A stretch of 64,000 bases of DNA, taken from assembly GCF_006874475.1 (NCBI RefSeq), contig NZ_VIRM01000004.1, positions 62,001 to 126,000 on the forward strand, in the 5' to 3' direction. The position numbers and the translations under genes are program-made. Below the pieces are notes generated by a model, which was not told the origin of the DNA, did not search any database, and worked only from the letters and a program-made list of their open reading frames with translations. Below, in pieces: positions 1-64,000 of this stretch (position 1 is its first letter; every line of letters begins with the position of its first letter). The DNA comes from Microbispora hainanensis. GTDB lineage: Bacteria; Actinomycetota; Actinomycetes; Streptosporangiales; Streptosporangiaceae.

Positions 1-411
1 CAGGAACACGTCGATCACCCGCATGACGGCGGTGTCGACGATTCCTCCGGCGAAGCCGGCGATCAGCCCCACGAGGGTGCCGACGCCGAAGGCGATGAGG
101 ACGGCGAGCAGGGTCGCGGTCAGGGTCGTCTGCGCCCCGTACACGCTGCGGGCGAACAGGTCGCGGCCCAGCCGGTCGGTGCCGAACCAGTGTTCGGCGC
201 TCGGCGGCAGGAAGCTCGCGGACGCGTCGCCCGCGTAGGGGCCGTACGAGGTGAACAGGCCGGGGGCGACCGCCCAGCCGATCACGACCAGCACGACGAG
301 CCAGGAGGCCACGAGGATCGGCTGCCGCGTGAGCTCGCCGAGGCGCCCGGCGATCGGGCGGGCGAAGCCGGCCCGGCGGCCCGCCGCGAGCGCGTCGAGT
401 TCGACGGTCAT
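1..411 (-). CDS. Dipeptide/oligopeptide-type ABC transporter permease, DppC-like (partial)
   Basis: This is the second inner-membrane permease of a peptide/nickel-type (PepT) importer. Only the N-terminal 137 residues are visible and the C-terminus runs off the left edge. There is a cytoplasmic leader, a first membrane helix near residues 32-50, and then the DppC hallmark WFGTDRLGRDLFAR near residues 74-87, followed by the start of the permease domain. The ATG at 411 is preceded by GGAGGAGGTG on the minus strand, a strong ribosome site that overlaps the end of the upstream dppB-like gene, so the two are probably translationally coupled. ATPase genes are expected beyond the edge. The substrate cannot be read from the permease. 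The divergent SsuD-like monooxygenase suggests an organosulfur compound; that is inference. Confidence 0.9.
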   Translation of the reverse strand, partial: MTVELDALAAGRRAGFARPIAGRLGELTRQPILVASWLVVLVVIGWAVAPGLFTSYGPYAGDASASFLPPSAEHWFGTDRLGRDLFARSVYGAQTTLTATLLAVLIAFGVGTLVGLIAGFAGGIVDTAVMRVIDVFL

Positions 412-421
412 CACCTCCTCC

Positions 422-1375
422 TCACGCGGCTCGGCCGGTGGCGAGCGCGGCCCGCAGCCGCGGGTCGAGCAGCGGATAGATCAGGTCGACGATCAGGTTG
501 ATCAGGGCGAAGCCGGCCGCCACGAGCACGACGGTCCCCTGCACGAGCGGGACGTCCAGCGTGTTGATCGCCGCCTGCGTCATGCGGCCGACGCCCTGGC
601 GGGCGAAGACGGTCTCGGTGATGACCGAGCCGGCGATCAGGTTGCCGAACGTGATGCCGGCGATGGTGAGCGCGGGCAGGCCGGCGTTGCGGAAGACGTC
701 GCGGACGATGATGCCGCCGCGGGTGGCCCCCTTCGCCCAGCTCGTCGTGACGTAGCCGGAGCGGAACTCGGTCGCGAAGCTGCGGACGAGGAGCTGCGCG
801 ATCGGGCCGGACACCGGGATGGCCAGCGTGATCAGCGGCAGGACGAGGCTCCGCGCGCCCCTGTCGCCGAAGGCGGGGAACCAGCCGAGCCGGAACGAGA
901 AGATCTGCAGCATCAGGATGCCGGACAGGAAGACCGGCACGGAGACCGCGCCCGATGGCAGCGCCTCGACGAGGTCGCGAACCCACGCACGGCGGGCCGA
1001 GGTCGCGGCGAGCGCGATCACGAAGGCGATGACCAGCGCCAGCGCGAGGGCGCCGGCGGCGAGGAGGAGGGTGCTCGGCAGCACGTCGAGGATCGTGGGG
1101 ACGACCGGCCGTCCCGACTGCACCGAGGTGCCGAAGTCGCCGGTCAGCGCGTGCCCGAGCCGGGTCAGATACTGCAGGATCACCGGCCTGTCGAAGCCGT
1201 AGCCCGCCGCCACCTGCTCGCGGACCTCGGGCGGCACGGCGTTGACCTCGGCGGGGTCGAAGAGCAGGTCCACCGGGTCGGCCGGCAGCACGAACAGCAG
1301 GACGAAGGTGAGGCTGAACGCGGCCCAGACCACGAACAGGGCCCGGCCGATCTTCAGCGCGAGGTAGCGCAGCAC
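422..1375 (-). CDS. Dipeptide/oligopeptide-type ABC transporter permease, DppB-like
   Basis: This 317-residue inner-membrane permease has an N-terminal helix at residues 10-31, a periplasmic segment around residues 35-95, and then a BPD_transp_1 domain. The EAA-like loop that contacts the ATPases lies near residues 225-250 (GLPALTIAGITFGNLIAGSV). Length and the helix-loop-helices order are normal for DppB. It lies between the binding protein (35 bp upstream) and the dppC-like gene (10 bp downstream), all on the minus strand, so the three form one operon. It would pair with the DppC-like subunit to form the channel. Family assignment is firm; the transported compound is not known. Confidence 0.93.
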   Translation of the reverse strand: MLRYLALKIGRALFVVWAAFSLTFVLLFVLPADPVDLLFDPAEVNAVPPEVREQVAAGYGFDRPVILQYLTRLGHALTGDFGTSVQSGRPVVPTILDVLPSTLLLAAGALALALVIAFVIALAATSARRAWVRDLVEALPSGAVSVPVFLSGILMLQIFSFRLGWFPAFGDRGARSLVLPLITLAIPVSGPIAQLLVRSFATEFRSGYVTTSWAKGATRGGIIVRDVFRNAGLPALTIAGITFGNLIAGSVITETVFARQGVGRMTQAAINTLDVPLVQGTVVLVAAGFALINLIVDLIYPLLDPRLRAALATGRAA

Positions 1376-1409
1376 GACGTTCCTTCCACGGGCAGATGGC
1401 CGCCGGCGG

Positions 1410-3125
1410 TCACTTCCCGTTGCTCTTCCACGTGTCCACGAAGTGGTTGCGGGACTGGGCGTCGAAGATGATCCCGTGGACGTGGTCCGCGTGGGCGATC
1501 ACCTGCGAAGGGTTGTAGACCGGGTTCACCAGCGCGTATTTGTCGAGCAGGAGGTCCTGCGCCGCCTTGGCGTACTGCTTGCGCGTCGCCGGGTCGAGGG
1601 TGAGCTCCAGCCTGCCCAGGGTCCGCGTGACCTCGTCCACGTCGATCCCGGGGGACTCCTTCGTGACGAACGAGCCGTTGCCGAGCGCCGGGCCGTACTG
1701 GAGGTTGAGGACCGCGGGGTCGTTGCGCGAGCGGTTGGCCGCGACGACGTTCCAGTCGGTCTTCGCCTTGGTCAGCAGGGCCGTGTAATCCGGGATGGGG
1801 ACGACGGTGAGCCGCAGGTCGATGCCGATCTTCTTCAGGTCCTGCTGGATCGACTCGTACGCCGGCTTGTTCGCCACCAGGTTGCTGATGCCGAGCAGCT
1901 TGACCACGAGCTTCCTGCCGTCCTTGACCCGGATGCCGTCCGGGCCCTCCTTCCACCCGGCCTCGTCGAGGAGGCGCCCGGCCTCCTCGGGGTCGTACCT
2001 CAGCACCGAGCCGCTGTAGTCCACGTAGCCGGGGACCGAGGGGGCGAGGACCGACGTCGCCACGGAGTAGGAGCCGGTGAGCACCGTCTTCCTGATCGCC
2101 TCGCGGTCCCAGCCGAGCTGGATCGCCCTGCGCACCGCGATGTCGTCGGTCGGGAAGAGCCGGGAGTTGAGGTTGAAGAAGATGGAGGTGCCGGAGACGC
2201 CCCGATAAATGATCTTGAATCCCTGGTCGGCCAGCGGCTTCTCGTCCGTGGTGCCCACGTCGAGCGTGGCGTCGACGGCCCCGGACGTGAGCGAGCCGGT
2301 CCGGACGCTGGCCTCGGGGATCGTGTTGAACACGATCCTGTCGAGGTAGGCCTCGCCCCTGTGCTTCAGCGCCGGCGGCGCCCAGTTGTAGCCCTTGCGC
2401 CTGACGAGGACGGTCTTGACCTGCGGCTGCCACGACTCGTACACGAAAGGACCGGTGCCGATCACCTTCTTCGGGTCCGTCCGCTCTTCCGCGCTGAGCT
2501 TCAGCGTCGACGGCGACAGGAAGCCGGGCTGCGCGTTGGCGGTGAAGGACGAGGCCTGCAGGAAGCTGGCGAGCGGCTTCTCGAAGCGGACGACGGCGGT
2601 GTAGCGGTCCGGGGTCAGCGTCTCGATGTAGCCGGGCAGCAGGATGGCGCCGTTGGGGTTGATGCCCAGCTTCTCGTCGCCGTGCACGTACTGGTCGAAG
2701 TTGGCCTTGACCACCTCCGAGTCGAACGGGCTGCCGTCGCTGAAGGTGACGTCCCTGCGCAGGTGGAAGGTGAACTCGGTGAGGTCCTTGTTGTACTCCC
2801 AGGACTCCGCCAGCCACGGGGTGACCTCTCCGGTGTCCGGGTCCTGCCAGGTCAGCTTGTCGGTGACGTTGTTGCCGATGAGCGATTCCGCGTAGTTGGT
2901 GCCCCACTGCGGGTCGGGGCTGCGCTGGTAGTCGATGAGGGCGAACTGCAGGGTGCCGCCGTGAACGGGGGCGCCGGCGACGGCGGCCCGGCCGGTGGAG
3001 GCGTCCCCGCGGGTGAGGGCGAACCCGCCTCCGGCGACCAGGAGGACGGCGACGGCCCCGGCGACCCAGGGCCATCTCTTGCGCCTCGGGGTGGCGCGCT
3101 CGATTGCGGTGCGAAGGTCTGACAT
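1410..3125 (-). CDS. Extracellular substrate-binding protein of the Dpp-type ABC importer (SBP_bac_5)
   Basis: This 571-residue family-5 solute-binding protein captures the substrate for the permeases encoded just downstream. A basic stretch (RRKRW) is followed by one membrane helix near residues 20-38, and the mature SBP_bac_5 fold starts near residue 60 (VHGGTLQFALIDYQ). Oddly, the leader has no lipobox cysteine, so the protein appears anchored by an uncleaved N-terminal helix or released, whereas actinomycete binding proteins are usually lipoproteins. I chose the ATG at 3125 because GAGGAACGTTC precedes it; an in-frame start at 3152 is possible but has no better ribosome site. It diverges from the flavin monooxygenase at 3540 across a 414-bp regulatory gap. 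Confidence 0.92.
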   Translation of the reverse strand: MSDLRTAIERATPRRKRWPWVAGAVAVLLVAGGGFALTRGDASTGRAAVAGAPVHGGTLQFALIDYQRSPDPQWGTNYAESLIGNNVTDKLTWQDPDTGEVTPWLAESWEYNKDLTEFTFHLRRDVTFSDGSPFDSEVVKANFDQYVHGDEKLGINPNGAILLPGYIETLTPDRYTAVVRFEKPLASFLQASSFTANAQPGFLSPSTLKLSAEERTDPKKVIGTGPFVYESWQPQVKTVLVRRKGYNWAPPALKHRGEAYLDRIVFNTIPEASVRTGSLTSGAVDATLDVGTTDEKPLADQGFKIIYRGVSGTSIFFNLNSRLFPTDDIAVRRAIQLGWDREAIRKTVLTGSYSVATSVLAPSVPGYVDYSGSVLRYDPEEAGRLLDEAGWKEGPDGIRVKDGRKLVVKLLGISNLVANKPAYESIQQDLKKIGIDLRLTVVPIPDYTALLTKAKTDWNVVAANRSRNDPAVLNLQYGPALGNGSFVTKESPGIDVDEVTRTLGRLELTLDPATRKQYAKAAQDLLLDKYALVNPVYNPSQVIAHADHVHGIIFDAQSRNHFVDTWKSNGK

Positions 3126-3539
3126 GAACGTTCCTCGTGCTTGACGGGGCAAGGGCCAGGCGGCGGACGGGACGAGGGGGAAGCGCCACCGCTCCGGGTG
3201 CGCGGGTGCACAGGGCGCGCGGGTGCACAGTGCGCGCGGACGATGAGGTGGATGACGGTCGCGGCCGCCTGACGTATGGCCGGCGACATGGGTCAGGGCC
3301 GGTGGCGCGGCCCTGATGACAGACGGGCTTCGCGAAACCGATGCGGGCTGTCCCGCGAACGGCGCGAGAACCGTTCAGCGCCGACAGAGCGCGCCCGCGA
3401 AGAAGGCGAAGTCGATCTCGCGCCTGGAGTACCGAAGCAACTCGATCACGAACTACACTTTACCTACTTGAGAACTAGGTTTTTTATGTGATCTGAGTCA
3501 CAGTCACATCCGCCCGCGCACAGGACAGGGAGATCGTCG
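3126..3539. promoter_or_regulatory. Divergent intergenic region with inverted repeat ACCTA-N9-TAGGT
   Basis: This 414-bp gap separates the Dpp-type operon (minus) from the SsuD-like gene (plus), and I see no coding sequence in it. An AT-rich patch near 3450-3500 stands out from the GC-rich surroundings. It carries the inverted repeat ACCTA (3462-3466) and TAGGT (3476-3480), flanked by T- and A-rich tracts, as expected of an operator serving both promoters. A 14-bp direct repeat GCGCGGGTGCACAG occurs at 3200-3213 and 3217-3230. Promoter hexamers are not clear enough to call. A regulator that responds to sulfur supply is plausible but unproven. Confidence 0.45.
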
Positions 3540-4610
3540 ATGAGCCCGCAGTTCCTCTGGTACATCCCCAACCAGGCCGAGCCCGGTCACCGGGGCGACG
3601 ACGTCGTCGCGAACCACAACAGCCTGGACACCTTGACCAGCCACGCCAGGGCCCTGGAGGAGCACGGGTGGGGCGGAGCGCTCATCGGCACCGGCTGGGG
3701 ACGGCCCGACACCTTCACCGTCGCCGCCGCCCTGGCCGCGCGGACCGCGACGTTCCAGCCGCTGATCGCGATCCGTCCCGGCTACTGGCATCCGGCCAAC
3801 TTCGCCTCCGCGGCCGCGACCCTGGACCATCTCACCGGTGGACGGGTGATGGTCAACATCGTGTCGGGCAGGGACAACCTCGCCGCGTACGGCGACAGCG
3901 AGGGCGACCAGGCCCACCGCTACGCCCGCACCAAGGAGTTCATCCGGATCGTGCGCCGGCTGTGGACCGAGGAGAACGTCACCCATCAGGGGGAGCACTT
4001 CTCCGTCACCGGCTCGACGGTGGTGCCGCGGCCGGTGGTCCGGGGTGAACGCCGGCACCCCCGGCTCTACTTCGGCGGCGCCTCGGAGGCCGCGGAGAGG
4101 GTGGCCGCCACCGAGGCGGACGTACAGCTCTTCTGGGGTGAGCCGCTCGACGGCGTCGCCGAGCGGATCGACCGGCTCCGGCGGCTCGGCGACAGGCTCG
4201 GCCGCGAGCACCCTCCGCTGGAGTTCGGGCTGCGCATCACCACGCTGGTGCGGGACACCACCGAGCAGGCCTGGGCCGACGCCGAGGCCAAGGTCGCGCA
4301 GATGGCCAGGGGCGCCATCGAACGCGACCCGAACAGGCACGCCGCCGTCGGTCAGCAGCGGCTGCTGGAGCTGGCCGCGCGGGGCGAGGTGCTCGACGAC
4401 AACCTCTACACCACGCCCGGCAAGTTCGGCGGGGGCGGCGCCGGCACCACCTGGCTGGTCGGCTCGGCCGAGGACGTGGCGAAGTCGCTGCGCAGGTACG
4501 AAGCCCTCGGCATCACCCACTTCGTGCTCTCCGACACCCCCTACCTGCCGGAGATCAGGCGCCAGGGCGAGCAGTTGCTCCCTCTGCTGACGGCCGGTCG
4601 TCCCGCCTGA
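3540..4610 (+). CDS. ssuD: SsuD-like LLM-class flavin-dependent (alkanesulfonate) monooxygenase
   Basis: This 356-residue luciferase-like monooxygenase resembles SsuD. Enzymes of this type use reduced FMN and O2 to cleave alkanesulfonates to an aldehyde and sulfite, supplying sulfur. Recognisable blocks include the N-terminal FLWYIPNQ, the segment ending LDHLTGGRVMVNIVSG near residue 110, YFGGASEAAE and FWGEP in the middle, VGQQR, and the C-terminal GGAGTTWLVGS and LGITHFVLSDTPYLPE. Length is normal. No NADPH:FMN reductase (SsuE) is encoded in the window, so reduced flavin must come from elsewhere. The divergent Dpp-type importer probably delivers its substrate. It could also act on another organosulfur compound, since LLM enzymes vary in substrate. 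Confidence 0.88.
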   Translation: MSPQFLWYIPNQAEPGHRGDDVVANHNSLDTLTSHARALEEHGWGGALIGTGWGRPDTFTVAAALAARTATFQPLIAIRPGYWHPANFASAAATLDHLTGGRVMVNIVSGRDNLAAYGDSEGDQAHRYARTKEFIRIVRRLWTEENVTHQGEHFSVTGSTVVPRPVVRGERRHPRLYFGGASEAAERVAATEADVQLFWGEPLDGVAERIDRLRRLGDRLGREHPPLEFGLRITTLVRDTTEQAWADAEAKVAQMARGAIERDPNRHAAVGQQRLLELAARGEVLDDNLYTTPGKFGGGGAGTTWLVGSAEDVAKSLRRYEALGITHFVLSDTPYLPEIRRQGEQLLPLLTAGRPA

Positions 4611-4673
4611 GGCGCTCCCCGCTGGGCTCGGCCGTACGACGGGGCCGGAGGAACGCGGGGACGAGCATGGGAG

Positions 4674-4700
4674 GGGCACGGCCGGCGGCCGGCCGTGCCC
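4674..4700. terminator. Bidirectional hairpin terminator
   Basis: A 10-bp perfect stem, GGGCACGGCC (4674-4683) with GGCCGTGCCC (4691-4700), and a 7-nt loop lie between the convergent monooxygenase and methyltransferase genes. There is no T-tract, as is usual in actinomycetes. Confidence 0.7.
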
Positions 4701-4707
4701 TCGCGGA

Positions 4708-5523
4708 TCAGGGCTTACGTGCCAGGCCGCCGAAGCAGGCCACCTCGCGGGGCTCGCCCCACGGGTTGTCCTCCGCCCGCCACCGCGACACCGAGACGAT
4801 GCCGGGGTCGAGCAGCTCAAGGCCGTCGAAGTAGCCCTCGATCAGCTCCGGACTGCGCGGGGTGTAGGGGGTGGCGCCGCTGCCCGCGTTGTAGCCGCCC
4901 AGCGCCTTGACGTACGCCGGGTCGGTGTCGGAGCCGTCGTAGAGCGCGAGATAACTGCCGGAGGGCAGGGCCTCCAGCAGCCGGCGCACGATGTCGCGCG
5001 CCTCGTCGTAGTCCGCGACCAGGCCGAGGATGCCCATCAGCATGAGCGCGGCCGACCGCGTGAAGTCGAGCGTCCTGGCCGCCTCCCGCAGGATGCGGCC
5101 GGGGTCGCGCACGTCGGCCTCGATGTAGTCGGTCGCCCCCTCGGGCGTGCTGGTCAGCAGCGCCTGGGCGTGCACCAGCACCAGGGGATCGTTGTCGACG
5201 TAGACGATCCGGGACTCGGGGGCCAGCCGCTGGGCGACCTCATGGGTGTTGTCGACGCTGGGCAGGCCCGTGCCGATGTCGAGGAACTGGCGGATTCCCG
5301 CCTCGCGGGCGAGATGTCCGACGGTGCGCACGAGCATCTGCCGCGACTGGCGGGCGATGTCCACCATCCCGGGGAAGACGGCGCGGATGCGTTCCCCCGC
5401 CTCTCTGTCGACCGGGTAGTGGTCCTTGCCGCCGAGGAAGTAGTTCCAGACGCGGGCCGAGTGCGGCACGCTGCTGTCGATCCTGCGGACGCCGGGGTCG
5501 TCGGCGGGAGGAGTGTCGCTCAT
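4708..5523 (-). CDS. SAM-dependent methyltransferase, DUF574/Methyltransf_19 family
   Basis: This 271-residue protein belongs to the actinomycete-specific S-adenosylmethionine-dependent methyltransferase family once called DUF574. The diagnostic N-terminal motif RVWNYFLGGKDHYPVDRE is near residue 24. The SAM-binding signature FLDIGTGLPS follows near residue 78, then YVDNDPLVLVH near 105. The methyl acceptor is unknown for the family. The ATG at 5523 has an upstream GAGG; a longer frame upstream crosses a tandem repeat and is unlikely to be translated. These genes are usually neighbours of XRE/DUF5753 regulators, and here the divergent XRE gene is broken. A paralog lies at 9929. Confidence 0.9.
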   Translation of the reverse strand: MSDTPPADDPGVRRIDSSVPHSARVWNYFLGGKDHYPVDREAGERIRAVFPGMVDIARQSRQMLVRTVGHLAREAGIRQFLDIGTGLPSVDNTHEVAQRLAPESRIVYVDNDPLVLVHAQALLTSTPEGATDYIEADVRDPGRILREAARTLDFTRSAALMLMGILGLVADYDEARDIVRRLLEALPSGSYLALYDGSDTDPAYVKALGGYNAGSGATPYTPRSPELIEGYFDGLELLDPGIVSVSRWRAEDNPWGEPREVACFGGLARKP

Positions 5524-5720
5524 GGGGGCCTCGGAGTGGTCGGAACGGGGAGACGACCGCACCCGCATCGGTGATCTCCGCTGGGTGCCGGCAGATCGCG
5601 CGTGGCGCCCATCCTTTCCGATCAAGCTCCGGCACGCAACCACCCGGGGCGCGCGGAAAGCGCCATGACGGCCGCGTTCGCCCCGATAGCATCCCGTCCG
5701 TCGCCGGCGTACGGCCGGGA

Positions 5721-5780
5721 CGGCGAGGTCCATATCGGCGAGGTCCGTATCGGCAAGGTCCATACCGGCGAGGCCATTCG
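5721..5780 (+). repeat. Four tandem 15-bp units between divergent genes
   Basis: Units at 5721-5735, 5736-5750, 5751-5765 and 5766-5780 have the form CGGCGAGGTCCATAT, with the last one degenerate. They lie just upstream of the XRE ATG and within the intergenic region of the methyltransferase. They may affect spacing of promoter elements. Confidence 0.85.
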
Positions 5781-5792
5781 GGGAGGACAGGG

Positions 5793-6228
5793 ATGATCTC
5801 GGCTCGGCCGGAGGGCGCGACCCCTCCGGACGGACGACCGGTACAGCCGCGGGGCGGGCCGACGGTGGTGCGCATGATGCTCGGCGCCCAGTTGCGCCGG
5901 CTCCGCGAGGCCGGGAACATCAGCCGCGAGCAGGCCGGGCAGGCCATCCGCGCCTCCACCTCCAAGATCTGCCGGCTGGAGCTGGGCCGCACCCCCTTCA
6001 AACGGCGCGACGTGGCCGACCTGCTCACGCTGTACGGCGTCGTCGGCAGCGGGGAGCGGGAGACGATGCTGGCGCTCGCCGAGCAGGCCGGCACGCCCGG
6101 CTGGTGGCACCAGTACAACGACCTGCTGCCCGGCTGGTTCGAGGTCTACGATGAACGACCTCAGCGTGCAGGCCGAGTCGGCCCGCGACACCGTGACGAT
6201 GCTGCGCGGGATCCTCGCAGATTTGTGA
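5793..6228 (+). pseudogene. Truncated XRE-family (DUF5753-type) DNA-binding protein
   Basis: The reading frame starts at an ATG with a good GGAGGACAG ribosome site and encodes a normal XRE helix-turn-helix (LGAQLRRLREAGNISREQAGQAI, then STSKICRLE) through the conserved PGWWHQYNDLLPGWFEVY near residue 112. Intact family members continue for about 170 residues through a DUF5753 domain. Here the frame departs right after this motif. A shifted frame starting at 6151 encodes a short tail (NDLSVQAESARDTVTMLRG, then ILADL and a stop at 6228) that looks like the C-terminal end of such a protein. An internal deletion with a frameshift explains this best. A short peptide from the first frame could still bind DNA. 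It stands next to the DUF574 gene, its usual partner. Confidence 0.7.
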
Positions 6229-6229
6229 G

Positions 6230-6253
6230 CGGATTCGTAAGCGGATTCGTAAG
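6230..6253 (+). repeat. Tandem 12-bp repeat after the broken XRE gene
   Basis: The unit GCGGATTCGTAA occurs twice in succession between the XRE remnant and the end of the polX gene. It adds to a series of short tandem duplications in this window. Confidence 0.6.
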
Positions 6254-6259
6254 GGCCGG

Positions 6260-7945
6260 TCAGGCCCTGCCGAGGTAGGCCAGCAGGCGGTCGAGGGGCC
6301 AGGTGTTCACCACGTCGTCCGGGGTGAGCCAGGCCCGCTGCGCGATCCCCACGCCGAACCTCTGGTGGGCGAGGTGCGGCACGGCGTGGGAGTCGCTGTC
6401 GATGGAGAACTTCACGCCGTGGTGGCGCGCGAGCCGTACGAGGTCGGAGGGCAGGTCGGCCCGGTCGGGGTAGGAGTCGATCTCCATGATCGTGCCGGTC
6501 CTGGCGGCGGCGCGGAACACCGCGTCCCAGTCCGCGTCCACCGGCGGCCGCTTGCCGATCTTGCGAGTCGTGGGGTGGCCGATGACGTGGACGTGCGGGT
6601 TCTCGCACGCGGCGATGAACCGGCGGGTCATCTCCTCGCGCGACTGCGTGAAGTGCGAGTGCACCGAGGCGACGCACACGTCGAACCCGGCCAGCACCTC
6701 GGCCGGCCAGTCCACCGAGCCGTCCGGGGCGATGTTCAGCTCGCTGCCGTGCAGCAGCCGCATGTCCGGATATCTCGCCTGCAGCTCGGCGATGCGGGCG
6801 CGCTGGGCGAGCGCCTTGTCGAGGGTCATCCGCTGCATGACCAGGTCGGGCGCGTGGTCGGTCACGGCGTAGTAGGAGTAGCCGCGCATCGCGGCGGCGG
6901 CCACCATGTCCTCCAGAGAGGCGATGCCGTCGGTGAGGTCGGTGTGGGTGTGCAGGTCGCCCCGCAGGTCGTGCAGCTCGACCAGGCGCGGCAGCTCGCC
7001 CCGCAGCGCGGCCGCCACCTCGCCGCCGTCCTCGCGCAGCGCCGGGTGCACCCACGCCATGCCGAGCGCCTGGTAGATCTCCTCCTCGGTCTCCGACGCG
7101 ATGAGGCGCTCGCCGTCGAACAGGCCGTACTCCGACAGCTTCCAGCCCTTCTTGACCGCCATCTCCCGGATGGCGACGTTGTGCTCCTTGCTGCCGGTGA
7201 AGTAGATCATCGCCGCGCCCCACGACTCGGCGGGGACGAGCCGCAGGTCGACCTGCAGACCGCGGTCGGTCCTGACCGAGGTCTTCCGCTCGCCCTTCGC
7301 GACGATCTCGGTGACGTACGGCTGCCGCGCGAACAGCTCCATCAGGCCGGGGTCGCCGACGGCGAGGATGTCGATGTCGCCGATCGTCTCGCTCATCCGG
7401 CGCAGCGACCCGGCGAAGGCGATCCGGTCGGCCGGCAGCGAGGCGATGACCCGCTCCGCGAGGTCCGCCGCGATGCCGAGGTGCACCCGGTCGCCCGACC
7501 GCTCCATGTGCTCGATGCCCTTGAGCAGGTTCTCCTCGGTCTTGGCGCCGAAGCCGCGCAGGCCCTTCAGGCGGCCGGCCCGGATCGCCTCGGCGAGCGC
7601 GGCGGGGGAGTCGATGCCGAGCTCCTGGAACAGGTACAGCGCCTTCTTCGGGCCGAGCGAGGGGACGCGGGTCAGCTTGCGGACCCCCTCGGGCACCTTG
7701 CCCCGCAGGTCGTCGAGCTGCCGGAAGCTGCCGCGTTCGAGGAACTCCTCGACCTTCTTGGCGATCGCCTCGCCCACGCCCGGGATCGACCGGACGTCGG
7801 TCTCCGCGAGGTCCCCGGGGAATCCCGCGATCGACTTGGCCGCCTTCTGGTAGCTGCGCACCCGGAAGGCGTCCCCGCCGCTCAGCGCGAAAAGCTCGGC
7901 GTACTCCTGCAGCGCCGCGGCTGCCTCGTCATTGGCCCGTCCCAT
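6260..7945 (-). CDS. polX: DNA polymerase/3'-5' exonuclease PolX
   Basis: This 561-residue bacterial family-X polymerase is a gap-filling repair enzyme. In order it has: a helix-hairpin-helix 8-kDa domain with [12 protein letters not shown] near residue 50 and [16 protein letters not shown] near 98; the nucleotidyltransferase core with catalytic acidic residues in GDIDIL near 190 and VDLR near 238; a thumb; and a C-terminal PHP domain. The PHP metal ligands are visible as [37 protein letters not shown] and DSDSHA, which supports the 3'-5' exonuclease activity known for bacterial PolX. I chose the ATG at 7945, which gives the usual length; the longer upstream frame has no homology. It is followed 20 bp away by the esterase gene, which is transcribed toward it. 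Confidence 0.95.
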
Positions 7946-7965
7946 GGGTCTCAGGGTAGGCCGTC

Positions 7966-8886
7966 TCAGGGGAGGAGAAGCGGGAGCGCACGTTCGAACG
8001 AACGGATCCAGTATGGCCAGGTATGGGTGCCGTTTCCGTAGAAATCGGTCGTCACCTTCACCCCGGCCTTCTCCGCGGCCGTGGCGAAGTTCCGGTTCTG
8101 CCGCATGATCGCGGCCTCGGTGCCGTCGACCGGTCCGTCCCCGTGGTCGAGCGGGCCGGGCTCGCCGTCGCCGGAGGACGTGTAGAGGCGCAGGCCCTTC
8201 AGCCGCCCGGCCAGGTCGGCGGGATTGTGCTCCGGCCATTCGCTCGGGTCGCCCCACAGGTCCTCGGTGTCCACGCCGTTGCCGGCCATGAACGACCGAT
8301 ATCCGGAGACGTCGTCACGCGTGTCGAGCACCCCCGAGAACGACGCCGCGGCCTCGAACATGCCCGGATGCCGGGCCGCGTAGACGAACGCGCCGAGCCC
8401 GCCCATGGAGAAACCGGCGACCGCGCGGCGCGCGCCCACGCCATACCGCGGCTCGACCAGGCGCGGCACCTCGGTCATGTGGAACGTCTCCCAGCCGGGG
8501 CCGTCGCGCCAGTCGGCGTACCAGCCCATCGGGCCACCCTCGGGGACGATGACGACGGCGTCGAGGCGGGCGGTCAGCCGAGCCACCTCGCCCGTCCTGA
8601 GCCAGTCGAAGCCGCCGCCGGCGCAGCAGCCGTGCAGCAGATAGAGCGCGCGCCAGCCGGTGGAGCCCGGTTTCCAGGCCGCGGGCTTCACCACCCACAC
8701 CGAGCGCTCCCCGCCCGCGGCCGGCGAGTCGATCACGAGCCGGTCCGTCCGCCCGTCCACGGCCTCCTGCGAGACGACCGTGGCCGAGCCTGCGGGACGG
8801 GCGGACGGCGGCGCCGCGGACTCGGCGGTGCTCTGGCAGCCGGTCACCATGACGACGAGGACGAGCCACGCCACAAATGTCTTCAC
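7966..8886 (-). CDS. Lipoprotein esterase, alpha/beta-hydrolase fold (esterase D / antigen-85-like)
   Basis: This is a predicted secreted lipoprotein of 306 residues. The signal peptide MKTFVAWLVLVVMVTGC ends in a lipobox (VTGC) with the lipidated cysteine at residue 17. The PF00756-type domain follows, with a GCCAGGG oxyanion-loop region, the nucleophile in GFSMGG near residue 156, and a terminal histidine in NGTHTW. A cell-envelope esterase or acyltransferase role is likely; the substrate is unknown. I selected the GTG at 8886 because it begins directly at the signal peptide. A TTG at 8922 would overlap the GNAT stop and is an alternative, and neither has a strong ribosome site. It probably follows the GNAT gene in one transcript. 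Confidence 0.85.
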   Translation of the reverse strand: MKTFVAWLVLVVMVTGCQSTAESAAPPSARPAGSATVVSQEAVDGRTDRLVIDSPAAGGERSVWVVKPAAWKPGSTGWRALYLLHGCCAGGGFDWLRTGEVARLTARLDAVVIVPEGGPMGWYADWRDGPGWETFHMTEVPRLVEPRYGVGARRAVAGFSMGGLGAFVYAARHPGMFEAAASFSGVLDTRDDVSGYRSFMAGNGVDTEDLWGDPSEWPEHNPADLAGRLKGLRLYTSSGDGEPGPLDHGDGPVDGTEAAIMRQNRNFATAAEKAGVKVTTDFYGNGTHTWPYWIRSFERALPLLLP

Positions 8887-8908
8887 AAACAGGTGAGTCC
8901 CACACCGA

Positions 8909-9523
8909 TCACCCGCCGTCAATGGTGGAGAAGGGCTTCGCGTAGACGAAGGGCCCGCGCGGCGGCGGCACCGCTCGCTCGAACACCCGCACCTGGAAAT
9001 ACTCGCCCCACGCCGGGTCAGGCGCCGTCACGCCGTGCGACTCCGCGGGCTCGAAGCCGAAACGGGAGTAGTACGCGGGGCTGCCGAGCAGTCCGACCAG
9101 CGGCGTGCCGAGCGCCTCGGCCGCCCCGAGCACGGCGTGCACGAGCGCGGAGCCGACACCCCGCCGCTGGTGATCGGGGTGCACGGAAAGCGGCCCGAGC
9201 CCGAGCACGGGCACGGAGCCCACATGCGCCCTCGTGCAGACGACGTGACCCGCGATCCCGCCGCGCGGCGCCTTCTCCGGTGCCGGTGCCGGTGACGCTT
9301 CCGGTGCCGATGCGACGAGCGACAGCTCCGGCAGCCAGCCGGGGTCGGTGCGCAGCTCGTCGAGCAATGTCACCTCCATCGGCGTCACCTCGATCGGCGT
9401 CACCTCGATCGGCAGGCCTTCGGGACGGCCGGGGTTGCGGGCCGCTTCGTAGGGCGCGAAGGCGGCGGCGACGACCACGCGGACGGCGTCGATGTCGCCG
9501 GGGTTCTCCCGTCGGATCAGCAT
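8909..9523 (-). CDS. GNAT-family N-acetyltransferase
   Basis: This 204-residue protein carries a GCN5-related acetyltransferase domain. The acetyl-CoA pyrophosphate-binding segment is LSVHPDHQRRGVGSALV near residue 120, and the C-terminal part contains YYSRFGFEPAE. It is closest in style to the YhbS-like predicted N-acetyltransferases. Near residue 40 the protein holds a triplicated Ile/Glu/Val/Thr/Pro segment produced by a 15-bp tandem repeat. The ATG at 9523 starts right at LIRRENPGDIDAVR; an upstream in-frame ATG at 9559 is possible. The acceptor is unknown. The esterase gene follows within 22 bp. Confidence 0.87.
   Translation of the reverse strand: MLIRRENPGDIDAVRVVVAAAFAPYEAARNPGRPEGLPIEVTPIEVTPMEVTLLDELRTDPGWLPELSLVASAPEASPAPAPEKAPRGGIAGHVVCTRAHVGSVPVLGLGPLSVHPDHQRRGVGSALVHAVLGAAEALGTPLVGLLGSPAYYSRFGFEPAESHGVTAPDPAWGEYFQVRVFERAVPPPRGPFVYAKPFSTIDGG
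9369..9413 (-). repeat. Three tandem 15-bp units inside the GNAT gene
   Basis: GTCACCTC(C/G)ATCGGC occurs three times (9369-9383, 9384-9398, 9399-9413). The duplication is in frame and adds P-I-E-V-T-type repeats to the protein. Confidence 0.9.
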
Positions 9524-9928
9524 CCGCTCAGCGTCGCGCCCGCCCTCGCGATCCGGCAAGGGATTTATGGGCCGGCCCGGCAGCCGGACGGGTACGCGCC
9601 AAGCGCTGTTTTTGCACCATCAGCGCGAATCAGCCGCAAATCTCGCCATAAGTGACAATGTTGCGCTCTCGACTGTCCATATTTTCCTTTGTGCGTGAAT
9701 TGTCGAGGTTTTCGACGTCGCGGAAGCCCGGCGGGCTGCAGGCCGGCCGTGGTTGCGCGGCGGTCCGACTTGACCCGAATCCTGGGGGCCGAATACCTTC
9801 TCCTGAAACTTGCGGTTAACATTTGGAAAGTTTCGGTGGCGGTTCGCAGACACTGATCACCGTCTCGTCGTGGTCGTCCGGCCGCCCTTGATCCTCCTGC
9901 CGATGAGAGACCACAGAAAGGATCACCG
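9524..9928. promoter_or_regulatory. Intergenic region with GAAAGTTTC palindrome
   Basis: This 405-bp divergent gap contains no convincing gene; a 140-codon minus-strand frame lacks homology and codon bias. A GAAAGTTTC palindrome lies at 9826-9834 within GGAAAGTTTCGG, and a degenerate copy GAAACTTGC at 9805-9813. The same element recurs upstream of the xylanase and both PQQ dehydrogenases. Whether it controls the methyltransferase at 9929 is unknown. Confidence 0.5.
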
Positions 9929-10768
9929 ATGCCAGAGCCGACGGACCCCGAGCCGGTCGCCAGGCCCGTCCCGCGAATCAACACCAAGATTCCGCATCCG
10001 GCTCGGATATACGACTATCTGCTGGGCGGCAAGGACAACTACGCGGCGGACCGTGAGGCGGCCGAACACCTCCTGAAAGTGTCCCCGGGCACCCGCGAGG
10101 GCGTCCGAGCCCACCGCGCCTTCCTCCGCCGGGCGGTGCGTCATCTCGCCGCCGAGGCGGGGATGACGCAGTTCCTCGACATCGGCACGGGCATCCCCAC
10201 GCAGGGCAACACCCACGAGATCGCTCAGCAGGCCAACCCGGAGGCCCGGGTGGCGTACGTGGACAACGACCCCATCGTCCTGGTGCACGGCCGCGCCCTG
10301 CTGACAGGAAGCCCCATGGGGATGACCTCGGTGATCGAGGCGGACATGCGGCAGCCGCAGACGATCCTGTCCCACCCGGAGGTCCGGGCGGTGATCGACT
10401 TCGACCGTCCGGTGGCCGTCGTCCTGGCGGGCGTCCTGCACTTCGTGACCGACGAGGAGGACCCGTACGGCCTGGTCGAGGCATTCAAGGCCGCCGTGCC
10501 CCCGGGCAGCCGCCTGCTGCTGTCGCACATCACGCTCGACTTCGCCCCGCAGGTGCGCGAGGAGGAGTTCACCAAGCCCTACGACAACAGCACCGCGCCC
10601 ATGGTGCCCCGCACCCGAGACGAGGTGCTGCGGTTCTTCGAGGGCTGGAAGGTGGTGGATCCGGGCCTGGTCGAGGTGGTGCGCTGGCGGCCGGACGAGC
10701 ACGAGGACCGGGAGCGGATCCCCGGAGGTCACGCCTGGGCCTACGGCGCCCTCGCGGTCAAGCCCTGA
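9929..10768 (+). CDS. SAM-dependent methyltransferase, DUF574/Methyltransf_19 family
   Basis: This 279-residue paralog of the methyltransferase at 4708 shares the arrangement: RIYDYLLGGKDNYAADRE near residue 28, the SAM site FLDIGTGIPT near 83, and YVDNDPIVLVH near 109. AAAGGA precedes the ATG. Unlike the first copy it has no XRE/DUF397 gene beside it, and its upstream region carries the GAAAGTTTC palindrome found in the biomass-degradation genes. A strong hairpin terminator follows the gene. The acceptor substrate is unknown for the family. Confidence 0.9.
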   Translation: MPEPTDPEPVARPVPRINTKIPHPARIYDYLLGGKDNYAADREAAEHLLKVSPGTREGVRAHRAFLRRAVRHLAAEAGMTQFLDIGTGIPTQGNTHEIAQQANPEARVAYVDNDPIVLVHGRALLTGSPMGMTSVIEADMRQPQTILSHPEVRAVIDFDRPVAVVLAGVLHFVTDEEDPYGLVEAFKAAVPPGSRLLLSHITLDFAPQVREEEFTKPYDNSTAPMVPRTRDEVLRFFEGWKVVDPGLVEVVRWRPDEHEDRERIPGGHAWAYGALAVKP

Positions 10769-10802
10769 TCTCGGGCCGAGAGGGAAACGTACGGGAACAC
10801 AC

Positions 10803-10835
10803 ATGGCCTCCGGTGCGATGGGCACCGGAGGCCAT
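10803..10835. terminator. Strong hairpin terminator
   Basis: A 14-bp perfect stem, ATGGCCTCCGGTGC (10803-10816) pairing with GCACCGGAGGCCAT (10822-10835), encloses a GATGG loop. It lies after the methyltransferase and downstream of the convergent xylanase gene. Confidence 0.8.
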
Positions 10836-10998
10836 CCCCCTGCGAGCAGGGGTGACACGGGTCGTGGGAACGGCTCAGCACATGGAGCCGGCGGTCCGGG
10901 CGCCGCGGCGGCCTGTCGTGGCCGCCGCGGCGGTGGTCCCGGCTCCGGTCATCGCGCCTGGTGAGGGCGATGACCGGCCTGGCCGGACCCGTCGTGCT

Positions 10999-13150
<2,152 letters not shown>

Positions 13151-14449
13151 GTGAGCGTGGAAGTGTCCGTGGTGGTCCGCTATCGCAAGGCCGTGACGTA
13201 CGGCGTGAACGCGCTGCTCGGCGCGCTCGAGACCGCGAAGGCCGAGTGCGACCTGCGGCTCGGGACCACCCCGGAGGAGACCGCGGAGCACATCGCGGCC
13301 AGCCGCGCGGACCGCGTCCTGGTCCTGTGGTCGTTCTACTCGCCGGACGCGGAGGCGATGGCGGCCGAGCTGGCCACCGTACGGGCCCTCGCGGACGACC
13401 CCCGAGTCCTGCACATCGCCGGAGGGGTGCACGCCACCGCCGAGCCGCAGCAGGTCATCGACGCCGGCTGGGACCTCGCGGCGATCGGCGAGGGGGAGCC
13501 GACGATCGTCGCGCTGGTCGAGGCGCTGCGCGCGGACCTGCCGCCCACCGGCGTGCCCGGTCTGGCGGTGCGCGACGGCGACGGTGTGGCGCTGCGTACG
13601 CCACCGGCCCCGCAGTCACCGCTGGACGCCTTCCCGTCCTTCCCCGACCGGCGCCGCCACTTCGGGCCCATCGAGATCACGAGGGGTTGCGCCTACACGT
13701 GCCGTTTCTGCCAGACGCCCTTCATGTTCGGCGGCAGGTTCCGGCACCGCGGCGTGGACAGCGTGCGCGAGCACGTCCGCAGGATGGCCGCCCACGGCCT
13801 GCGCGACGTCCGTTTCATCACCCCCACCTCCCTCTCGTACGGCACCCAGGGGCCGGAGCCGGCCCTGGACGCCGTGGAGGAACTGCTGGCGGGCGTGAAA
13901 GAGGAACTGCCGGCGAACGGGCGGGTGTTCTTCGGCAGCTTCCCCTCCGAGATCCGTCCGGAGCACGTGACGCCGGAGGCGATGCGGCTGCTCAAGCGTT
14001 ACGTGGCCAACGACAACATCATCATCGGCGCGCAGTCGGGCTCCGACCGCGTGCTGGCCGCGGCAGGCCGCGGTCACGGCAGCGCGCCGGTGCGCGACGC
14101 CGTGCGGATCGCCGTGGAACACGGCTTCCGCCCGAACGTCGACTTCATCTTCGGACTGCCCGGCGAGTCGTCCGAAGACCAGGACGCGTCCCTGCGGCTC
14201 GCCGCCGACCTCGCCGATCTCGGGGCGCGCATCCACACCCACACGTTCATGCCGCTGCCCGGCACACCGTGGCGGGACGCCGAGCCCGCGTTCATCCCGC
14301 TGGCCACGATGCGTGAGCTGGACCGGCTCGCGCAGCGCGGCGACGCCTACGGGCACTGGCGCAAGCAGGCCGAGCACGCGGCGCGGCTGGCCGAGACGGC
14401 CAAGGCCTACCCGCGCCGGGCGCGGCGCCGCCGCACCACCGACGGCTGA
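13151..14449 (+). CDS. B12-binding-domain/radical SAM protein (MJ_1487/TIGR04013-like)
   Basis: This 432-residue protein combines an N-terminal cobalamin-binding-like domain (residues 1-150; VLVLWSFYSPDA, HIAGGVHATAEP) with a radical SAM barrel. The [4Fe-4S] motif is CX3CX2C in RGCAYTCRFCQ near residue 182, followed by HemN/B12-type features such as GAQSGSDRVL and FIFGLPGESSEDQ. The layout matches the MJ_1487-type family best known from archaea, whose function is undetermined. The start is a GTG with a weak ribosome site, about 130 bp after the lac-operator-like palindrome. The convergent terminator lies immediately downstream. No partner gene reveals its substrate. Confidence 0.85.
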   Translation: MSVEVSVVVRYRKAVTYGVNALLGALETAKAECDLRLGTTPEETAEHIAASRADRVLVLWSFYSPDAEAMAAELATVRALADDPRVLHIAGGVHATAEPQQVIDAGWDLAAIGEGEPTIVALVEALRADLPPTGVPGLAVRDGDGVALRTPPAPQSPLDAFPSFPDRRRHFGPIEITRGCAYTCRFCQTPFMFGGRFRHRGVDSVREHVRRMAAHGLRDVRFITPTSLSYGTQGPEPALDAVEELLAGVKEELPANGRVFFGSFPSEIRPEHVTPEAMRLLKRYVANDNIIIGAQSGSDRVLAAAGRGHGSAPVRDAVRIAVEHGFRPNVDFIFGLPGESSEDQDASLRLAADLADLGARIHTHTFMPLPGTPWRDAEPAFIPLATMRELDRLAQRGDAYGHWRKQAEHAARLAETAKAYPRRARRRRTTDG

Positions 14450-14460
14450 GAGACCCTGAA

Positions 14461-14502
14461 CCCCCGCCCGCCGGGCCGTTGCCGGGCCCCGGCGAGCGGG
14501 GG
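14461..14502. terminator. Bidirectional hairpin terminator
   Basis: A 15-bp stem with one mismatch (14461-14475 with 14488-14502) lies between the convergent radical SAM and aldo/keto reductase genes. Confidence 0.7.
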
Positions 14503-14523
14503 CCTCGATCAGGGGTCGCGTGC

Positions 14524-15498
<975 letters not shown>

Positions 15499-15587
15499 GA
15501 CAGCACCCTATTTGCCCCATCACCGCCCCCACGGGTCGGCCCGGCCCGTCCTCGAGGTCGTGACGGGCTCCGCTAGCGTGCGGGGCT

Positions 15588-15965
15588 GTGACGGAGAACG
15601 TGTACGTGGGGAACGCGCATCTGGACGGACCCGCCGACCGCGGGTGGCTGCTGGGGCACTTCAAGCCCGCAGGCGATGTGCGGCACAGCGACGAGGTCGA
15701 GATCAAGTGGTGCGCGCATCCCCAGGGTGACCGGCGGGCGGAATGGGTCACCGGCGAGCGGCGCACCGCGCTCCTCGTGCTGATCAGCGGCCGTTTCCGC
15801 GTCGAGTTGCCCGGGCGGAGCGTGGTGCTGGAGAAACAGGGTGACTACGTGGTGTGGGGCCACGGGGTGGATCACTCCTGGTATGCCGAGGAGGAGTCGG
15901 TGGTGCTCACCGTCCGGTGGCCGTCGATTCCGGGGTACGCGGTCTCGGGCGCGGACCCCGAGTAG
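15588..15965 (+). CDS. Cupin-like small protein
   Basis: This 125-residue protein has a compact beta-rich sequence with a probable cupin fold (HSDEVEIKWCAHPQGDRR near residue 36, LLVLISGRFRVELPG near 65, WGHGVDHSWYAEE near 93). Histidines in the last motif could bind a metal, but the canonical first cupin motif is incomplete. Related actinomycete proteins are often labelled signal peptidase I, although no peptidase motif is present. The GTG start follows a short gap after the divergent aldo/keto reductase. Function is unknown. Confidence 0.75.
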   Translation: MTENVYVGNAHLDGPADRGWLLGHFKPAGDVRHSDEVEIKWCAHPQGDRRAEWVTGERRTALLVLISGRFRVELPGRSVVLEKQGDYVVWGHGVDHSWYAEEESVVLTVRWPSIPGYAVSGADPE

Positions 15966-16034
15966 CGCCGGCACGACGTTTTGCCGGTTCCGCCGTTGAT
16001 GGAATCTGCGGAGCCGTCTCTAGAATCTTGTTCC

Positions 16035-16832
16035 ATGGCGATGTACGTCCCCCTCGGTCAGGGCCGATATCAGGCGACGGAGCACACCCAGGGACCGTGG
16101 GATCCGCGGCAGCAGCACATGGGACCCGTCACCGCGCTGCTGGTGCACGAGCTCGGCCGCGTCCCCGGCCGTGTTCCCGGCCGTGTTCCCGGCCATTTCC
16201 CGGGCCTGCCTCTGGCCCGGCTGGCGGTGGACGTGTTCGCCCCCGTCCCCGTGGCGGAGGTGGAGGTGCGCACCGACCTGATCAGGGACGGCAGGCGCGT
16301 GCAGTGCCTGGGCGCGTCCGTCACCTCCGGCGGGCGTGAGCTGGTGAGGGCGACCGCGTGGCGCATCAGGGAGGCCGGTAGCCCGGCGAGCGGGGCCGCG
16401 CCGCCGCCCGCGCCGGTCCCGCCACCGGCGCCGGCCGACGCGGAGTCGTGGATCGCGCGGGGCTTCGGCTATGGCAGGGCCACGGACTGGCGGTTCGTCA
16501 AGGGCTCCCCCGACGAGGCCGGGCCCGCGGTCGCGTGGGGCAGGGCGCGGGTGCCGCTCGTCGACGGCGCGGAGATCACGCCGCTGGAACGGCTCGCGAT
16601 GTTCGCCGACAGCGGCAACGGCATCAGCGGTGTCCTGGACTTCGACGCCTACCTGTTCGCCAACGTGGACCTCACCATCTCGCTCTTCCGCGCCCCGGAG
16701 GGGGAGTGGATCTGCCTCGACGCGGCCACGACGATCGGTCCGCGCGGCCGCGGCCTCACCCGCACCACACTGTTCGACCAGTCCGGCGAGGTCGGCACGG
16801 CCACGCAGACACTGTTCGTCGGGCCACGCTGA
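16035..16832 (+). CDS. Thioesterase-family protein (double hotdog, acyl-CoA thioesterase-like)
   Basis: This 265-residue protein resembles actinomycete acyl-CoA thioesterase-family proteins with two hotdog folds. The N-terminal half (QATEHTQGPWDPRQQHMGPV) resembles the TesB-like entry, and the C-terminal half contains ISGVLDFDAYLFANVDLTISL and WICLDAATTIGPRGRG. It probably hydrolyses an acyl-CoA; the substrate is unknown. Residues 38-52 are a V-P-G-R repeat made by four 12-bp tandem units, a recent expansion in a loop. The ATG at 16035 starts at the homologous region. The gene converges on the PQQ dehydrogenase with only 12 bp between. Confidence 0.82.
   Translation: MAMYVPLGQGRYQATEHTQGPWDPRQQHMGPVTALLVHELGRVPGRVPGRVPGHFPGLPLARLAVDVFAPVPVAEVEVRTDLIRDGRRVQCLGASVTSGGRELVRATAWRIREAGSPASGAAPPPAPVPPPAPADAESWIARGFGYGRATDWRFVKGSPDEAGPAVAWGRARVPLVDGAEITPLERLAMFADSGNGISGVLDFDAYLFANVDLTISLFRAPEGEWICLDAATTIGPRGRGLTRTTLFDQSGEVGTATQTLFVGPR
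16155..16202 (+). repeat. Four tandem 12-bp units inside the thioesterase gene
   Basis: Units at 16155, 16167, 16179 and 16191 are of the form GGCCGTGTTCCC, the last one diverged. They encode repeated R-V-P-G. Confidence 0.9.
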
Positions 16833-16844
16833 TTCAGGCGGACG

Positions 16845-18317
16845 TCACGACGCCGTGCAGGTGACGGGCGACGGCGTTCCGTTGGCGCCGCCGGACCAGC
16901 TTCCGGTGAAGCCGGCCGTCGTGGACGCGCCCGGCGCGAGTGAGCCGTTCCAGGACTCGTTGGTGACGGTCACCGTGGATCCCGACTGCGTGTAGCGGCC
17001 GCCCCAGAGCTGGGTGATGCGCTGGCCGTTGGGGAAGGTGAAGGTGACGCTCCAGGAGGAGATGGGCGTGCTCCCCGAATTGCGCACCGTCAGCCCGCCC
17101 TGGAAGCCGCCCGGCCACTGGTTGGAGATCTCGTACGCCGCCGAGCATGCGCGCCCACCCGCCGACGGCGAGGCGCTGGGGGAGACGGTCGGGCTGGGGG
17201 AGACCGTGGGGCTGGGCGACGCCGAAGGGCTGGGCGACGACCCGCCCGCGGGCGGCACGCGGATGATGCGGTCGTCGTCGCCGGTGGGTGTCCCTCTGCC
17301 GTCGCGGTTGCTCGTCGCCACCCAGAGCCAGCCGTCCGGGCCGACGGCCGCGATCCGCAGCCGTCCGTACGTCCCCTGGAACTCGGCCGCCGCGTTGCCC
17401 GTTCTGCTGCCGGCGCTGACCGGCACGGTCCACAACCGTCTGCCGCCCAGCGCCGCGGCGAAGAGCGTGCTGTTGGCGTACGCGAGACCGCTCGGCGAGG
17501 ACTCGGAGGTGCTCCAGGTCTGGATGGGATCGGTGAAGCGCGAGTCGCTGCACATGCCCTCGCAGGTCGGCCAGCCGTAGTTGCGGCCCGGCTGGATGTA
17601 GTTGATCTCGTCCCAGGTGTTCTGGCCGAACTCCGAGGCGTACAGCCGGCCGCTCTCGTCCCAGGCGATACCCTGGACGTTGCGGTGACCATAGCTGTAC
17701 ACGCGTGAGCCGGAGAACGGGTTGTCCGGGGGGACCGTGCCGTCGGGCCGCATCCGCAGGATCTTGCCGCCCGGGCTGTTCAGGTTCTGGGCGTTGGCGG
17801 AGGTGCCGGCGTCTCCCGTGGTCACGTACAGCATGCCGTCCGGGCCGAAGGCGATGCGTCCGCCGTTGTGGAACTGGGCGCGGGGGATGCCGGAGAGGAT
17901 CACCTGCTGGGTCTGCGGGGCGTTGAGGCGGAACCGGACCACCCGGTTGTCGGACGCGGAGCTGAAGTAGGCGTAGACCCACTGGTCCTGGACGTAGGTG
18001 GGGGAGACCGCGATGCCCAGCAGCCCGCCCTCGCCCTGCGGCGCCACATTCGGGACGGTGGCCACGCGCGTGGGCGCCGATCCGGGACTCACCTGGGCGA
18101 TGGCGGCGGTGTCGCGTTCGGAGACGAGGGCGCTGCCGTCAGGAAGGAAGGCGATGCCCCAGGGGACCTGCAGCCCGGTGGTCGCGACCTGCGCGCGAGC
18201 GAAGTCGAACCCGCCGGTCGCCGCGCTCGTGGGGAGCGGCTGGGTCACGACGAGTGCGGCGGCGGCGGTGACGGCGCTGAGGGTGGTCGCGACCGCCGCG
18301 GCGAGACGCTTGGGCAT
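16845..18317 (-). CDS. Secreted PQQ-dependent sugar dehydrogenase with C-terminal CBM2
   Basis: This 490-residue secreted protein has a signal peptide (residues 1-33, ending SAA). A glucose/sorbosone dehydrogenase beta-propeller follows (PF07995; PWGIAFLPDGSALVSERD near residue 55, [16 protein letters not shown] near 155, YSYGHRNVQGIAWD near 205, GRNYGWPTCEG near 250). After an SPSPT linker comes a CBM2 (residues 390-490) with bounding cysteines and three surface tryptophans: NQWPGGF, QLWGGRYTQ and ESWNGSL. CBM2 normally binds cellulose or xylan. The enzyme would oxidise sugars at the polysaccharide surface and could supply electrons to other oxidases; that role is inference. A tandem paralog lies upstream. 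GGAG precedes the ATG. GAAAATTTC and GAAAGTTTT boxes lie about 180-205 bp upstream. Confidence 0.92.
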   Translation of the reverse strand: MPKRLAAAVATTLSAVTAAAALVVTQPLPTSAATGGFDFARAQVATTGLQVPWGIAFLPDGSALVSERDTAAIAQVSPGSAPTRVATVPNVAPQGEGGLLGIAVSPTYVQDQWVYAYFSSASDNRVVRFRLNAPQTQQVILSGIPRAQFHNGGRIAFGPDGMLYVTTGDAGTSANAQNLNSPGGKILRMRPDGTVPPDNPFSGSRVYSYGHRNVQGIAWDESGRLYASEFGQNTWDEINYIQPGRNYGWPTCEGMCSDSRFTDPIQTWSTSESSPSGLAYANSTLFAAALGGRRLWTVPVSAGSRTGNAAAEFQGTYGRLRIAAVGPDGWLWVATSNRDGRGTPTGDDDRIIRVPPAGGSSPSPSASPSPTVSPSPTVSPSASPSAGGRACSAAYEISNQWPGGFQGGLTVRNSGSTPISSWSVTFTFPNGQRITQLWGGRYTQSGSTVTVTNESWNGSLAPGASTTAGFTGSWSGGANGTPSPVTCTAS

Positions 18318-18494
18318 CAGGGGCTCCAGGTCAGACGTCGGGATCCGGCTCGTGCCTCATCGAACGCGTCGGCCGGGCCCCGTGCAATCACCGTGCGGCG
18401 AACGGGGCGATCGTTTGCACGCCGCGGTCTCGCCGTTTCCCCGTGACCAGGGAGTTGTGGGTGCAGCACGCATCGGCACGGCGGTCAGGGCCGG

Positions 18495-18522
18495 GAAAAT
18501 TTCATGGATCACGAAAGTTTTC
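18495..18522. promoter_or_regulatory. Paired GAAA-N-TTTC-type palindromes upstream of the first PQQ dehydrogenase
   Basis: GAAAATTTC at 18495-18503 is a perfect GAAA-N-TTTC palindrome, and GAAAGTTTTC at 18513-18522 is a near copy. They lie in the 277-bp gap between the two dehydrogenase genes and match the boxes upstream of the xylanase. Confidence 0.55.
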
Positions 18523-18553
18523 ACGCAGCTCTGCCGCCACGGCGACCGTGTGC

Positions 18554-18584
18554 GCGTGTGCGGCCCGTTCGGGCCCGCACACGC
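18554..18584. terminator. Hairpin terminator of the second PQQ dehydrogenase gene
   Basis: Stem 18554-18567 pairs with 18570-18584 around a TT loop with one bulged base. It lies 11 bp after the stop codon of the gene at 18595. Confidence 0.7.
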
Positions 18585-18594
18585 GTACGTCTCG

Positions 18595-20361
18595 TCAGGC
18601 GGCCGTGCAGGTGACCACCGGCACCTCGACGTTGCCACCGGCCCAGCCGATCGCGAACGACGTCGTCACCGCCGCGCCCGGCGGCAGCAGGCCGTTCGAG
18701 GCGAACGTCGCCGTGCCTCCCCGCGGGATGTAGCCGTTCCCCGCTTGCACGTAGGTCAGGCCGTTGGGGACCGTGAAGGTGACGGTCCACGAGGAGATGG
18801 GCAGCGTTCCCGTGTTCCGCACCGTCAGCTCGCCCCGGGAGGCCGCCACCCACGAGAGGATGAAACGGAGGGTCGCCTCGCACGAGCGTGTACCCGAGGC
18901 ACTGGGCGACGGGCTCGGAGACGGTGAGGGACTGGGAGACGGTGAGGGACTGGGAGACGGCGACGGGCTGGGCGTTGGTGAGGGGCAGGGCGAGGCGCTT
19001 GGCGACGGGGTCGGGGAGTCCGATGGTGACGGACTGGGCGTCGGCGATGGAGACGGCGACGGAGACGGCGACGGAGACGGCGACGGCGACGGGCTGAACG
19101 ACGCGGACGGGCTCGGCGACGGGGACGCCGAGGGGCTGGGAGTCGGCGACGGGCTGGGGGACTCCTCCGGAGAAGGAGCAGGCGAGGGAGTAGGCGAGGG
19201 GCACGGCCCGGCGCCGCCGGACGGCAAGGGCGACGGTGACAGCGGCGGCCCGGCCGACGGCGACGGGCTCGACGGTGGCCACGTGCCGCCGACGGGCGGG
19301 ATCCGGATGATCCGGTCGTCGCCGGAGACAGGGGTCCCGCCGCTGTCGTAGTTGCTCGTCGTCACCCAGAGCCAGCCGTCCGGGCCGAGGGCCACGGTGC
19401 GCAGCCGTCCGTACGTCCCCTGCAGCTCGGCCACCGGGGTGCCCACGATGCCGCCCGCGACCGGCACCGCCCACACCCGCGTGCCGCGCAGGGCCGCGGC
19501 GAAGAGCGTCCCGTTGGCGTACGCGAGGCCGCTGGGCGACGCCTCGGCCGGGTGCCAGGTGACGAGTGGTTCGCGCACGCGTGCGTCGCCGCACATGCCC
19601 TCGCAGACCGGCCAGCCGTAGTTGCCTCCCGGGACGATGGCGTTGAGCTCGTCCCAGGCATCGGCGCCGAACTCCGTGGCGTACAGCCGGCCGCCCGTGT
19701 CCCAGGCGAGGCCCTGCACGTTGCGGTGGCCCAAGCTGTAGACGGGCGAGCCGGAGAACGGGTTGTCCGGCGGGACCGAGCCGTCGGGCCTTATGCGCAG
19801 GATCTTCCCGGCCAGGCTGCCCGGGTTCTGCGCGTTGCCGGGGTTTCCGGCGTCGCCGGTGGAGACGTACAGCATGCCGTCGGGGCCGAACGCGATCCGC
19901 CCGCCGTTGCCGGACAGGCCGCGGGGAATGGCGGCGAGGACGACCTGCTGCGAGTTCGGGGAGCTCCAGTGGAACCGGACCACGCGGTTGTCGGAGGCGG
20001 TGGAGAAGTAGACGTAGACCAGCTGGTCCTGCGTGAAGGTGGGGGACAGGGCGATGCCGAGCAGGCCGCCGTCGCCCGCCGGGTAGACGTTCCGGATGGT
20101 GGTCACCAGTGAGGGGGTGTATCCCGGATACACCCGCCAGATCTGCGCCGTGGTGCGTTCGGTGACGAGGGCGCTGCGGTCGGGCAGGAAGGCCAGCCCC
20201 CACGGGGACCGCAGCCCCGCGACGGCGACCTGCGCCCTGGTGAAGTCGAATCCGCCGGTGACCGCGGCGCCCGCGGGGGCCGGCCGGGTCACGACGAGCG
20301 CGGCGGCGGCGGTCACGGCGCAGAGGACGGCCGCGAGCGCCGCGGACAGACGCTTGGGCAT
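18595..20361 (-). CDS. Secreted PQQ-dependent sugar dehydrogenase with long Pro/Ser linker and degenerate CBM2
   Basis: This 588-residue paralog of the dehydrogenase at 16845 has a signal peptide (residues 1-33) and the same beta-propeller ([59 protein letters not shown]). The linker is expanded to more than 100 residues of P-S/S-P repeats, and a CBM2-like domain follows. The CBM2 keeps its cysteines and core ([15 protein letters not shown]) but lacks two of the three surface tryptophans seen in the paralog, at the positions reading YVQAGNGYI and ASNGLLP. Cellulose binding may therefore be weak or altered. GGGAGC lies before the ATG. A GAAACTTTC box lies about 140 bp upstream of the start. 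Confidence 0.9.
18897..19210 (-). repeat. Low-complexity Pro/Ser linker-coding repeats
   Basis: This roughly 310-bp stretch is built of 6-bp and 18-bp variants of GACGG(C/T)GA(C/G) on the plus strand and encodes the Ser/Pro linker of the second dehydrogenase. It is prone to slippage. Confidence 0.9.
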
Positions 20362-20499
20362 CACGTGCTCCCGGGGAGGGTACGGGGTCCGCATGTCGGC
20401 TCGTCAACCAGCGAAGGCGTTCGCCGCGCCCGTGGCAATCGTCCTGCGCGGGCCCGTGCGCCGGCCTGCGCGTTCGTCCGCCGCCGGGGCCCGGGCGAG

Positions 20500-20508
20500 G
20501 AAACTTTC
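20500..20508. promoter_or_regulatory. GAAACTTTC palindrome upstream of the second PQQ dehydrogenase
   Basis: This perfect GAAA-N-TTTC element lies about 140 bp before the start of the dehydrogenase at 20361 and about 90 bp before the divergent GNAT gene. It matches the xylanase boxes. Confidence 0.5.
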
Positions 20509-20598
20509 AGGCCTCGCGGCGGTGACGGCGACGGTCTGCCAGGCGCCGCCAATTGAGCGGCAAGCCGCTCACAAGTCCCGATGCGTAGAAAGAGCGGT

Positions 20599-21531
20599 GT
20601 GAACGACTACGACATCCGGCGGCCGGCGGCCGCCGACGCGGCGGCCATCCACGAGCTGGTCGCCGAGCACGACATCGACGTGACCGGCAAGCCCGACTGG
20701 ACACTCGACGACGTCGCCGACACCCTCGGCGAGCTCGACCTGGAGCACGACAGCTGGGTGGTCCGCTCGGGCGGGCGGCTCCTCGGCTGGGGGTACGCAC
20801 GGCGCAAGGGCACGAGCGACAACGTGGACGTCGAGGTGCAGGCGCGTGAGCCCGGCGCTGCCGCCCTCGTGTGGGATCTGGTGCTCGGGCGGGCCGGCGA
20901 TCTCGCCCGCGAGGCCGGGCACGACCACGCCGTCGTCGACGTCAGCGTCTACGAGCAGGACACGGCCATGCGCGAGATGGCCAAGGAGCGCGGCTTCGCG
21001 CCCGCGACCGGTTTCCTCCGGATGCGCGCCGACCACGCGGGTGTGCGGCCCCTCTTCCTGCCCGGGGTCACGGTCGAGACCGGCTCGCCCGACGACGAGG
21101 GGGTGCTGCGCGCGGCGCACGCCGTCCAGCAGGAGGGCTTCGCCGAGCACTTCGGCTTCGTGCCGAAGACGTTCGGGGAATGGGCCGACGAGATGGAGGC
21201 GTCGAGCGCGAACGACTGGACGCAGCTCCTGCTGGCCCGGGTCCACGGCGAGCCCGCGGCCATGCTGCTCGGCACGAACCACTTCGTGCCCGACGAGAAC
21301 TGCGGTTACGTGCGCACGCTGGCGGTGCGGCCCGCGTTCCGCGGGCGCGGTCTCGGCCGGCTGCTGCTCACGCGGGCCTTCGAGGCCGACGAGCGGCGCG
21401 GGCGGGCGGGCACGATCCTGCACGTCGACGGCAACAACACCACTCCCGCGCTCGGCCTTTATCGGTCGGTCGGCATGCGCCCGGTGCTCGTCATCGACGT
21501 CTGGCGGGCCCTCGTCCGTCCCGGATCTTGA
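20599..21531 (+). CDS. GNAT-family acetyltransferase with two GNAT domains
   Basis: This protein of about 310 residues carries two GCN5-related acetyltransferase folds in tandem, as in MshD-like and related actinomycete enzymes. The N-terminal half is degenerate, while the C-terminal half has a clear acetyl-CoA site (LAVRPAFRGRGLGRLLL near residue 245) and the terminal GLYRSVGMRPVLV. The acceptor is unknown. I prefer the GTG at 20599, preceded by AGAAAGAGCGG; the ATG at 20581 is an in-frame alternative adding six residues. Glutamate dehydrogenase follows 69 bp downstream. Confidence 0.85.
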   Translation: MNDYDIRRPAAADAAAIHELVAEHDIDVTGKPDWTLDDVADTLGELDLEHDSWVVRSGGRLLGWGYARRKGTSDNVDVEVQAREPGAAALVWDLVLGRAGDLAREAGHDHAVVDVSVYEQDTAMREMAKERGFAPATGFLRMRADHAGVRPLFLPGVTVETGSPDDEGVLRAAHAVQQEGFAEHFGFVPKTFGEWADEMEASSANDWTQLLLARVHGEPAAMLLGTNHFVPDENCGYVRTLAVRPAFRGRGLGRLLLTRAFEADERRGRAGTILHVDGNNTTPALGLYRSVGMRPVLVIDVWRALVRPGS

Positions 21532-22944
<1,413 letters not shown>

Positions 22945-22965
22945 GTCCATCCGCGCGCCTGATCC

Positions 22966-22998
22966 GAGCGCCCGTCCGGTTTCCCGGGACGGGCGCTC
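22966..22998. terminator. Bidirectional hairpin terminator
   Basis: The perfect 12-bp stem GAGCGCCCGTCC (22966-22977) with GGACGGGCGCTC (22987-22998) lies between the convergent gdhA and MFS genes. Confidence 0.8.
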
Positions 22999-23009
22999 GT
23001 CCGGGGGGG

Positions 23010-24401
23010 TCATCCCCGGTTCCGGCGCAGGAGAGGCAGCGCGCAGACGCCCGCGGCCACGGAGACCGCGGCCACCCACAGCGAGGTCGTCGTGGCGGCG
23101 TGCGCGGAGGGGGCGAGGCTGAGGAACAGCGTGCCGAAGACGGCCACGCCGACGACCTGGCCGAGCTGGAGCATCATCGCCATCAGGCCGCTGGCGTCGG
23201 CCGCGTCCGCGGGCGCGACCCGGGCCAGCGCCACCGCCATGAGGGGGCTGAACGTGCCCGCCATGCCGGCCCCGATGGCCGCGAAGCTGATCTCCAGCAG
23301 CGGCTCGCCGTGGCCGCCGCCGGACAGCGCCGCCGCCAGGGCCAGCTCGCCCGCGGCGGTGACGACGGCGGACACGACGATCACCGGCCGGTGCAGGCGG
23401 GCCGGAAGCCGCTTCCAGTTGAGGCTGGTCAGCCCGAAGGCGCCGGCGGCCGGGATGAACAGGCAGCCCGCCCGCAGGGCGCTGTCACCGAGGCCGCCCT
23501 GGAGGTGGAGGGCCATGACGAACAGCCAGCCGGCGTAGGCCGCCATCACGAGGAAGATGCCGGACGCGGCGGCGGCCACCCCGGGGGCGCGCAGCAGGCG
23601 GCCGGGGACGAGCGGATGCGCCGCACGCCGCTCCACGAGCAGGAACGCGCAGAACGCGAGAACCGACAGGCCCATCGCGACCCACCCCCACAGCGGCCAG
23701 TGCTCCTCGTGGCCGAGCACGAGCGGCACGACCAGCAGGCAGACGGCGAGCGACAGGGTGACCAGGCCGGGCATGTCGAGACCCTGCTCTCGCCGCACGT
23801 GCGCGGCGGGCAGCATCCGGGCGCCGACGGCCAGCAGCGCGAGCCCGATCGGCACGTTGACCAGGAAGACCGGCCGCCAGGCCGTGCCGAACAGGTCGGC
23901 GGTCACCAGCAGCCCGCCGAGCACCTGCCCGACGACCGCACCGGTCGAGATGACCGTGGCGTAGACGCCGAGCGCCCGCCCCCGTGACGCGCCTTCGAAG
24001 GTGACCTGGATCAGGCTGAGCACCTGGGGCACCATCAGGGCGGCTCCCGCGCCCTGCACGAGCCGGAAGGCGATCAGCACGCCGGTCGACGGGGCGAGCC
24101 CGCACATCAGCGACGCGGCCGTGAACACGGCGAGCCCGGTGAGGAACAGGCGCCGATAGCCGATCAGGCCCCCGAGGCGCGCCCCGGTGATCAGCAGCAT
24201 GGCGTACGCCACGGTGTATCCGGAGATGACGAGTTGCAGCCCGGAGCCGGTGGCCCCGAGGTCGGTGCGCATCGTGGGCGCGGCGACGTTGACGATGGTG
24301 GCGTCGAGGACGGCCATGAACTGCCCTGCCAGGATGACGCCGAGCAGCAGGGCGGGCGATGTTCGCCGCGCGGCCGGCGCGCGGGTGGTGACAGTGGTCA
24401 T
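23010..24401 (-). CDS. MFS drug-exporter, DHA2 (EmrB/QacA) family
   Basis: This 463-residue multi-pass membrane protein begins with the DHA2 signature AGQFMAVLDATIVNVAAPTM near residue 22 and carries further family motifs, RLVQGAGAALMVPQ near 110 and the antiporter motif around GAVVGQVLGGLL near 150. About 13-14 helices are expected, using the proton gradient to export small toxic compounds. The ATG at 24401 gives normal length; the longer frame upstream runs through the promoter. It diverges from an XRE/MmyB-type regulator, a common arrangement in which the regulator controls the exporter. Confidence 0.92.
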   Translation of the reverse strand: MTTVTTRAPAARRTSPALLLGVILAGQFMAVLDATIVNVAAPTMRTDLGATGSGLQLVISGYTVAYAMLLITGARLGGLIGYRRLFLTGLAVFTAASLMCGLAPSTGVLIAFRLVQGAGAALMVPQVLSLIQVTFEGASRGRALGVYATVISTGAVVGQVLGGLLVTADLFGTAWRPVFLVNVPIGLALLAVGARMLPAAHVRREQGLDMPGLVTLSLAVCLLVVPLVLGHEEHWPLWGWVAMGLSVLAFCAFLLVERRAAHPLVPGRLLRAPGVAAAASGIFLVMAAYAGWLFVMALHLQGGLGDSALRAGCLFIPAAGAFGLTSLNWKRLPARLHRPVIVVSAVVTAAGELALAAALSGGGHGEPLLEISFAAIGAGMAGTFSPLMAVALARVAPADAADASGLMAMMLQLGQVVGVAVFGTLFLSLAPSAHAATTTSLWVAAVSVAAGVCALPLLRRNRG

Positions 24402-24424
24402 GGCGGCAACGATGCTGCCGCCGC

Positions 24425-24459
24425 GATACCGGTAACGAGAGCCTGCCGATACTGGTACT
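24425..24459. promoter_or_regulatory. Direct repeats GATACCGGTA / GATACTGGTA in the MFS-regulator gap
   Basis: Two 12-bp related boxes start at 24425 and 24448, 23 bp apart, in the 103-bp gap between the divergent exporter and XRE/MmyB genes. The first has a TACCGGTA palindromic core. They are good candidates for regulator binding sites covering both promoters. Confidence 0.5.
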
Positions 24460-24504
24460 GACACCACCTGGCAACGCGGTCGCCCACCCGTGAGGATGGG
24501 GAAG

Positions 24505-25392
24505 GTGACGACGGGGATGCGCACCAGGAACACCAGGCGGGAGGAGCTCGCGGCCTTCCTGCGGAGCAGGCGCGAGCGGATCAGGCCCGAGGACGTCGGC
24601 CTGCCGCCCGGCCTGCGCCGCCGTACGCCGGGCCTGCGGCGGGAGGAGGTCGCCCAGCTCGCGGGCGTGGGCGTGACCTGGTACACCTGGCTGGAGCAGG
24701 GCCGCCCCATCAACGCGTCCGTGCAGGTGCTCGACGCCGTCGCCCGCACCCTGCGGCTCGACGCGGCCGAACGGGAGCACCTCTACCGGCTGGCGGACCT
24801 GCCGGAGATCGCCGATCCGGCGGGCGACGGGGAGGGCCTCGACGCCGAGGTGCACACGATCCTGCGCCGGCTCGACCCGCTGCCCGCGTGCGTCTACAGC
24901 GGGCGTTACGACCTGCTCGCCTGGAACGCCGCGTACGGCACGCTCTTCGCGTCGGTGGTCGAGCAGCCGCGGCTCGAACGCAACGTCCTGTGGCGGGTGT
25001 TCACCCTGCCCGACTGCTGCTGCCCGCTGGTGAACAAGGACGAGGAGCTCCCGCAGATGGTCGCCACGCTGCGGGCCGCGTTCGGCCGCCACCTGGGAGA
25101 TCCGGCCTGGACGAATTTCGTCGCCCGGCTGTCGGCGGCCAGCCCGGAGTTCGCCCGGATGTGGGCGATGCACGAGGTGGCCAGGCCGGGCGTCCGGGTG
25201 AAGCTGTTCAAGCACTCGTCGGTGGGCCTGATCCGCCTGACGTCCACGAGCATGGCGCTGGCGACGCCGCCGGAGACCCGCATCGTGGTCTACACGCCGA
25301 TGGACGACGAGAGCGGGCAGCGGATCGACTGGCTGGCGGCCCATCCGGAGGCCGCCCACTGCCCGCTGCATGCGACGCCCGCCCGCGGGTAA
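24505..25392 (+). CDS. XRE-family transcriptional regulator with MmyB-like ligand-binding domain
   Basis: This protein of about 295 residues has an N-terminal helix-turn-helix (GLRREEVAQLAGVGVTWYTWLEQGR near residues 45-70) and a C-terminal PAS-like MmyB ligand-binding domain (VYSGRYDLLAWNAAY near 135, VARLSAASPEFARMWAMHEVARPG near 210). MmyB-type regulators bind fatty-acid-like or other small ligands and often control neighbouring dehydrogenases or exporters. GAGG lies 9 bases before the GTG at 24505; starts at 24490, 24496 and 24517 are also possible. It diverges from the MFS exporter, its probable target. Confidence 0.88.
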   Translation: MTTGMRTRNTRREELAAFLRSRRERIRPEDVGLPPGLRRRTPGLRREEVAQLAGVGVTWYTWLEQGRPINASVQVLDAVARTLRLDAAEREHLYRLADLPEIADPAGDGEGLDAEVHTILRRLDPLPACVYSGRYDLLAWNAAYGTLFASVVEQPRLERNVLWRVFTLPDCCCPLVNKDEELPQMVATLRAAFGRHLGDPAWTNFVARLSAASPEFARMWAMHEVARPGVRVKLFKHSSVGLIRLTSTSMALATPPETRIVVYTPMDDESGQRIDWLAAHPEAAHCPLHATPARG

Positions 25393-25402
25393 AGCCCCGG
25401 TC

Positions 25403-25774
25403 ATGGCCTGTCGTATCACTGAACTCGTCGTCGACTGTCACGACCCCGAGCGGCTCGCCGCCTTCTGGTGCGAGGTGCTGGGTTTCGAGGTGATCGAGCG
25501 CAAGGACGGCTGGGTGGAGATCGGCCCGCCCGGCACCGGCTTCGGCGGTCTCCAGCCGACGCTCATCTTCGAGCCCGTGCCCGAGCGCAAGCGAGACAAG
25601 CTGCGCCTGCACTTCGACGTCAACCCCACCGACCGCGACCAGGAGGCCGAGCTGGAGCGCCTGCTGAAGCTCGGCGCCGTGCCGGCCGATGTGGGCCAGA
25701 CCGGCGAGGAGGAGTGGCACGTGCTCGCCGACCCGGAGGGCAACGAGTTCTGCCTGCTGCGCCGCCGCCTGTGA
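25403..25774 (+). CDS. VOC-family (glyoxalase-like) protein
   Basis: This 123-residue protein has a vicinal-oxygen-chelate fold of the glyoxalase-like PF18029 type, built of two beta-alpha-beta-beta-beta units. Visible blocks are LVVDCHDPERLAAFWCEVLGFEV at the start and LADPEGNEFCLL at the end. Related proteins are often of unknown substrate; a small-molecule binding or lyase role is possible. It starts 8 bp after the XRE regulator stop, so co-transcription is likely. The ATG at 25403 begins the domain directly. Confidence 0.88.
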   Translation: MACRITELVVDCHDPERLAAFWCEVLGFEVIERKDGWVEIGPPGTGFGGLQPTLIFEPVPERKRDKLRLHFDVNPTDRDQEAELERLLKLGAVPADVGQTGEEEWHVLADPEGNEFCLLRRRL

Positions 25775-25809
25775 GCTTGGCAGGGGGGTGATGCGGTAGC
25801 GTCCGGAGG

Positions 25810-26172
25810 GTGGCGAGGATCTTCACGGTCGACGAGGCCAGGTCGCTGATGCCGGCGGTGCTCGAGCACGCCCGCGCGTTCGTCGCCGTACGCGCCGACC
25901 TGGCCGAGCTCACCCACGACCTGCGGCACGCGGGCGCCTCACCCCTCGGCGGCCTGCCGGAGGCCAAGGGCCTGGAGGCGCGGATGGACGAGATCCTGAC
26001 CTGGTTCGACGCCGAGGACATCGAGATCAAGGGCGTCGCCCCGCTGCTCGTCGACTTCCCCGCCGTGCTCGGCGAGGTGTCCGTACGGCTGTGCTGGCTG
26101 GAGGGGGAGCTCGCCCTCGGCTGGTATCACCGCAGCGATCTCGGCTTCCCCGGCCGCCGCCCGCTTCCCTAG
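25810..26172 (+). CDS. DUF2203 domain-containing protein
   Basis: This 120-residue protein is of the DUF2203 family, recognisable by the opening RIFTVDEARSLMPAVLEHA, the central IEIKGVAPLLVDFPA, and the end LCWLEGELALGWYHRSDLGFPGR. The family is widespread in Actinobacteria and Deinococcus and has no known function. It begins at a GTG directly preceded by CCGGAGG and follows the VOC gene by 35 bp. Confidence 0.85.
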   Translation: MARIFTVDEARSLMPAVLEHARAFVAVRADLAELTHDLRHAGASPLGGLPEAKGLEARMDEILTWFDAEDIEIKGVAPLLVDFPAVLGEVSVRLCWLEGELALGWYHRSDLGFPGRRPLP

Positions 26173-26228
26173 CCTCACGCCCACCCCGTTTCCACCTCCG
26201 GCGCGGGCACGCCGGGGATCATGAGGGA

Positions 26229-26737
26229 ATGCCCCGGAACTCGCTTGATCGCGCCCGCCGGCTGTGGGCGGCGATGGCCCGCGTCCCTGTCGCGTTTCCC
26301 GGCCCCGGCGACGTGGCCGTCGTGGTCTCGCCCGAGTCGTGGTTGTGCCCGCCGGGATGGGCGGGCGTCGTGACGCTGGACGGCGCCGCCCTGGCGACCG
26401 TGCCCGACGCCGATCTGGCCGAGCCGCTGCGCGACGCCCTGCCCGCCGGCCGCATGGATCCGTCCCTGCTGCCCTCCCTGCTGCCCTCCCTGCTGCCCGC
26501 CCGGCTCGCCGTCCGCGACGTGCTGGGCCCGGCGGCGCTCGCGTACCTCGACGCCGGAGACCCCGGTGCCGTGATCGTGGCCTGGCCCGGGTCGTGGCCT
26601 CGGCGGCGGTGGCCGACGCGCTCGCCGAAGGGCTGCTGCCGCAGTGGAGAGCGCGCCCGGAGCCGTCGCGGCGCGTCGCCCGGGCCCTCGGGTTCCGCGA
26701 GGCCGGTGCCCAGATCAGCCTTCTCCTGCGCCCCTGA
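26229..26737 (+). pseudogene. GNAT acetyltransferase remnant with internal deletion and frameshift
   Basis: The first frame, from an ATG at 26229, encodes the N-terminal part of an actinomycete GNAT protein (ARRLWAAMARVPVAF, PESWLCPPGWAGVV, GPAALAYLDA). Near 26590 the homology moves to another frame, which reads GLARVVASAAVADAL, LLPQWRARPEP, SRRVARALGFREAGAQ and stops at 26737. These are the end of the acetyl-CoA site and the C-terminal strand of the same family. Roughly 100 residues of the core appear to be missing, so the enzyme is probably inactive. The direct repeat TCGTGGCCT lies on both sides of the junction. A triplicated 12-bp unit at 26463-26498 adds S-L-L-P repeats. Confidence 0.7.
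26463..26498 (+). repeat. Three perfect tandem 12-bp units in the GNAT remnant
   Basis: TCCCTGCTGCCC is repeated exactly three times. It is in frame and perfect, so it is probably recent. Confidence 0.9.
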
Positions 26738-26754
26738 CCGCCGCGCGGGCGACC

Positions 26755-27630
26755 TTAGTCAGACAGGTCGTCGAAGCCGTCGAAACCGCCGAAGGCGGCG
26801 CCGTACCGGACGCACACCATGCGGGCCACGGACTCGTGCGCGCCGAGGGGCTCGGCGCACCCGGCGCCGATCGAGTCGGCGGCCGCCGTGATCCGGTCGA
26901 GGTCGGTCTCGGGGCCGATGACGTAGGGCACCATGGCGAGCCGGTTGGCGCCGATGTTGCGCAGGCGCTCGGCGGCGTCGCGCACGCTCGGCTGGCCGTC
27001 CAGCGCGGCGGGGACGACGGGGAGCGTCAGGCGGGCGGCCAGCAGGACGGCCGTCGCGTCGGCGCCACGGGCGGCCTCGTCGCCCCCGGCGGTCGCGACG
27101 ATGATCCCGTCGACCGGCGACGAGACGTTGAACAGGCGCATCCGGTCGGCGCGGGCCAGGCCCGCCTCGGCCAGGCGCACGTGCAGGGCCTCGGCCAGCA
27201 GCGGATGCGGCCCGAGCGGCTCGGTGATCCGCACCGCGGCCTCGCTCTGCGTCACGGCGTCCCGTACGGCGCGCAGCACGCGCGGATGGGGCCCGGTGAC
27301 GAGCGGGACGACCACCGCGGCCGGTCCGTCCGCCGGCCGCTGGGCGGCGATGGACGCGAACTCCTTGGTGAGATCGGCGCCGCCGTCGGCCAGCGAGACG
27401 ATACGAAGGTCGATCTGCGGGTTGTCGAGCCTGACGACGGAGGCGACCTCCATGGCCACGTCACCGCTCGGGCCCGCCGGATCGCCGGCCTTGCCCGGCA
27501 CCGCCAGGACCAGGGCAGGCGCGTCAGGCGGCAGGTCGGCGGGGAGGGGCCGTCTGTGGCGGCCGCCCCCAAACCGCGGAGAGCGCTCTCTGGTGGGGAG
27601 CTTCGGCGGGTCCTCGTGACCTTCGTTCAC
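26755..27630 (-). CDS. CbiX/sirohydrochlorin-chelatase-like protein lacking the N-terminal metal ligand
   Basis: This 291-residue protein has two CbiX-like halves. Family chelatases insert Co, Fe or Ni into sirohydrochlorin using histidines, the first normally in a HGSR-type motif. Here that position reads LVLAVPGKAGDPAG, without histidine. TGPHPRV near residue 120 and GPHPLLAEAL near 150 are retained. The C-terminal half ends with NIGANRLAMVPYVIGP. No siroheme or cobalamin genes are nearby. The protein may be a diverged chelatase or a binding protein. The ATG is the only plausible start at this end. The adjacent gap leads to the LacI operon. Confidence 0.7.
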   Translation of the reverse strand: MNEGHEDPPKLPTRERSPRFGGGRHRRPLPADLPPDAPALVLAVPGKAGDPAGPSGDVAMEVASVVRLDNPQIDLRIVSLADGGADLTKEFASIAAQRPADGPAAVVVPLVTGPHPRVLRAVRDAVTQSEAAVRITEPLGPHPLLAEALHVRLAEAGLARADRMRLFNVSSPVDGIIVATAGGDEAARGADATAVLLAARLTLPVVPAALDGQPSVRDAAERLRNIGANRLAMVPYVIGPETDLDRITAAADSIGAGCAEPLGAHESVARMVCVRYGAAFGGFDGFDDLSD

Positions 27631-27723
27631 ATCGGCGGATTCTAGGGCGAATCTGGTCGAAGAGCAGAACCAACGCGCGGCTTGTTGCGGCTTGGTGATC
27701 TAGGCGGTTTACCTGTTCGTTAC

Positions 27724-27815
27724 TTGACGCTCTCCTGAGGACCCGGTTTGATATGGACTCATCCGGCCGTAAACGTTTACAGATCGTTGCACGTTACCGG
27801 CCGGTAAACGATTAC
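27724..27815 (+). promoter_or_regulatory. Promoter and twin LacI-type operators of the ADP-ribosylglycohydrolase operon
   Basis: TTGACG at 27724-27729 is a likely -35 element, with TTGATA (27748-27753) or an overlapping hexamer as the -10. Immediately downstream are the perfect palindrome GTAAACGTTTAC (27769-27780) and the near copy GTAAACGATTAC (27804-27815), 35 bp apart and in the same orientation. The central CG is typical of LacI-family sites, and the position blocks transcription of the operon. Autoregulation by the LacI protein is the simplest reading. Confidence 0.75.
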
Positions 27816-27843
27816 AGGACACTCTCTCCCAAGTGAGGTTCCG

Positions 27844-28887
27844 TTGACCGAGGGTCCCACGATCACCACGATCGCGCAACGCGCCGGTGTGTCGATCGCC
27901 TCGGTGTCACGTGTGCTCAACGGGCTGCCCACGCGCGAGGACACCGTGCGGCGTGTCATGCGCGCGGCCGACGAACTGGGCTACGTGCCCAACTCGGTCG
28001 CCCGCTCGCTCCGCAACCGCCGCACCGACCAGATCGCCTTCGCGATGGCCGACATCGGCAACCCGGTCTACGTGGCCATGGTGCGCGAGATCCAGCCGCT
28101 GCTGAAGGCGGCGGGCTACCGGCTCCTGATCCACTCGACGGACGGCGAGGCCGAAGACGAGCTCGGCGTGCTGCGCGGGCTGCGCGAGCGCTACGTGGAC
28201 GGCCTCATCATCAGCCCGCTGCGCGGCGTCACCGAGGAGCACGTCGAGGCCATCGTCGCCGCGCGCGCCCCCGTCGTGGTCATCGGCGCGCTGCCGGACG
28301 ACATGCCGGAGGGCGCGCTGGTCGACAACGTGCGCACCGACTCGAGAGCCGGCGTGCGGCTCGCGCTCGACCACCTGCACACCATCGGCAGGCGGCGCAT
28401 CGGCTTCCTCAACGGCCCGCTCGACACCGTTCCCGGCGCCGCCCGCGCCGCCGCCTACCGGGAGGCGCTGGAGGCGCTCGGCCTGCCGTACGACGAGGAC
28501 CTCGTCGAGGTGGGCGACTTCTACCGCGACAGCGGCGCGCGCGCCGCGCGGGCACTGCTGTCGCGCGTGCCCGGCGTCGACGCGCTGATGTGCGCCAACG
28601 ACCTCATCGCGCTCGGCGCGCTCGACGTGCTGCGCGAGCAGGGCAGGGACGTCCCCGGCGACGTGGCGGTGGTCGGCATGGACGACACCGACCTCGCCTC
28701 GGTGACCTGGCCGACGCTCACCAGCGTCTCGCTCGGGTCGGCCGAGCGCGGCCGGGCGGCGGCCGGGCTGCTGCTCGACCGGCTGCAGAACGGCCCGCGC
28801 GAGCCGCGGGTGTCGGTCGTGCGGCCGAGCCTCACCGTCCGGGGCTCCACCACTCTTCCGCCGGCCTCGCCGGGAGGTGCCCGATGA
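27844..28887 (+). CDS. LacI-family transcriptional regulator
   Basis: This 347-residue repressor has a LacI helix-turn-helix at residues 5-30 (TIAQRAGVSIASVSRVLNG), a hinge helix (NSVARSLRNRRTDQIAFAM), and a periplasmic-binding-protein-like effector domain with ANPV/NPVY-type and CANDLIALGALD motifs. It opens the operon and overlaps the first permease by four bases. It probably binds the GTAAACG boxes just upstream and releases them when a sugar or ribosyl ligand is present. The start is a TTG preceded by GTGAGG. Confidence 0.93.
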   Translation: MTEGPTITTIAQRAGVSIASVSRVLNGLPTREDTVRRVMRAADELGYVPNSVARSLRNRRTDQIAFAMADIGNPVYVAMVREIQPLLKAAGYRLLIHSTDGEAEDELGVLRGLRERYVDGLIISPLRGVTEEHVEAIVAARAPVVVIGALPDDMPEGALVDNVRTDSRAGVRLALDHLHTIGRRRIGFLNGPLDTVPGAARAAAYREALEALGLPYDEDLVEVGDFYRDSGARAARALLSRVPGVDALMCANDLIALGALDVLREQGRDVPGDVAVVGMDDTDLASVTWPTLTSVSLGSAERGRAAAGLLLDRLQNGPREPRVSVVRPSLTVRGSTTLPPASPGGAR

Positions 28888-29789
28888 CCGCTGTAGCCGA
28901 GCGGCCGTACGGCCGCGCCGGAGGCGGGCCGCGACGCGGGCCCCTGTCGGGGAGCGGGCTCACCCTCCTGCTCCCCGCGCTCGTGCCGGTGCTGCTGTTC
29001 AGCGTGGGCCCGCTGGTCTACGGCATCCTGCTGGCCTTCACCGACGCGCGGTCCGGCCGCAACACCGAGACCTCGTTCGTGGGCCTGGCGAACTTCGTGG
29101 AGCTGCTGTCGGACGGCGACTTCTGGGAGTCGTTCCGGATCGGCATGGTCTGGGGCCTGTCGGTGACCGTGCTGCAGTTCCTCGCCTCGCTGGGGCTCGC
29201 GCTGCTGCTGAACCAGGACCTCCGCCTGCGCGGCGTCGCCCGGGTGCTGGCGGTCGTGCCGTGGGCGATGCCGCCCGTGGTGGTCGGCCTGATGTGGCGG
29301 CTCGTCTATCACCCGGACGCGGGCCTGCTCAACGGCCTGTTCGGCTCGGACGTCGACTGGCTGCACGACTTCTCCCTCGCGCTGCCCGCGGTCATCGTCG
29401 TGGGGGTCTGGACCGGCATGCCGCAGACCACGGTCGTGCTGCTCGCCGGCCTGCAGAACGTGCCCAGGGAGCTCTACGAGGCGGTCAGCGTCGACGGCGC
29501 GGGTGCCTGGCGGCGGTTCTGGAACGTCACGCTGCCGCAGCTGCGGCCCGTGATCGTGGCCATCACCTCACTCGACTTCGTGTGGAACATCAACCAGTTC
29601 AGCCTGGTCTACGTGCTCACCCAGGGCGGGCCGGGCGGGCGGACGAGGCTGCCGATGCTGTTCGCGTACGAGGAGGCGTTCCGATACGGCTTCTTCGGGT
29701 ACGCCGCGACGCTCGGCGTGGCGATCACGATCGTCGTGCTGGCCGTGCTGGGCCTGTACCTGTGGCGGCAGGCGCAGGAGGGCAACTGA
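28884..29789 (+). CDS. Carbohydrate ABC transporter permease (CUT1, MalF/UgpA-like)
   Basis: This 301-residue inner-membrane permease has six helices. The EAA motif that docks the ATPase is visible near residue 205 (ELYEAVSVDGAGAWRRFWNVTLPQL). The ATG overlaps the LacI stop as ATGA and has GGAGGTG upstream. It pairs with the permease that starts 1 bp after its stop, and with the lipoprotein at 30641. No ATPase gene is present in the operon; actinomycete CUT1 systems commonly share the MsiK ATPase encoded elsewhere. Confidence 0.94.
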   Translation: MTAVAERPYGRAGGGPRRGPLSGSGLTLLLPALVPVLLFSVGPLVYGILLAFTDARSGRNTETSFVGLANFVELLSDGDFWESFRIGMVWGLSVTVLQFLASLGLALLLNQDLRLRGVARVLAVVPWAMPPVVVGLMWRLVYHPDAGLLNGLFGSDVDWLHDFSLALPAVIVVGVWTGMPQTTVVLLAGLQNVPRELYEAVSVDGAGAWRRFWNVTLPQLRPVIVAITSLDFVWNINQFSLVYVLTQGGPGGRTRLPMLFAYEEAFRYGFFGYAATLGVAITIVVLAVLGLYLWRQAQEGN

Positions 29790-29790
29790 C

Positions 29791-30609
29791 ATGACGCGTG
29801 CGCTGAAATATCTCGCCCTGCTGGGATATGTCGTCTTCCTGGCGTTCCCGCTGCTGTGGCTGCTGTCCACGGCGCTGAAGACTCCGCAGGAGATGGCCGC
29901 CCTCGATCCCACGTGGATCCCGCGCCGGCCCACGCTGGCCAACTTCGCCGACGCCTTCGCTGAGCAGGACCTGGTCGGCGCGGGGCTGCGCAGTCTCGTC
30001 GTCGCGGTCGCCACCGCCCTGATCACGGTGGCGCTCGCGCTGCCCGCGGCGTACGCGCTGGCCCGCTTCCGCGGCGTGGCCGGCAAGATCGCGATCGGCT
30101 GGGTGCTGGTCAGCCAGGTCTTCCCGGTCGTCCTGATCATCATTCCGCTGTTCATGGTGCTGCGGCGGCTGGAACTGGTGAACACCCTCGCCGGGCTCAC
30201 GGTCGTGCACGTCACGTTCGTCATGCCGTTCGCGCTGTGGATGCTGCGCGGATATGTGCGGGCGGTGCCGCGCGAGCTGGAGGAGGCCGCGTCCGTGGAC
30301 GGCGCGGGGCGGCTGCGCGCACTGGCCGCCGTCGTCGCGCCACTGCTCGCGCCCGGCGTCGTCGCGACGCTCCTGTTCAGCTTCATCTCGTCCTGGAACG
30401 AGTTCATGTTCGCCCTCGTGATCCTCAAGGATCCCGAGGTGGAAACCCTTCCGCTGACGCTGGTGCGTTTCGTCGGCCCGGAAGGGGTCGCCCGGCTCGG
30501 CCCTCTGGCGGCGGCGTCGCTGCTCGCGACCGTGCCGAGCCTCGTCTTCTTCGCGATCATCCAGCGGCGCCTGCGGTCCGGCCTGATGGCCGGGGCCGTC
30601 AAGGGCTGA
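29791..30609 (+). CDS. Carbohydrate ABC transporter permease (CUT1, MalG/UgpE-like)
   Basis: This 272-residue partner permease starts with a short cytoplasmic tail. The MalG-type EAA loop is near residue 170 (ELEEAASVDGAGRLRALAAVVAPLLAPG), followed by SFISSWNEFMFALV. It is translationally coupled to the preceding gene. Together the two form the channel for the sugar-like substrate of this operon. Confidence 0.94.
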   Translation: MTRALKYLALLGYVVFLAFPLLWLLSTALKTPQEMAALDPTWIPRRPTLANFADAFAEQDLVGAGLRSLVVAVATALITVALALPAAYALARFRGVAGKIAIGWVLVSQVFPVVLIIIPLFMVLRRLELVNTLAGLTVVHVTFVMPFALWMLRGYVRAVPRELEEAASVDGAGRLRALAAVVAPLLAPGVVATLLFSFISSWNEFMFALVILKDPEVETLPLTLVRFVGPEGVARLGPLAAASLLATVPSLVFFAIIQRRLRSGLMAGAVKG

Positions 30610-30640
30610 CCGGCATGGCGACCTTCGATAGGAGTTCTCA

Positions 30641-31954
30641 ATGAAGAGATTGGGTGCCGCGCTGGCTGTGGCGGCGGTCGCGCTCACAGCGGCCGCGTGC
30701 GGGAGCGGCGGCGGTGACGGCGGTGACGGCGGCGGCGCGTCCGGGGAGCCGGTGAAGCTGCGCTTCCTCAGCCTGGCCTGGCAGAAGGAGTCGATCGAGG
30801 CCAACAAGCAGATCGTCGCCGACTGGAACACGGCCAACCCGAACATCCAGGTCGAGTACGTCCAGGGGAGCTGGGACAACGTCAACGACCAGCTCGTGAC
30901 GTCGTTCGAGGCCGGCGACCCGCCGGACGTCATCCACGACGACTCCCCGGCGCTGTCGAGCTTCGCCTCGCGGGGCTTCCTGCTCGACCTCACCGGCAAG
31001 GTCCCCGCCGACCTGCAGAACGACATCCCGCAGGCCGCGTGGGACACGGTCACCTTCTCCGACGGCAAGAGCGGCCAGGGCGTGTACGGCGTGCCGTTCC
31101 TGCAGGAGTCGCAGGTGCTCATCGCCAACAAGAAGCTGCTCGACGACACCGGTGTGCGCATGCCCACCCCGGACTCCCCGTGGACGTGGGACGAGTTCGC
31201 CGACGTGTCGAAGAAGCTCACCAAGAAGGGCGCGTACGGCGTCGCCTGGCCGATGAAGTCGCCGGTCAACAAGGTGCTCAACCTGGCGCTCAACTTCGGC
31301 GGCACCTTCTTCGACACGAAGGACGGCAAGACCACGGTGAAGGTCGGGCCGCAGGAGCGCGAGGTGCTCCAGCGCATCCACGACCAGCTCTACGCCGACA
31401 AGTCGGCCGACCCGGCGGCGCTGGGCATGGGCACCGCCGACCCGCTGCCGGGCTTCTTCGCAGGCAAGTACGCGATCGTCCCCGCCGGGGTGTACCTGCG
31501 CCAGCAGGTCGCCGAGCAGGCGCCGGGCGGGTTCGAGTGGGTCACGCTGCCCCCGCTGAAGGGGCAGACCTCCCAGCAGGGCGCGGTCTCGCAGACGCTG
31601 TCGGTCGCGGCCGACAGCAAGCACCCCGACGAGGCGCTGAAGTTCATCGCCTACTTCCTGAACGGCCCGAACCAGGCGAAACTGGCCAAGGGTGACTGGC
31701 TGCTGCCGACCAGCACGTCGGCGGCGAAGGACCCCGCGCTCACCACGGAGGAGAACGGGTGGGACGTCGCCACCGCCTCGGCGAAGGATCTCGTCGTCGC
31801 GCCGTTCCTCAAGGTGAACGGGTTCGACGAGTGGAAGAGCAAGGTGGCCACGCCGGCGATGCAGGAGTACTTCGCCGACAAGATCAGCCTGGACGAGCTG
31901 GCCACGCGGCTCGTCGAGGAGGGGAACAAGGTGCTGGAGCGGTACAGCCGTTGA
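30641..31954 (+). CDS. Carbohydrate ABC transporter substrate-binding lipoprotein
   Basis: This 437-residue family-1 solute-binding lipoprotein has a signal peptide ending in the lipobox TAAAC (cysteine at residue 20), then a Gly/Asp-rich tether and the SBP_bac_1 fold (VKLRFLSLAWQKESIEANKQIV; NPNIQVEYVQGSWD; YGVPFLQESQVLIANKKLLDD). It captures the compound imported by the two permeases upstream. Most relatives bind oligosaccharides or glycosides; this one is genetically tied to glycohydrolases of the ADP-ribosylglycohydrolase family. GGAG lies 7 bases before the ATG. Confidence 0.94.
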   Translation: MKRLGAALAVAAVALTAAACGSGGGDGGDGGGASGEPVKLRFLSLAWQKESIEANKQIVADWNTANPNIQVEYVQGSWDNVNDQLVTSFEAGDPPDVIHDDSPALSSFASRGFLLDLTGKVPADLQNDIPQAAWDTVTFSDGKSGQGVYGVPFLQESQVLIANKKLLDDTGVRMPTPDSPWTWDEFADVSKKLTKKGAYGVAWPMKSPVNKVLNLALNFGGTFFDTKDGKTTVKVGPQEREVLQRIHDQLYADKSADPAALGMGTADPLPGFFAGKYAIVPAGVYLRQQVAEQAPGGFEWVTLPPLKGQTSQQGAVSQTLSVAADSKHPDEALKFIAYFLNGPNQAKLAKGDWLLPTSTSAAKDPALTTEENGWDVATASAKDLVVAPFLKVNGFDEWKSKVATPAMQEYFADKISLDELATRLVEEGNKVLERYSR

Positions 31955-32937
31955 CCTCCGTACGTGACCGCGCCCGGGGCTGTCTGCTCGGCCTCGCCGC
32001 CGGCGACGCCCTGGGCGCCCCCGCGGAGAACCTCTCTCCCGAACAGATCGCCGCGCGGTGGGGCGTGCTCACCGAGATCGAGCGCGGCGGCACCGACGAC
32101 ACCGAGTACACGATCTTCGCCGCCACCGTGCTCCTGCGCCACGGTCACGCGCTCACCTCCGAGGACGTGGCGCGGGCCTGGCGCGAGGAGATCGTGGCGC
32201 GGCTCGACGGGCCGATGCGCGGCGCCGGGTTCTCCGAGCTCGGCACCGTCGAGGCCCTGCGCCGCGGCCTGGAGCCGCCGCTGACCGGCCGGTGGCACGC
32301 CCACGGCTGGTCCGACGGCCTGGCCATGCGGGCCGCGCCGTACGGGATCTTCGCGGCGGGCGACCCGGACGAGGCGGCGCGGCTGGCGGAGACCGACGGG
32401 CGGGTGAGCCACACCGGCGAGGGGATACTCGGCGGCCGGGCGGTGGCCGCGGCGGTCGCGGTCGCGATGACCGGCGCCCCGCCCGAGGAGGTGGCCGGGG
32501 CGGCCCTGCGGGCGGTGCCGGAGGACTCCTGGACGGCCCGCAGCCTGCGCGCGGCGCTCGACGTCGCCGCCCGCACCCCCCGCCCCCTCCTGGCACGCGC
32601 GCTTCACGACTCCTTTGCGCGTGCGCTTCACGACACGGTCGTGGTCAAGCACTACCCGTGGACCGACCTGGCGCCCGAGGCGGTGGCCCTCGCGTTCGCC
32701 GCCTACATGGCGGGCGGCGGGGAGATCGAGGCGTCGGTCGTCACGGCCGCCAACCTCGGCAGGGACGCCGACACCACCGCCGCCGTCGCCGGGGCTCTCT
32801 CGGGAGCGGGCCGCGGTGAGGTGGCGGTGCCCGCGCGCTGGGCCGGGCGCATCGGCCCGGTGGCGGGCCGCTGCCTGCCCGTGGTCGCCGGGCGGGACAT
32901 CCGCGACGTCGCCGACGAGATCGTGAAAGGAATGTAG
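31951..32937 (+). CDS. ADP-ribosylglycohydrolase-family protein A (catalytic residues intact)
   Basis: This 328-residue DraG/ARH-family (PF03747) protein has the helical fold's metal-binding signatures: GLAAGDALGAPAE near residue 14, TDDTEY near 49, and the C-terminal NLGRDADTTAAVAGAL near 270. These residues bind two Mg2+ ions and cleave N- or O-glycosidic bonds to ribose in known members. It begins at a TTG that overlaps the binding-protein stop, so it is tightly coupled. A duplicated R-A-L-H-D segment near residues 215-228 comes from an 18-bp repeat at 32593-32610 and 32617-32634. It is the first of four paralogs in a row. Its natural substrate is unknown. Confidence 0.88.
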   Translation: MTSVRDRARGCLLGLAAGDALGAPAENLSPEQIAARWGVLTEIERGGTDDTEYTIFAATVLLRHGHALTSEDVARAWREEIVARLDGPMRGAGFSELGTVEALRRGLEPPLTGRWHAHGWSDGLAMRAAPYGIFAAGDPDEAARLAETDGRVSHTGEGILGGRAVAAAVAVAMTGAPPEEVAGAALRAVPEDSWTARSLRAALDVAARTPRPLLARALHDSFARALHDTVVVKHYPWTDLAPEAVALAFAAYMAGGGEIEASVVTAANLGRDADTTAAVAGALSGAGRGEVAVPARWAGRIGPVAGRCLPVVAGRDIRDVADEIVKGM

Positions 32938-32943
32938 GACCAC

Positions 32944-33960
32944 ATGCCATCGGGGGACAGGCGGGACGGGCCGCACCGGCTCGACCGCGTGCGGGGGGCC
33001 TTCGTCGGCCTCGCCGCGGGCGACGCGGCCGGATGGCCGGCCGCCCGGCACCGGTCCACGCTGCTGGCCGGCTGGAGCAGGCGGCTGCACCGGGAGCTCG
33101 ACGCGTTCGCGGAGGAACACCAGGTCACCACACTGCCGGTGCCGTTCGCGCTGAACCAGCCGGTGGCGCCGCTGGCGGCAGGACCGTCGGACGACGCCGA
33201 GTGGCTGGCCTGGACGGCCCTGACCATCCGGGAGGACCGGGCGGAGGCGTTCGGCCGCCTCGCGGGCCGCGACGACGTCCGGGCGCGCATCTCGGTGTGG
33301 GCGGCGCTCGACAACCTGGCGGCGGGCAAGCGCCCGCCCGCCAGCGGCCACGACAACCCCCACCACTTCGACGACGCCGCGGCGGTGCGAGCCGTCGCCT
33401 TCGGCGTGGCCGGGCTCGATCCGCTGGAGGACGCGCGCGTCACTAACGCGGAGGACGGCGTGCTCGGCGCGGTCGCGATGGCCCGCGCGGTCGCGGCGCT
33501 GACGGACGGCGCCCCGATGGGCGAGGCGGTGGAGGCGGCGCTCGGCGCGCTGCCGCCGGACACGGCCATCGGGCACGCGGCGCGCGAGGCGCTCGCGGCG
33601 GCCCGGGCGGCGGGCTCGCCCTTCGCCGCGGTGCCGGCGCTGGACGCCGCCGTGCTCGACCACGTCTACAGCTACGGCGTCGCCGCCGCGCAGACCGTGC
33701 CGATCGCGCTGGCCCTCGCCGACGCCGCCGTCTCCTGCGGGCGGCCGCCGGAGGCGTTCGGCGCGGGCGTCTCCGCGGCGGCCTGCCTCGCGCCGGTCGC
33801 CGACTCCGCGCCCGCGCTCACCGGCGCGCTGCTCGGCTGCGCCGCGGGACACGACGCGCTGCCCGCCGCCTGGCGCGAGCGGGCCCGCGTCCTGGCCGGC
33901 TGCTGCCTGCCGGAGCTCGCGGGAACCGACCTGCTGGACATCGCCGGGCGGCTCGCATGA
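32944..33960 (+). CDS. ADP-ribosylglycohydrolase-family protein B, active site degenerate
   Basis: This 338-residue second family member keeps the first motif (GLAAGDAAGWPAA near residue 21) but has PSDDAEW where TDDT is expected. The C-terminal motif reads APVADSAPALTGALLG in place of a D-A/T-D-T metal site. Loss of these ligands suggests a non-hydrolytic or specialised subunit, perhaps paired with one of its neighbours. AGGACCAC precedes the ATG, 6 bp after the previous stop. The sequence is otherwise full length without frameshift, so it is probably retained for function. Confidence 0.8.
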   Translation: MPSGDRRDGPHRLDRVRGAFVGLAAGDAAGWPAARHRSTLLAGWSRRLHRELDAFAEEHQVTTLPVPFALNQPVAPLAAGPSDDAEWLAWTALTIREDRAEAFGRLAGRDDVRARISVWAALDNLAAGKRPPASGHDNPHHFDDAAAVRAVAFGVAGLDPLEDARVTNAEDGVLGAVAMARAVAALTDGAPMGEAVEAALGALPPDTAIGHAAREALAAARAAGSPFAAVPALDAAVLDHVYSYGVAAAQTVPIALALADAAVSCGRPPEAFGAGVSAAACLAPVADSAPALTGALLGCAAGHDALPAAWRERARVLAGCCLPELAGTDLLDIAGRLA

Positions 33961-34000
33961 CGCCCGGCACATCACGCGTACGGACAAGGGGGAGGACCGG

Positions 34001-35182
34001 ATGACGCCGCAGGAGGACCTGCCGGATGATGACCTGCTGGCCGATCGCGCCGTGGGGTGTGTGGCGGGCGCCGCGGTGGGCGACGCGCTCGGCGGGGCCA
34101 CCGAGGGGTGGACGCCCGAGCAGATCCAGGAGCGCTACGGGGGCCGGGTGCGCGGCGTCGTCCCTCCCTTCAACGAGGACTGGCGCAACGCCCGCCCGAT
34201 CGCGCCCTACCACAAGGGGGACGGCCACGTCACCGACGACACGTTGATGACGCACGCCCTCATCCGGGTGTACGAGCGGGTCGGCGGCCATCTGGACGCC
34301 TACGCCGCCGCCGAGCACCTGGTGCCCGAGATGATGGGCGAGAAGCGGTGGATTCCCGAGCTGGAGGCCGAGGCGCTGCCGCTCCACCGGGTGTTCCTCG
34401 CCGAGAAGTGGCTCGTGCTGCGGCTGCACTACGGCCACGCCGACCCCCGCGAGGCCGGGGTCGGCAACATCGTCAACTGCGGCGCGGCGATGTACATGGC
34501 CCCGGTCGGCGTCGTCAACGCCGGCGACCCCGACGGCGCGTACGCCGAGGCGATCGACCTGGCCGGGGCGCACCAGTCGAGCTACGGCCGTGAGGCGGCG
34601 GGCGTGCTGGCGGCGGCGGTCGCCGAGGCGATGCGGCCGGGAGCGACGCCCGACTCGGTCGTGGCGACCTGCCTGCGGCTCGCCCGCGACGGCACCAGAG
34701 CCGCCATCGACGCGGTCTGCTCGGCCGCCCGGGGCCTCGGCCACTGGGAGGGCTCCTTCGAGGCCCTGCGGGCCGCGGTCCGGCCGTACGACACGGTGGC
34801 CGACACCTACCGCGACCAGGGCCTCGGGGCGCGGCGGCCGAGCCGGCTGCACAGCATCGAGGAGCTGCCGCTCGCGCTCGCGTTCCTGGTGATGGCCAAG
34901 GGCGACTACCGCGAGACGGTGCTCGGCGGCGTCAACTACGGCCGCGACGCCGACTCCATCGCCTCGATGGGCGGGGCCGTCGCGGGGGCGCTCGGCGGGC
35001 GGGCCGCCGTCCCCGCCGAGTGGCTGGACCAGGTGGCGACAGCCAGTCGTACGGACCTGGTCGGGCCGGGGCTGGCGATCGCGGGCGTCGCGCGGCGGGT
35101 GCACCGGGCCGACCGGGAGCGCCGCCGCGCGCACGAGGCCGCCTTCGACGCCCTGCTCGCGCCGCGGGGAGACGCGCGATGA
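34001..35182 (+). CDS. ADP-ribosylglycohydrolase-family protein C (catalytic residues intact)
   Basis: This 393-residue family member has intact motifs: GAAVGDALGGATEGW near residue 22, VTDDTLMTHALIRVYE near 77, and the C-terminal VNYGRDADSIASMGGAVAGAL near 310. It has an insert near residues 95-180 (EMMGEKRWIPELEAEALPLH, then YGHADPREAGVGNIVNCGAAMYMAP) typical of a distinct subgroup, so its substrate may differ from that of protein A. GGGGGAGGACCGG forms a strong ribosome site before the ATG. It overlaps protein D by four bases. Confidence 0.88.
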   Translation: MTPQEDLPDDDLLADRAVGCVAGAAVGDALGGATEGWTPEQIQERYGGRVRGVVPPFNEDWRNARPIAPYHKGDGHVTDDTLMTHALIRVYERVGGHLDAYAAAEHLVPEMMGEKRWIPELEAEALPLHRVFLAEKWLVLRLHYGHADPREAGVGNIVNCGAAMYMAPVGVVNAGDPDGAYAEAIDLAGAHQSSYGREAAGVLAAAVAEAMRPGATPDSVVATCLRLARDGTRAAIDAVCSAARGLGHWEGSFEALRAAVRPYDTVADTYRDQGLGARRPSRLHSIEELPLALAFLVMAKGDYRETVLGGVNYGRDADSIASMGGAVAGALGGRAAVPAEWLDQVATASRTDLVGPGLAIAGVARRVHRADRERRRAHEAAFDALLAPRGDAR

Positions 35183-36552
35183 TCCGGCTGACGTGGGTGC
35201 AGCCGGAGGACCTCGTCGGCCACGAACTGCGGCAGGCGGACGAGGACGGCCGGGGAACGCTCCCCGAGGTGGCGGCCGTGCGCGAGCGCTGGCACGCCGC
35301 GGGCGGGCACGACGCGCCGCCCCGGGCGGGCGCCTCCGCCGGGCCCGCCCCCGAGGCGCTGCGCGCCCTGGCCGGGGAGCTGCTCGACGCGCTCGCGGCG
35401 ATCCCCTCGCCGCTGCCCGAGCCCTCGGGCCTCGAAGAGATCGTCGCGAGCTGCCCCGGCTGGCCTGACTCGCCCGGCGCCCGCCCACGGGTGCGGCCCG
35501 AGCCCGGGCGGGTCCTGGCCGCCTGGTGGGGGAGGGCGGCCGGCTGCCTCCTGGGCAAGCCGGTGGAGAAGATCCCCCGCGAGGGGATCAGGGCCATCGC
35601 CGAGGCGACCGGCAACTGGCCGATCCGCGGCTGGTTCACCGCGAAGGGGCTGCCGCCGGAGATCGCGGAGCGGTGGCCGTGGAACCGCCGCAGCGCGGCC
35701 ACCAGCCTCGCCGAGAACATCGACGGCGTGCCCGAGGACGACGACCTCAACTACGCGCTGCTCGCGCTCACCGTTATCGAACGGCACGGACGGGACTTCA
35801 CGACCGAGGACGTCGCGAAGACCTGGCTCGACGCGCTGCCCGCCGGGCGGGTCTTCACCGCCGAGCGGGCGGCCTACCGCAACCTGCTCGCGGGTCTCGA
35901 ACCGCCCGCGACCGCCGTTCACCGCAACCCGTTCAGGGAGTGGATCGGCGCGCTGATCAGGGCCGACGTGTACGGCTGGGCCAACCCGGGCGACCCCGCT
36001 ACGGCCGCGGTCTGGGCGTGGCGGGACGCCCGGCTCAGCCACGCGGCCAACGGGATCTACGGCGCGATGTTCGCCGCCGCCATGTGCGCGCAGGCCCTCG
36101 TGGCCGAAGGCGTGGACGAGGTGATCGAGGCCGGGCTGTCGGTCGTGCCGCCCGGCTCGCGCCTGGCGGAAGCCGTACGGCAGGCCGTCGCGGACGCCGC
36201 GGCGGAGCCGGACTTCGAGCGGGTCGTCGACCGGCTGTACGCGCGGCACGGCCACCTCCACTGGGTCCACACGGTCAACAACGCGGCGCTGCTGGCGGCG
36301 GCCCTCGTCCACGGCGCAGTCCACGGTGCCGGGGACTTCGCCGCGATCGTCGGCGCGGCCGTGGCCGGAGGCTGGGACACCGACTCGGCCGCCGCCACCG
36401 CCGGATCGATCGCCGGGGCGCTGACGGGCGGCGTCCCCGAGCGGTGGACCACCCGGGACCGGCTGGCCAGCAGCCTGCCCGGCTTCGACGGCATCTCCAT
36501 CGAGTCGCTCGCCGCCCGCACGCTCGCGCTGGGTGAGGGGGAACGACGATGA
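35179..36552 (+). CDS. ADP-ribosylglycohydrolase-family protein D (CLLGKPVE subgroup)
   Basis: This 457-residue member of a divergent subgroup has an N-terminal extension of about 110 residues, then AAGCLLGKPVEKI in place of the GDALG motif. It continues with VPEDDDLNYALLAL near residue 190 and GGWDTDSAAATAGSIAGAL near 395. The acidic residues that bind metal are present in the second and third motifs. It starts with an ATGA overlap of the preceding gene and is itself overlapped by the kinase gene. This subgroup is often found with LacI regulators and sugar importers, from general knowledge; its biochemistry is unknown. Confidence 0.85.
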   Translation: MIRLTWVQPEDLVGHELRQADEDGRGTLPEVAAVRERWHAAGGHDAPPRAGASAGPAPEALRALAGELLDALAAIPSPLPEPSGLEEIVASCPGWPDSPGARPRVRPEPGRVLAAWWGRAAGCLLGKPVEKIPREGIRAIAEATGNWPIRGWFTAKGLPPEIAERWPWNRRSAATSLAENIDGVPEDDDLNYALLALTVIERHGRDFTTEDVAKTWLDALPAGRVFTAERAAYRNLLAGLEPPATAVHRNPFREWIGALIRADVYGWANPGDPATAAVWAWRDARLSHAANGIYGAMFAAAMCAQALVAEGVDEVIEAGLSVVPPGSRLAEAVRQAVADAAAEPDFERVVDRLYARHGHLHWVHTVNNAALLAAALVHGAVHGAGDFAAIVGAAVAGGWDTDSAAATAGSIAGALTGGVPERWTTRDRLASSLPGFDGISIESLAARTLALGEGERR

Positions 36553-37460
36553 TCTCGGTGTTCGGCAGCGCCAACATGGACCTGGTGGCGTACGTCGCCC
36601 AGGCCCCCGGACCGGGGGAGACCGTCACGGGCCGGGAGTTCCGCACGATCCCCGGCGGCAAGGGAGCCAACCAGGCGATCGCCGCGGCCCGCGCGGGAGC
36701 CGACGTGGCCTTCCTCGGCGCCGTGGGCGACGACGCGTTCGGGCCCGGGCTGCGGGCCGCGCTCGCCGAGGCGGGCGTGGACACCAGCGGGCTGCGGGTC
36801 GTGCCCGGCCCGTCGGGCGTCGCCCACATCGTCGTGCAGGACGGCGGCGACAACTCGATCATCGTGGTGCCCGGCGCGAACGGCGCGGTCACCGGGCCCG
36901 CCGGGCGGGACGCGGAGGTCATCGCCCGGTCCGGCGCGCTGCTGCTGCAACTGGAGCTCCCGATGGACGCCGTGGTCGCCGCGGCCCACGTCGCTCGTGC
37001 TGCGTCTCCTGCTGGGGAGTCCCGGGCCGAGGTGATCCTGACCCCGGCCCCGGCGGTGCCGCTGCCCGCCGAACTGCTGGAGGCCGTCGACCTCATCGTG
37101 CCCAACGAGCACGAGGCGACGGCCCTCACCGGCCGCGACGACCCCGGCGACGCGCTGGAGGCGCTGCTCGGCCTCGTCCCCGAGGCCGTCGTCACCCTGG
37201 GCGCCCGGGGCGCCCTGTACGGCTCGCGCGACGGCGCCCGGCTACACCAGCCCGCCCTACCGGTGCGGGCGGTGGACACGACGGCGGCGGGGGACACCTT
37301 CGCGGCGGCGCTGGCCGTGGCCAGGACCGAGGGGCACGACCCGGCGCGGGCGCTGCGCTTCGCCTCGGCCGCCGCGGCCCTGTCGGTGCAGCGCGAGGGC
37401 GCCAGCACCTCCATGCCCCACCGCCACGAGATCGACCGCCTGATGGAGGAGGGACTGTGA
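36549..37460 (+). CDS. PfkB-family carbohydrate kinase (ribokinase-like)
   Basis: This 303-residue kinase has the ribokinase layout: the opening ISVFGSANMDLVAYV, the PfkB signature PGGKGANQAIAAARAGA near residue 35, and the catalytic-base motif TTAAGDTFAAALAVA near 240 with Asp in place. It would phosphorylate the sugar freed by the glycohydrolases, most simply ribose to ribose 5-phosphate. It overlaps protein D and the CoA-transferase by four bases each. Substrate specificity cannot be decided from sequence alone. Confidence 0.9.
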   Translation: MISVFGSANMDLVAYVAQAPGPGETVTGREFRTIPGGKGANQAIAAARAGADVAFLGAVGDDAFGPGLRAALAEAGVDTSGLRVVPGPSGVAHIVVQDGGDNSIIVVPGANGAVTGPAGRDAEVIARSGALLLQLELPMDAVVAAAHVARAASPAGESRAEVILTPAPAVPLPAELLEAVDLIVPNEHEATALTGRDDPGDALEALLGLVPEAVVTLGARGALYGSRDGARLHQPALPVRAVDTTAAGDTFAAALAVARTEGHDPARALRFASAAAALSVQREGASTSMPHRHEIDRLMEEGL

Positions 37461-38620
37461 CCGGGCCGCTCGACGGCGTACGGGTGATCGACGCCGCGAC
37501 GCTGTTCGCCGGGCCGACCGCGGCGATGCTGCTCGGCGACTACGGCGCGGACGTCGTCAAGATCGAGCACCCGCGCAGGCCGGACCCCTCGCGCGGGCAC
37601 GGGCCCGACGGGCTGTGGTGGAAGATGCTCGGCCGCAACAAGCGGACGATGACGCTCGACCTGTCCACCGAGGAGGGCCAGGACCTCATGGTCCGGCTCG
37701 TCCAGGACGCCGACGTGCTCATCGAGAACTTCCGCCCCGGCACGCTGGAGCGCTGGAACCTGTCCTGGGACCGGCTCAGCGCGGCCAACCCCGGCCTGGT
37801 GCTCGCCCGGGTCACCGGGTTCGGCCAGTTCGGCCCGTACGCCAGGCGGCCCGGCTTCGGCACGCTCGCCGAGGCGATGAGCGGGTTCGCCGCGATGACC
37901 GGGGAGCCGGACGCGCCGCCCACGCTGCCGCCGTTCGGGCTCGCGGACGGCATCTGCGCGCTGGCCACCGCGTTCGCCGTGATGACGGCCCTGCGGTCGG
38001 GGCGCGGGCAGGTCGTCGACCTGTCGATCATCGAGCCGATCCTGACCGTGCTGGGCGCCCAGCCGACCATCTACGACCGGCTCGGCGTCGTGCCTCCGCG
38101 CACCGGCAACCGCTCGGTCAACAACGCGCCGCGCAACACCTACCGGTGCCGCGACGGCTCGTGGGTCGCGGTCTCCACCTCGGCGCAGAGCATCGCGGAA
38201 CGCGTGATGCGCCTGGTCGGACGGCCCGACCTGGTGGACGAGCCGTGGTTCGCCACCGGCGCCGGCCGGGTGGCGCACGTCGGCGAGCTCGACGCGGCCG
38301 TCGCGGCGTGGGTCGGCGAGCGGACCCGCGAGGAGGTGCTGCGGGCGTTCGAGGAGGCGGAGGCCGCGGTGGCGCCGATCTACGACGTGCGCGACGTGCT
38401 GGCCGACCCGCAGCTGACGGCGCTCGACGCGGTGACCACCGTGGAGGACCCCGAGCTCGGCCCGCTGAGGATGCAGAACGTGATGTTCCGGCTGTCGGAG
38501 ACGCCGGGACACATCCGGTGGACCGGCCGTCCGCACGGCGCCGACACCGACGAGATCCTGCGCGGCCTCGGCCTGACCGGCGCGCAGATCGAGGCCCTGA
38601 GGGTCAAGGGAGTGGTGTGA
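37457..38620 (+). CDS. CaiB/BaiF-family (class III) CoA-transferase
   Basis: This 387-residue class III CoA-transferase moves CoA between carboxylic acids. Visible features are the opening LDGVRVIDAATLFAGP, the segment ADVVKIEHP near residue 30, and the catalytic aspartate in GLADGICALATAF near residue 161. The GTG start overlaps the kinase stop. In this operon it would activate the carboxylic acid released from the glycoside, or a derivative, as its CoA ester for the lyase encoded next. The acid is unknown; succinyl-CoA or acetyl-CoA is a likely donor by family analogy. Confidence 0.9.
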   Translation: MTGPLDGVRVIDAATLFAGPTAAMLLGDYGADVVKIEHPRRPDPSRGHGPDGLWWKMLGRNKRTMTLDLSTEEGQDLMVRLVQDADVLIENFRPGTLERWNLSWDRLSAANPGLVLARVTGFGQFGPYARRPGFGTLAEAMSGFAAMTGEPDAPPTLPPFGLADGICALATAFAVMTALRSGRGQVVDLSIIEPILTVLGAQPTIYDRLGVVPPRTGNRSVNNAPRNTYRCRDGSWVAVSTSAQSIAERVMRLVGRPDLVDEPWFATGAGRVAHVGELDAAVAAWVGERTREEVLRAFEEAEAAVAPIYDVRDVLADPQLTALDAVTTVEDPELGPLRMQNVMFRLSETPGHIRWTGRPHGADTDEILRGLGLTGAQIEALRVKGVV

Positions 38621-38639
38621 TGTCACAGGGTGATCGGGC

Positions 38640-39473
38640 ATGAGCGGCGCCGACGCCTCTGGTGTCCCTGCCGCGCCCCTGACCTGGTTGTACGTGCCCG
38701 CCGACCGCCCCGACCGGATCGGCAAGGCCCTGGGCGGCGAGGCGGACATGGTGATCGTCGACCTGGAGGACGCGGTCGCCCCGGAGAACAAGGACGTCGC
38801 ACGCGCCGGGGTGGTCGCCCTGCTGGCCACGCCGCGGCCGCGCGTGGAGATCCGGGTCAACGACGTCCGCACGCCGTACGGCCAGGCCGACCTGCACGCG
38901 CTCGGCACGCTGCTGCAGGGCAGCGGCGGCCTGCGCGTCCCCAAGGTGGAGTCGGCCGACGAGGTCCGCCGGATCGCCGAGGCCGTGCCGGGCGTGCCGC
39001 TGCGGCTGATCATCGAGTCGGCCCTCGGGCTGGAACGCGCCTTCGAGATCGCCACCGCCTCACCGGCCGTCGCCGGGATCGGCCTGGGCGAGGCCGATCT
39101 GCGCGCCGACCTCGGCGTGACCGACGAGGCGGGCCTGGCCTGGGCGCGTTCCCGCATCGTGGTCGCGGCCCGCGCGGCCGGGCTGCCGGCCCCCGCGCAG
39201 TCCGTGTTCGCGAACGTCCGCGACCTCGACGGCCTGGCCGCCTCCTGCGCCTCGGGCCGGGCGATGGGCTTTCGCGGCCGGGCGGCCATCCACCCCGTCC
39301 AGCTTCCGGTGATCGCGGCGGCCTACCGCCCGGCCAGGGAGGAGATCGTGGCGGCCCTGGAGGTCGTCTCCGCCGCCGACCAGGGTGCGGTGGCCCTCGC
39401 CGACGGTCGCTTCGTGGACGAGGCCGTCGTCCGCCAGGCCCGCCGCGTCCTCGCCGACGCCGGCGAGCACTGA
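38640..39473 (+). CDS. HpcH/HpaI-type CoA-ester lyase (citrate lyase beta / malyl-CoA lyase-like)
   Basis: This 277-residue Mg2+-dependent aldolase fold protein has LYVPADRPDRIGKAL near residue 17, DMVIVDLEDAVAPENK near 37, the metal-binding glutamates in IIESALGLERA and GLGEADLRADLG, and GRAAIHPVQL. Relatives cleave malyl-CoA, citramalyl-CoA or similar beta-hydroxyacyl-CoAs into acetyl-CoA plus a 2-oxoacid. It ends the operon and is followed by a strong terminator. Together with the CoA-transferase it forms an activate-and-split route for an organic acid. Confidence 0.9.
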   Translation: MSGADASGVPAAPLTWLYVPADRPDRIGKALGGEADMVIVDLEDAVAPENKDVARAGVVALLATPRPRVEIRVNDVRTPYGQADLHALGTLLQGSGGLRVPKVESADEVRRIAEAVPGVPLRLIIESALGLERAFEIATASPAVAGIGLGEADLRADLGVTDEAGLAWARSRIVVAARAAGLPAPAQSVFANVRDLDGLAASCASGRAMGFRGRAAIHPVQLPVIAAAYRPAREEIVAALEVVSAADQGAVALADGRFVDEAVVRQARRVLADAGEH

Positions 39474-39507
39474 GACTTCTGCCGTATTGGGACTCCTGCC
39501 GTAGTGG

Positions 39508-39547
39508 CCGAGGCCGGGCGGAGTCATGATGCTCCGCCCGGCCTCGG
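39508..39547. terminator. Strong bidirectional hairpin terminator
   Basis: A 16-bp perfect stem (39508-39523 with 39532-39547) with an 8-nt loop separates the ADP-ribosylglycohydrolase operon from the convergent VWA gene. Confidence 0.85.
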
Positions 39548-39563
39548 GGTCGGTCGGTTCAGG

Positions 39564-41414
39564 TCACGGGCAGTTGCCGATGTCGCTCTCGGCGGAGGCC
39601 AGGACGACGTCGGTCTTGGCCAGGCCGAGGGCGTTGACGGTGACGTGGACCGCGTTGACGGTCAGGCCCTTGTCGGGCGTGGTGAACGGGATCTGCTCGT
39701 TGAGCACCAGCTTCACCACGCCGACGTTGACCGTGGTGTTGGGCGCGACGTTCGTGGGCGCCGAGATGACCACCGTGTTGCCGACCTTGAGGGAGGCGAT
39801 CGTCGTGGTCCCGCTCGATCCGGAGCAGGTGGTGGTGGAGCTCGACTTGATGGTCTTGAGGCTGATCACCGGGATGCCGGTGATCCCGATGGTCGTGTCG
39901 TCGATGGAGGCGGTGGCCTCGGACTTGCCGGGGAACTCGGTGGTGACGACCTTGGCGCACAGGGCGTGCGCGCTGATCAGCCCGCTGAGGGTGGCGGTGC
40001 AGGGCACCGAGGTGCTGCCGGACGACGTGGTGGAGACGGGGCCGGTGTCGGGGGTGCGGGCGATGTTGATCAGTTGCAGGCCGGCCAGGGAGGCGCCGGC
40101 GGTCAGGCCGTAGGCCCGTCCGGTCAGCCGCTGCGGCGTGACCTTGACCTCCTCGTCGCTGCACGGCGAGGTGACGGAGTTGTTGTCGGCGTCGCCGCTG
40201 TAGGTGGCGGTCCACCTATAGGTGCCGGCCGCGCCGATGGTCACGTCGCCGGACGCGGCGGTGCCGCTGTCGGACAGGTCGCCGGTGCGGGTGGCGATCG
40301 GCGTCGTGCAGTTGGTGTCGCCGGGTCCGAACAGCTCGAACTTGACGGTGCCCGTCGGGTGGTGGCCGCCGGACAGGGTCGCGGTGTCCGAGAGGTTCCC
40401 GCCCGCGGGCGTCTCGCCCGACGGGGTTGTGGTGATCTTCGGGGTCGCCTTCGGAACGTGCTCGGTGATCGTTTCGGTGAAGCCGGGCGACAGGACGTCG
40501 TTGATCAGGAAGTCCACCTTGCAGGTGAGGGTGCTTCCCGGCGCGGCTCCGTCGCCGACGGTGACCTTCTCGGAGAACGCGGCATCCTCGCCGCTGGTCA
40601 CCGTACGGCTGTCCGGGGTCAGGGAGACCGACAGGTCCGGGTCGCAGTCGCGCAGCTTGTGGGTGACCGTGACCGGCAGGTTGTGCAGGGCCGCGAGGAT
40701 GGTGTCGCTGACCTCCGAGGCGTTGAGGCCGGAGAACAGTTGCCCGTCCGTGGCTTCGGTGATCGCGGTCGCCTGCCCGGTCGAGTTCAGCCCGGCCAGG
40801 TCGAAGGCGAGCACGGTGATGTCGGCCGCCTGCAGGGCGCTGATCGCGTCGGCCAGCGAATGGCCGCCGCTGGGGTCGTGGCTGGGGGCGTCCCCGATCA
40901 GCAACACGATCCGGGTGCTGTCCGGCCGGAAGCCGACCGCCCCTGTGGCGACCTGATACAGGGCGCCGATGCCGTCTTCGGGGAAGTCGCCTCCGCCCGA
41001 CGCGGACAGCGAATTGATGCCGGCGGTGACATCGGCCGGGTCGGCGGTGAGATTCTGCGCCACCCGAAATGGAGTCGAATCGGCCGCGTCCTTGTATTCG
41101 GCGACCGCGAACCGAGCGTCCGGCTGCGCCGCGGCGATATTGGACAAAATGGTGTTCGCGTTGGTCCGCACGTTGGAGATGACTCCGCCCATGCTCCCTG
41201 TCGTGTCGATCAGGAAAGCGATATCCGGCTTGGGCGGCACGGCGGGAGTGGAGACGGTTTTGTCGATCGTCTTCGATTCGCCGGGGGCCAGGTCGAGCGT
41301 TACGTCGGCGGGGGTGACCCCGGGTGCGGCGGATGCCGTTCCCACCCCGGCGACCAGCGTCGCAGCGGCCGCCGCCGCGCACACGGCGGCCCGTAATCGT
41401 CGCGTCATCATCAC
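39564..41414 (-). CDS. Secreted VWA-domain protein with choice-of-anchor-P-type C-terminus
   Basis: This 616-residue secreted protein has a signal peptide (residues 1-30, ending ASAA). A von Willebrand A domain follows (residues 60-240) with a complete MIDAS motif DTTGSMGG near residue 70. Next come Ig-like beta-rich segments (GGNLSDTATLSGGHHPTG; GTYRWTATYSGD). The C-terminal choice-of-anchor-P-like region (RAYGLTAGASLAGLQL to SAESDIGNCP) lacks a sortase motif or membrane helix. Such proteins are thought to act in adhesion or surface assembly. The start may be the GTG at 41414 or the ATGs at 41411 or 41408, all downstream of AGAAGGAA. It is not linked to any neighbour. Confidence 0.85.
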   Translation of the reverse strand: MMMTRRLRAAVCAAAAAATLVAGVGTASAAPGVTPADVTLDLAPGESKTIDKTVSTPAVPPKPDIAFLIDTTGSMGGVISNVRTNANTILSNIAAAQPDARFAVAEYKDAADSTPFRVAQNLTADPADVTAGINSLSASGGGDFPEDGIGALYQVATGAVGFRPDSTRIVLLIGDAPSHDPSGGHSLADAISALQAADITVLAFDLAGLNSTGQATAITEATDGQLFSGLNASEVSDTILAALHNLPVTVTHKLRDCDPDLSVSLTPDSRTVTSGEDAAFSEKVTVGDGAAPGSTLTCKVDFLINDVLSPGFTETITEHVPKATPKITTTPSGETPAGGNLSDTATLSGGHHPTGTVKFELFGPGDTNCTTPIATRTGDLSDSGTAASGDVTIGAAGTYRWTATYSGDADNNSVTSPCSDEEVKVTPQRLTGRAYGLTAGASLAGLQLINIARTPDTGPVSTTSSGSTSVPCTATLSGLISAHALCAKVVTTEFPGKSEATASIDDTTIGITGIPVISLKTIKSSSTTTCSGSSGTTTIASLKVGNTVVISAPTNVAPNTTVNVGVVKLVLNEQIPFTTPDKGLTVNAVHVTVNALGLAKTDVVLASAESDIGNCP

Positions 41415-41859
41415 GGTTTTGTTCCTTCTGGTGTGGCGTTATGTCATCGGGAATTCGGCAGCGCCGGTCATTTCTTTGAATGCGCTACCCGGTGAGTCCT
41501 CTCCTCACGTGCCGGCGCGAGTGAATGCCGAATTCCATGGGTTGACGACCTCGCTGATCTGTTCGGCGCCGGCCGTTGATCAACGAGGGGGTGTGGCCAC
41601 GGACATATGGTGACCGGTCAACGAATAGATGTAAATAGGCCCGCTTACGGCAAGTTCCCGATTGGCCACAATCGGCCACCCCACGCCGGTGGGAGGTCAT
41701 CCGTGAGTGGCGATTCGTCCCGGATTTTTATTCGGATATGCCCGATGGCATGAGTAATGTGCAGTTTGTGACTGCAGAAAAGAACGGCCGTTTCCACCAT
41801 TTATCGGCGGGCCCTGCGGCGCTTCAGGTTGTAACGCCGCTTCAGGTCGTGCGCTTGCT
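41415..41859. other. 445-bp gene-free region with inverted and direct repeats
   Basis: This stretch has lower GC than its surroundings and no credible gene. It contains an 11-bp inverted repeat, GGAATTCGGCA (41450-41460) with TGCCGAATTCC (41526-41536), upstream of the VWA gene, and it probably holds the VWA promoter. Its right end is made of 18-bp tandem units listed separately. Confidence 0.6.
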
Positions 41860-41874
41860 TCAGGTCGTACGCTG
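41821..41874 (-). repeat. Three tandem 18-bp units at the 3' end of the methyltransferase gene
   Basis: Units at 41821, 41839 and 41857 begin GCTTCAGGT. The last one covers the methyltransferase stop codon at 41860-41862, so the end of the gene has been multiplied downstream of itself. Confidence 0.85.
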
Positions 41875-42588
41875 CGCCACGAACACGAACTCGCGGCCCG
41901 GGCGGTCGGGGGCGTCCCGCACGTCCAGCACGCGGTAGCCGTTCGCGGCCAGGCTCGTCTCCACCTCGTCCCGGTCCCGGAAGCGGAGGGTCGAGTCCGA
42001 CGTGACCACCGCGCCGTCCGCCAGGAAGGTGTAGGTGTAGCGGAACGACACCAGTGGCAGGCTCACGTCGGTGACGTCGAAGCGCTGCTCCACGGGCCCG
42101 GCCTCCGGAAGGTCGAGGATCACCGGACCGGTGCCCGAGGCCCAGTCCTCCCACACCCGGCGTTCGGGCCGCCTGGTCTCGAACACGAGATATCCCCGCG
42201 GGCGGAGCGCGCCGTGGACGCCCCGCAACGTGCGCGTCCAGTCGTCGTCGGTGAGGAAGACCTGCGCCACGTTCCCCGTCATCACCGCGAGGTCGGCGCC
42301 GAACGCCGGGACCGTGGTGGCGTCGCCGTGGATCCAGGTGATCCTTCCGGTCCGGTCCTTCGCCCTCGCGATCCGCAGCGACGCCTCGGCGGGATCGACG
42401 CCCATGACCGTGCGTCCGCTGTCCGCCAGCAAGACCGCCAGGGATCCCGTTCCGCAGCCGACGTCGAGCACGCGGTCCGCGCCCAGCTCGCCGGCGATGG
42501 AGAGATAGACGTCAAGGTCGTCGCGGTCTCCGTCGAACGCGTCGTAGACGGCGGCCAGGCGCGGGTGGGCGAAGATCGGGTCGGGCAC
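41860..42588 (-). CDS. Class I SAM-dependent methyltransferase
   Basis: This 242-residue Rossmann-fold methyltransferase has the SAM-binding motif VLDVGCGTGSLAVLLA near residue 40, an acidic motif II in VMGVDPAEASL near 62, and GDATTVPAFGADLAVM near 88. The second half resembles small-molecule methyltransferases (SFRYTYTFLADGAVV). The substrate is unknown. The GTG start follows the broken enoyl-CoA hydratase gene by 35 bp on the same strand, so both may once have shared a transcript. Confidence 0.88.
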   Translation of the reverse strand: MPDPIFAHPRLAAVYDAFDGDRDDLDVYLSIAGELGADRVLDVGCGTGSLAVLLADSGRTVMGVDPAEASLRIARAKDRTGRITWIHGDATTVPAFGADLAVMTGNVAQVFLTDDDWTRTLRGVHGALRPRGYLVFETRRPERRVWEDWASGTGPVILDLPEAGPVEQRFDVTDVSLPLVSFRYTYTFLADGAVVTSDSTLRFRDRDEVETSLAANGYRVLDVRDAPDRPGREFVFVAQRTT

Positions 42589-42623
42589 CCGGCGACCCTA
42601 CTCCACCCCGTGAACCGGGAGCG

Positions 42624-43284
42624 TCACTCCCTGACCGGCCAGTCGCCGGAGGAGGCCCTCCAGATCGCGTTCGCGCGGGCGAGCCGGTCGACGACGTCGT
42701 CGAGTTCATCGGCGGGGACGGCCCGGTTGACCCAGCCGTAGCGCTCCGCGGTCTCGGCGTCGTACAGGTCGGCGCTCAGCACCGCCTCCAGCGCGCGGTT
42801 GCGGCCGGCCCTGGTGGCGAGATACTGCGTGCCCCCTCCGCCGGGCACGATGCCCATGAGGGCTTCGATCTGGCCGATCCCGGCACGGCCGATCGCCGCG
42901 AACGCCATGTCGGCGGAGGCGACGAACTCGGCCCCACCGCCGCGCGCCATCCCGGCGAGCTTGACGATGGTCACCTGGGGCTGGTGCCGCAGCAGTTCCC
43001 CCAGGGCCTGGAAGACGTTGACACCACCCGGGAGTCCGTGCGCGAGCTTGCCGAGCGCGTCCGGCGTGTCACCAGGCGACATGTCGACGTGGGCGATGAA
43101 GAACTCGGGTGGCACTGTCGAACACGACGACCCGAACCGAGTGGTCGTCCCGCAGCGTGGCCAGCAGGCGCCGGAGGTCGCCCATCAGGACGACGTCCAA
43201 GACGTTGACGGGTGGATTGTCGAGGGTGACGCGGGCGATGCCGGCCTCGCGGCTCACCCGCAGGGTCGTGTAGGCGTCGTTCAT
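42624..43284 (-). pseudogene. Enoyl-CoA hydratase/isomerase with frameshift
   Basis: The crotonase fold is split over two frames. The first (start ATG 43284) gives the N-terminal strand LRVSREAGIARVTLDNPPVNVLD and ends in VVVFDSA; the second resumes with PEFFIAHVDMSPGD. It continues through ARGGGAEFVASADMAFA and PGGGGTQYLATRAGR, which form the oxyanion-hole and active-site region. The break is near 43118, where one extra base or two missing bases explain it. The combined product, about 220 residues, also lacks part of the usual C-terminal helices. A sequencing error is possible. It diverges from the HxlR regulator. Confidence 0.75.
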
Positions 43285-43307
43285 GGAGGTCCCCGATCCG
43301 TATCTGG

Positions 43308-43333
43308 TATGCACCTAGGTTCCCCATGCATAC
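43308..43333. promoter_or_regulatory. Inverted repeat GTATGCA-N12-TGCATAC, candidate HxlR operator
   Basis: Perfect 7-bp arms (43308-43314 and 43327-43333) lie in the 123-bp gap between the divergent hydratase remnant and the HxlR gene. Confidence 0.55.
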
Positions 43334-43407
43334 TTACGATGTGGCGGCGGGCGATCAGCCGTCAATAACGCACTTTCGGCATCTCAAGGATCGCGAAGGA
43401 TACCGAT

Positions 43408-43791
43408 ATGGCCTTTCCGGAGCCCGGCACCTCGACGGACATCGTCTACCGGGCCGACTGCCCCAGCCGCCCGATCCTCGACCAGATCGCCGACAAGTGG
43501 TCGATGATGGTGATGGCGGTCCTGAACGAGCCCAGGCGGTTCAACGAGATCAAGCGCCGCCTTGAGGGCGTCACCCAGCGCGTCCTGACCCAGACCCTGC
43601 GCCGCCTGGAGCGTAACGGGATGATCGCGCGCCGCGTGCTCCCCACCTCGCCGGTCGGGGTCGAGTACTCACTCACGCCGCTCGGCGAATCGCTGCGCGA
43701 GCCGTTCGCCCGGTTGTACGACTGGACGGTCGACAACGCGGACGAAATCCAGAGGCATCAAAGGGAGTACGACCGGCGCGTGCAGAGCTGA
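43408..43791 (+). CDS. HxlR-family transcriptional regulator
   Basis: This 127-residue winged-helix regulator has the HxlR signature: CPSRPILDQIADKWSMMVM near residue 18, with the family's N-terminal cysteine; RRFNEIKRRLEGVTQRVLTQTLRRLERNGMI near residue 43; and the wing VGVEYSLTPLGESL. HxlR proteins commonly sense aldehydes or quinones and repress divergent genes, here the enoyl-CoA hydratase remnant. AAGGA precedes the ATG. Its target gene is broken, so it may now be without partner. Confidence 0.92.
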   Translation: MAFPEPGTSTDIVYRADCPSRPILDQIADKWSMMVMAVLNEPRRFNEIKRRLEGVTQRVLTQTLRRLERNGMIARRVLPTSPVGVEYSLTPLGESLREPFARLYDWTVDNADEIQRHQREYDRRVQS

Positions 43792-44135
43792 CAGCCCGGA
43801 TGCGCGTGCCCCGTCGCGCCGGGGGCGCCAGGGCTGCGCGTTCCGCTCGCAGGCACCGAGCGGAAGATGTTCCGTTGCCATCATCCCACAAATTTGGTAG
43901 GAAATACCTGTGTTTACGGCATCGTGGTTGGCCCGGCGTCGGCACGTCGACCTGTGCCGTCTGAACGGCCCGGCCTGTCGCTCCTGAACCGCGCTCCTGA
44001 CCTGCGCTCCCCGTCCGGTCCCCCGTACGGCCCCGTCCGGCGTGGCCGCCCTCACCGGACGACCCCCCTTCCGTTGCCGCGCCGTGCCCGCCTCGCCTCC
44101 GGGCGGTGCGGCGCCCTCCCCACGGAGCGACCACT
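43792..44135. promoter_or_regulatory. Leader of the taurine/sulfonate operon with palindrome GGTAGGAAATACC
   Basis: This 344-bp stretch has no credible gene. At 43896-43908 lies GGTA-N5-TACC (GGTAGGAAATACC) in a short AT-rich patch, about 230 bp before the first gene. It shares a GTAGG(A/T)AA core, on the opposite strand, with the inverted repeat at 3462-3480 of the other sulfur module, which suggests a common regulator but does not prove it. Confidence 0.45.
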
Positions 44136-45092
44136 GTGACGTCATCCCCCGCAAGACCCCACTCCAGATCCCCCTCAAGACCCCACTCCAGATCCCCCGC
44201 AAGAGGCCACTCACCGGGTCCCCGTCCGCTCCTTCCCGGCGAGGCGCCCGAGCCCGCCGGCCCGGTGGACGGCGAAGGAGCGCCCGCCGCCTTCGGGCGG
44301 GGCCGGCGAGGGCGCAGAGCCCGCCGGATCGGCGTGCGGGTGCTGTCGCTGCTCGCACTGCTCGCGTTGTGGCAGCTGGCGGCGGTCGCGGCGGGCAATC
44401 CGTCGTTCGTCCCCGCGCCCCGGGCGGTGTGGGACCAGCTCGTCCTGCTGTCCACCACGCACGACGGCGTCCGCGGCTACAGCGGTCACCTGCTCGTCGA
44501 GCATCTGGCGATCAGCCTGCGCCGCATCCTCATCGGCTCGGCGCTCGGCGTGGTGGCCGGGCTCGTCCTCGGCGTCGTCCTCGGCACCGTGCCGTGGATC
44601 CGCCTCGTGGCCGAGCCGGTCGTGACGTTCGTACGGGCCCTGCCTCCGCTGGCGTACTTCAGCCTGCTGATCATCTGGTTCGGCATCGACGAGACGCCCA
44701 AGCTGTGGCTGCTCGCCATCGCCGCGCTCCCGCCGGTCGCCGTGGCCACCGCCGCGGCCGTCCACGGCGCGCCGACCGGCCTGGTGGAGGCGGCGCGGGC
44801 GCTGGGCGCCTCACGACGGGACGTGATCAAGGATGTGGTGCTGCCGGCCGCACTGCCGGAGATCTTCACCGGTGTCCGGCTGGCCGTCGGGGTCGCGTAC
44901 TCATCGGTCGTCGCGGCGGAGACCGTCAACGGCGTGCCGGGCATCGGGGGGATGGTCCGCGACGCCCAGCGTTACCTGCAGACCGACGTCGTGGTGCTCG
45001 GGCTGCTCGCGATCGGCCTGTCCGGGCTGCTGATCGACGGCCTGTTGCGCGCCGCCGAGAACCGGCTCATCCCCTGGCGCGGCCGCGCCTGA
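44136..45092 (+). CDS. Taurine/sulfonate-type ABC transporter permease (TauC/SsuC-like)
   Basis: This 318-residue permease has a basic, proline-rich cytoplasmic tail of about 75 residues followed by six helices. The EAA-type loop is near residue 220 (LVEAARALGASRRDVIKDVVLPAALPEI), and the family signature RALPPLAYFSLLIIWFGIDE is near 165. The tail carries a duplicated R-P-H-S-R-S-P segment from 24-bp tandem repeats. GGAG lies before the GTG at 44136. It opens the operon with the binding protein, ATPase and TauD-like dioxygenase. Confidence 0.92.
   Translation: MTSSPARPHSRSPSRPHSRSPARGHSPGPRPLLPGEAPEPAGPVDGEGAPAAFGRGRRGRRARRIGVRVLSLLALLALWQLAAVAAGNPSFVPAPRAVWDQLVLLSTTHDGVRGYSGHLLVEHLAISLRRILIGSALGVVAGLVLGVVLGTVPWIRLVAEPVVTFVRALPPLAYFSLLIIWFGIDETPKLWLLAIAALPPVAVATAAAVHGAPTGLVEAARALGASRRDVIKDVVLPAALPEIFTGVRLAVGVAYSSVVAAETVNGVPGIGGMVRDAQRYLQTDVVVLGLLAIGLSGLLIDGLLRAAENRLIPWRGRA
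44151..44198 (+). repeat. Two tandem 24-bp units at the start of the permease gene
   Basis: Units at 44151-44174 and 44175-44198 (GCAAGACCCCACTCCAGATC-type) are followed by a partial third copy. They encode the Arg/Ser/Pro-rich tail. Confidence 0.9.
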
Positions 45093-45172
45093 GCCCCTGT
45101 CCAGCCTCTGTCCAGCCTCGTCGATCTCCCTCCCACCGCAACTCCCTCCCACCGCAGAAGGAACCCTCCGCC

Positions 45173-46234
45173 ATGTCACGACCACGCCTCACGCGCCTGC
45201 TTTCCGTCGCCCTGGCCGCCGCGACGGCCGCCGTCCTGGCCGCGTGCGGCGACGGCGCGGCCTCCGGCACGAGCGGAGGCGGCGGCGATGCCGCGGACCG
45301 CACCATCCGCATCGCCTATCAGGCGTTCCCGAGCGGGGACCTCATCGTGAAGAACAAGGGGTGGCTGGAGCAGGCGCTGCCCGGCTACACCATCACGTGG
45401 ACCAAGTTCGACTCCGGAGCGAGCATCAACACCGCCTTCGTGGCCAAGAGCGTGGACATCGCGGCCATCGGGTCGAGCCCGGTCGCGCGCGGGCTGTCCG
45501 CACCGCTCGACATCCCCTACCAGGTGGCGTTCGTGCTCGACGTGGCCGGTGACAACGAGGCCCTGATCGCCCGCGACGGCACCGGCATCTCGTCCGTGGA
45601 GGGCCTGCGCGGCAGGAAGGTGGCGACGCCGTTCGCCTCGACGTCCCACTACAGCCTGCTCGCCGCGCTCGACAAGGCGGGGGTGCCGGAGTCCGCGGTG
45701 AACATCGTCGACCTGGAGCCGCAGGACATCCTGGCGTCCTGGACCCGCGGCGACATCGACGCCGCCTACGTCTGGCTGCCCACGCTCGACGAGATCAAGA
45801 AGACCGGCAAGACGATCGTCAGCAGCCGTGAGCTGGCGACGGCGGGGAAGCCGACCCTCGACCTGGGCGTGGTGTCCACCGCGTTCATCCAGGCGCACCC
45901 CGACGCGGTGGACGCCTGGCGCAAGGCCGAGGCCAGGGCGCTCGACCTGATCGCGGACGATCCCGACACCGCGGCCCAGGCGGTGGGCGCGGAGCTCAAC
46001 ATCGGCAAGGACGAGGCCAAGGCGCAGCTCAGCCAGGGCGTCTTCCTCAGGCCGGCCGATCTGTCCTCGCCGGAGTGGCTCGGCACGCCGGACAAGGTCG
46101 GCGGCCTGGCGCAGAGCCTGGTGAGCGCGGCGCAGTTCCTCAAGGACCAGCAGAAGATCGACGCGGTGCCCGGCCTCGCCGCGGTGGAACGGGCGATCTA
46201 CACCAAGGGGCTTCCCGGTGTCCTCGCGCCCTGA
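45173..46234 (+). CDS. Taurine/sulfonate ABC transporter substrate-binding lipoprotein (TauA/SsuA-like)
   Basis: This 353-residue NMT1/TauA-type binding lipoprotein has a signal peptide ending VLAAC (cysteine at residue 25). The fold follows with IRIAYQAFPSGDLIVKNKGW near 45, GASINTAFVAKSVDIAAIGSSP near 80, and the hinge region VATPFASTSHYSLL near 150. It delivers an organosulfonate, most likely taurine given the neighbouring dioxygenase, to the permease. AAGGA lies upstream of the ATG. Two 16-bp direct repeats (45126-45141, 45142-45157) lie just before the ribosome site. Confidence 0.92.
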   Translation: MSRPRLTRLLSVALAAATAAVLAACGDGAASGTSGGGGDAADRTIRIAYQAFPSGDLIVKNKGWLEQALPGYTITWTKFDSGASINTAFVAKSVDIAAIGSSPVARGLSAPLDIPYQVAFVLDVAGDNEALIARDGTGISSVEGLRGRKVATPFASTSHYSLLAALDKAGVPESAVNIVDLEPQDILASWTRGDIDAAYVWLPTLDEIKKTGKTIVSSRELATAGKPTLDLGVVSTAFIQAHPDAVDAWRKAEARALDLIADDPDTAAQAVGAELNIGKDEAKAQLSQGVFLRPADLSSPEWLGTPDKVGGLAQSLVSAAQFLKDQQKIDAVPGLAAVERAIYTKGLPGVLAP

Positions 46235-47021
46235 GACGGCCGGAGCGGGCGAGGAGGTCGCCGCCGTCCGTCTGCACGAGGTCGAACACGTCTATGGCGG
46301 CCCGGGAGGTCCGGTCGCCGCCCTGGGGCCGATCTCCCTGACCGTCCCTCCCGGCGCCTTCCTCGTGCTCGTCGGGGCGTCCGGATGCGGCAAGAGCACG
46401 CTGCTGCGCCTCGTCGCGGGCTTCGAGAGGCCGGCCTCCGGCACCGTACGGACCGGCGGCGCCGCGCCGGTCCCGGGCAGAGGCGCCGGGATCGTCTTCC
46501 AGCAGCCCCGCCTGTTTCCGTGGAAGACCGTGGGCGGCAACGTCGAGCTGGCTCTGCGGTACGCCGGAGTGCCCCGTGCGGAACGTGCCCGCCGGGTGCC
46601 CGAGCTGCTGGAACGGGTGGGCCTGCACGATGTGGCGGACCGGAGGATCTGGGAGATCTCCGGAGGGCAGCAGCAGCGCGTGGCGATCGCCAGGGCGCTC
46701 GCCGGCGACGACCCGCTGCTGCTGCTCGACGAGCCGTTCGCCGCCCTGGACGCGCTCACCCGGGAGCGCCTGCAGGAGGACCTGCGCCGGGTGAGCGCGC
46801 AGACCGGCCGCACGTCGGTTTTCGTCACCCACAGTGTCGAGGAGGCCGTGTTCCTCGGCAGCCGCGTCGTCGTGCTCACCCGCCGGCCGGGCCGGATCGC
46901 GCTGGACCTTGACGTCACCCTTCCGCGCACCGGAGTGGAACCGGACGAACTGCGCGCCCTTCCCGAGTACGCCGCGCTCCGCGCCGAGGTCGGCCACGCC
47001 GTACGCGCCGCCGCCGCGTGA
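46218..47021 (+). CDS. Taurine/sulfonate ABC transporter ATP-binding protein (TauB/SsuB-like)
   Basis: This 267-residue ATPase has Walker A GASGCGKSTLL near residue 53, the Q-loop in VFQQPRLFPWKT, the ABC signature ISGGQQQRVAIARAL near 145, and Walker B LLLLDEPFAALD near 165. It energises the TauC/SsuC-like permease. The GTG start overlaps the end of the binding-protein gene by 17 bases, so coupling is tight. Confidence 0.94.
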   Translation: MSSRPETAGAGEEVAAVRLHEVEHVYGGPGGPVAALGPISLTVPPGAFLVLVGASGCGKSTLLRLVAGFERPASGTVRTGGAAPVPGRGAGIVFQQPRLFPWKTVGGNVELALRYAGVPRAERARRVPELLERVGLHDVADRRIWEISGGQQQRVAIARALAGDDPLLLLDEPFAALDALTRERLQEDLRRVSAQTGRTSVFVTHSVEEAVFLGSRVVVLTRRPGRIALDLDVTLPRTGVEPDELRALPEYAALRAEVGHAVRAAAA

Positions 47022-47050
47022 AGCACCACACCAACCAGGAGGACAGTGAG

Positions 47051-47923
47051 ATGACCACAACGACCGCGGAGCGGCTGACCCTGCGGCCTCTCGGACCCCA
47101 CTTCGGCGCCGAGGTCGAGGGACTGGACCTGGCGACCGCCACCGACGAGGAACTGGCCGCGGTGCGTGCCGCCCTGGTCGATCGGAAGGTGCTCTTCTTC
47201 CGCGACCAGCGCCTGGACGACGACGGGCAGGTCGCTCTCGGCCGCCGTCTCGGCGAGCTGACCGCCTCCCACCCGGTGGTCGGGGGCGTCGACGAGGCGC
47301 ATCCGGAGATCTACGCGCTCGACAGCGCCGACAACGGCTTCGCCGACGTCTGGCACACCGACGTCACGTTCATGCCCCGCCCGCCGCTCGGCTCCATCCT
47401 GCGCGCCGTGATCCTCCCGCCCACCGGCGGCGACACGAGCTGGGCCGACGCCCAGCTGGCGTACGACTCCCTGTCCGAACCCGTGAAGGAACTGGCCGAC
47501 CGGCTCACCGCGGTCCACGACGGCAACCGCGAGTTCGGCTACTACCTGGCCCAGCGCCGCGGCGGCAAGGGCAACGTCTGGGACGGCGAGCTCGTCACCC
47601 GGCTTGAGCCGGTGGAGCACCCCGTGGTCCGCGTCCACCCCGAGACCGGCCGCAAGGGGATCTTCGTCAACCCCGGGTTCACCTCCCACATCGTCGGCGT
47701 GTCCGAGGCGGAGAGCCGGGCCATCCTCGACCTGCTCTACGCCCACCTCACCAAGCCCGAGCACATCGTGCGCCACCGCTGGAGGATCGGCGACGTCGCC
47801 ATGTGGGACAACCGGAGCACCGCCCACTACGCCAACCGCGACTACGGCGACGCGCACCGCGTGATGCACCGCATCACCCTCCGCGGCGACCGCCCCTTCG
47901 GCCCCGGCCGTACGGACGGGTGA
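47051..47923 (+). CDS. tauD: TauD-family taurine dioxygenase (Fe(II)/2-oxoglutarate-dependent)
   Basis: This 290-residue dioxygenase oxidises taurine or another sulfonate with 2-oxoglutarate and O2, releasing sulfite. The Fe(II) triad is HxD in VWHTDVTF near residue 98 plus the distal His in RVMHRITLRGDRP near 275; the following arginine binds 2-oxoglutarate. GGAGGACAGTGAG precedes the ATG. It closes the operon and provides sulfur from the imported compound. Some TauD relatives act on 2,4-D or alkyl sulfates, so the substrate remains to be shown. Confidence 0.93.
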   Translation: MTTTTAERLTLRPLGPHFGAEVEGLDLATATDEELAAVRAALVDRKVLFFRDQRLDDDGQVALGRRLGELTASHPVVGGVDEAHPEIYALDSADNGFADVWHTDVTFMPRPPLGSILRAVILPPTGGDTSWADAQLAYDSLSEPVKELADRLTAVHDGNREFGYYLAQRRGGKGNVWDGELVTRLEPVEHPVVRVHPETGRKGIFVNPGFTSHIVGVSEAESRAILDLLYAHLTKPEHIVRHRWRIGDVAMWDNRSTAHYANRDYGDAHRVMHRITLRGDRPFGPGRTDG

Positions 47924-47954
47924 GCGGGCGGGGGGAGGGGGAGCCGGCCGCCGG

Positions 47955-50807
47955 CTAGGCCTCGTGGTCCGGGCGCTCCTCGGCGAAGATGCGGGCGAGT
48001 TCGGCCCGGGAGGCGATGTCGAGCTTGATGAAGATCCGGCGAAGATGGGCCGACACCGTGTGCGGAGACAGGAACATCCGGGCGGCGGCCTGACGATTGG
48101 TCAATCCCTGGGCGATCAGCTCCGCCACGGCGCGTTCGGTGTCGGTGAGGCTGTTCCAGCCGAACTCCTCCTGGTGCGGCGGGGCCCAGTGACGGCGCCG
48201 GACGCCCAGCGCACGCAGGCGCGCCCGCACGCGGGCCGCGCCCCGCAGGGCGCCGATCCGCTGGTAGCCGTCGTACGCCTGGTCGAGGCTGTGGATGGCC
48301 CGCTCGCGGTCGGCGGAGGCGCCGGTCTTCATGAGCAGGACTCCGAGGTCCTCGGCGGCCGAGGCGCGCTCCCACAGTTGCGGGTGGTTGGCGGCGGCGA
48401 GGGCGAGGTCGGCGGGGTCGGCGTGGAGAAGACCGCGAGCATGCGCGGCCGCCGCGCCGAAGATGGGGTAGCCGGGGTTCCTCCGTGCGAGGTGGCCGGC
48501 CGTGTCGACGATGGTCTGCGCGTACGCCCGGTTTCCCGTGTCCAGCGCCAGCCGGGTCATGAAGACGGCCGCGAGGGGGGCCGTCATGAGCGTCCGTCGT
48601 TGCTGGTCCGCGTCCGTGTAGGTGGGGCGGAGGATGTCCATCGCCCGTTCGAGATCGCCCTGGCCCTCGGCGATCACGGCCTCCACCCACCTTTCCCAGG
48701 CCGATCCGAAGAGCATTCCGGCGGTGCCGGGCTCGCGCGCGTACCTCTTGATGTAGCGGGCCGCGGCGTTCATGTCGCCGCGCCGCACGGCGATGTACGC
48801 GAGGATCGACAGCCCCACGCGGATGAACCCGTGCGTGCCCATCTCGTCCGCGATCGTCATTCCGGCCTCGGCCTCGGCGACGGCGTCGTCGAGGCGGGCG
48901 GCGGCCAGTTTGACGCGGGCGCGGAAGAGCGCGGGCTGCGCGGCCAGCACGGTCACGCCGAGCGCCTCGATCTCCTCCTCGGCCGCCCGGATGGCCAGGT
49001 CGGCCGCTTCGAACTGACACAGGCACCGGTGAAGATGACCCAGCAGCAGCCGGGTGTACGGCCGCTGGACGGCCTCCACGGCGCCGCGGTTCGCGATCCG
49101 CAGGGCCTCGTCCAGATTCCTGAACGAGTCGTCGACCCGGCCGTCGATCATCGCGCACCGGGAGAGCATCAGCAGGGCGCCCACCACGGCCGTGTCGGAA
49201 TGCCCGTCGCGATCGGCGAGGACGGCATCCGCCCGCCGTTGTCCCTCTCCCACGTCGTTCAGGGTGATGAGCCCCCAGAACACCGTCCACTCGGCGACGT
49301 CGCGAAGGTCACGGGAGATGTCGTCCTCGTGGAGCAGGCCTTCGGCCTGGGACACGGCGTCGGCCGGCCGGCCGCTCAGAAGCAGGATGTACGCCAGCGC
49401 GCAGCGCAGGCGATGCGCCAGCGCGGAGGGAGCCCTGCCGAGCGCGCGGCGAGCGAGATCGGCGGCCTCGCTCAGCCGCCCGATGGCCGTCAGGGCGTCG
49501 ACCGCGATGGTGGCCCGGCCCACCCAGTCGGGGTCGGCGGCGTCGGTCAGCTCCAGCGCCCGGGTGGCGAGATCGGCGGCGGCATGCGGCGAGGACCGAA
49601 GCACCTCCCGCGCCGCCTGGTCCAGTGCGAGCAGGGCGCACGCGTCACCGTGGCCGGCGCTGTGGATGAGGTGCGCGGCGGCGGGAACGGCCGATCCGCC
49701 GCGTTTCAGCAGCATCTCTCCCGCCTCGCGGTGCAGGGCCCGCCGGACGGCGGTCGACAGGCTCTCCGTCACCGCCTCCCACAGGAGGTCGTGCCGGAAG
49801 GCCAGCTCGTGCCCGGCGGATCCGACGATGCCCGCCGACATCGCCTCCTCCAGCATGGGCAGCAGATCGCCCGTCGATTCGCCGAGCATCTCGGCCAGGT
49901 CCGTCACCGAGAACGAACGGCCCAGGACCCCGGCGACCTGGAGCATGTGCCTGGTCGGCCGGGACAGCTCCTCCAGACGCTCCCGGGTGACCGCCTGAGC
50001 CGACGGCAGCCGTGCCGACGCCAGCCGCGCGCGGCCGTCGGCGATCCGGAACCCGCCCTCGCGCTTGAGCTTCTCGATGAGGTGGACGAGCAGGAAGGGA
50101 TTGGCGTCCGCTATGCCGGCCAGGGCCAGCACGTCCGGCTCGGGCGCCGCCCCGAGGACGTCGGCGACCACCTCGGCCACCGCCGCGTCGTCCAGAGCCT
50201 CCAGCCGGATCCGCCTCGCACCCTCGCGATCCAGCGTGTTGAACACGCGGTCGAGCCAGGGGATGTCGCCGCCGCCGGTCGTACGGGCCAGCATCCAGAC
50301 GAGCGGGGAGGAGGCGAAGTCCATGGTCAGCGACCGCACCGCCAGCATGGTCATGTGGTCGGTCCACTGCAGGTCGTCCAGGGTGAGCAGCAAGGGCCCG
50401 TGCGCCACCAGCGCCTCCAGCGGTTCCTGCAGCTGCTCCAGCAACTGCAGCCGCCGGTCGGCCGGGCCGGGCACGCCGCCGCCGTCGCCGGTGGGAAGGA
50501 GGATCTCCCCGAGCGCCGAGGTCAGCGGGGCCAGCGGCATCAACTGGGTCAGCTCGTCCGCGACGCCGCGGACCACCCGGAACCCCCATCTGCCCGCGGT
50601 GACGGCGGCCACGTCGAGCAGGCGGCTCTTGCCGACGCCCGGCGGGCCCTCGACCAGCAGAACCCCGCCCCCGCCGACACGTGCCGCCCCGAGCCGGCCG
50701 GCGACGAGCTCCCACTCCCGGGCACGGCCGCGCCACCCGGGCCAGGATGCCTCCCGGGAACCGGGCCTATGCGTCGCATCCAGGACATTCCGGGATAACT
50801 TGCACAT
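47955..50807 (-). CDS. LuxR-family ATP-dependent regulator (LAL type)
   Basis: This 950-residue regulator has an N-terminal AAA ATPase (Walker A VEGPPGVGKSRLL near residue 50; LLTLDDLQWTDH near 135), a long TPR-like helical middle, and a C-terminal LuxR helix-turn-helix near residue 885 (LTDTERAVAELIAQGLTNRQ; SPHTVSAHLRRIFIKLDI). Such regulators activate transcription on binding a small ligand, like MalT. I chose the ATG at 50807; the frame stays open to an ATG at 50930, and neither start has a clear ribosome site. The TauD operon converges on it from the other side, and two histidine kinase genes are divergent. Its target is unknown. Confidence 0.9.
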   Translation of the reverse strand: MCKLSRNVLDATHRPGSREASWPGWRGRAREWELVAGRLGAARVGGGGVLLVEGPPGVGKSRLLDVAAVTAGRWGFRVVRGVADELTQLMPLAPLTSALGEILLPTGDGGGVPGPADRRLQLLEQLQEPLEALVAHGPLLLTLDDLQWTDHMTMLAVRSLTMDFASSPLVWMLARTTGGGDIPWLDRVFNTLDREGARRIRLEALDDAAVAEVVADVLGAAPEPDVLALAGIADANPFLLVHLIEKLKREGGFRIADGRARLASARLPSAQAVTRERLEELSRPTRHMLQVAGVLGRSFSVTDLAEMLGESTGDLLPMLEEAMSAGIVGSAGHELAFRHDLLWEAVTESLSTAVRRALHREAGEMLLKRGGSAVPAAAHLIHSAGHGDACALLALDQAAREVLRSSPHAAADLATRALELTDAADPDWVGRATIAVDALTAIGRLSEAADLARRALGRAPSALAHRLRCALAYILLLSGRPADAVSQAEGLLHEDDISRDLRDVAEWTVFWGLITLNDVGEGQRRADAVLADRDGHSDTAVVGALLMLSRCAMIDGRVDDSFRNLDEALRIANRGAVEAVQRPYTRLLLGHLHRCLCQFEAADLAIRAAEEEIEALGVTVLAAQPALFRARVKLAAARLDDAVAEAEAGMTIADEMGTHGFIRVGLSILAYIAVRRGDMNAAARYIKRYAREPGTAGMLFGSAWERWVEAVIAEGQGDLERAMDILRPTYTDADQQRRTLMTAPLAAVFMTRLALDTGNRAYAQTIVDTAGHLARRNPGYPIFGAAAAHARGLLHADPADLALAAANHPQLWERASAAEDLGVLLMKTGASADRERAIHSLDQAYDGYQRIGALRGAARVRARLRALGVRRRHWAPPHQEEFGWNSLTDTERAVAELIAQGLTNRQAAARMFLSPHTVSAHLRRIFIKLDIASRAELARIFAEERPDHEA

Positions 50808-51125
50808 GAAGCCATAAGACACCCGGCGTACAGGACGTCGCAACAGGCCCCCGGTTGCCCCTCCATCGCGATCGGACGAGGCCGGACGGTAGATCTCAGC
50901 GCCGTGAGCAGCGCGTAACCCTACACACATGTGCGATACGAAGAAGGCCGTCCGCCGTTCAGGATCGAATCGGTCGACTCATTTCTCGCTTATGAGCCGA
51001 CGCGTAAGCCACTCCCTCGACTGAGCGGTACCGAAGAACCATGTGCAGCGGACGACGCGCGACGCCTCCCGGCCCTCTCAGGAGCCTGGCATCCCTCGAA
51101 TTCCTATTTCGAAAGGGTGGCGACG
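50808..51125. promoter_or_regulatory. Divergent gap between the LAL regulator and the first histidine kinase
   Basis: This 318-bp region is open in one frame toward the kinase and in another toward the regulator, but it lacks recognisable domains. It probably contains both promoters. I see no clear palindrome. Confidence 0.4.
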
Positions 51126-52889
51126 GTGGACCTGAAGAACGATGAGTTCCTGATCCTCCTGTGGCTGTTGTTCACGCTCTTCACGTTGCTCGCGTGGATG
51201 GCCGCCACAAAGGTCTTCGGGCACGTGCTGGCCGGCGGGTCGCCGATGCTCGCCTGGCGCGCACATGGGACGAGCGACGGTGCGAACCGCGCGAACGCCT
51301 CTCGCGCGGAGAACGGCGAACACGGATCCCGGACGCGGGCTCCCCGCCGCCCCCCGACGGCCGACCGGCCGCAGCACCGGCTCTCCGCGGCCGGCTCCAC
51401 CGGCCACGCCTCCGCGGAGCACGCGCACGAGACCCCCGGTCACGCCGGAGCGTCGTCACCCGGCCCAGGGAACCACGGGAACGACCACCGGCATCCGGCC
51501 CGGCGGCGGCCGGACCTGTGGAGGCGCTGGGCGCCCGTCTCGATCCGAGGGCAGATGACCATGCTGGCCACCGCCATGACGCTCCTCACCCTCCTCCCCG
51601 TGGGAGGGGGGATGTACCTTCTGGCCAAAGCCGGGACCGTCCGAGGGGGGTGTGACCGGTGCGGGACCGCTCTGCCCCAGACCGGGACCCCGCCGGCGTA
51701 CGGCCCGGTGGCACGGGGCGCCGGCCGGGCCCATCGCCTGGTGGCGGCCGGCCCCATCGGGTCCTCGCCCGCGGCGCGGGAAACGTCACCCCGGGCCCCT
51801 GAGAGGAGCCTCGGACCGCGCACGGGCGCCCCGGGGCGCATGCCGGCGCGCACCACTGTCTTCCCCGCCGGTGTCTTCCCCGCCGGTGTCTTCCCCGCGG
51901 GTGTCTTCCCCGCCGGGCCTCGGGCGGTCGTCGAGGCGGGGCAGACGCTGCTGGGCTTCGCGCGGCCCCGCCTCCCGCTGCTCGTGTCGCTCGAGACCGC
52001 CGAGCTCATCGCCCTGAACGCCTGGGTCACCTGGAAGGTGAGCGGATGGCTGCTCCGCCCCCTCGACGGGGTGAGCGCCGAACTCTCCCGGATCGACTTC
52101 GCCCACCTGTCCGCCGGCATCTCCGTGCCCAGGAGGGCGCAGGAGATCACGCGGTTGAGCCGCACGATCAACCAGGCTCTGGGGCGGGTGCAGCGGGCCA
52201 AGGAGGAACTCGAGGACCTCGCCCGCCGCCAGCGGCAGTTCGCGTCGGACGTCGCCCACGAACTGCGCACTCCCATCGCCGGGCTGCGGGTGCAGCTCGA
52301 AGCGGCACAGCAGGATCCCGGCGGGATGCCGCTGCCGGAGCTGCTCGAGACGACGCTGGTTCAGGTGGACCGGCTTGAGACGATCACCGAGGACATCCTG
52401 TGCCTCGCCCGTCTGCCCAACTGCCCACCCGCCGAGTGGCGGCAGGTCGACCTCGCGGCCCTCGTCAAGGCCGAGGTCGCGCAGCGTACGGATCGGCGCC
52501 CGGTGCGGCTCCGCATCACCCACGGGGCCATCGTCACCGCCGTGCCGTCCCAGATCAGCCGGGTGCTCACCAACCTGCTGAACAACGCGCAGCGGCACTC
52601 CAGGCGTGTAGTGTGCGTCGAGGTGCGGGTCGATCCCGCCTCGGTCGAAATCGCGGTCAGCGACGACGGGCCGGGGATCGCCGAGGCCGACCGTGAGCGG
52701 GTGTTCCAGCGCTTCACCCGGTTGGACGACGCCCGCAGGCTCGACAGTCTCGGCACCGGGCTGGGCCTGGCCATCGCCCGCGACATCGCCCAGGCGCATC
52801 AGGGGACCCTCGGCGTCGAAGAAAGCACAGCAGGCGGGGCGCGATTCGTCCTGCGGCTGCCGCGAGTCCGGCAGCCTGAAACGGGGTGA
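51126..52889 (+). CDS. Sensor histidine kinase with unusual, repeat-containing sensor region
   Basis: This protein of about 587 residues begins with a membrane helix (FLILLWLLFTLFTLLAW), followed by a Pro/Ala/His-rich stretch and a second helix near residue 145. A low-complexity segment near residues 240-265 contains V-F-P-A-G four times. A third helix near 290 leads into a HAMP-like region. The kinase core has the phospho-His in DVAHELRTP near 380, N-box NNAQRHS, G1 DDGPGIAEAD and G2 GTGLGLAIA. The GTG at 51126 has AAGGG upstream; the true start is uncertain. It overlaps no regulator gene and is followed by a second kinase 2 bp later. Confidence 0.8.
   Translation: MDLKNDEFLILLWLLFTLFTLLAWMAATKVFGHVLAGGSPMLAWRAHGTSDGANRANASRAENGEHGSRTRAPRRPPTADRPQHRLSAAGSTGHASAEHAHETPGHAGASSPGPGNHGNDHRHPARRRPDLWRRWAPVSIRGQMTMLATAMTLLTLLPVGGGMYLLAKAGTVRGGCDRCGTALPQTGTPPAYGPVARGAGRAHRLVAAGPIGSSPAARETSPRAPERSLGPRTGAPGRMPARTTVFPAGVFPAGVFPAGVFPAGPRAVVEAGQTLLGFARPRLPLLVSLETAELIALNAWVTWKVSGWLLRPLDGVSAELSRIDFAHLSAGISVPRRAQEITRLSRTINQALGRVQRAKEELEDLARRQRQFASDVAHELRTPIAGLRVQLEAAQQDPGGMPLPELLETTLVQVDRLETITEDILCLARLPNCPPAEWRQVDLAALVKAEVAQRTDRRPVRLRITHGAIVTAVPSQISRVLTNLLNNAQRHSRRVVCVEVRVDPASVEIAVSDDGPGIAEADRERVFQRFTRLDDARRLDSLGTGLGLAIARDIAQAHQGTLGVEESTAGGARFVLRLPRVRQPETG
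51858..51917 (+). repeat. Four tandem 15-bp units inside the kinase gene
   Basis: GTCTTCCCCGCCGGT occurs four times (51858, 51873, 51888, 51903) with one or two changes. It encodes V-F-P-A-G repeats just outside the membrane region. Confidence 0.95.
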
Positions 52890-52891
52890 TC

Positions 52892-54271
52892 ATGAAGTTA
52901 GAGAACTGTTCTATCCGGGCCCGTCTGGCGCTGTTCGTGAGCGTCGTGGTCAGCCTGCTCTGCATCGTGTTCTCCATCGTCTTGTTGTTCGCCCTCAACA
53001 AGATGGCCACCGAGAACCTCACCAAAGAGGTGACGGCGGTCGGCGAGCTGACCGCGTACAACGTCGACCACGGTCAGATCGAGAATCCGCTGCCGCCGAT
53101 CTCGGCGAACCTGATCCGCCCCGTCCAGGTGGTCAACCCGCAGAGACAGGTGGTCGCCGCGACCAGGGATTTGCAGCACCGGCCGCTCATGGCGCATTTC
53201 ACGCCGGCAAGCCCCAGGCGGGTGGCGAGCGCCCTGATCTGCAATTCGGTCTTTCCCTCCGGCGGCTGCCATATCGTCGTCGCGCAACAGGTGTATCGCG
53301 ACGGCGACTGGACCGTGTACAGCGCCGCACCGGCGCTGCCGTTCTTCGTCTATCCCGGCATGGTGGCCCTCCTGGTCGGGGGAACGGTCCTCTTCACCGG
53401 GGCGGTCGCCTACGGGGCGCGGCACACCGTCGCCAGCTCGCTCAGGCCCGTGGACGCCATCCGAGCCCAGCTCGACCACATCCGGAGCACCAACCTGGGC
53501 CGCCGGGTCCCCGTCCCCAAGGTCAAGGACGAGATCTACCGCCTGGCCCGGAGCGTGAACGAGACGCTGGACCGGCTGGAGCGCATGCTCGAACAGCAGC
53601 GGCGCTTCTGCGCCGACGCGTCCCACGAGCTCCGCACCCCGATCACCGCCATCCGCGTCCAGCTGGAAGACGCCCTCCTGGCGGCCGAAGACGTCGACCT
53701 GAGCACGTTGTGCGAGGACGTCCTGCCGAGCGTGGAGCGTCTCCAGGCGATCACCACCGGCCTGCTGACGCTCACCCGGTTCGACGCGGGCGTCCCGAAC
53801 TCACGGGACCCGGTCGACCTGGCCGAGCTCATCGCCCTGGAGCTGAAGAGCCACCAGGGCGACAGGAGGGTCGTCCTCCAGCTGGCGCCCGGGATGATCG
53901 TCAACGGCGACCGGCTGCAGCTGCGGCAGCTGATCTGCAACCTGATCCAGAACGCTCAGCGGTACGCGTCGTCCACCATCACGGTCACGCTCCGGCGAGA
54001 GAACGGCGACCCGCGCTTCGCGAAGGGCGTCGCGGAGCTGGAGGTCCTCGACGACGGCGCCGGGATCGCCGCCGACCACCGTGAGATGGTGTTCCAGCGC
54101 TTCGCGCGGCTCGACAGCGCACGCAGCAGGGACGCGGGAGGAATCGGTCTCGGCCTCCCCATCGCCCGGCTGATCGCCGAACGCCACGACGGCACCCTGA
54201 CCATAGCGGACAGCGCTCAAGGCGCCCGCTTCCTCGTCCGCCTCCCCCTGGACTCCCAGCTCGGCGGCTGA
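52892..54271 (+). CDS. Sensor histidine kinase
   Basis: This 459-residue HAMP-type kinase has TM1 at residues 12-35, an extracytoplasmic domain of about 115 residues with two cysteines (ALICNS and GGCHI) that could form a disulfide, and TM2 near 153-173. A HAMP domain, the phospho-His motif DASHELRTPITAIR near 243, N-box IQNAQRYA, DDGAGIAADH, and GGIGLGLPIARLI follow. It lies 2 bp after the preceding kinase and probably shares its transcript. No response regulator gene accompanies either kinase. GGGG precedes the ATG; a GTG at 52886 is an alternative. Confidence 0.92.
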   Translation: MKLENCSIRARLALFVSVVVSLLCIVFSIVLLFALNKMATENLTKEVTAVGELTAYNVDHGQIENPLPPISANLIRPVQVVNPQRQVVAATRDLQHRPLMAHFTPASPRRVASALICNSVFPSGGCHIVVAQQVYRDGDWTVYSAAPALPFFVYPGMVALLVGGTVLFTGAVAYGARHTVASSLRPVDAIRAQLDHIRSTNLGRRVPVPKVKDEIYRLARSVNETLDRLERMLEQQRRFCADASHELRTPITAIRVQLEDALLAAEDVDLSTLCEDVLPSVERLQAITTGLLTLTRFDAGVPNSRDPVDLAELIALELKSHQGDRRVVLQLAPGMIVNGDRLQLRQLICNLIQNAQRYASSTITVTLRRENGDPRFAKGVAELEVLDDGAGIAADHREMVFQRFARLDSARSRDAGGIGLGLPIARLIAERHDGTLTIADSAQGARFLVRLPLDSQLGG

Positions 54272-54318
54272 CGGCTCACGCTTTCCGGGACGTGCCGGTG
54301 TCCGCCCTGTGTCCGCCC

Positions 54319-55023
54319 TCATCCGTGGCTCTCGCGGTCCCGGGCGGCGCTGTCGAGCAGCATGTCGAGCGCGGCGGGGTAGGCGCTGTCGTTCATGTCG
54401 GCCACCAGCAGGGGCGCGACCGCCGCGATGTTGGGGTGGGTGGCGGGGGACAGGCGGGCGTACGTCGCCTGCCACATCTCCTCGTCCGCCCTGCGCGCCC
54501 GATCCGGCAGCGCGAGGGACGCCGCGTCCAGCGCCGCGAAGGCCAGCGTCATGTCGATGAAGGCGTGGTAGACGCGGACCGCCGCACGGTCGGGGAAACC
54601 GGCGCCGCGCAGCAGCCCGAGGATCGCCTCGTCGGCCGCGATCTCGTGTGACTTCCCGCTGATGCGGCTGGCGGTCAGCACCGCGGCCTGGGGGTGTTCG
54701 AGGTAGGCCGCGTGGATGCGCAGGCCCAGTTCGCGAAGGCCGGCGCGCCAGTCGCCCGTGGCGTGCCAGCCGTCCATGGCCCGGCCGATGAGCATGTCGC
54801 CGATGGCCAGGGTCAGGTCGTCGATGCCGGCGAAGTAGCGGTAGAGCGTGCTGGGGTCGGCGCCCAGGGCGATGCCGAGCCGCCGTACGGACAGTCCCGC
54901 GGAGCCGTGCTCGCGCAGCATGCGCAGCGCGGTGCGCACGATCAGGTCCTCGGAGAGGACGACTCCGTTCTTCGTCGGGCGGCGCCTCCGGCGTGCCGAC
55001 TCGGAAACCACCGGCTTGGGCAT
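54319..55023 (-). CDS. TetR-family transcriptional regulator
   Basis: This 234-residue regulator has an N-terminal TetR helix-turn-helix (IVRTALRMLREHGSAGLSVRRLGIALGADPSTLYRYFAG near residues 28-68) and an alpha-helical ligand-binding domain with a TetR_C-like profile. It diverges from the saccharopine-dehydrogenase-like gene at 55182 and probably controls it. AAGGGAGC precedes the ATG. Three 11-bp tandem units (55045-55077) lie just upstream. Confidence 0.92.
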   Translation of the reverse strand: MPKPVVSESARRRRRPTKNGVVLSEDLIVRTALRMLREHGSAGLSVRRLGIALGADPSTLYRYFAGIDDLTLAIGDMLIGRAMDGWHATGDWRAGLRELGLRIHAAYLEHPQAAVLTASRISGKSHEIAADEAILGLLRGAGFPDRAAVRVYHAFIDMTLAFAALDAASLALPDRARRADEEMWQATYARLSPATHPNIAAVAPLLVADMNDSAYPAALDMLLDSAARDRESHG

Positions 55024-55044
55024 GGTGCTCCCTTCTCCGCCGTC

Positions 55045-55077
55045 TTCCTCGGCCCTTCCTCGGCCCTTCCTCGGCCT
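55045..55077. repeat. Three tandem 11-bp units in the TetR promoter region
   Basis: TTCCTCGGCCC is repeated at 55045, 55056 and 55067 in the 158-bp gap between divergent genes. Confidence 0.85.
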
Positions 55078-55140
55078 TTCCCCGGGCGCCACCTTATGCC
55101 AACACCATTGACGTTCCGTCCGCGGGTGACGTTGGATCGT

Positions 55141-55163
55141 GGACACCAAAGGGGTCTTTGTCC
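55141..55163. promoter_or_regulatory. Nested inverted repeat, candidate TetR operator
   Basis: GGACA (55141-55145) and TGTCC (55159-55163) enclose CAAAG/CTTTG arms (55147-55160). The element lies 20-40 bp before the ATG of the saccharopine-dehydrogenase-like gene, opposite the TetR gene. Confidence 0.45.
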
Positions 55164-55181
55164 TTAAAAGGGAGCTTTGTC

Positions 55182-56414
55182 ATGCGTGTTCTGCTCGTCG
55201 GCGCCGGTGGCGTCGGTACGGCGATCACCCGGATCGCGGCCCGCCGGTCCTTCTTCGAGCACATGGTCGTCGCTGACTACGACCTGTCCCGCGCGGAGGC
55301 GGCCGTCGCCGCGCTGGGGGAGGCGGGCGCCCGGTTCACCGCCCGGCGGGTGGACGCGGGCGACGAGGCCGCGGTGGCGGCACTGCTGGCCGAGCACCGC
55401 TGCGACGTCCTGCTCAACGCCACCGACCCGCGGTTCGTGATGCCGCTGTTCCGGACGGCGCTGTCGGCCGGCGCGCACTACCTCGACATGGCGATGTCGC
55501 TGTCACGGCCGCATCCGGAGCGTCCGTACGAGGCGTGCGGGGTCAAGCTGGGGGACGCCCAGTTCGAGATGGCCGCCGAATGGGAGAAGGCGGGCAGGCT
55601 GGCCCTGGTCGGCATCGGGGTGGAGCCGGGGCTGTCGGACGTCTTCGCCCGGTACGCCGCCGACGAGCTGTTCGACCACATCGAGGAGATCGGCGTACGC
55701 GACGGCGCGAACCTCACCGTCGACGGGTACGACTTCGCGCCCTCGTTCAGCATCTGGACGACGATCGAGGAGTGCCTCAACCCGCCGGTGGTCTACGAGG
55801 CCGGCCGGGGCTGGTTCACCACCCCGCCGTTCAGCGAGCCGGAGGTCTTCGACTTTCCCGAGGGCATCGGCCCGGTCGAGTGCGTCAACGTCGAGCACGA
55901 GGAGGTCCTGCTCGTGCCCCGCTGGATCGACGCCGAGCGGGTGACCTTCAAATACGGTCTGGGCGAGCAGTTCATCGGCACACTGCGGACCCTGCATCTG
56001 CTGGGGCTCGACCGCACCGAGCCCGTCCGGGTCGTCGCCGAGGGCGGCGCCGTCGTCCAGGTGTCCCCGCGCGACGTGGTCGCGGCGTGCCTGCCCGACC
56101 CGGCGACCCTGGGCGACCGCATGCACGGCAAGACGTGCGCCGGCACCTGGGTCAAGGGCGCCAAGGACGGCGCCCCGCGCGAGGTCTACCTCTACCACGT
56201 CGTCGACAACCAGTGGTCCATGCGCGAGTACGGCTCCCAGGCGGTGGTGTGGCAGACCGCGGTCAACCCGGTCGTCGCCCTCGAACTGATGGCTACCGGC
56301 GTCTGGTCCGGCGCCGGCGTCCTCGGTCCCGAAGCCCTGCCGCCCCGGCCGTTCCTCGACCTGCTCACGGCGTACGGCACCCCGTGGGGCATGCGGGAGC
56401 AGCAGGCGGCGTGA
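55182..56414 (+). CDS. Saccharopine dehydrogenase-family protein
   Basis: This 410-residue NAD(P)-dependent Rossmann oxidoreductase is of the saccharopine/carboxynorspermidine dehydrogenase type. The dinucleotide fold starts at residue 1 (MRVLLVGAGGVGTAITRIAA), with VVADYDLSRAEA near 28 and LLNATDPRFVMPLF near 80. The C-terminal dimerisation part includes GVEPGLSDVFARYAAD. Members act on lysine, polyamine or related amino-acid intermediates; the substrate here is unknown. AAAAGGGAG forms a strong ribosome site. It is divergent from TetR. Confidence 0.87.
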   Translation: MRVLLVGAGGVGTAITRIAARRSFFEHMVVADYDLSRAEAAVAALGEAGARFTARRVDAGDEAAVAALLAEHRCDVLLNATDPRFVMPLFRTALSAGAHYLDMAMSLSRPHPERPYEACGVKLGDAQFEMAAEWEKAGRLALVGIGVEPGLSDVFARYAADELFDHIEEIGVRDGANLTVDGYDFAPSFSIWTTIEECLNPPVVYEAGRGWFTTPPFSEPEVFDFPEGIGPVECVNVEHEEVLLVPRWIDAERVTFKYGLGEQFIGTLRTLHLLGLDRTEPVRVVAEGGAVVQVSPRDVVAACLPDPATLGDRMHGKTCAGTWVKGAKDGAPREVYLYHVVDNQWSMREYGSQAVVWQTAVNPVVALELMATGVWSGAGVLGPEALPPRPFLDLLTAYGTPWGMREQQAA

Positions 56415-56439
56415 TCACGCCCTCGCCCAGACCACTCCT

Positions 56440-56518
56440 CCGCCTCGCCGCGCCCTCCGCCTCGCCGCGCCCTGTGCCTCGCCGCCCTGTGCCGCGCGGC
56501 CCTGTGCCTCGCCGCGAC
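56440..56518 (+). repeat. Irregular GCC-rich repeats after the saccharopine-dehydrogenase-like gene
   Basis: Variants of CGCCTCGCCGCGCCCT recur about five times in the 133-bp gap between two convergent genes. Confidence 0.6.
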
Positions 56519-56547
56519 CGGTGCGGCGAGGCCGGGACGACGGCCGG

Positions 56548-57357
56548 TCAGCCGCCGATGTGCCGGTCGAGGAAATCGCGGACGGTCTCGGCGAGTTCGA
56601 GGCGGTGGTCGGAGAGGGCGTGGTCGGTGTCGAACACGCGGTGCTCCAGGCGCGGCACAGGATAAGCGGTGTAGGCGGCCACCACGGGATCGTGGTGCCG
56701 CGCGGCGGGGGTGATGGTGTCGCGCCCGGCCGTGCCGACGAGCAGCACCGGCCGGTCCGCGAGCTTCGGGGCGAGCGCGGACAGGCTCCACGCCTCGCCC
56801 GCCTCCATCATCTCGTCCACGAGCGCGGCGCCGCTGGTCCCCCTCAGGGGCAGCAGGTCGTCGCCGAACCCCTCGACGTACGCCGCCCGAAGCGCCGCGT
56901 CCTCCCGGCAGGCGGCCGCGACGGAGCCGAAGTCGAACGCCGACACCGACACGACGGCGCGGACGCCCGGGTCGCCCGCCGCGGTCCTCAGCGCGGCGAA
57001 GCCGCCGAAGCTGTGCCCCGCCAGCGCCAGCCGCTCCGGATCGAGGCGGTGCGCTGCGGCGAAACCCGGCTCGCGTACGGCCGTCACGACACGGGCGGCG
57101 TCCTCAAGCGAGGTGGCCCACGACCAGGAGCCGCCGACGCCCCAGGACCCGCGGTAGTGGAAGACGAGGGCGGCATATCCGGCGCGGCGCAGATGCTGGG
57201 CCAGGTCGAAGTTGCGCTCGTGCCCGGGGAAGCCGTGCAGCAGCACGACGACCGGATGCGGTCCCGGCCCGGCCGGGAGGTGCAGGACGCCCAGCAGGGT
57301 CTCGCCGTCGCTGTCGAAGATCACATTGGCGTTGGCCGCCGGAATCTCGGGGGTCAT
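56548..57357 (-). CDS. Alpha/beta hydrolase (dienelactone hydrolase / prolyl-oligopeptidase-like)
   Basis: This 269-residue hydrolase has LLHGFPGHERN near residue 40 (oxyanion loop), the nucleophile elbow AGHSFGGFAAL near 110, an acid residue near VLLVGTAGRDTITP around 205, and a C-terminal histidine in DTDHALSDHR. It probably hydrolyses a small ester or peptide; the substrate is unknown. GAGG precedes the ATG at 57357; the ATG at 57369 adds four residues. A 24-bp palindrome stands directly upstream, pointing to specific control by an unidentified regulator. Confidence 0.88.
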   Translation of the reverse strand: MTPEIPAANANVIFDSDGETLLGVLHLPAGPGPHPVVVLLHGFPGHERNFDLAQHLRRAGYAALVFHYRGSWGVGGSWSWATSLEDAARVVTAVREPGFAAAHRLDPERLALAGHSFGGFAALRTAAGDPGVRAVVSVSAFDFGSVAAACREDAALRAAYVEGFGDDLLPLRGTSGAALVDEMMEAGEAWSLSALAPKLADRPVLLVGTAGRDTITPAARHHDPVVAAYTAYPVPRLEHRVFDTDHALSDHRLELAETVRDFLDRHIGG

Positions 57358-57369
57358 CCGTCCTCGCAT

Positions 57370-57393
57370 AGATCGAACCGATCGGTACGATCT
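57370..57393. promoter_or_regulatory. 24-bp near-perfect palindrome upstream of the hydrolase
   Basis: The arms AGATCG and CGATCT flank the perfect core ACCGATCGGT; only one base pair of the dyad is unmatched. It spans the region just upstream of the start codon, so a bound repressor would block transcription. Its size resembles TetR-family operators. Confidence 0.65.
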
Positions 57394-57450
57394 AAGGCTA
57401 GCGGATCCGTCCGCGCCGGCCGCCGGGCGGGGCGATGACGGAAGGAGCCG

Positions 57451-59226
57451 TCACGCGGGCTCCATCGTGAGGACGCGCCCCGCGGGCTCGCGGGTGTGGA
57501 TCCACGCGGGCAGCGCGGTCAACCCCGCGACGGCCAGCAGGATGGCGAGCGCGGCGGTCAGCAACCATGTGCCCGGGGGAGTGACCGACGTGGCGAAGAA
57601 CCAGTACAGGCCGAGCCCGACCGGAACGCCGGCCGCCACCCCGGGCACGGCGGGCAGGAGTTGCGTGACGCAGTGCGCCGCGACGATCTGGCCCGGGGTG
57701 GCGCCGAGCGTACGGGTGATGGTCAGGGCGCGCCGGGCCTGCACGGCGGTGCCCCAGCTGAGGAGCACGGTGTTGAGCGTGGACAGCGCCACCAGCGCGA
57801 AGGTGACGGCGAGCAGCACCTGACCGGTCTGGTCCGTCCGCACTTCGAGGGGGCCGAACCGCCTGACCGCGGGGGTCGCGTCGAGCTCTGCGTGGAAGGT
57901 GAGCAGCGCGGTGACCATGACGGTGGTGGCGGCCGTGCCGGCGGAGGCCAGGACGGCGCGGCCGGGCCGGCGGGCGAGCAGCCGCACGCCGACCAGCAGC
58001 GAGGTCGGCAGGTAGGCCGTCACGGCGTTCAGGCGCGGACGGCGCGTGAGCGTGTGCGCCGGGTCGGCCAGGGTCTGGACGGTGCTGCCCCGCGCGGCGC
58101 GTACGGCGGGGCCGAGCGCACCGGTCACGGCGACCACGACGGCGAGGAAGACCGCGGCGAAGACGGTGACGGAGTCCGGAGGGCCGGCGGTGTCGAGCAG
58201 CCCGGCGCTGGGATCGATCAGGTGGGGCGCGGCCAGCGTCCCGGCGGCCAGTCCGAGCGCGGTGGACAGGAAGGTCAGCAGCAGGTGCGGCGCCAGCAGG
58301 ACGGCGGTGACGGTGCCGGGGCCGGCGCCGACGGCCTTGAGCAGCGCGGCACGCCGGGTGTCACGGGCGGCGCGCGCGGTGGCGAGCGCGGCGAGGGTGA
58401 CGAGCGCGGCCGCGGCGAGCAGCCAGCCGCCCACGACCAGGGCGGGCTGCATGTTCCTGATCATGACCGTGTCCGTGCGGAGGACGGTCTGCCAGTTGTG
58501 GGTGTTCACCCAGGAGTCGCCCCTGCGGTCGTCGGTGAACACGGTGTGACTCCACCGGCCGGGATCCGTCGGGTCGGTCAGCTTGAGATGGATCAGGTGG
58601 ACACCGGCGGTGTGGCCCGCCGCCGCGCGGGCGTCGGCGGTGGTGAGCCAGACCCTGCCGCCGTAGTCGGATGGCCCGGGCCCCTGGGCCCAGTCGCTCC
58701 ACGGATACACCGGGGTGGATGCGCTGATCGCGATCCCGACGACCGGATAGCCGCGTTTGCGGATGGTGACGCTGTCGCCGACGCGCACGCCGAGCGCCTG
58801 CGCGAATCCGCGCTCGATCACCGCGCCGCCGGGACGCACCCAGGTGCCGGAGGTCACCAGCGGCCGGTCCAGCTCGGACGGGGCGCTGTCCCGCCCCTCG
58901 ACCGAGGAACGCGCGCTCTGGCCGTGCGTCCGGATGACGGTGTCGAACGCGAAGATCGGCTCGGCCTGCGCGGCCACGCCGGGCGTGTCCGCGAGGCGTC
59001 CGGCCAGGCCGGACGGATCCCTGTCCGTCGTGATGGCGGTGATGTCGGGGCCGGCGGTGGCCTCGCGGGTCTTCACGTACGCCGTGGCCAGGGCGGTGCG
59101 GGCCGTCAGCCCGAGGGTCAGGGAGGCGATGGCGAGGGTGACGGCGACCAGGAACACGAGGGCCTCGGCGGGGTGGCGGCGCACGTCGTGCAGGATCAGG
59201 CGCCAGGTCAGCAGCAGGTGTCCCAT
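57451..59226 (-). CDS. ABC transporter permease, FtsX-like (MacB type)
   Basis: This 591-residue membrane protein has an N-terminal helix (residues 20-42), a large extracytoplasmic MacB-core-like region (residues 45-265, including GRVWLTTADARAAAGHT), and two FtsX-type helix groups (near 270-400 and 425-570). It follows the ATPase gene by 2 bp and completes an exporter whose cargo may be a lipid, peptide or drug. The frame starts at a clear ATG. PadR control of the operon is expected. Confidence 0.9.
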   Translation of the reverse strand: MGHLLLTWRLILHDVRRHPAEALVFLVAVTLAIASLTLGLTARTALATAYVKTREATAGPDITAITTDRDPSGLAGRLADTPGVAAQAEPIFAFDTVIRTHGQSARSSVEGRDSAPSELDRPLVTSGTWVRPGGAVIERGFAQALGVRVGDSVTIRKRGYPVVGIAISASTPVYPWSDWAQGPGPSDYGGRVWLTTADARAAAGHTAGVHLIHLKLTDPTDPGRWSHTVFTDDRRGDSWVNTHNWQTVLRTDTVMIRNMQPALVVGGWLLAAAALVTLAALATARAARDTRRAALLKAVGAGPGTVTAVLLAPHLLLTFLSTALGLAAGTLAAPHLIDPSAGLLDTAGPPDSVTVFAAVFLAVVVAVTGALGPAVRAARGSTVQTLADPAHTLTRRPRLNAVTAYLPTSLLVGVRLLARRPGRAVLASAGTAATTVMVTALLTFHAELDATPAVRRFGPLEVRTDQTGQVLLAVTFALVALSTLNTVLLSWGTAVQARRALTITRTLGATPGQIVAAHCVTQLLPAVPGVAAGVPVGLGLYWFFATSVTPPGTWLLTAALAILLAVAGLTALPAWIHTREPAGRVLTMEPA

Positions 59227-59228
59227 GC

Positions 59229-60125
59229 TCAGTCCTCCCAGCGCAGCAGCGCGCCGAGACCTGTGCCACTGAACCCCGTGCCACCGTCATGGCTGAGCCC
59301 TGTGCCGCCGTCGTGGCCGTGTCGCATGCCGCGGCCGTCGCCGTCCAGGCGGGTGTCGTCCGCCAGCGTCCCGTCCCGCATGGAGATCACGCGGTCCGCG
59401 GCGGCGGCGACGCGCTCGTCATGGGTGACCATGACCAGGGTCTGGCCGGCGGCGCGCAGCTCGTCGAAGAGCCGGAGGATGTCGTGGGTCGCGGCGCTGT
59501 CGAGGTTGCCGGTGGGCTCGTCGGCGAGGACGACCAGCGGGTCGTTGGCCAGGGCGCGGGCGACGGCGACCCGCTGCCGCTGCCCGCCGGAGAGCTCGGA
59601 CGGCAGATGCCGGGCGCGGCCGGCGAGCCCGACCTGCTGCAGCAGTTCCCCGGCGCGGCGGCGGGCGGCCCGCGGCGAGGCGCCGGCGAGCAGCGCGGGC
59701 AGCTCGACGTTCTGCGCCGCGCTCAGCTCGTACATCAGGTGGTAGGCCTGGAAGACGAACCCCACGGATCGGCGCCGCAGCCGGGCCAGCGCCCGTTCGC
59801 CGAGGTGGTCGATGCGCATGCCGCCGAGCCACACCTCGCCCTCGGTGGGCCGGTCGAGCCCGCCGAGGAGCTGGAGCAGCGTGGACTTGCCGCAGCCGCT
59901 GGGCCCGGTCACGGCGAGCGTCTGCCCGGCGGGAACGTCGAGATCGACCCCGTCGACGGCCCACACCATGCTCTCGTCCTGCCCGTACACGCGGGTCAGG
60001 CCGACCGCCCGCAGCGCCGGCCCGGGGGCCTCGGCGGGCCGGCGGCCGTACGGTCCCGGGCGCGGGCTGTCGTCCGTGTCACTTCGCGACGACCGGCCCC
60101 TGACCCTCGGAACGACTGTTCTCAT
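59229..60125 (-). CDS. ABC transporter ATP-binding protein (MacB/LolD-like)
   Basis: This 298-residue ATPase has Walker A GPSGCGKSTLL near residue 77, FVFQAYHLMYELSA, the ABC signature LSGGQRQRVAVARAL near 175, and Walker B LVVLADEPTGNLDS near 195, which is typical of the MacB/LolD group. The extra C-terminal segment is glycine-rich with a repeated H-D-G-G-T-G motif. GGAGGAAACGG lies before the ATG. It overlaps the PadR gene by 4 bases and energises the FtsX-like permease downstream. Confidence 0.93.
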   Translation of the reverse strand: MRTVVPRVRGRSSRSDTDDSPRPGPYGRRPAEAPGPALRAVGLTRVYGQDESMVWAVDGVDLDVPAGQTLAVTGPSGCGKSTLLQLLGGLDRPTEGEVWLGGMRIDHLGERALARLRRRSVGFVFQAYHLMYELSAAQNVELPALLAGASPRAARRRAGELLQQVGLAGRARHLPSELSGGQRQRVAVARALANDPLVVLADEPTGNLDSAATHDILRLFDELRAAGQTLVMVTHDERVAAAADRVISMRDGTLADDTRLDGDGRGMRHGHDGGTGLSHDGGTGFSGTGLGALLRWED

Positions 60126-60658
60126 CCGTTTCCTCCGCCTTCCCCGCGCCGGGCGGACCAGGCCCGCTCGCACGCCTCCAACCAGCGCAGATCGGCCTGC
60201 AACCGGAGCGCGATGCCCTCCAGAAGCAGCCCGGCCTCCGAATCCGTGTCGTGAGCGAGGGCGGCGCGCTGGGCCTCGGCGAGGCTGCGCATCAGCTCCC
60301 GCCGCCGCGCGTCCACGAGCGCGACCGGGTCGGCCAGACCCGACTCCCCAGCGGCCACCAGCTTCAGATGGAACTCCGTCACGTCCGCTCTGGGCCCGGC
60401 GCTCTCGGCCATCCACGCGGCCACCCGCTCCTGCCCGGCCGCGGTCAGCGCGTACACCTTGCGCCGCGGGCCGCGCACCGGCGCGTCCTCGCGCTCCTGG
60501 ACGACCAGGCCCGCCTTCTCCAGCCGCGTGAGCGTCACATAGATCTGGCCCGCGTTGAGCGTGTCTCCCAGCGGTCCGAGCGCGGCCGCCAGCCGCTGGC
60601 GCAGGTCGTAGCCGTGCGACGGCTCCTTCGTCAGCAGCGCCAGCACCACGTCCTGCAC
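60122..60658 (-). CDS. PadR-family transcriptional regulator
   Basis: This 178-residue PadR-type winged-helix regulator opens with VQDVVLALLTKEPSHGYDLRQRL, continues with NAGQIYVTLTRLEKAGLV, and ends with a helical dimerisation tail. PadR proteins repress adjacent drug exporters, here the ABC genes in the same operon. The GTG at 60658 is preceded by AGGAGGGTGG, which decides the start over a longer upstream frame. The short AT-rich stretch 60680-60710 upstream is the likely promoter and operator. Confidence 0.93.
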   Translation of the reverse strand: MQDVVLALLTKEPSHGYDLRQRLAAALGPLGDTLNAGQIYVTLTRLEKAGLVVQEREDAPVRGPRRKVYALTAAGQERVAAWMAESAGPRADVTEFHLKLVAAGESGLADPVALVDARRRELMRSLAEAQRAALAHDTDSEAGLLLEGIALRLQADLRWLEACERAWSARRGEGGGNG

Positions 60659-60769
60659 GGACCACCCTCCTCTGCGACCCCTCAATAGATAGCGGTTAGC
60701 CAAAAGGGCGTCAACCGGCCCGTGCACCCGCACCTCGGCTGCGGGACGGACGGGAGCGGACGGGACCCT

Positions 60770-61310
60770 CGGCGAGGGGGCGCCGCTCGCGGCCCTCGTC
60801 GCCGCCGGCCTTGCCTACGCGGCCCTCGTCGCCGCGGGCCTTGCCTACGCGAGCCTTGCCTACGCGCCCGGCGCGGCGCCGGGGCGCGGCGCCGGGGCGG
60901 CCTGCTGCGCGAGGCCGAATAGCGTGCCCGCGCCGCGGAGGAGCGCCTGAGCGTGGCGCGCGAGGTGCACGACACCGACGAGCACGTCTTCGCCGCGCTG
61001 CGCGCCGGAGCCGGTGGCTTCCTGACCAGGGACGTCGCCGGCCGGGCTGCGCTGCGGAGTGGCCGCCGTGGCGCCGTGGCCGCCGGGGACGCGTTCCTGT
61101 CCCCCCGAGGTCACCCGCCGCGTCATCGAGCGGTTCGCCCGGCGACAGGACCTCGCGCCCGACGCTGGGGAGCGGCTGGCCGCCCTCACCACCCGCGAGC
61201 TGGAGGTCGTGCGGCTCGTCGCGCTCGGCCTGTCCAACGGCGAGATCGCCGAGCGCCTGGCCATCAGCCCGCTGACCGCCAAGACCCACGTCGCCAGGCC
61301 CCCCGCAGCC
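60770..61310 (+). pseudogene. Collapsed two-component system: DesK-type kinase fused to NarL-type regulator, degenerate
   Basis: Segments of two different proteins are joined. Near 60780-60863 an alanine-rich repeated membrane-like stretch appears. At 60923-60970 the frame reads RARAAEERLSVAREVHDT, the start of a HisKA_3 dimerisation helix, after an in-frame TAG at 60920. Directly afterward comes DEHVFAALRAGAGGFLTRD, the end of a NarL receiver domain, so the kinase core and the receiver start have been lost, perhaps by deletion at GACACCGAC. A C-run at 61101-61106 then shifts the frame, and the LuxR-type helix continues as TTRELEVVRLVALGLSNGE in another frame. It stops after KTHV near 61291. 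No functional product is expected. Confidence 0.72.
60789..60863 (+). repeat. Two 30-bp tandem units plus a partial copy
   Basis: Units at 60789-60818 and 60819-60848 (GCGGCCCTCGTCGCCGC-type, ending CTTGCCTAC) are followed by a partial 15-bp unit to 60863. They encode L-A-Y-A-type hydrophobic repeats in the kinase remnant. Confidence 0.9.
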
Positions 61311-61408
61311 CTCATCTGTGATCCCAGGAGATTCTTAGTTGATCTTGCATCGTCCTCAGGGAAGCGAGAAAATTAATACAAGTTTTCGAATCCATGGATG
61401 GAGGTGTG
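61311..61408 (+). promoter_or_regulatory. AT-rich leader of the DUF222/HNH gene
   Basis: This segment has distinctly lower GC (for example TTAATACAAGTTTTCG near 61373-61388) than its neighbours. It joins the end of the response-regulator remnant to the DUF222 start and may be a boundary of an inserted element as well as a promoter. Confidence 0.45.
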
Positions 61409-63916
61409 ATGGATCTGTTCGACATCGATCCTGAGCACCTTCGTCATTCGAACGATGGCGACGGTGAGTGGTGGGACCGTCTGATCGCCAATTCCCCGCT
61501 GTGGTCGTCCGACGGCTCATCCGCCCGCGACCCCTTCCCGATCATCGGCTTCGAGCCGCCGCAGAACGCGAGCCAGCACGCCAGCACATCCGCCGGCGAC
61601 GGTGCGTCCAGTAGTGGGAGCACAGCCGGCCCGGGCGCGGACACCGCTGGCAGGCTTGCCGACGACACAGAGGCCGACGGCACGGCCGACGGCACGGATA
61701 CCGCGTGTGGGACTGCCCCTGGTGCAGACGGCGCTGGCGCGGATGCCACGCGTGGGGGTGCCGATAGCGCGGAATCTGGCGCGGGTGCCTCCGGCGTGGG
61801 TGGCCGTGGTCGCGGCCGTGCACGGTCGTCGTGGGTGGTGGTGGGGTGTGTTCGTGAGGTGGCGCAGGAGCTGGCGCTGGCGCCGCTTCCCGATGACGTG
61901 GACGTCTGCCTTGCTGAGGCGGAGGAGTTGCTGTTCGCCCGTGATCGGATCACGTGTGCGCTGGCCGACCGCGTAGGCCGGGTGCATGCGACCGGTCAGG
62001 CCAAGCAGCATGGGCATGCCTCCACCCGCTCCTGGCTGCGTACCGCCGCCGGGATGACGGTGGGCGGTGCGGGCCGCCTGCTCATGCTGGGGGCGGAGCT
62101 GCCGCGGCTACCGGTGGTGCGGGAGAAGTTCGCCGTGGGTGAGTTGGCGGCGGGGGTGGTGGAGGCCATCTGCGCCGCTGTCGCCGGGCTGACCGATGAG
62201 CAGGCCGGGTTGGCGGAGCCGATTTTGGTGGAGCTGGCGGGCAAGGCGGGGGCGGCGGAGGTGGCCAAGGCCGGTCGCCATTTGCGGGCGGTGCTCGACC
62301 CCGACGGCGAAGAACGCGATGAGCAGGCCGATTACGGGCGGCGGTTCCTGCGGGTCCGCCCGGGCAAGGGCGGCGGCGTGGAAGGGGAGTTCTACATTCC
62401 CCGTGAGCCCGGCGCCCGCCTGATGACCCTGTTGCAGGAGTACGCCAAGAAGAAGGCCGACGGCGATGACCGCACGCTGACGGAGCGCCAGGCGGACGCG
62501 CTCATCGCCGCGCTGCTGGAGCAGAAGATCGTCACCGAACTCCTCGTCGTGGTCAGCGCCGAATCCCTCCCCACCGACCCCGAAAACCCCGACCCAGCCA
62601 CCGAAGACCCCGACGACCCCGCCGCCGACAACACCGGCAACCCTGCGCCCGCCGAAGCCGACGACCTCGACACTGCCGAGGCCGAGGCAGGTGCCGGTGC
62701 GGGGAGCGATGCCGACGGAGCTGTAGACGGCGGTGGTGGGGGCGCCGAGGGCGTCTGCGATATCGCAGAGGGCGACGTCAGCGGCGTCGGCACGGCCGAG
62801 GCCGACCCCGCCGCCGACCCCGCCGACAGCGCTGGTGATCGGGCCGAGATGGGCCACCTGGGCGACCTCAGCGACCTGGGCAGCACCGACGCCGCCACCG
62901 CCCCTGCCACCGGCTCCGGCGACGCCACGCCCGGACTTCCCGACGAGGAGTCTCGCGGCTGCGGGGTCGGTGAGCGCGGGGTCGGTGAGCGGCGGCCCGG
63001 CGAGCAGCGGCCCGGCGAGTGCGCGCCGCGCGACACCGCAAGCACCGCCTCCCCCGAGGTCGACGACGCCGGGGGCGACCACACCGTGAACACCAGCTCT
63101 GCCGAGGGCGACGAGAGCGCGTCCGCCAAGGACGGAGACGGCGAGCGTGCCCCGGCCCAGTCTGGAGCAACCTACGCCACGCGGCGCGCGTCAGCATGGC
63201 CGGCCGACGGTGGCGGGCATTCGCACACAGCCCCTTCGGACACAGCCCTTTCGGACGTGGCCCCTTCGGACACAGCACCTTCGGACGCGACGGCTTCGGA
63301 CGCACAACCATCGCAGGCAGCGCCTTCGGAGGCGGCGCGGCCGGATCCTCCTCCCGAGGACCCCTCCGCACGTCACACCCACGCCGGGCCTCGGCCTGCG
63401 GGGGACTGCCGGCATGGACAGTGCACGCCCGAGACGTCACCGGGTGCGTCGGCGGGCACGATGCCCGGGGCGTCGCTCGGGACGGCATTGGGGGCGTCGT
63501 TGGGGATGGTGCCGGGGTTGTTGCTGGCGACCGGGCAGGTGCTGCCCCTCTCCAGCGTGCACCGCCTCGCCCGCACCAGCACATTGGTGCGGATCGTCAT
63601 GAACGCCGACGGGCAGGTGCTCGACATGGGCCGAAAAGTCCGCCTGGCCACCCCCGCCCAAAGACGGGCCATCTTCGCCCGGTACGCCACCTGCTGGATC
63701 GACGGCTGCCCCCTGCCCGCGACCATGTGCCAGATCGACCACGCCGACAACTGGAGCACCGGCGGCCTCACCGACCTGAAGCTCCTCGGACCGGCCTGCC
63801 AGTTCCACAACCGGGACCGCTACCAGCACCCCGAGCGCTACACCCGCCGCAAAGAAGGCACCGACCGCTGGGCCTTCACCTACCACCGGATTGGGAGCAG
63901 GCGGCTGCGGGAGTGA
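61409..63916 (+). CDS. DUF222 / HNH endonuclease, 13E12 repeat-family protein
   Basis: This 835-residue protein has an N-terminal DUF222 region (residues 150-400; DDVDVCLAEAEELLFARDRI, TRSWLRTAAGMTVG, GRRFLRVRPGKGGGVEGEFYIP) and a C-terminal HNH endonuclease motif (CWIDGCPLPATMCQIDHADNW; GGLTDLKLLGPACQFHN). These are separated by about 300 residues of low-complexity Asp/Ala/Ser/Pro sequence including P-S-D-T-A repeats. HNH members of the 13E12 repeat group are abundant in actinomycetes and associated with repeated, possibly mobile DNA. Family HNH proteins nick DNA; the target is unknown. A second low-complexity stretch lies at residues 55-145. GGAGGTGTG precedes the ATG at 61409. A short AT-rich patch (61320-61400) lies upstream, next to a broken regulator gene. 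Confidence 0.88.
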   Translation: MDLFDIDPEHLRHSNDGDGEWWDRLIANSPLWSSDGSSARDPFPIIGFEPPQNASQHASTSAGDGASSSGSTAGPGADTAGRLADDTEADGTADGTDTACGTAPGADGAGADATRGGADSAESGAGASGVGGRGRGRARSSWVVVGCVREVAQELALAPLPDDVDVCLAEAEELLFARDRITCALADRVGRVHATGQAKQHGHASTRSWLRTAAGMTVGGAGRLLMLGAELPRLPVVREKFAVGELAAGVVEAICAAVAGLTDEQAGLAEPILVELAGKAGAAEVAKAGRHLRAVLDPDGEERDEQADYGRRFLRVRPGKGGGVEGEFYIPREPGARLMTLLQEYAKKKADGDDRTLTERQADALIAALLEQKIVTELLVVVSAESLPTDPENPDPATEDPDDPAADNTGNPAPAEADDLDTAEAEAGAGAGSDADGAVDGGGGGAEGVCDIAEGDVSGVGTAEADPAADPADSAGDRAEMGHLGDLSDLGSTDAATAPATGSGDATPGLPDEESRGCGVGERGVGERRPGEQRPGECAPRDTASTASPEVDDAGGDHTVNTSSAEGDESASAKDGDGERAPAQSGATYATRRASAWPADGGGHSHTAPSDTALSDVAPSDTAPSDATASDAQPSQAAPSEAARPDPPPEDPSARHTHAGPRPAGDCRHGQCTPETSPGASAGTMPGASLGTALGASLGMVPGLLLATGQVLPLSSVHRLARTSTLVRIVMNADGQVLDMGRKVRLATPAQRRAIFARYATCWIDGCPLPATMCQIDHADNWSTGGLTDLKLLGPACQFHNRDRYQHPERYTRRKEGTDRWAFTYHRIGSRRLRE
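63233..63337 (+). repeat. Seven degenerate 15-bp units in the DUF222/HNH linker
   Basis: CCTTCGGACACAGCC-type units begin at 63233 and continue every 15 bp to 63337. They encode P-S-D-T-A-type repeats in the variable linker. Confidence 0.85.
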
Positions 63917-64000
63917 GGGAGGGGCGACGCGCGGACAGGACCGGGCGACTGCGGGAGTGAGGCGGGAGGCAAAGTGGGCGACGCGCAGGCCGGCCGGGCG

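Follow-up and report, generated by a model that had tools for sequence, protein, structure and literature searches.

We propose that the eleven genes at 27844-39473 form a LacI-repressed, single-target catabolic operon through which a ribosyl (cis-diol furanosyl) conjugate would be imported and cut, with both the sugar and the acid half being degraded; we give this reading a probability of roughly 0.5. Gene calls on the window (the whole 64-kb stretch of DNA analysed) placed all eleven genes on the + strand. The ten junctions between them ranged from −4 to +40, with a 4-base overlap at five and a gap of 1 to 40 bases at the other five. The genes and their flanking elements are:

27769..27780, no strand assigned: LacI-type operator 1, palindrome GTAAACGTTTAC
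27804..27815, no strand assigned: LacI-type operator 2, palindrome GTAAACGATTAC
27844..28887, + strand: LacI-family regulator, TTG start; PF00356/PF13377
28884..29789, + strand: CUT1 permease 1; PF00528 (BPD_transp_1)
29791..30609, + strand: CUT1 permease 2; PF00528 (BPD_transp_1)
30641..31954, + strand: lipoprotein-type solute-binding protein; PF01547 (SBP_bac_1)
31951..32937, + strand: ARH1, canonical ARH-fold hydrolase, TTG start; PF03747, 194 bits
32944..33960, + strand: ARH2, degenerate ARH paralogue, predicted pseudo-hydrolase; PF03747, 74 bits
34001..35182, + strand: ARH3, canonical ARH-fold hydrolase, very conserved; PF03747, 164 bits
35179..36552, + strand: ARH4, ARH-fold hydrolase; PF03747, 162 bits at residues 114-420
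36549..37460, + strand: PfkB kinase, ribokinase-like; TIGR02152, 292.5 bits (cut-off 299.65)
37457..38620, + strand: class III (CaiB/BaiF) CoA-transferase; PF02515 (CoA_transf_3), 397 bits
38640..39473, + strand: CitE/RipC-type CoA-ester lyase; PF03328 (HpcH_HpaI)
39508..39547, + strand: terminator-like hairpin with a 15-pair stem, 3' of the last gene

The two palindromes are operator-like by sequence. Exact copies of GTAAACGNTTAC were found at only two sites in the 8.7 Mb genome, both 5' of the operon, and a control with GTAAACGNTTAC reversed gave 0 sites. Upstream of orthologous lacI genes, disregarding matches below 50% identity or with less than 150 bases upstream, the motif was present exactly in 38 of 56 actinobacterial regions, and allowing one mismatch raised the count to 52 of 56, compared with 43 of 3350 random windows from the same loci. 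The LacI regulator, whose best NCBIfam model was ribose RbsR (180.5 bits, under the cut-off of 382), is predicted to be a single-target repressor of this operon. The hairpin at the 3' end reached a z of −4.5 against shuffles and is without a U-tract; it is absent from the output of a consensus terminator scan, which requires a T run, and a search for sigma-70-like promoters found none. Gene coordinates, junctions, operators and hairpin together confirmed the preliminary description of eleven tightly packed, one-strand genes between a LacI operator and a terminator.

The SBP_bac_1 protein and the two BPD_transp_1 permeases make up a CUT1 ABC importer, for which the operon holds no ATPase gene. 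Nine UgpC/MsiK-like ATPase matches were found elsewhere in the same genome, the best at 63%, and rhizobial counterparts of the operon contain UgpC; both observations support the earlier suggestion that the importer uses MsiK. We infer that transport is inward: the lipoprotein and both permeases would take the compound up with energy from a shared MsiK-type ATPase whose gene lies elsewhere. The solved structures nearest to the solute-binding protein were Lmo0181 (5f7v) and an arabino-oligosaccharide binder (6rjy), general oligosaccharide binders, which we counted against the riboside reading.

All four ARH proteins exceeded the PF03747 cut-off of 26.2 bits, with scores of 74-194 bits. The gate Glu and the two-metal ligand motifs of the fold, which we take to be the functional site residues, distinguished three of them from the fourth. 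ARH1 orthologues kept Glu, TDD and DxDT in 97/97 alignment rows, ARH3 orthologues kept the gate Glu and the metal-ligand motifs in 109/109, and ARH4 orthologues, with DDD in place of TDD, kept Glu, DDD and DxDS in 111/111. ARH4 also has an N-terminal extension of about 110 residues. Among ARH2 orthologues, none of the 92 rows with a residue at the gate position had Glu; in the C-terminal DxD the first Asp was missing in 93 of 93 and the second retained, as was DD. It is by fold alone that ARH2 is placed in the PF03747 superfamily. The earlier count of four glycohydrolases thus stands for ARH1, ARH3 and ARH4, whose sites are canonical or near-canonical, and does not for ARH2, where part of the site is lost. 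A structure model of ARH3 (pLDDT 78) gave 1t5j and DraG as best PDB matches. A short-search tree of 59 proteins, which places the four ARHs in three lineages, speaks against their recent tandem duplication. We suggest that ARH3 and ARH4, the core pair, and ARH1 would act on the anomeric carbon of a pentose, breaking the glycosidic bonds there, and that ARH2 may be a conserved non-canonical partner of ARH1.

ARH-fold enzymes are known as erasers of ADP-ribosylation. Membership of PF03747 would accordingly fit a signalling or defence module in which the ARHs take ADP-ribose off proteins, nucleic acids or small molecules. In Streptomyces coelicolor, SCO2028-SCO2033 is likely the same cluster of ARH1-4, CoA-transferase and lyase, as judged by gene order between gltBD and lgt-trpAB in the available excerpts of PMC9411070 and PMC5036795; by position only, SCO2028 would be the ARH1 and SCO2030 the ARH3 orthologue. 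The excerpts of the former list SCO2028-2031 as uncharacterised DraG/ARH homologues (PMC9411070), which would suit such a module, and our literature search found no paper on SCO2032 or SCO2033. Against such a module, the DraG equivalog TIGR02662 (cut-off 337) and the Tri1 immunity hydrolase model NF041672 (cut-off 490) were far from being reached, with best scores of 63.8 bits for ARH1 and 46.2 bits for ARH3, respectively. Moreover, the operon has no transferase or toxin gene, its importer and kinase are of the sugar type, and SCO2028 and SCO2030 are reported, in the part of the source available, to lack detectable activity on U-alpha-ADPr, a single substrate (PMC13036486). We therefore consider a role in reversing ADP-ribosylation very improbable, and ADP-ribose, which the preliminary description had entertained as substrate, found no support.

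Among the solved matches listed for the kinase, 16 of 18, the best ones included, were ribokinases, as its earlier assignment to the ribokinase type had it. The released ribose would be converted by this enzyme to ribose 5-phosphate. The CoA-transferase combines PF02515 with a D164 that is invariant across 19 aligned sequences, presumably the catalytic Asp of class III enzymes. The lyase scored 185.6 bits with the citramalyl-CoA lyase model RipC, NF038242 (cut-off 375), and its family alone marks it as a CoA-ester C-C lyase; its best solved match was 3qll, a citrate-lyase-like chain. In itaconate (Rip) degradation, a CoA-transferase feeds a RipC/CitE-type citramalyl-CoA lyase. The operon resembles that pathway in that RipC is the best NCBIfam model of its lyase, whereas it has no hydratase gene and both lyase and transferase lie far under the equivalog cut-offs. 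A carboxylic aglycone joined to the ribose, probably a beta-hydroxy dicarboxylate of the malate or citramalate type, might be loaded onto CoA by the transferase, and the ester split by the lyase to give a 2-oxo acid together with acetyl-CoA (or propionyl-CoA). Of the two halves of the pathway, the one for the acid is less well supported.

The arrangement recurs widely in actinobacteria. LacI, the CUT1 importer and ARH1-4 were found in the same order at 33 of 40 host-family loci. A second set of named loci, of which 64 were complete (16 of 80 were left out for short flanks), showed ARH4 beside ARH3 at 63, and CoA-transferase and lyase together at 45, one alone at 0 and neither at 19, of which 15 bear the name Nonomuraea. 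All these co-occurrence counts are raw, with kinship ignored, and some genomes are common to both sets. In one genus, inferred to be Streptomyces, ARH3 was present in 110 of 150 genomes and the CoA-transferase lay within 6 kb of it in 101 of the 110; the other nine had no CoA-transferase (five) or had it elsewhere or on another contig (four), and it occurred in 10 of the 40 genomes without ARH3. Across 200 host-family genomes this CoA-transferase was found somewhere in 49 of the 50 with the ARH4 core (three weak matches, G003, G028 and G048, having been dropped from 53) compared with 29 of the 150 others. Core genomes without it at the locus had a copy elsewhere in 17 of 18 cases (including G071, whose match sits at a contig edge), and those with it at the locus had a second copy in 6 of 32. 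Co-occurrence of the CoA genes with the hydrolases, for which the preliminary description had wanted genomes searched and on which it had made its pathway depend, thus extends far beyond the genome of origin.

The off-locus CoA-transferase adjoined a lyase in 10/10 loci examined. At three of the ten a neighbour came from one DctM-like TRAP cluster, an assignment examined with Pfam for one of them; a carboxylate substrate would be in keeping with this. These pairs carry regulators and transporters of their own, so that co-occurrence is their only tie to the ARH core. They would also suit two neighbouring functions, an ARH/importer/kinase core for a riboside with a non-acid aglycone such as a nucleoside, and a CoA pair that burns another acid from the same habitat. 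The 19 loci without the pair point the same way. So do ARH-kinase-importer sets, among them Mycolicibacterium L184 and Deinococcus L186, whose displayed stretch contains no CoA genes, and close CoA-transferases whose clusters have amidohydrolase, cyclase and PrpD genes but no ARH. The proximity to ARH3 in 101 of 110 genomes and the compensating off-locus copies argue against two functions, an explanation that we regard as a serious but less than likely one. No named pathway was recognised when we sought a substrate in the sister CoA-transferase clusters, which combine an IclR-like gene (by eye), an allantoinase/dihydropyrimidinase-like amidohydrolase, a cyclase and PrpD.

The ribosyl-acid reading also has to accommodate loci that lack single components. 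The kinase was missing at 17 of the 64 complete named loci, and four host-family genomes had the CoA-transferase at the locus without an adjoining lyase, with only 44-49% lyases elsewhere; together with the absences of the CoA pair this speaks against one rigid pathway. A dispensable kinase that falls just under the ribokinase cut-off might instead, with shifted specificity, act on a non-ribose sugar released by the ARHs, perhaps apiose or a further cis-diol furanose. The large glycosidase-like protein added at some loci and the weak, sub-threshold Laminin_G match in the C-terminal extension of the second rhizobial ARH can be read in the same sense, and the ribokinases that dominate the solved matches of the kinase in the opposite one; we think a non-ribose sugar unlikely. 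The added protein ends in an FGE-type domain. Its AlphaFold2 mean pLDDT was 49, and since its first 468 residues are without a Pfam match the label glycosidase-like comes from reading the sequence by eye.

At 16 of the 64 loci, all from Streptomycetaceae, ARH1-4 and the CoA pair were retained without an importer at the locus; at E 1e-60 no permease-1 match was found in 5 of 20 genomes, all five among these 16. Such loci could be explained if the operon salvaged or repaired a ribosylated metabolite made by the cell itself, and the importer had been added later or served for reuptake. This appears rather improbable to us, as many lineages have retained LacI, the operators and the importer, a close permease 1 is present elsewhere in 11 of the 16 genomes and the importer was found at all 12 rhizobial plasmid loci examined. 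In Streptomyces, importer-only loci were also seen, most of the 13 stretches lying amid general chromosomal genes, with no clue to the substrate.

Those 12 rhizobial loci each contained an importer, an ARH3 orthologue and UgpC, with a second ARH in 11. CoA-transferase and lyase were present at six, CoA-transferase alone at one and a ribokinase at one; four had neither CoA genes nor ribokinase downstream. Their importer is a different one, it and LacI being only distantly related to those of actinobacteria, and the GTAAACGNTTAC motif was not found in 11/11 rhizobial lacI upstream regions. Independent recruitment of the CoA-transferase in the two groups was suggested by the tree, but the AU test (p 0.161) gave no support and we do not claim it. 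The predicted co-regulation of importer and hydrolases, the ribokinase-like kinase and the tie of the CoA pair to the ARH genes support part of the originally proposed pathway, in which ribose as the sugar, an acid joined to it and the type of that acid are putative.

Other systems join some of these families. The rus ribose-scavenging locus of Bacteroides thetaiotaomicron combines nucleoside/ARH-type hydrolases and ribokinases with SusCD outer-membrane uptake, to our knowledge without a CoA-transferase/lyase. In E. coli, yegTUV with YegW/GgaR likewise places a single-target repressor over a transporter, a predicted ADP-ribosylglycohydrolase and a putative sugar kinase; the available portion of the source assigns no gene a clear function and ties the operon to ADP-glucose/glycogen (PMC10819704). 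Our operon matches such a module in having neighbouring genes for an ARH, a PfkB kinase, a transporter and a repressor. Unlike it, yegTUV has an MFS nucleoside-type transporter, one ARH, a GntR regulator and no CoA genes. Within the literature covered by our search we found no description of the present operon. The earlier statement that no pathway with this combination is described holds to that extent, whereas ARH-kinase-transporter modules are known; because of yegTUV we regard the operon as a variation on such a module.

We tentatively advance the wider possibility that ARH-fold enzymes serve a widespread small-molecule ribosidase pathway, joined by a conserved pseudo-ARH, for a ribosyl-hydroxy-acid abundant in soil and rhizosphere. 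The acid would be cleaved in a CoA-dependent manner, and actinobacteria and rhizobia would have built this chemistry around different importers. The recurrence of the core set in many actinobacteria and rhizobia hints at a common food molecule, and a single binding protein, a single repressor and three hydrolases would suffice to test the question. If the reading is right, it predicts a ribosylated acid so common in soil that ARH3 has been kept in 110 of 150 sampled genomes of one genus, and it would give a catabolic role to Streptomyces proteins (SCO2028-2031, by gene order) that are listed as presumed erasers of ADP-ribosylation.

Eleven genes occupy positions 27844-39473 with junctions of -4 to +40 bases, and a 15-pair hairpin (z -4.5), which lacks a U-tract, stands 3' of the last gene and ahead of a convergent one. 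Upstream, two palindromes, GTAAACGTTTAC and GTAAACGATTAC, were found; they are the only exact matches to GTAAACGNTTAC in the 8.7 Mb genome, in which a backwards control of GTAAACGNTTAC gave 0 matches. The region is composed as follows:

26755-27630, - strand: flanking gene, CbiX-like protein
27844-39473, + strand: operon encoding a regulator of the LacI family, a pair of CUT1 permeases, a lipoprotein-type binding protein, four proteins of the ADP-ribosylglycohydrolase family PF03747 (ARH1-4), a kinase of the PfkB type, a class III CoA-transferase and a lyase of the HpcH/HpaI type (the last two termed the CoA pair)
39564-41414, - strand: flanking gene, VWA-domain protein

ARHs act at ribose C1 using two metals. 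Judged by their residues, the four ARHs of the operon are unequal. The gate glutamate and the metal-ligand motifs TDD and DxD[TS] were kept in 97/97 rows compared for ARH1 and 109/109 for ARH3; ARH4 kept the glutamate and both motifs in 111 rows, with Asp replacing the Thr of TDD. ARH2 retained the DD and the second Asp; its gate position was glutamate in 0 of the 92 rows with a residue there (mostly Ala or Gly), and the first Asp of its last motif was present in 0/93 (mostly Leu or Val). Some genomes, belonging to both the family and named sets, contribute two rows to these counts. A short-search tree of 59 proteins resolved ARH1-4 into three lineages, with ARH3 clustering with rhizobial ARH3, and ARH4 falling on the same side as the long ARH of rhizobia. 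The AlphaFold2 model of ARH3 showed the ARH fold (pLDDT 78), its top PDB matches being MJ1187 and DraG. Among the matches listed, the closest named ARH3 was that of M. rosea (97%), placing the genome with Microbispora.

An ARH4 search of 200 genomes of the host's family gave a match in 53. In 33 of the 40 family loci fetched, lacI, permeases, binding protein and ARH1-4 all lay on a single strand with their order unchanged; of the remaining seven, two (L054, L060) were partial and five (L063-L067) only distantly related. In one of the latter (L064, 4309-9742), an ARH4-like gene lies among CUT1-type permease, inosine-uridine hydrolase-like, ThuA, PhyH and GH36 genes. Scanning named genomes with an ARH3 alignment yielded at least 577 confirmed relatives, of which the best 80 were retained; 64 had sufficient flanks to be counted and 16 were left out. 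The full gene set of the window was present in 19/64, and a further 16 were complete except for the CoA pair, 15 of them titled Nonomuraea. Another 16 held ARH1-4 and the CoA pair with the importer absent at the locus (kinase in 10, not in 6), six missed only the kinase, three were reduced, and four carried an extra gene, glycosidase-like by eye with an FGE-type domain at its end, two of these four being without ARH1, ARH2 and kinase. ARH1 and ARH2 were co-present or co-absent in 64/64 loci (60 both, 4 neither). A protein of ~690 residues directly precedes the CoA-transferase in L053 (11096-13174) and also in L060, L106, L115, L116 and L120; that of L053 has a C-terminal FGE-sulfatase domain and an N-terminal part that is glycosidase-like by eye and gave no Pfam match.

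CoA-transferase and lyase were both present in 45/64 named loci and one alone in 0/64. In the family sample, L038, L039, L062 and L069 hold the CoA-transferase with no lyase at the locus, and elsewhere in their genomes only lyases of 44-49% were found. Across an even phylum sample of 296 genomes, including the host's own, ARH3 occurred in 8, and in 8/8 the CoA-transferase starts <4 kb away; 22 more genomes had the CoA-transferase with ARH3 absent.

Were the ARH core to depend on the CoA pair in trans, a genome whose locus lacks the pair would be expected to carry it somewhere else, a prediction that was put to the test. All 17 such named genomes hold a 66-71% identical CoA-transferase elsewhere. 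Among the 50/200 family genomes counted as having the core (three weak ARH4 matches excluded), the CoA-transferase was at the locus in 32, six of which have a second copy, elsewhere only in 17 (one owing to a contig edge), and absent from one; it occurred in 29/150 family genomes without the core. Fisher tests on these counts, ignoring kinship, gave 1.5e-7 and 6e-25. The elsewhere-only pattern spans seven genera, the contig-edge case aside. In 10/10 off-locus stretches inspected, the CoA-transferase adjoins a lyase; three have a neighbour from one DctM-like cluster (one member Pfam-confirmed) and six a sugar-type ABC importer past an opposite-strand TetR-type gene (one set Pfam-confirmed), so that these pairs have surroundings of their own. 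The off-locus copies support, without proving, the link between ARH core and CoA pair. Close CoA-transferase relatives also recur in actinobacterial genomes (L235-L249) in a cluster read as an acid pathway, with IclR-like (by eye), CoA-transferase, often lyase, cyclase-family, MmgE/PrpD and allantoinase/dihydropyrimidinase-like amidohydrolase genes and varying transporters.

In 22 of the best 80 named loci, the cluster lies between gltB-like and lgt-like genes, names assigned by reading sequences, and further out there are mostly DsbA-, trpA- and trpB-like genes. LacI and importer are also present at that site in five of the 22 (L122, L124, L125, L139, L143). One Streptomyces scopuliridis genome has two ARH clusters (L137 and L145), one with LacI/importer and the other at the glt-trp site without them. 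Of 150 genomes from the genus to which G242 belongs, by inference Streptomyces, 110 contain ARH3 and 115 the CoA-transferase. The two lie <6 kb apart in 101 of the 110 and apart or on different contigs in four; for the other five, a search at E 1e-110 detected no CoA-transferase. The CoA-transferase was present in 10 of the 40 ARH3-less genomes. By position, with gltB on one side, we infer that S. coelicolor SCO2028-2031 are ARH1-4 and SCO2032-2033 the CoA pair. The literature places SCO2028-2031 among uncharacterised DraG/ARH homologues (PMC9411070), likewise lists SCO2028-2030 (PMC5087735) and reports that SCO2028 and SCO2030 showed no detectable activity when given U-alpha-ADPr (PMC13036486).

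Searching plasmids with ARH3 returned 23 records, mostly rhizobial. All 12 rhizobial-type loci inspected (L180-L183, L187-L192, L194, L195) contain LacI, two permeases, binding protein, ARH3 and UgpC, and 11, all but L182, have a second ARH of 700 residues. Next come CoA-transferase and lyase in six (L183, L188, L190, L191, L192 and, as a broken copy, L189), CoA-transferase alone in L194 and a downstream ribokinase in L180; L181, L182, L187 and L195 have neither, L195 having a divergent ribokinase and L187 a ribokinase piece. Between L183 and the window, identity was 43% for ARH3, 45% for CoA-transferase, 30% for lyase and 23-32% for LacI and permeases, and the binding proteins gave no match at 1e-5. 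Deinococcus and Mycolicibacterium plasmids carry LacI-importer-ARH-ribokinase sets, with CoA genes absent from the stretch shown. The 700-residue ARHs of L183 (13132-15231) and L186 (10061-12163) have an additional C-terminal half, which in L183 matches Laminin_G weakly, below threshold. On a Rhizobium sp. ACO-34A plasmid (L196, 8425-9813), an ARH-family gene directly follows an ABC importer of the BMP family, whose members are often tied to nucleosides.

The PfkB kinase scored slightly below the ribokinase cut-off and its top solved matches are ribokinases; ribose would therefore be the likeliest sugar. The lyase is nearest to RipC, far below the equivalog cut-off, and the top NCBIfam models of the CoA-transferase are succinate-glutarate, formyl-CoA and mesaconate CoA-transferases, all far below theirs; on the strength of these matches, a dicarboxylate resembling malate or citramalate would be a guess for the acid. 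ABC uptake requires an ATPase, and the genome encodes nine UgpC relatives (best 63%). The whole route from ligand to products would run from LacI-repressed uptake to catabolism of a ribosyl conjugate with a carboxylic acid part.

A module in which ARH, kinase and transporter are controlled by a repressor with a single target is known from the Bacteroides rus locus. E. coli yegTUV is described in PMC10819704 as such a module, also with a single-target repressor, whose gene functions are not clear. The operon of the window resembles yegTUV in its ARH, kinase, transporter and predicted single-target repressor; the literature searched yielded no description of the operon itself. What is new is the combination of two core ARHs that belong to separate lineages with the pair of ARH1 and degenerate ARH2, as well as the tie of CoA-transferase and lyase to the ARHs, and the breadth of occurrence.
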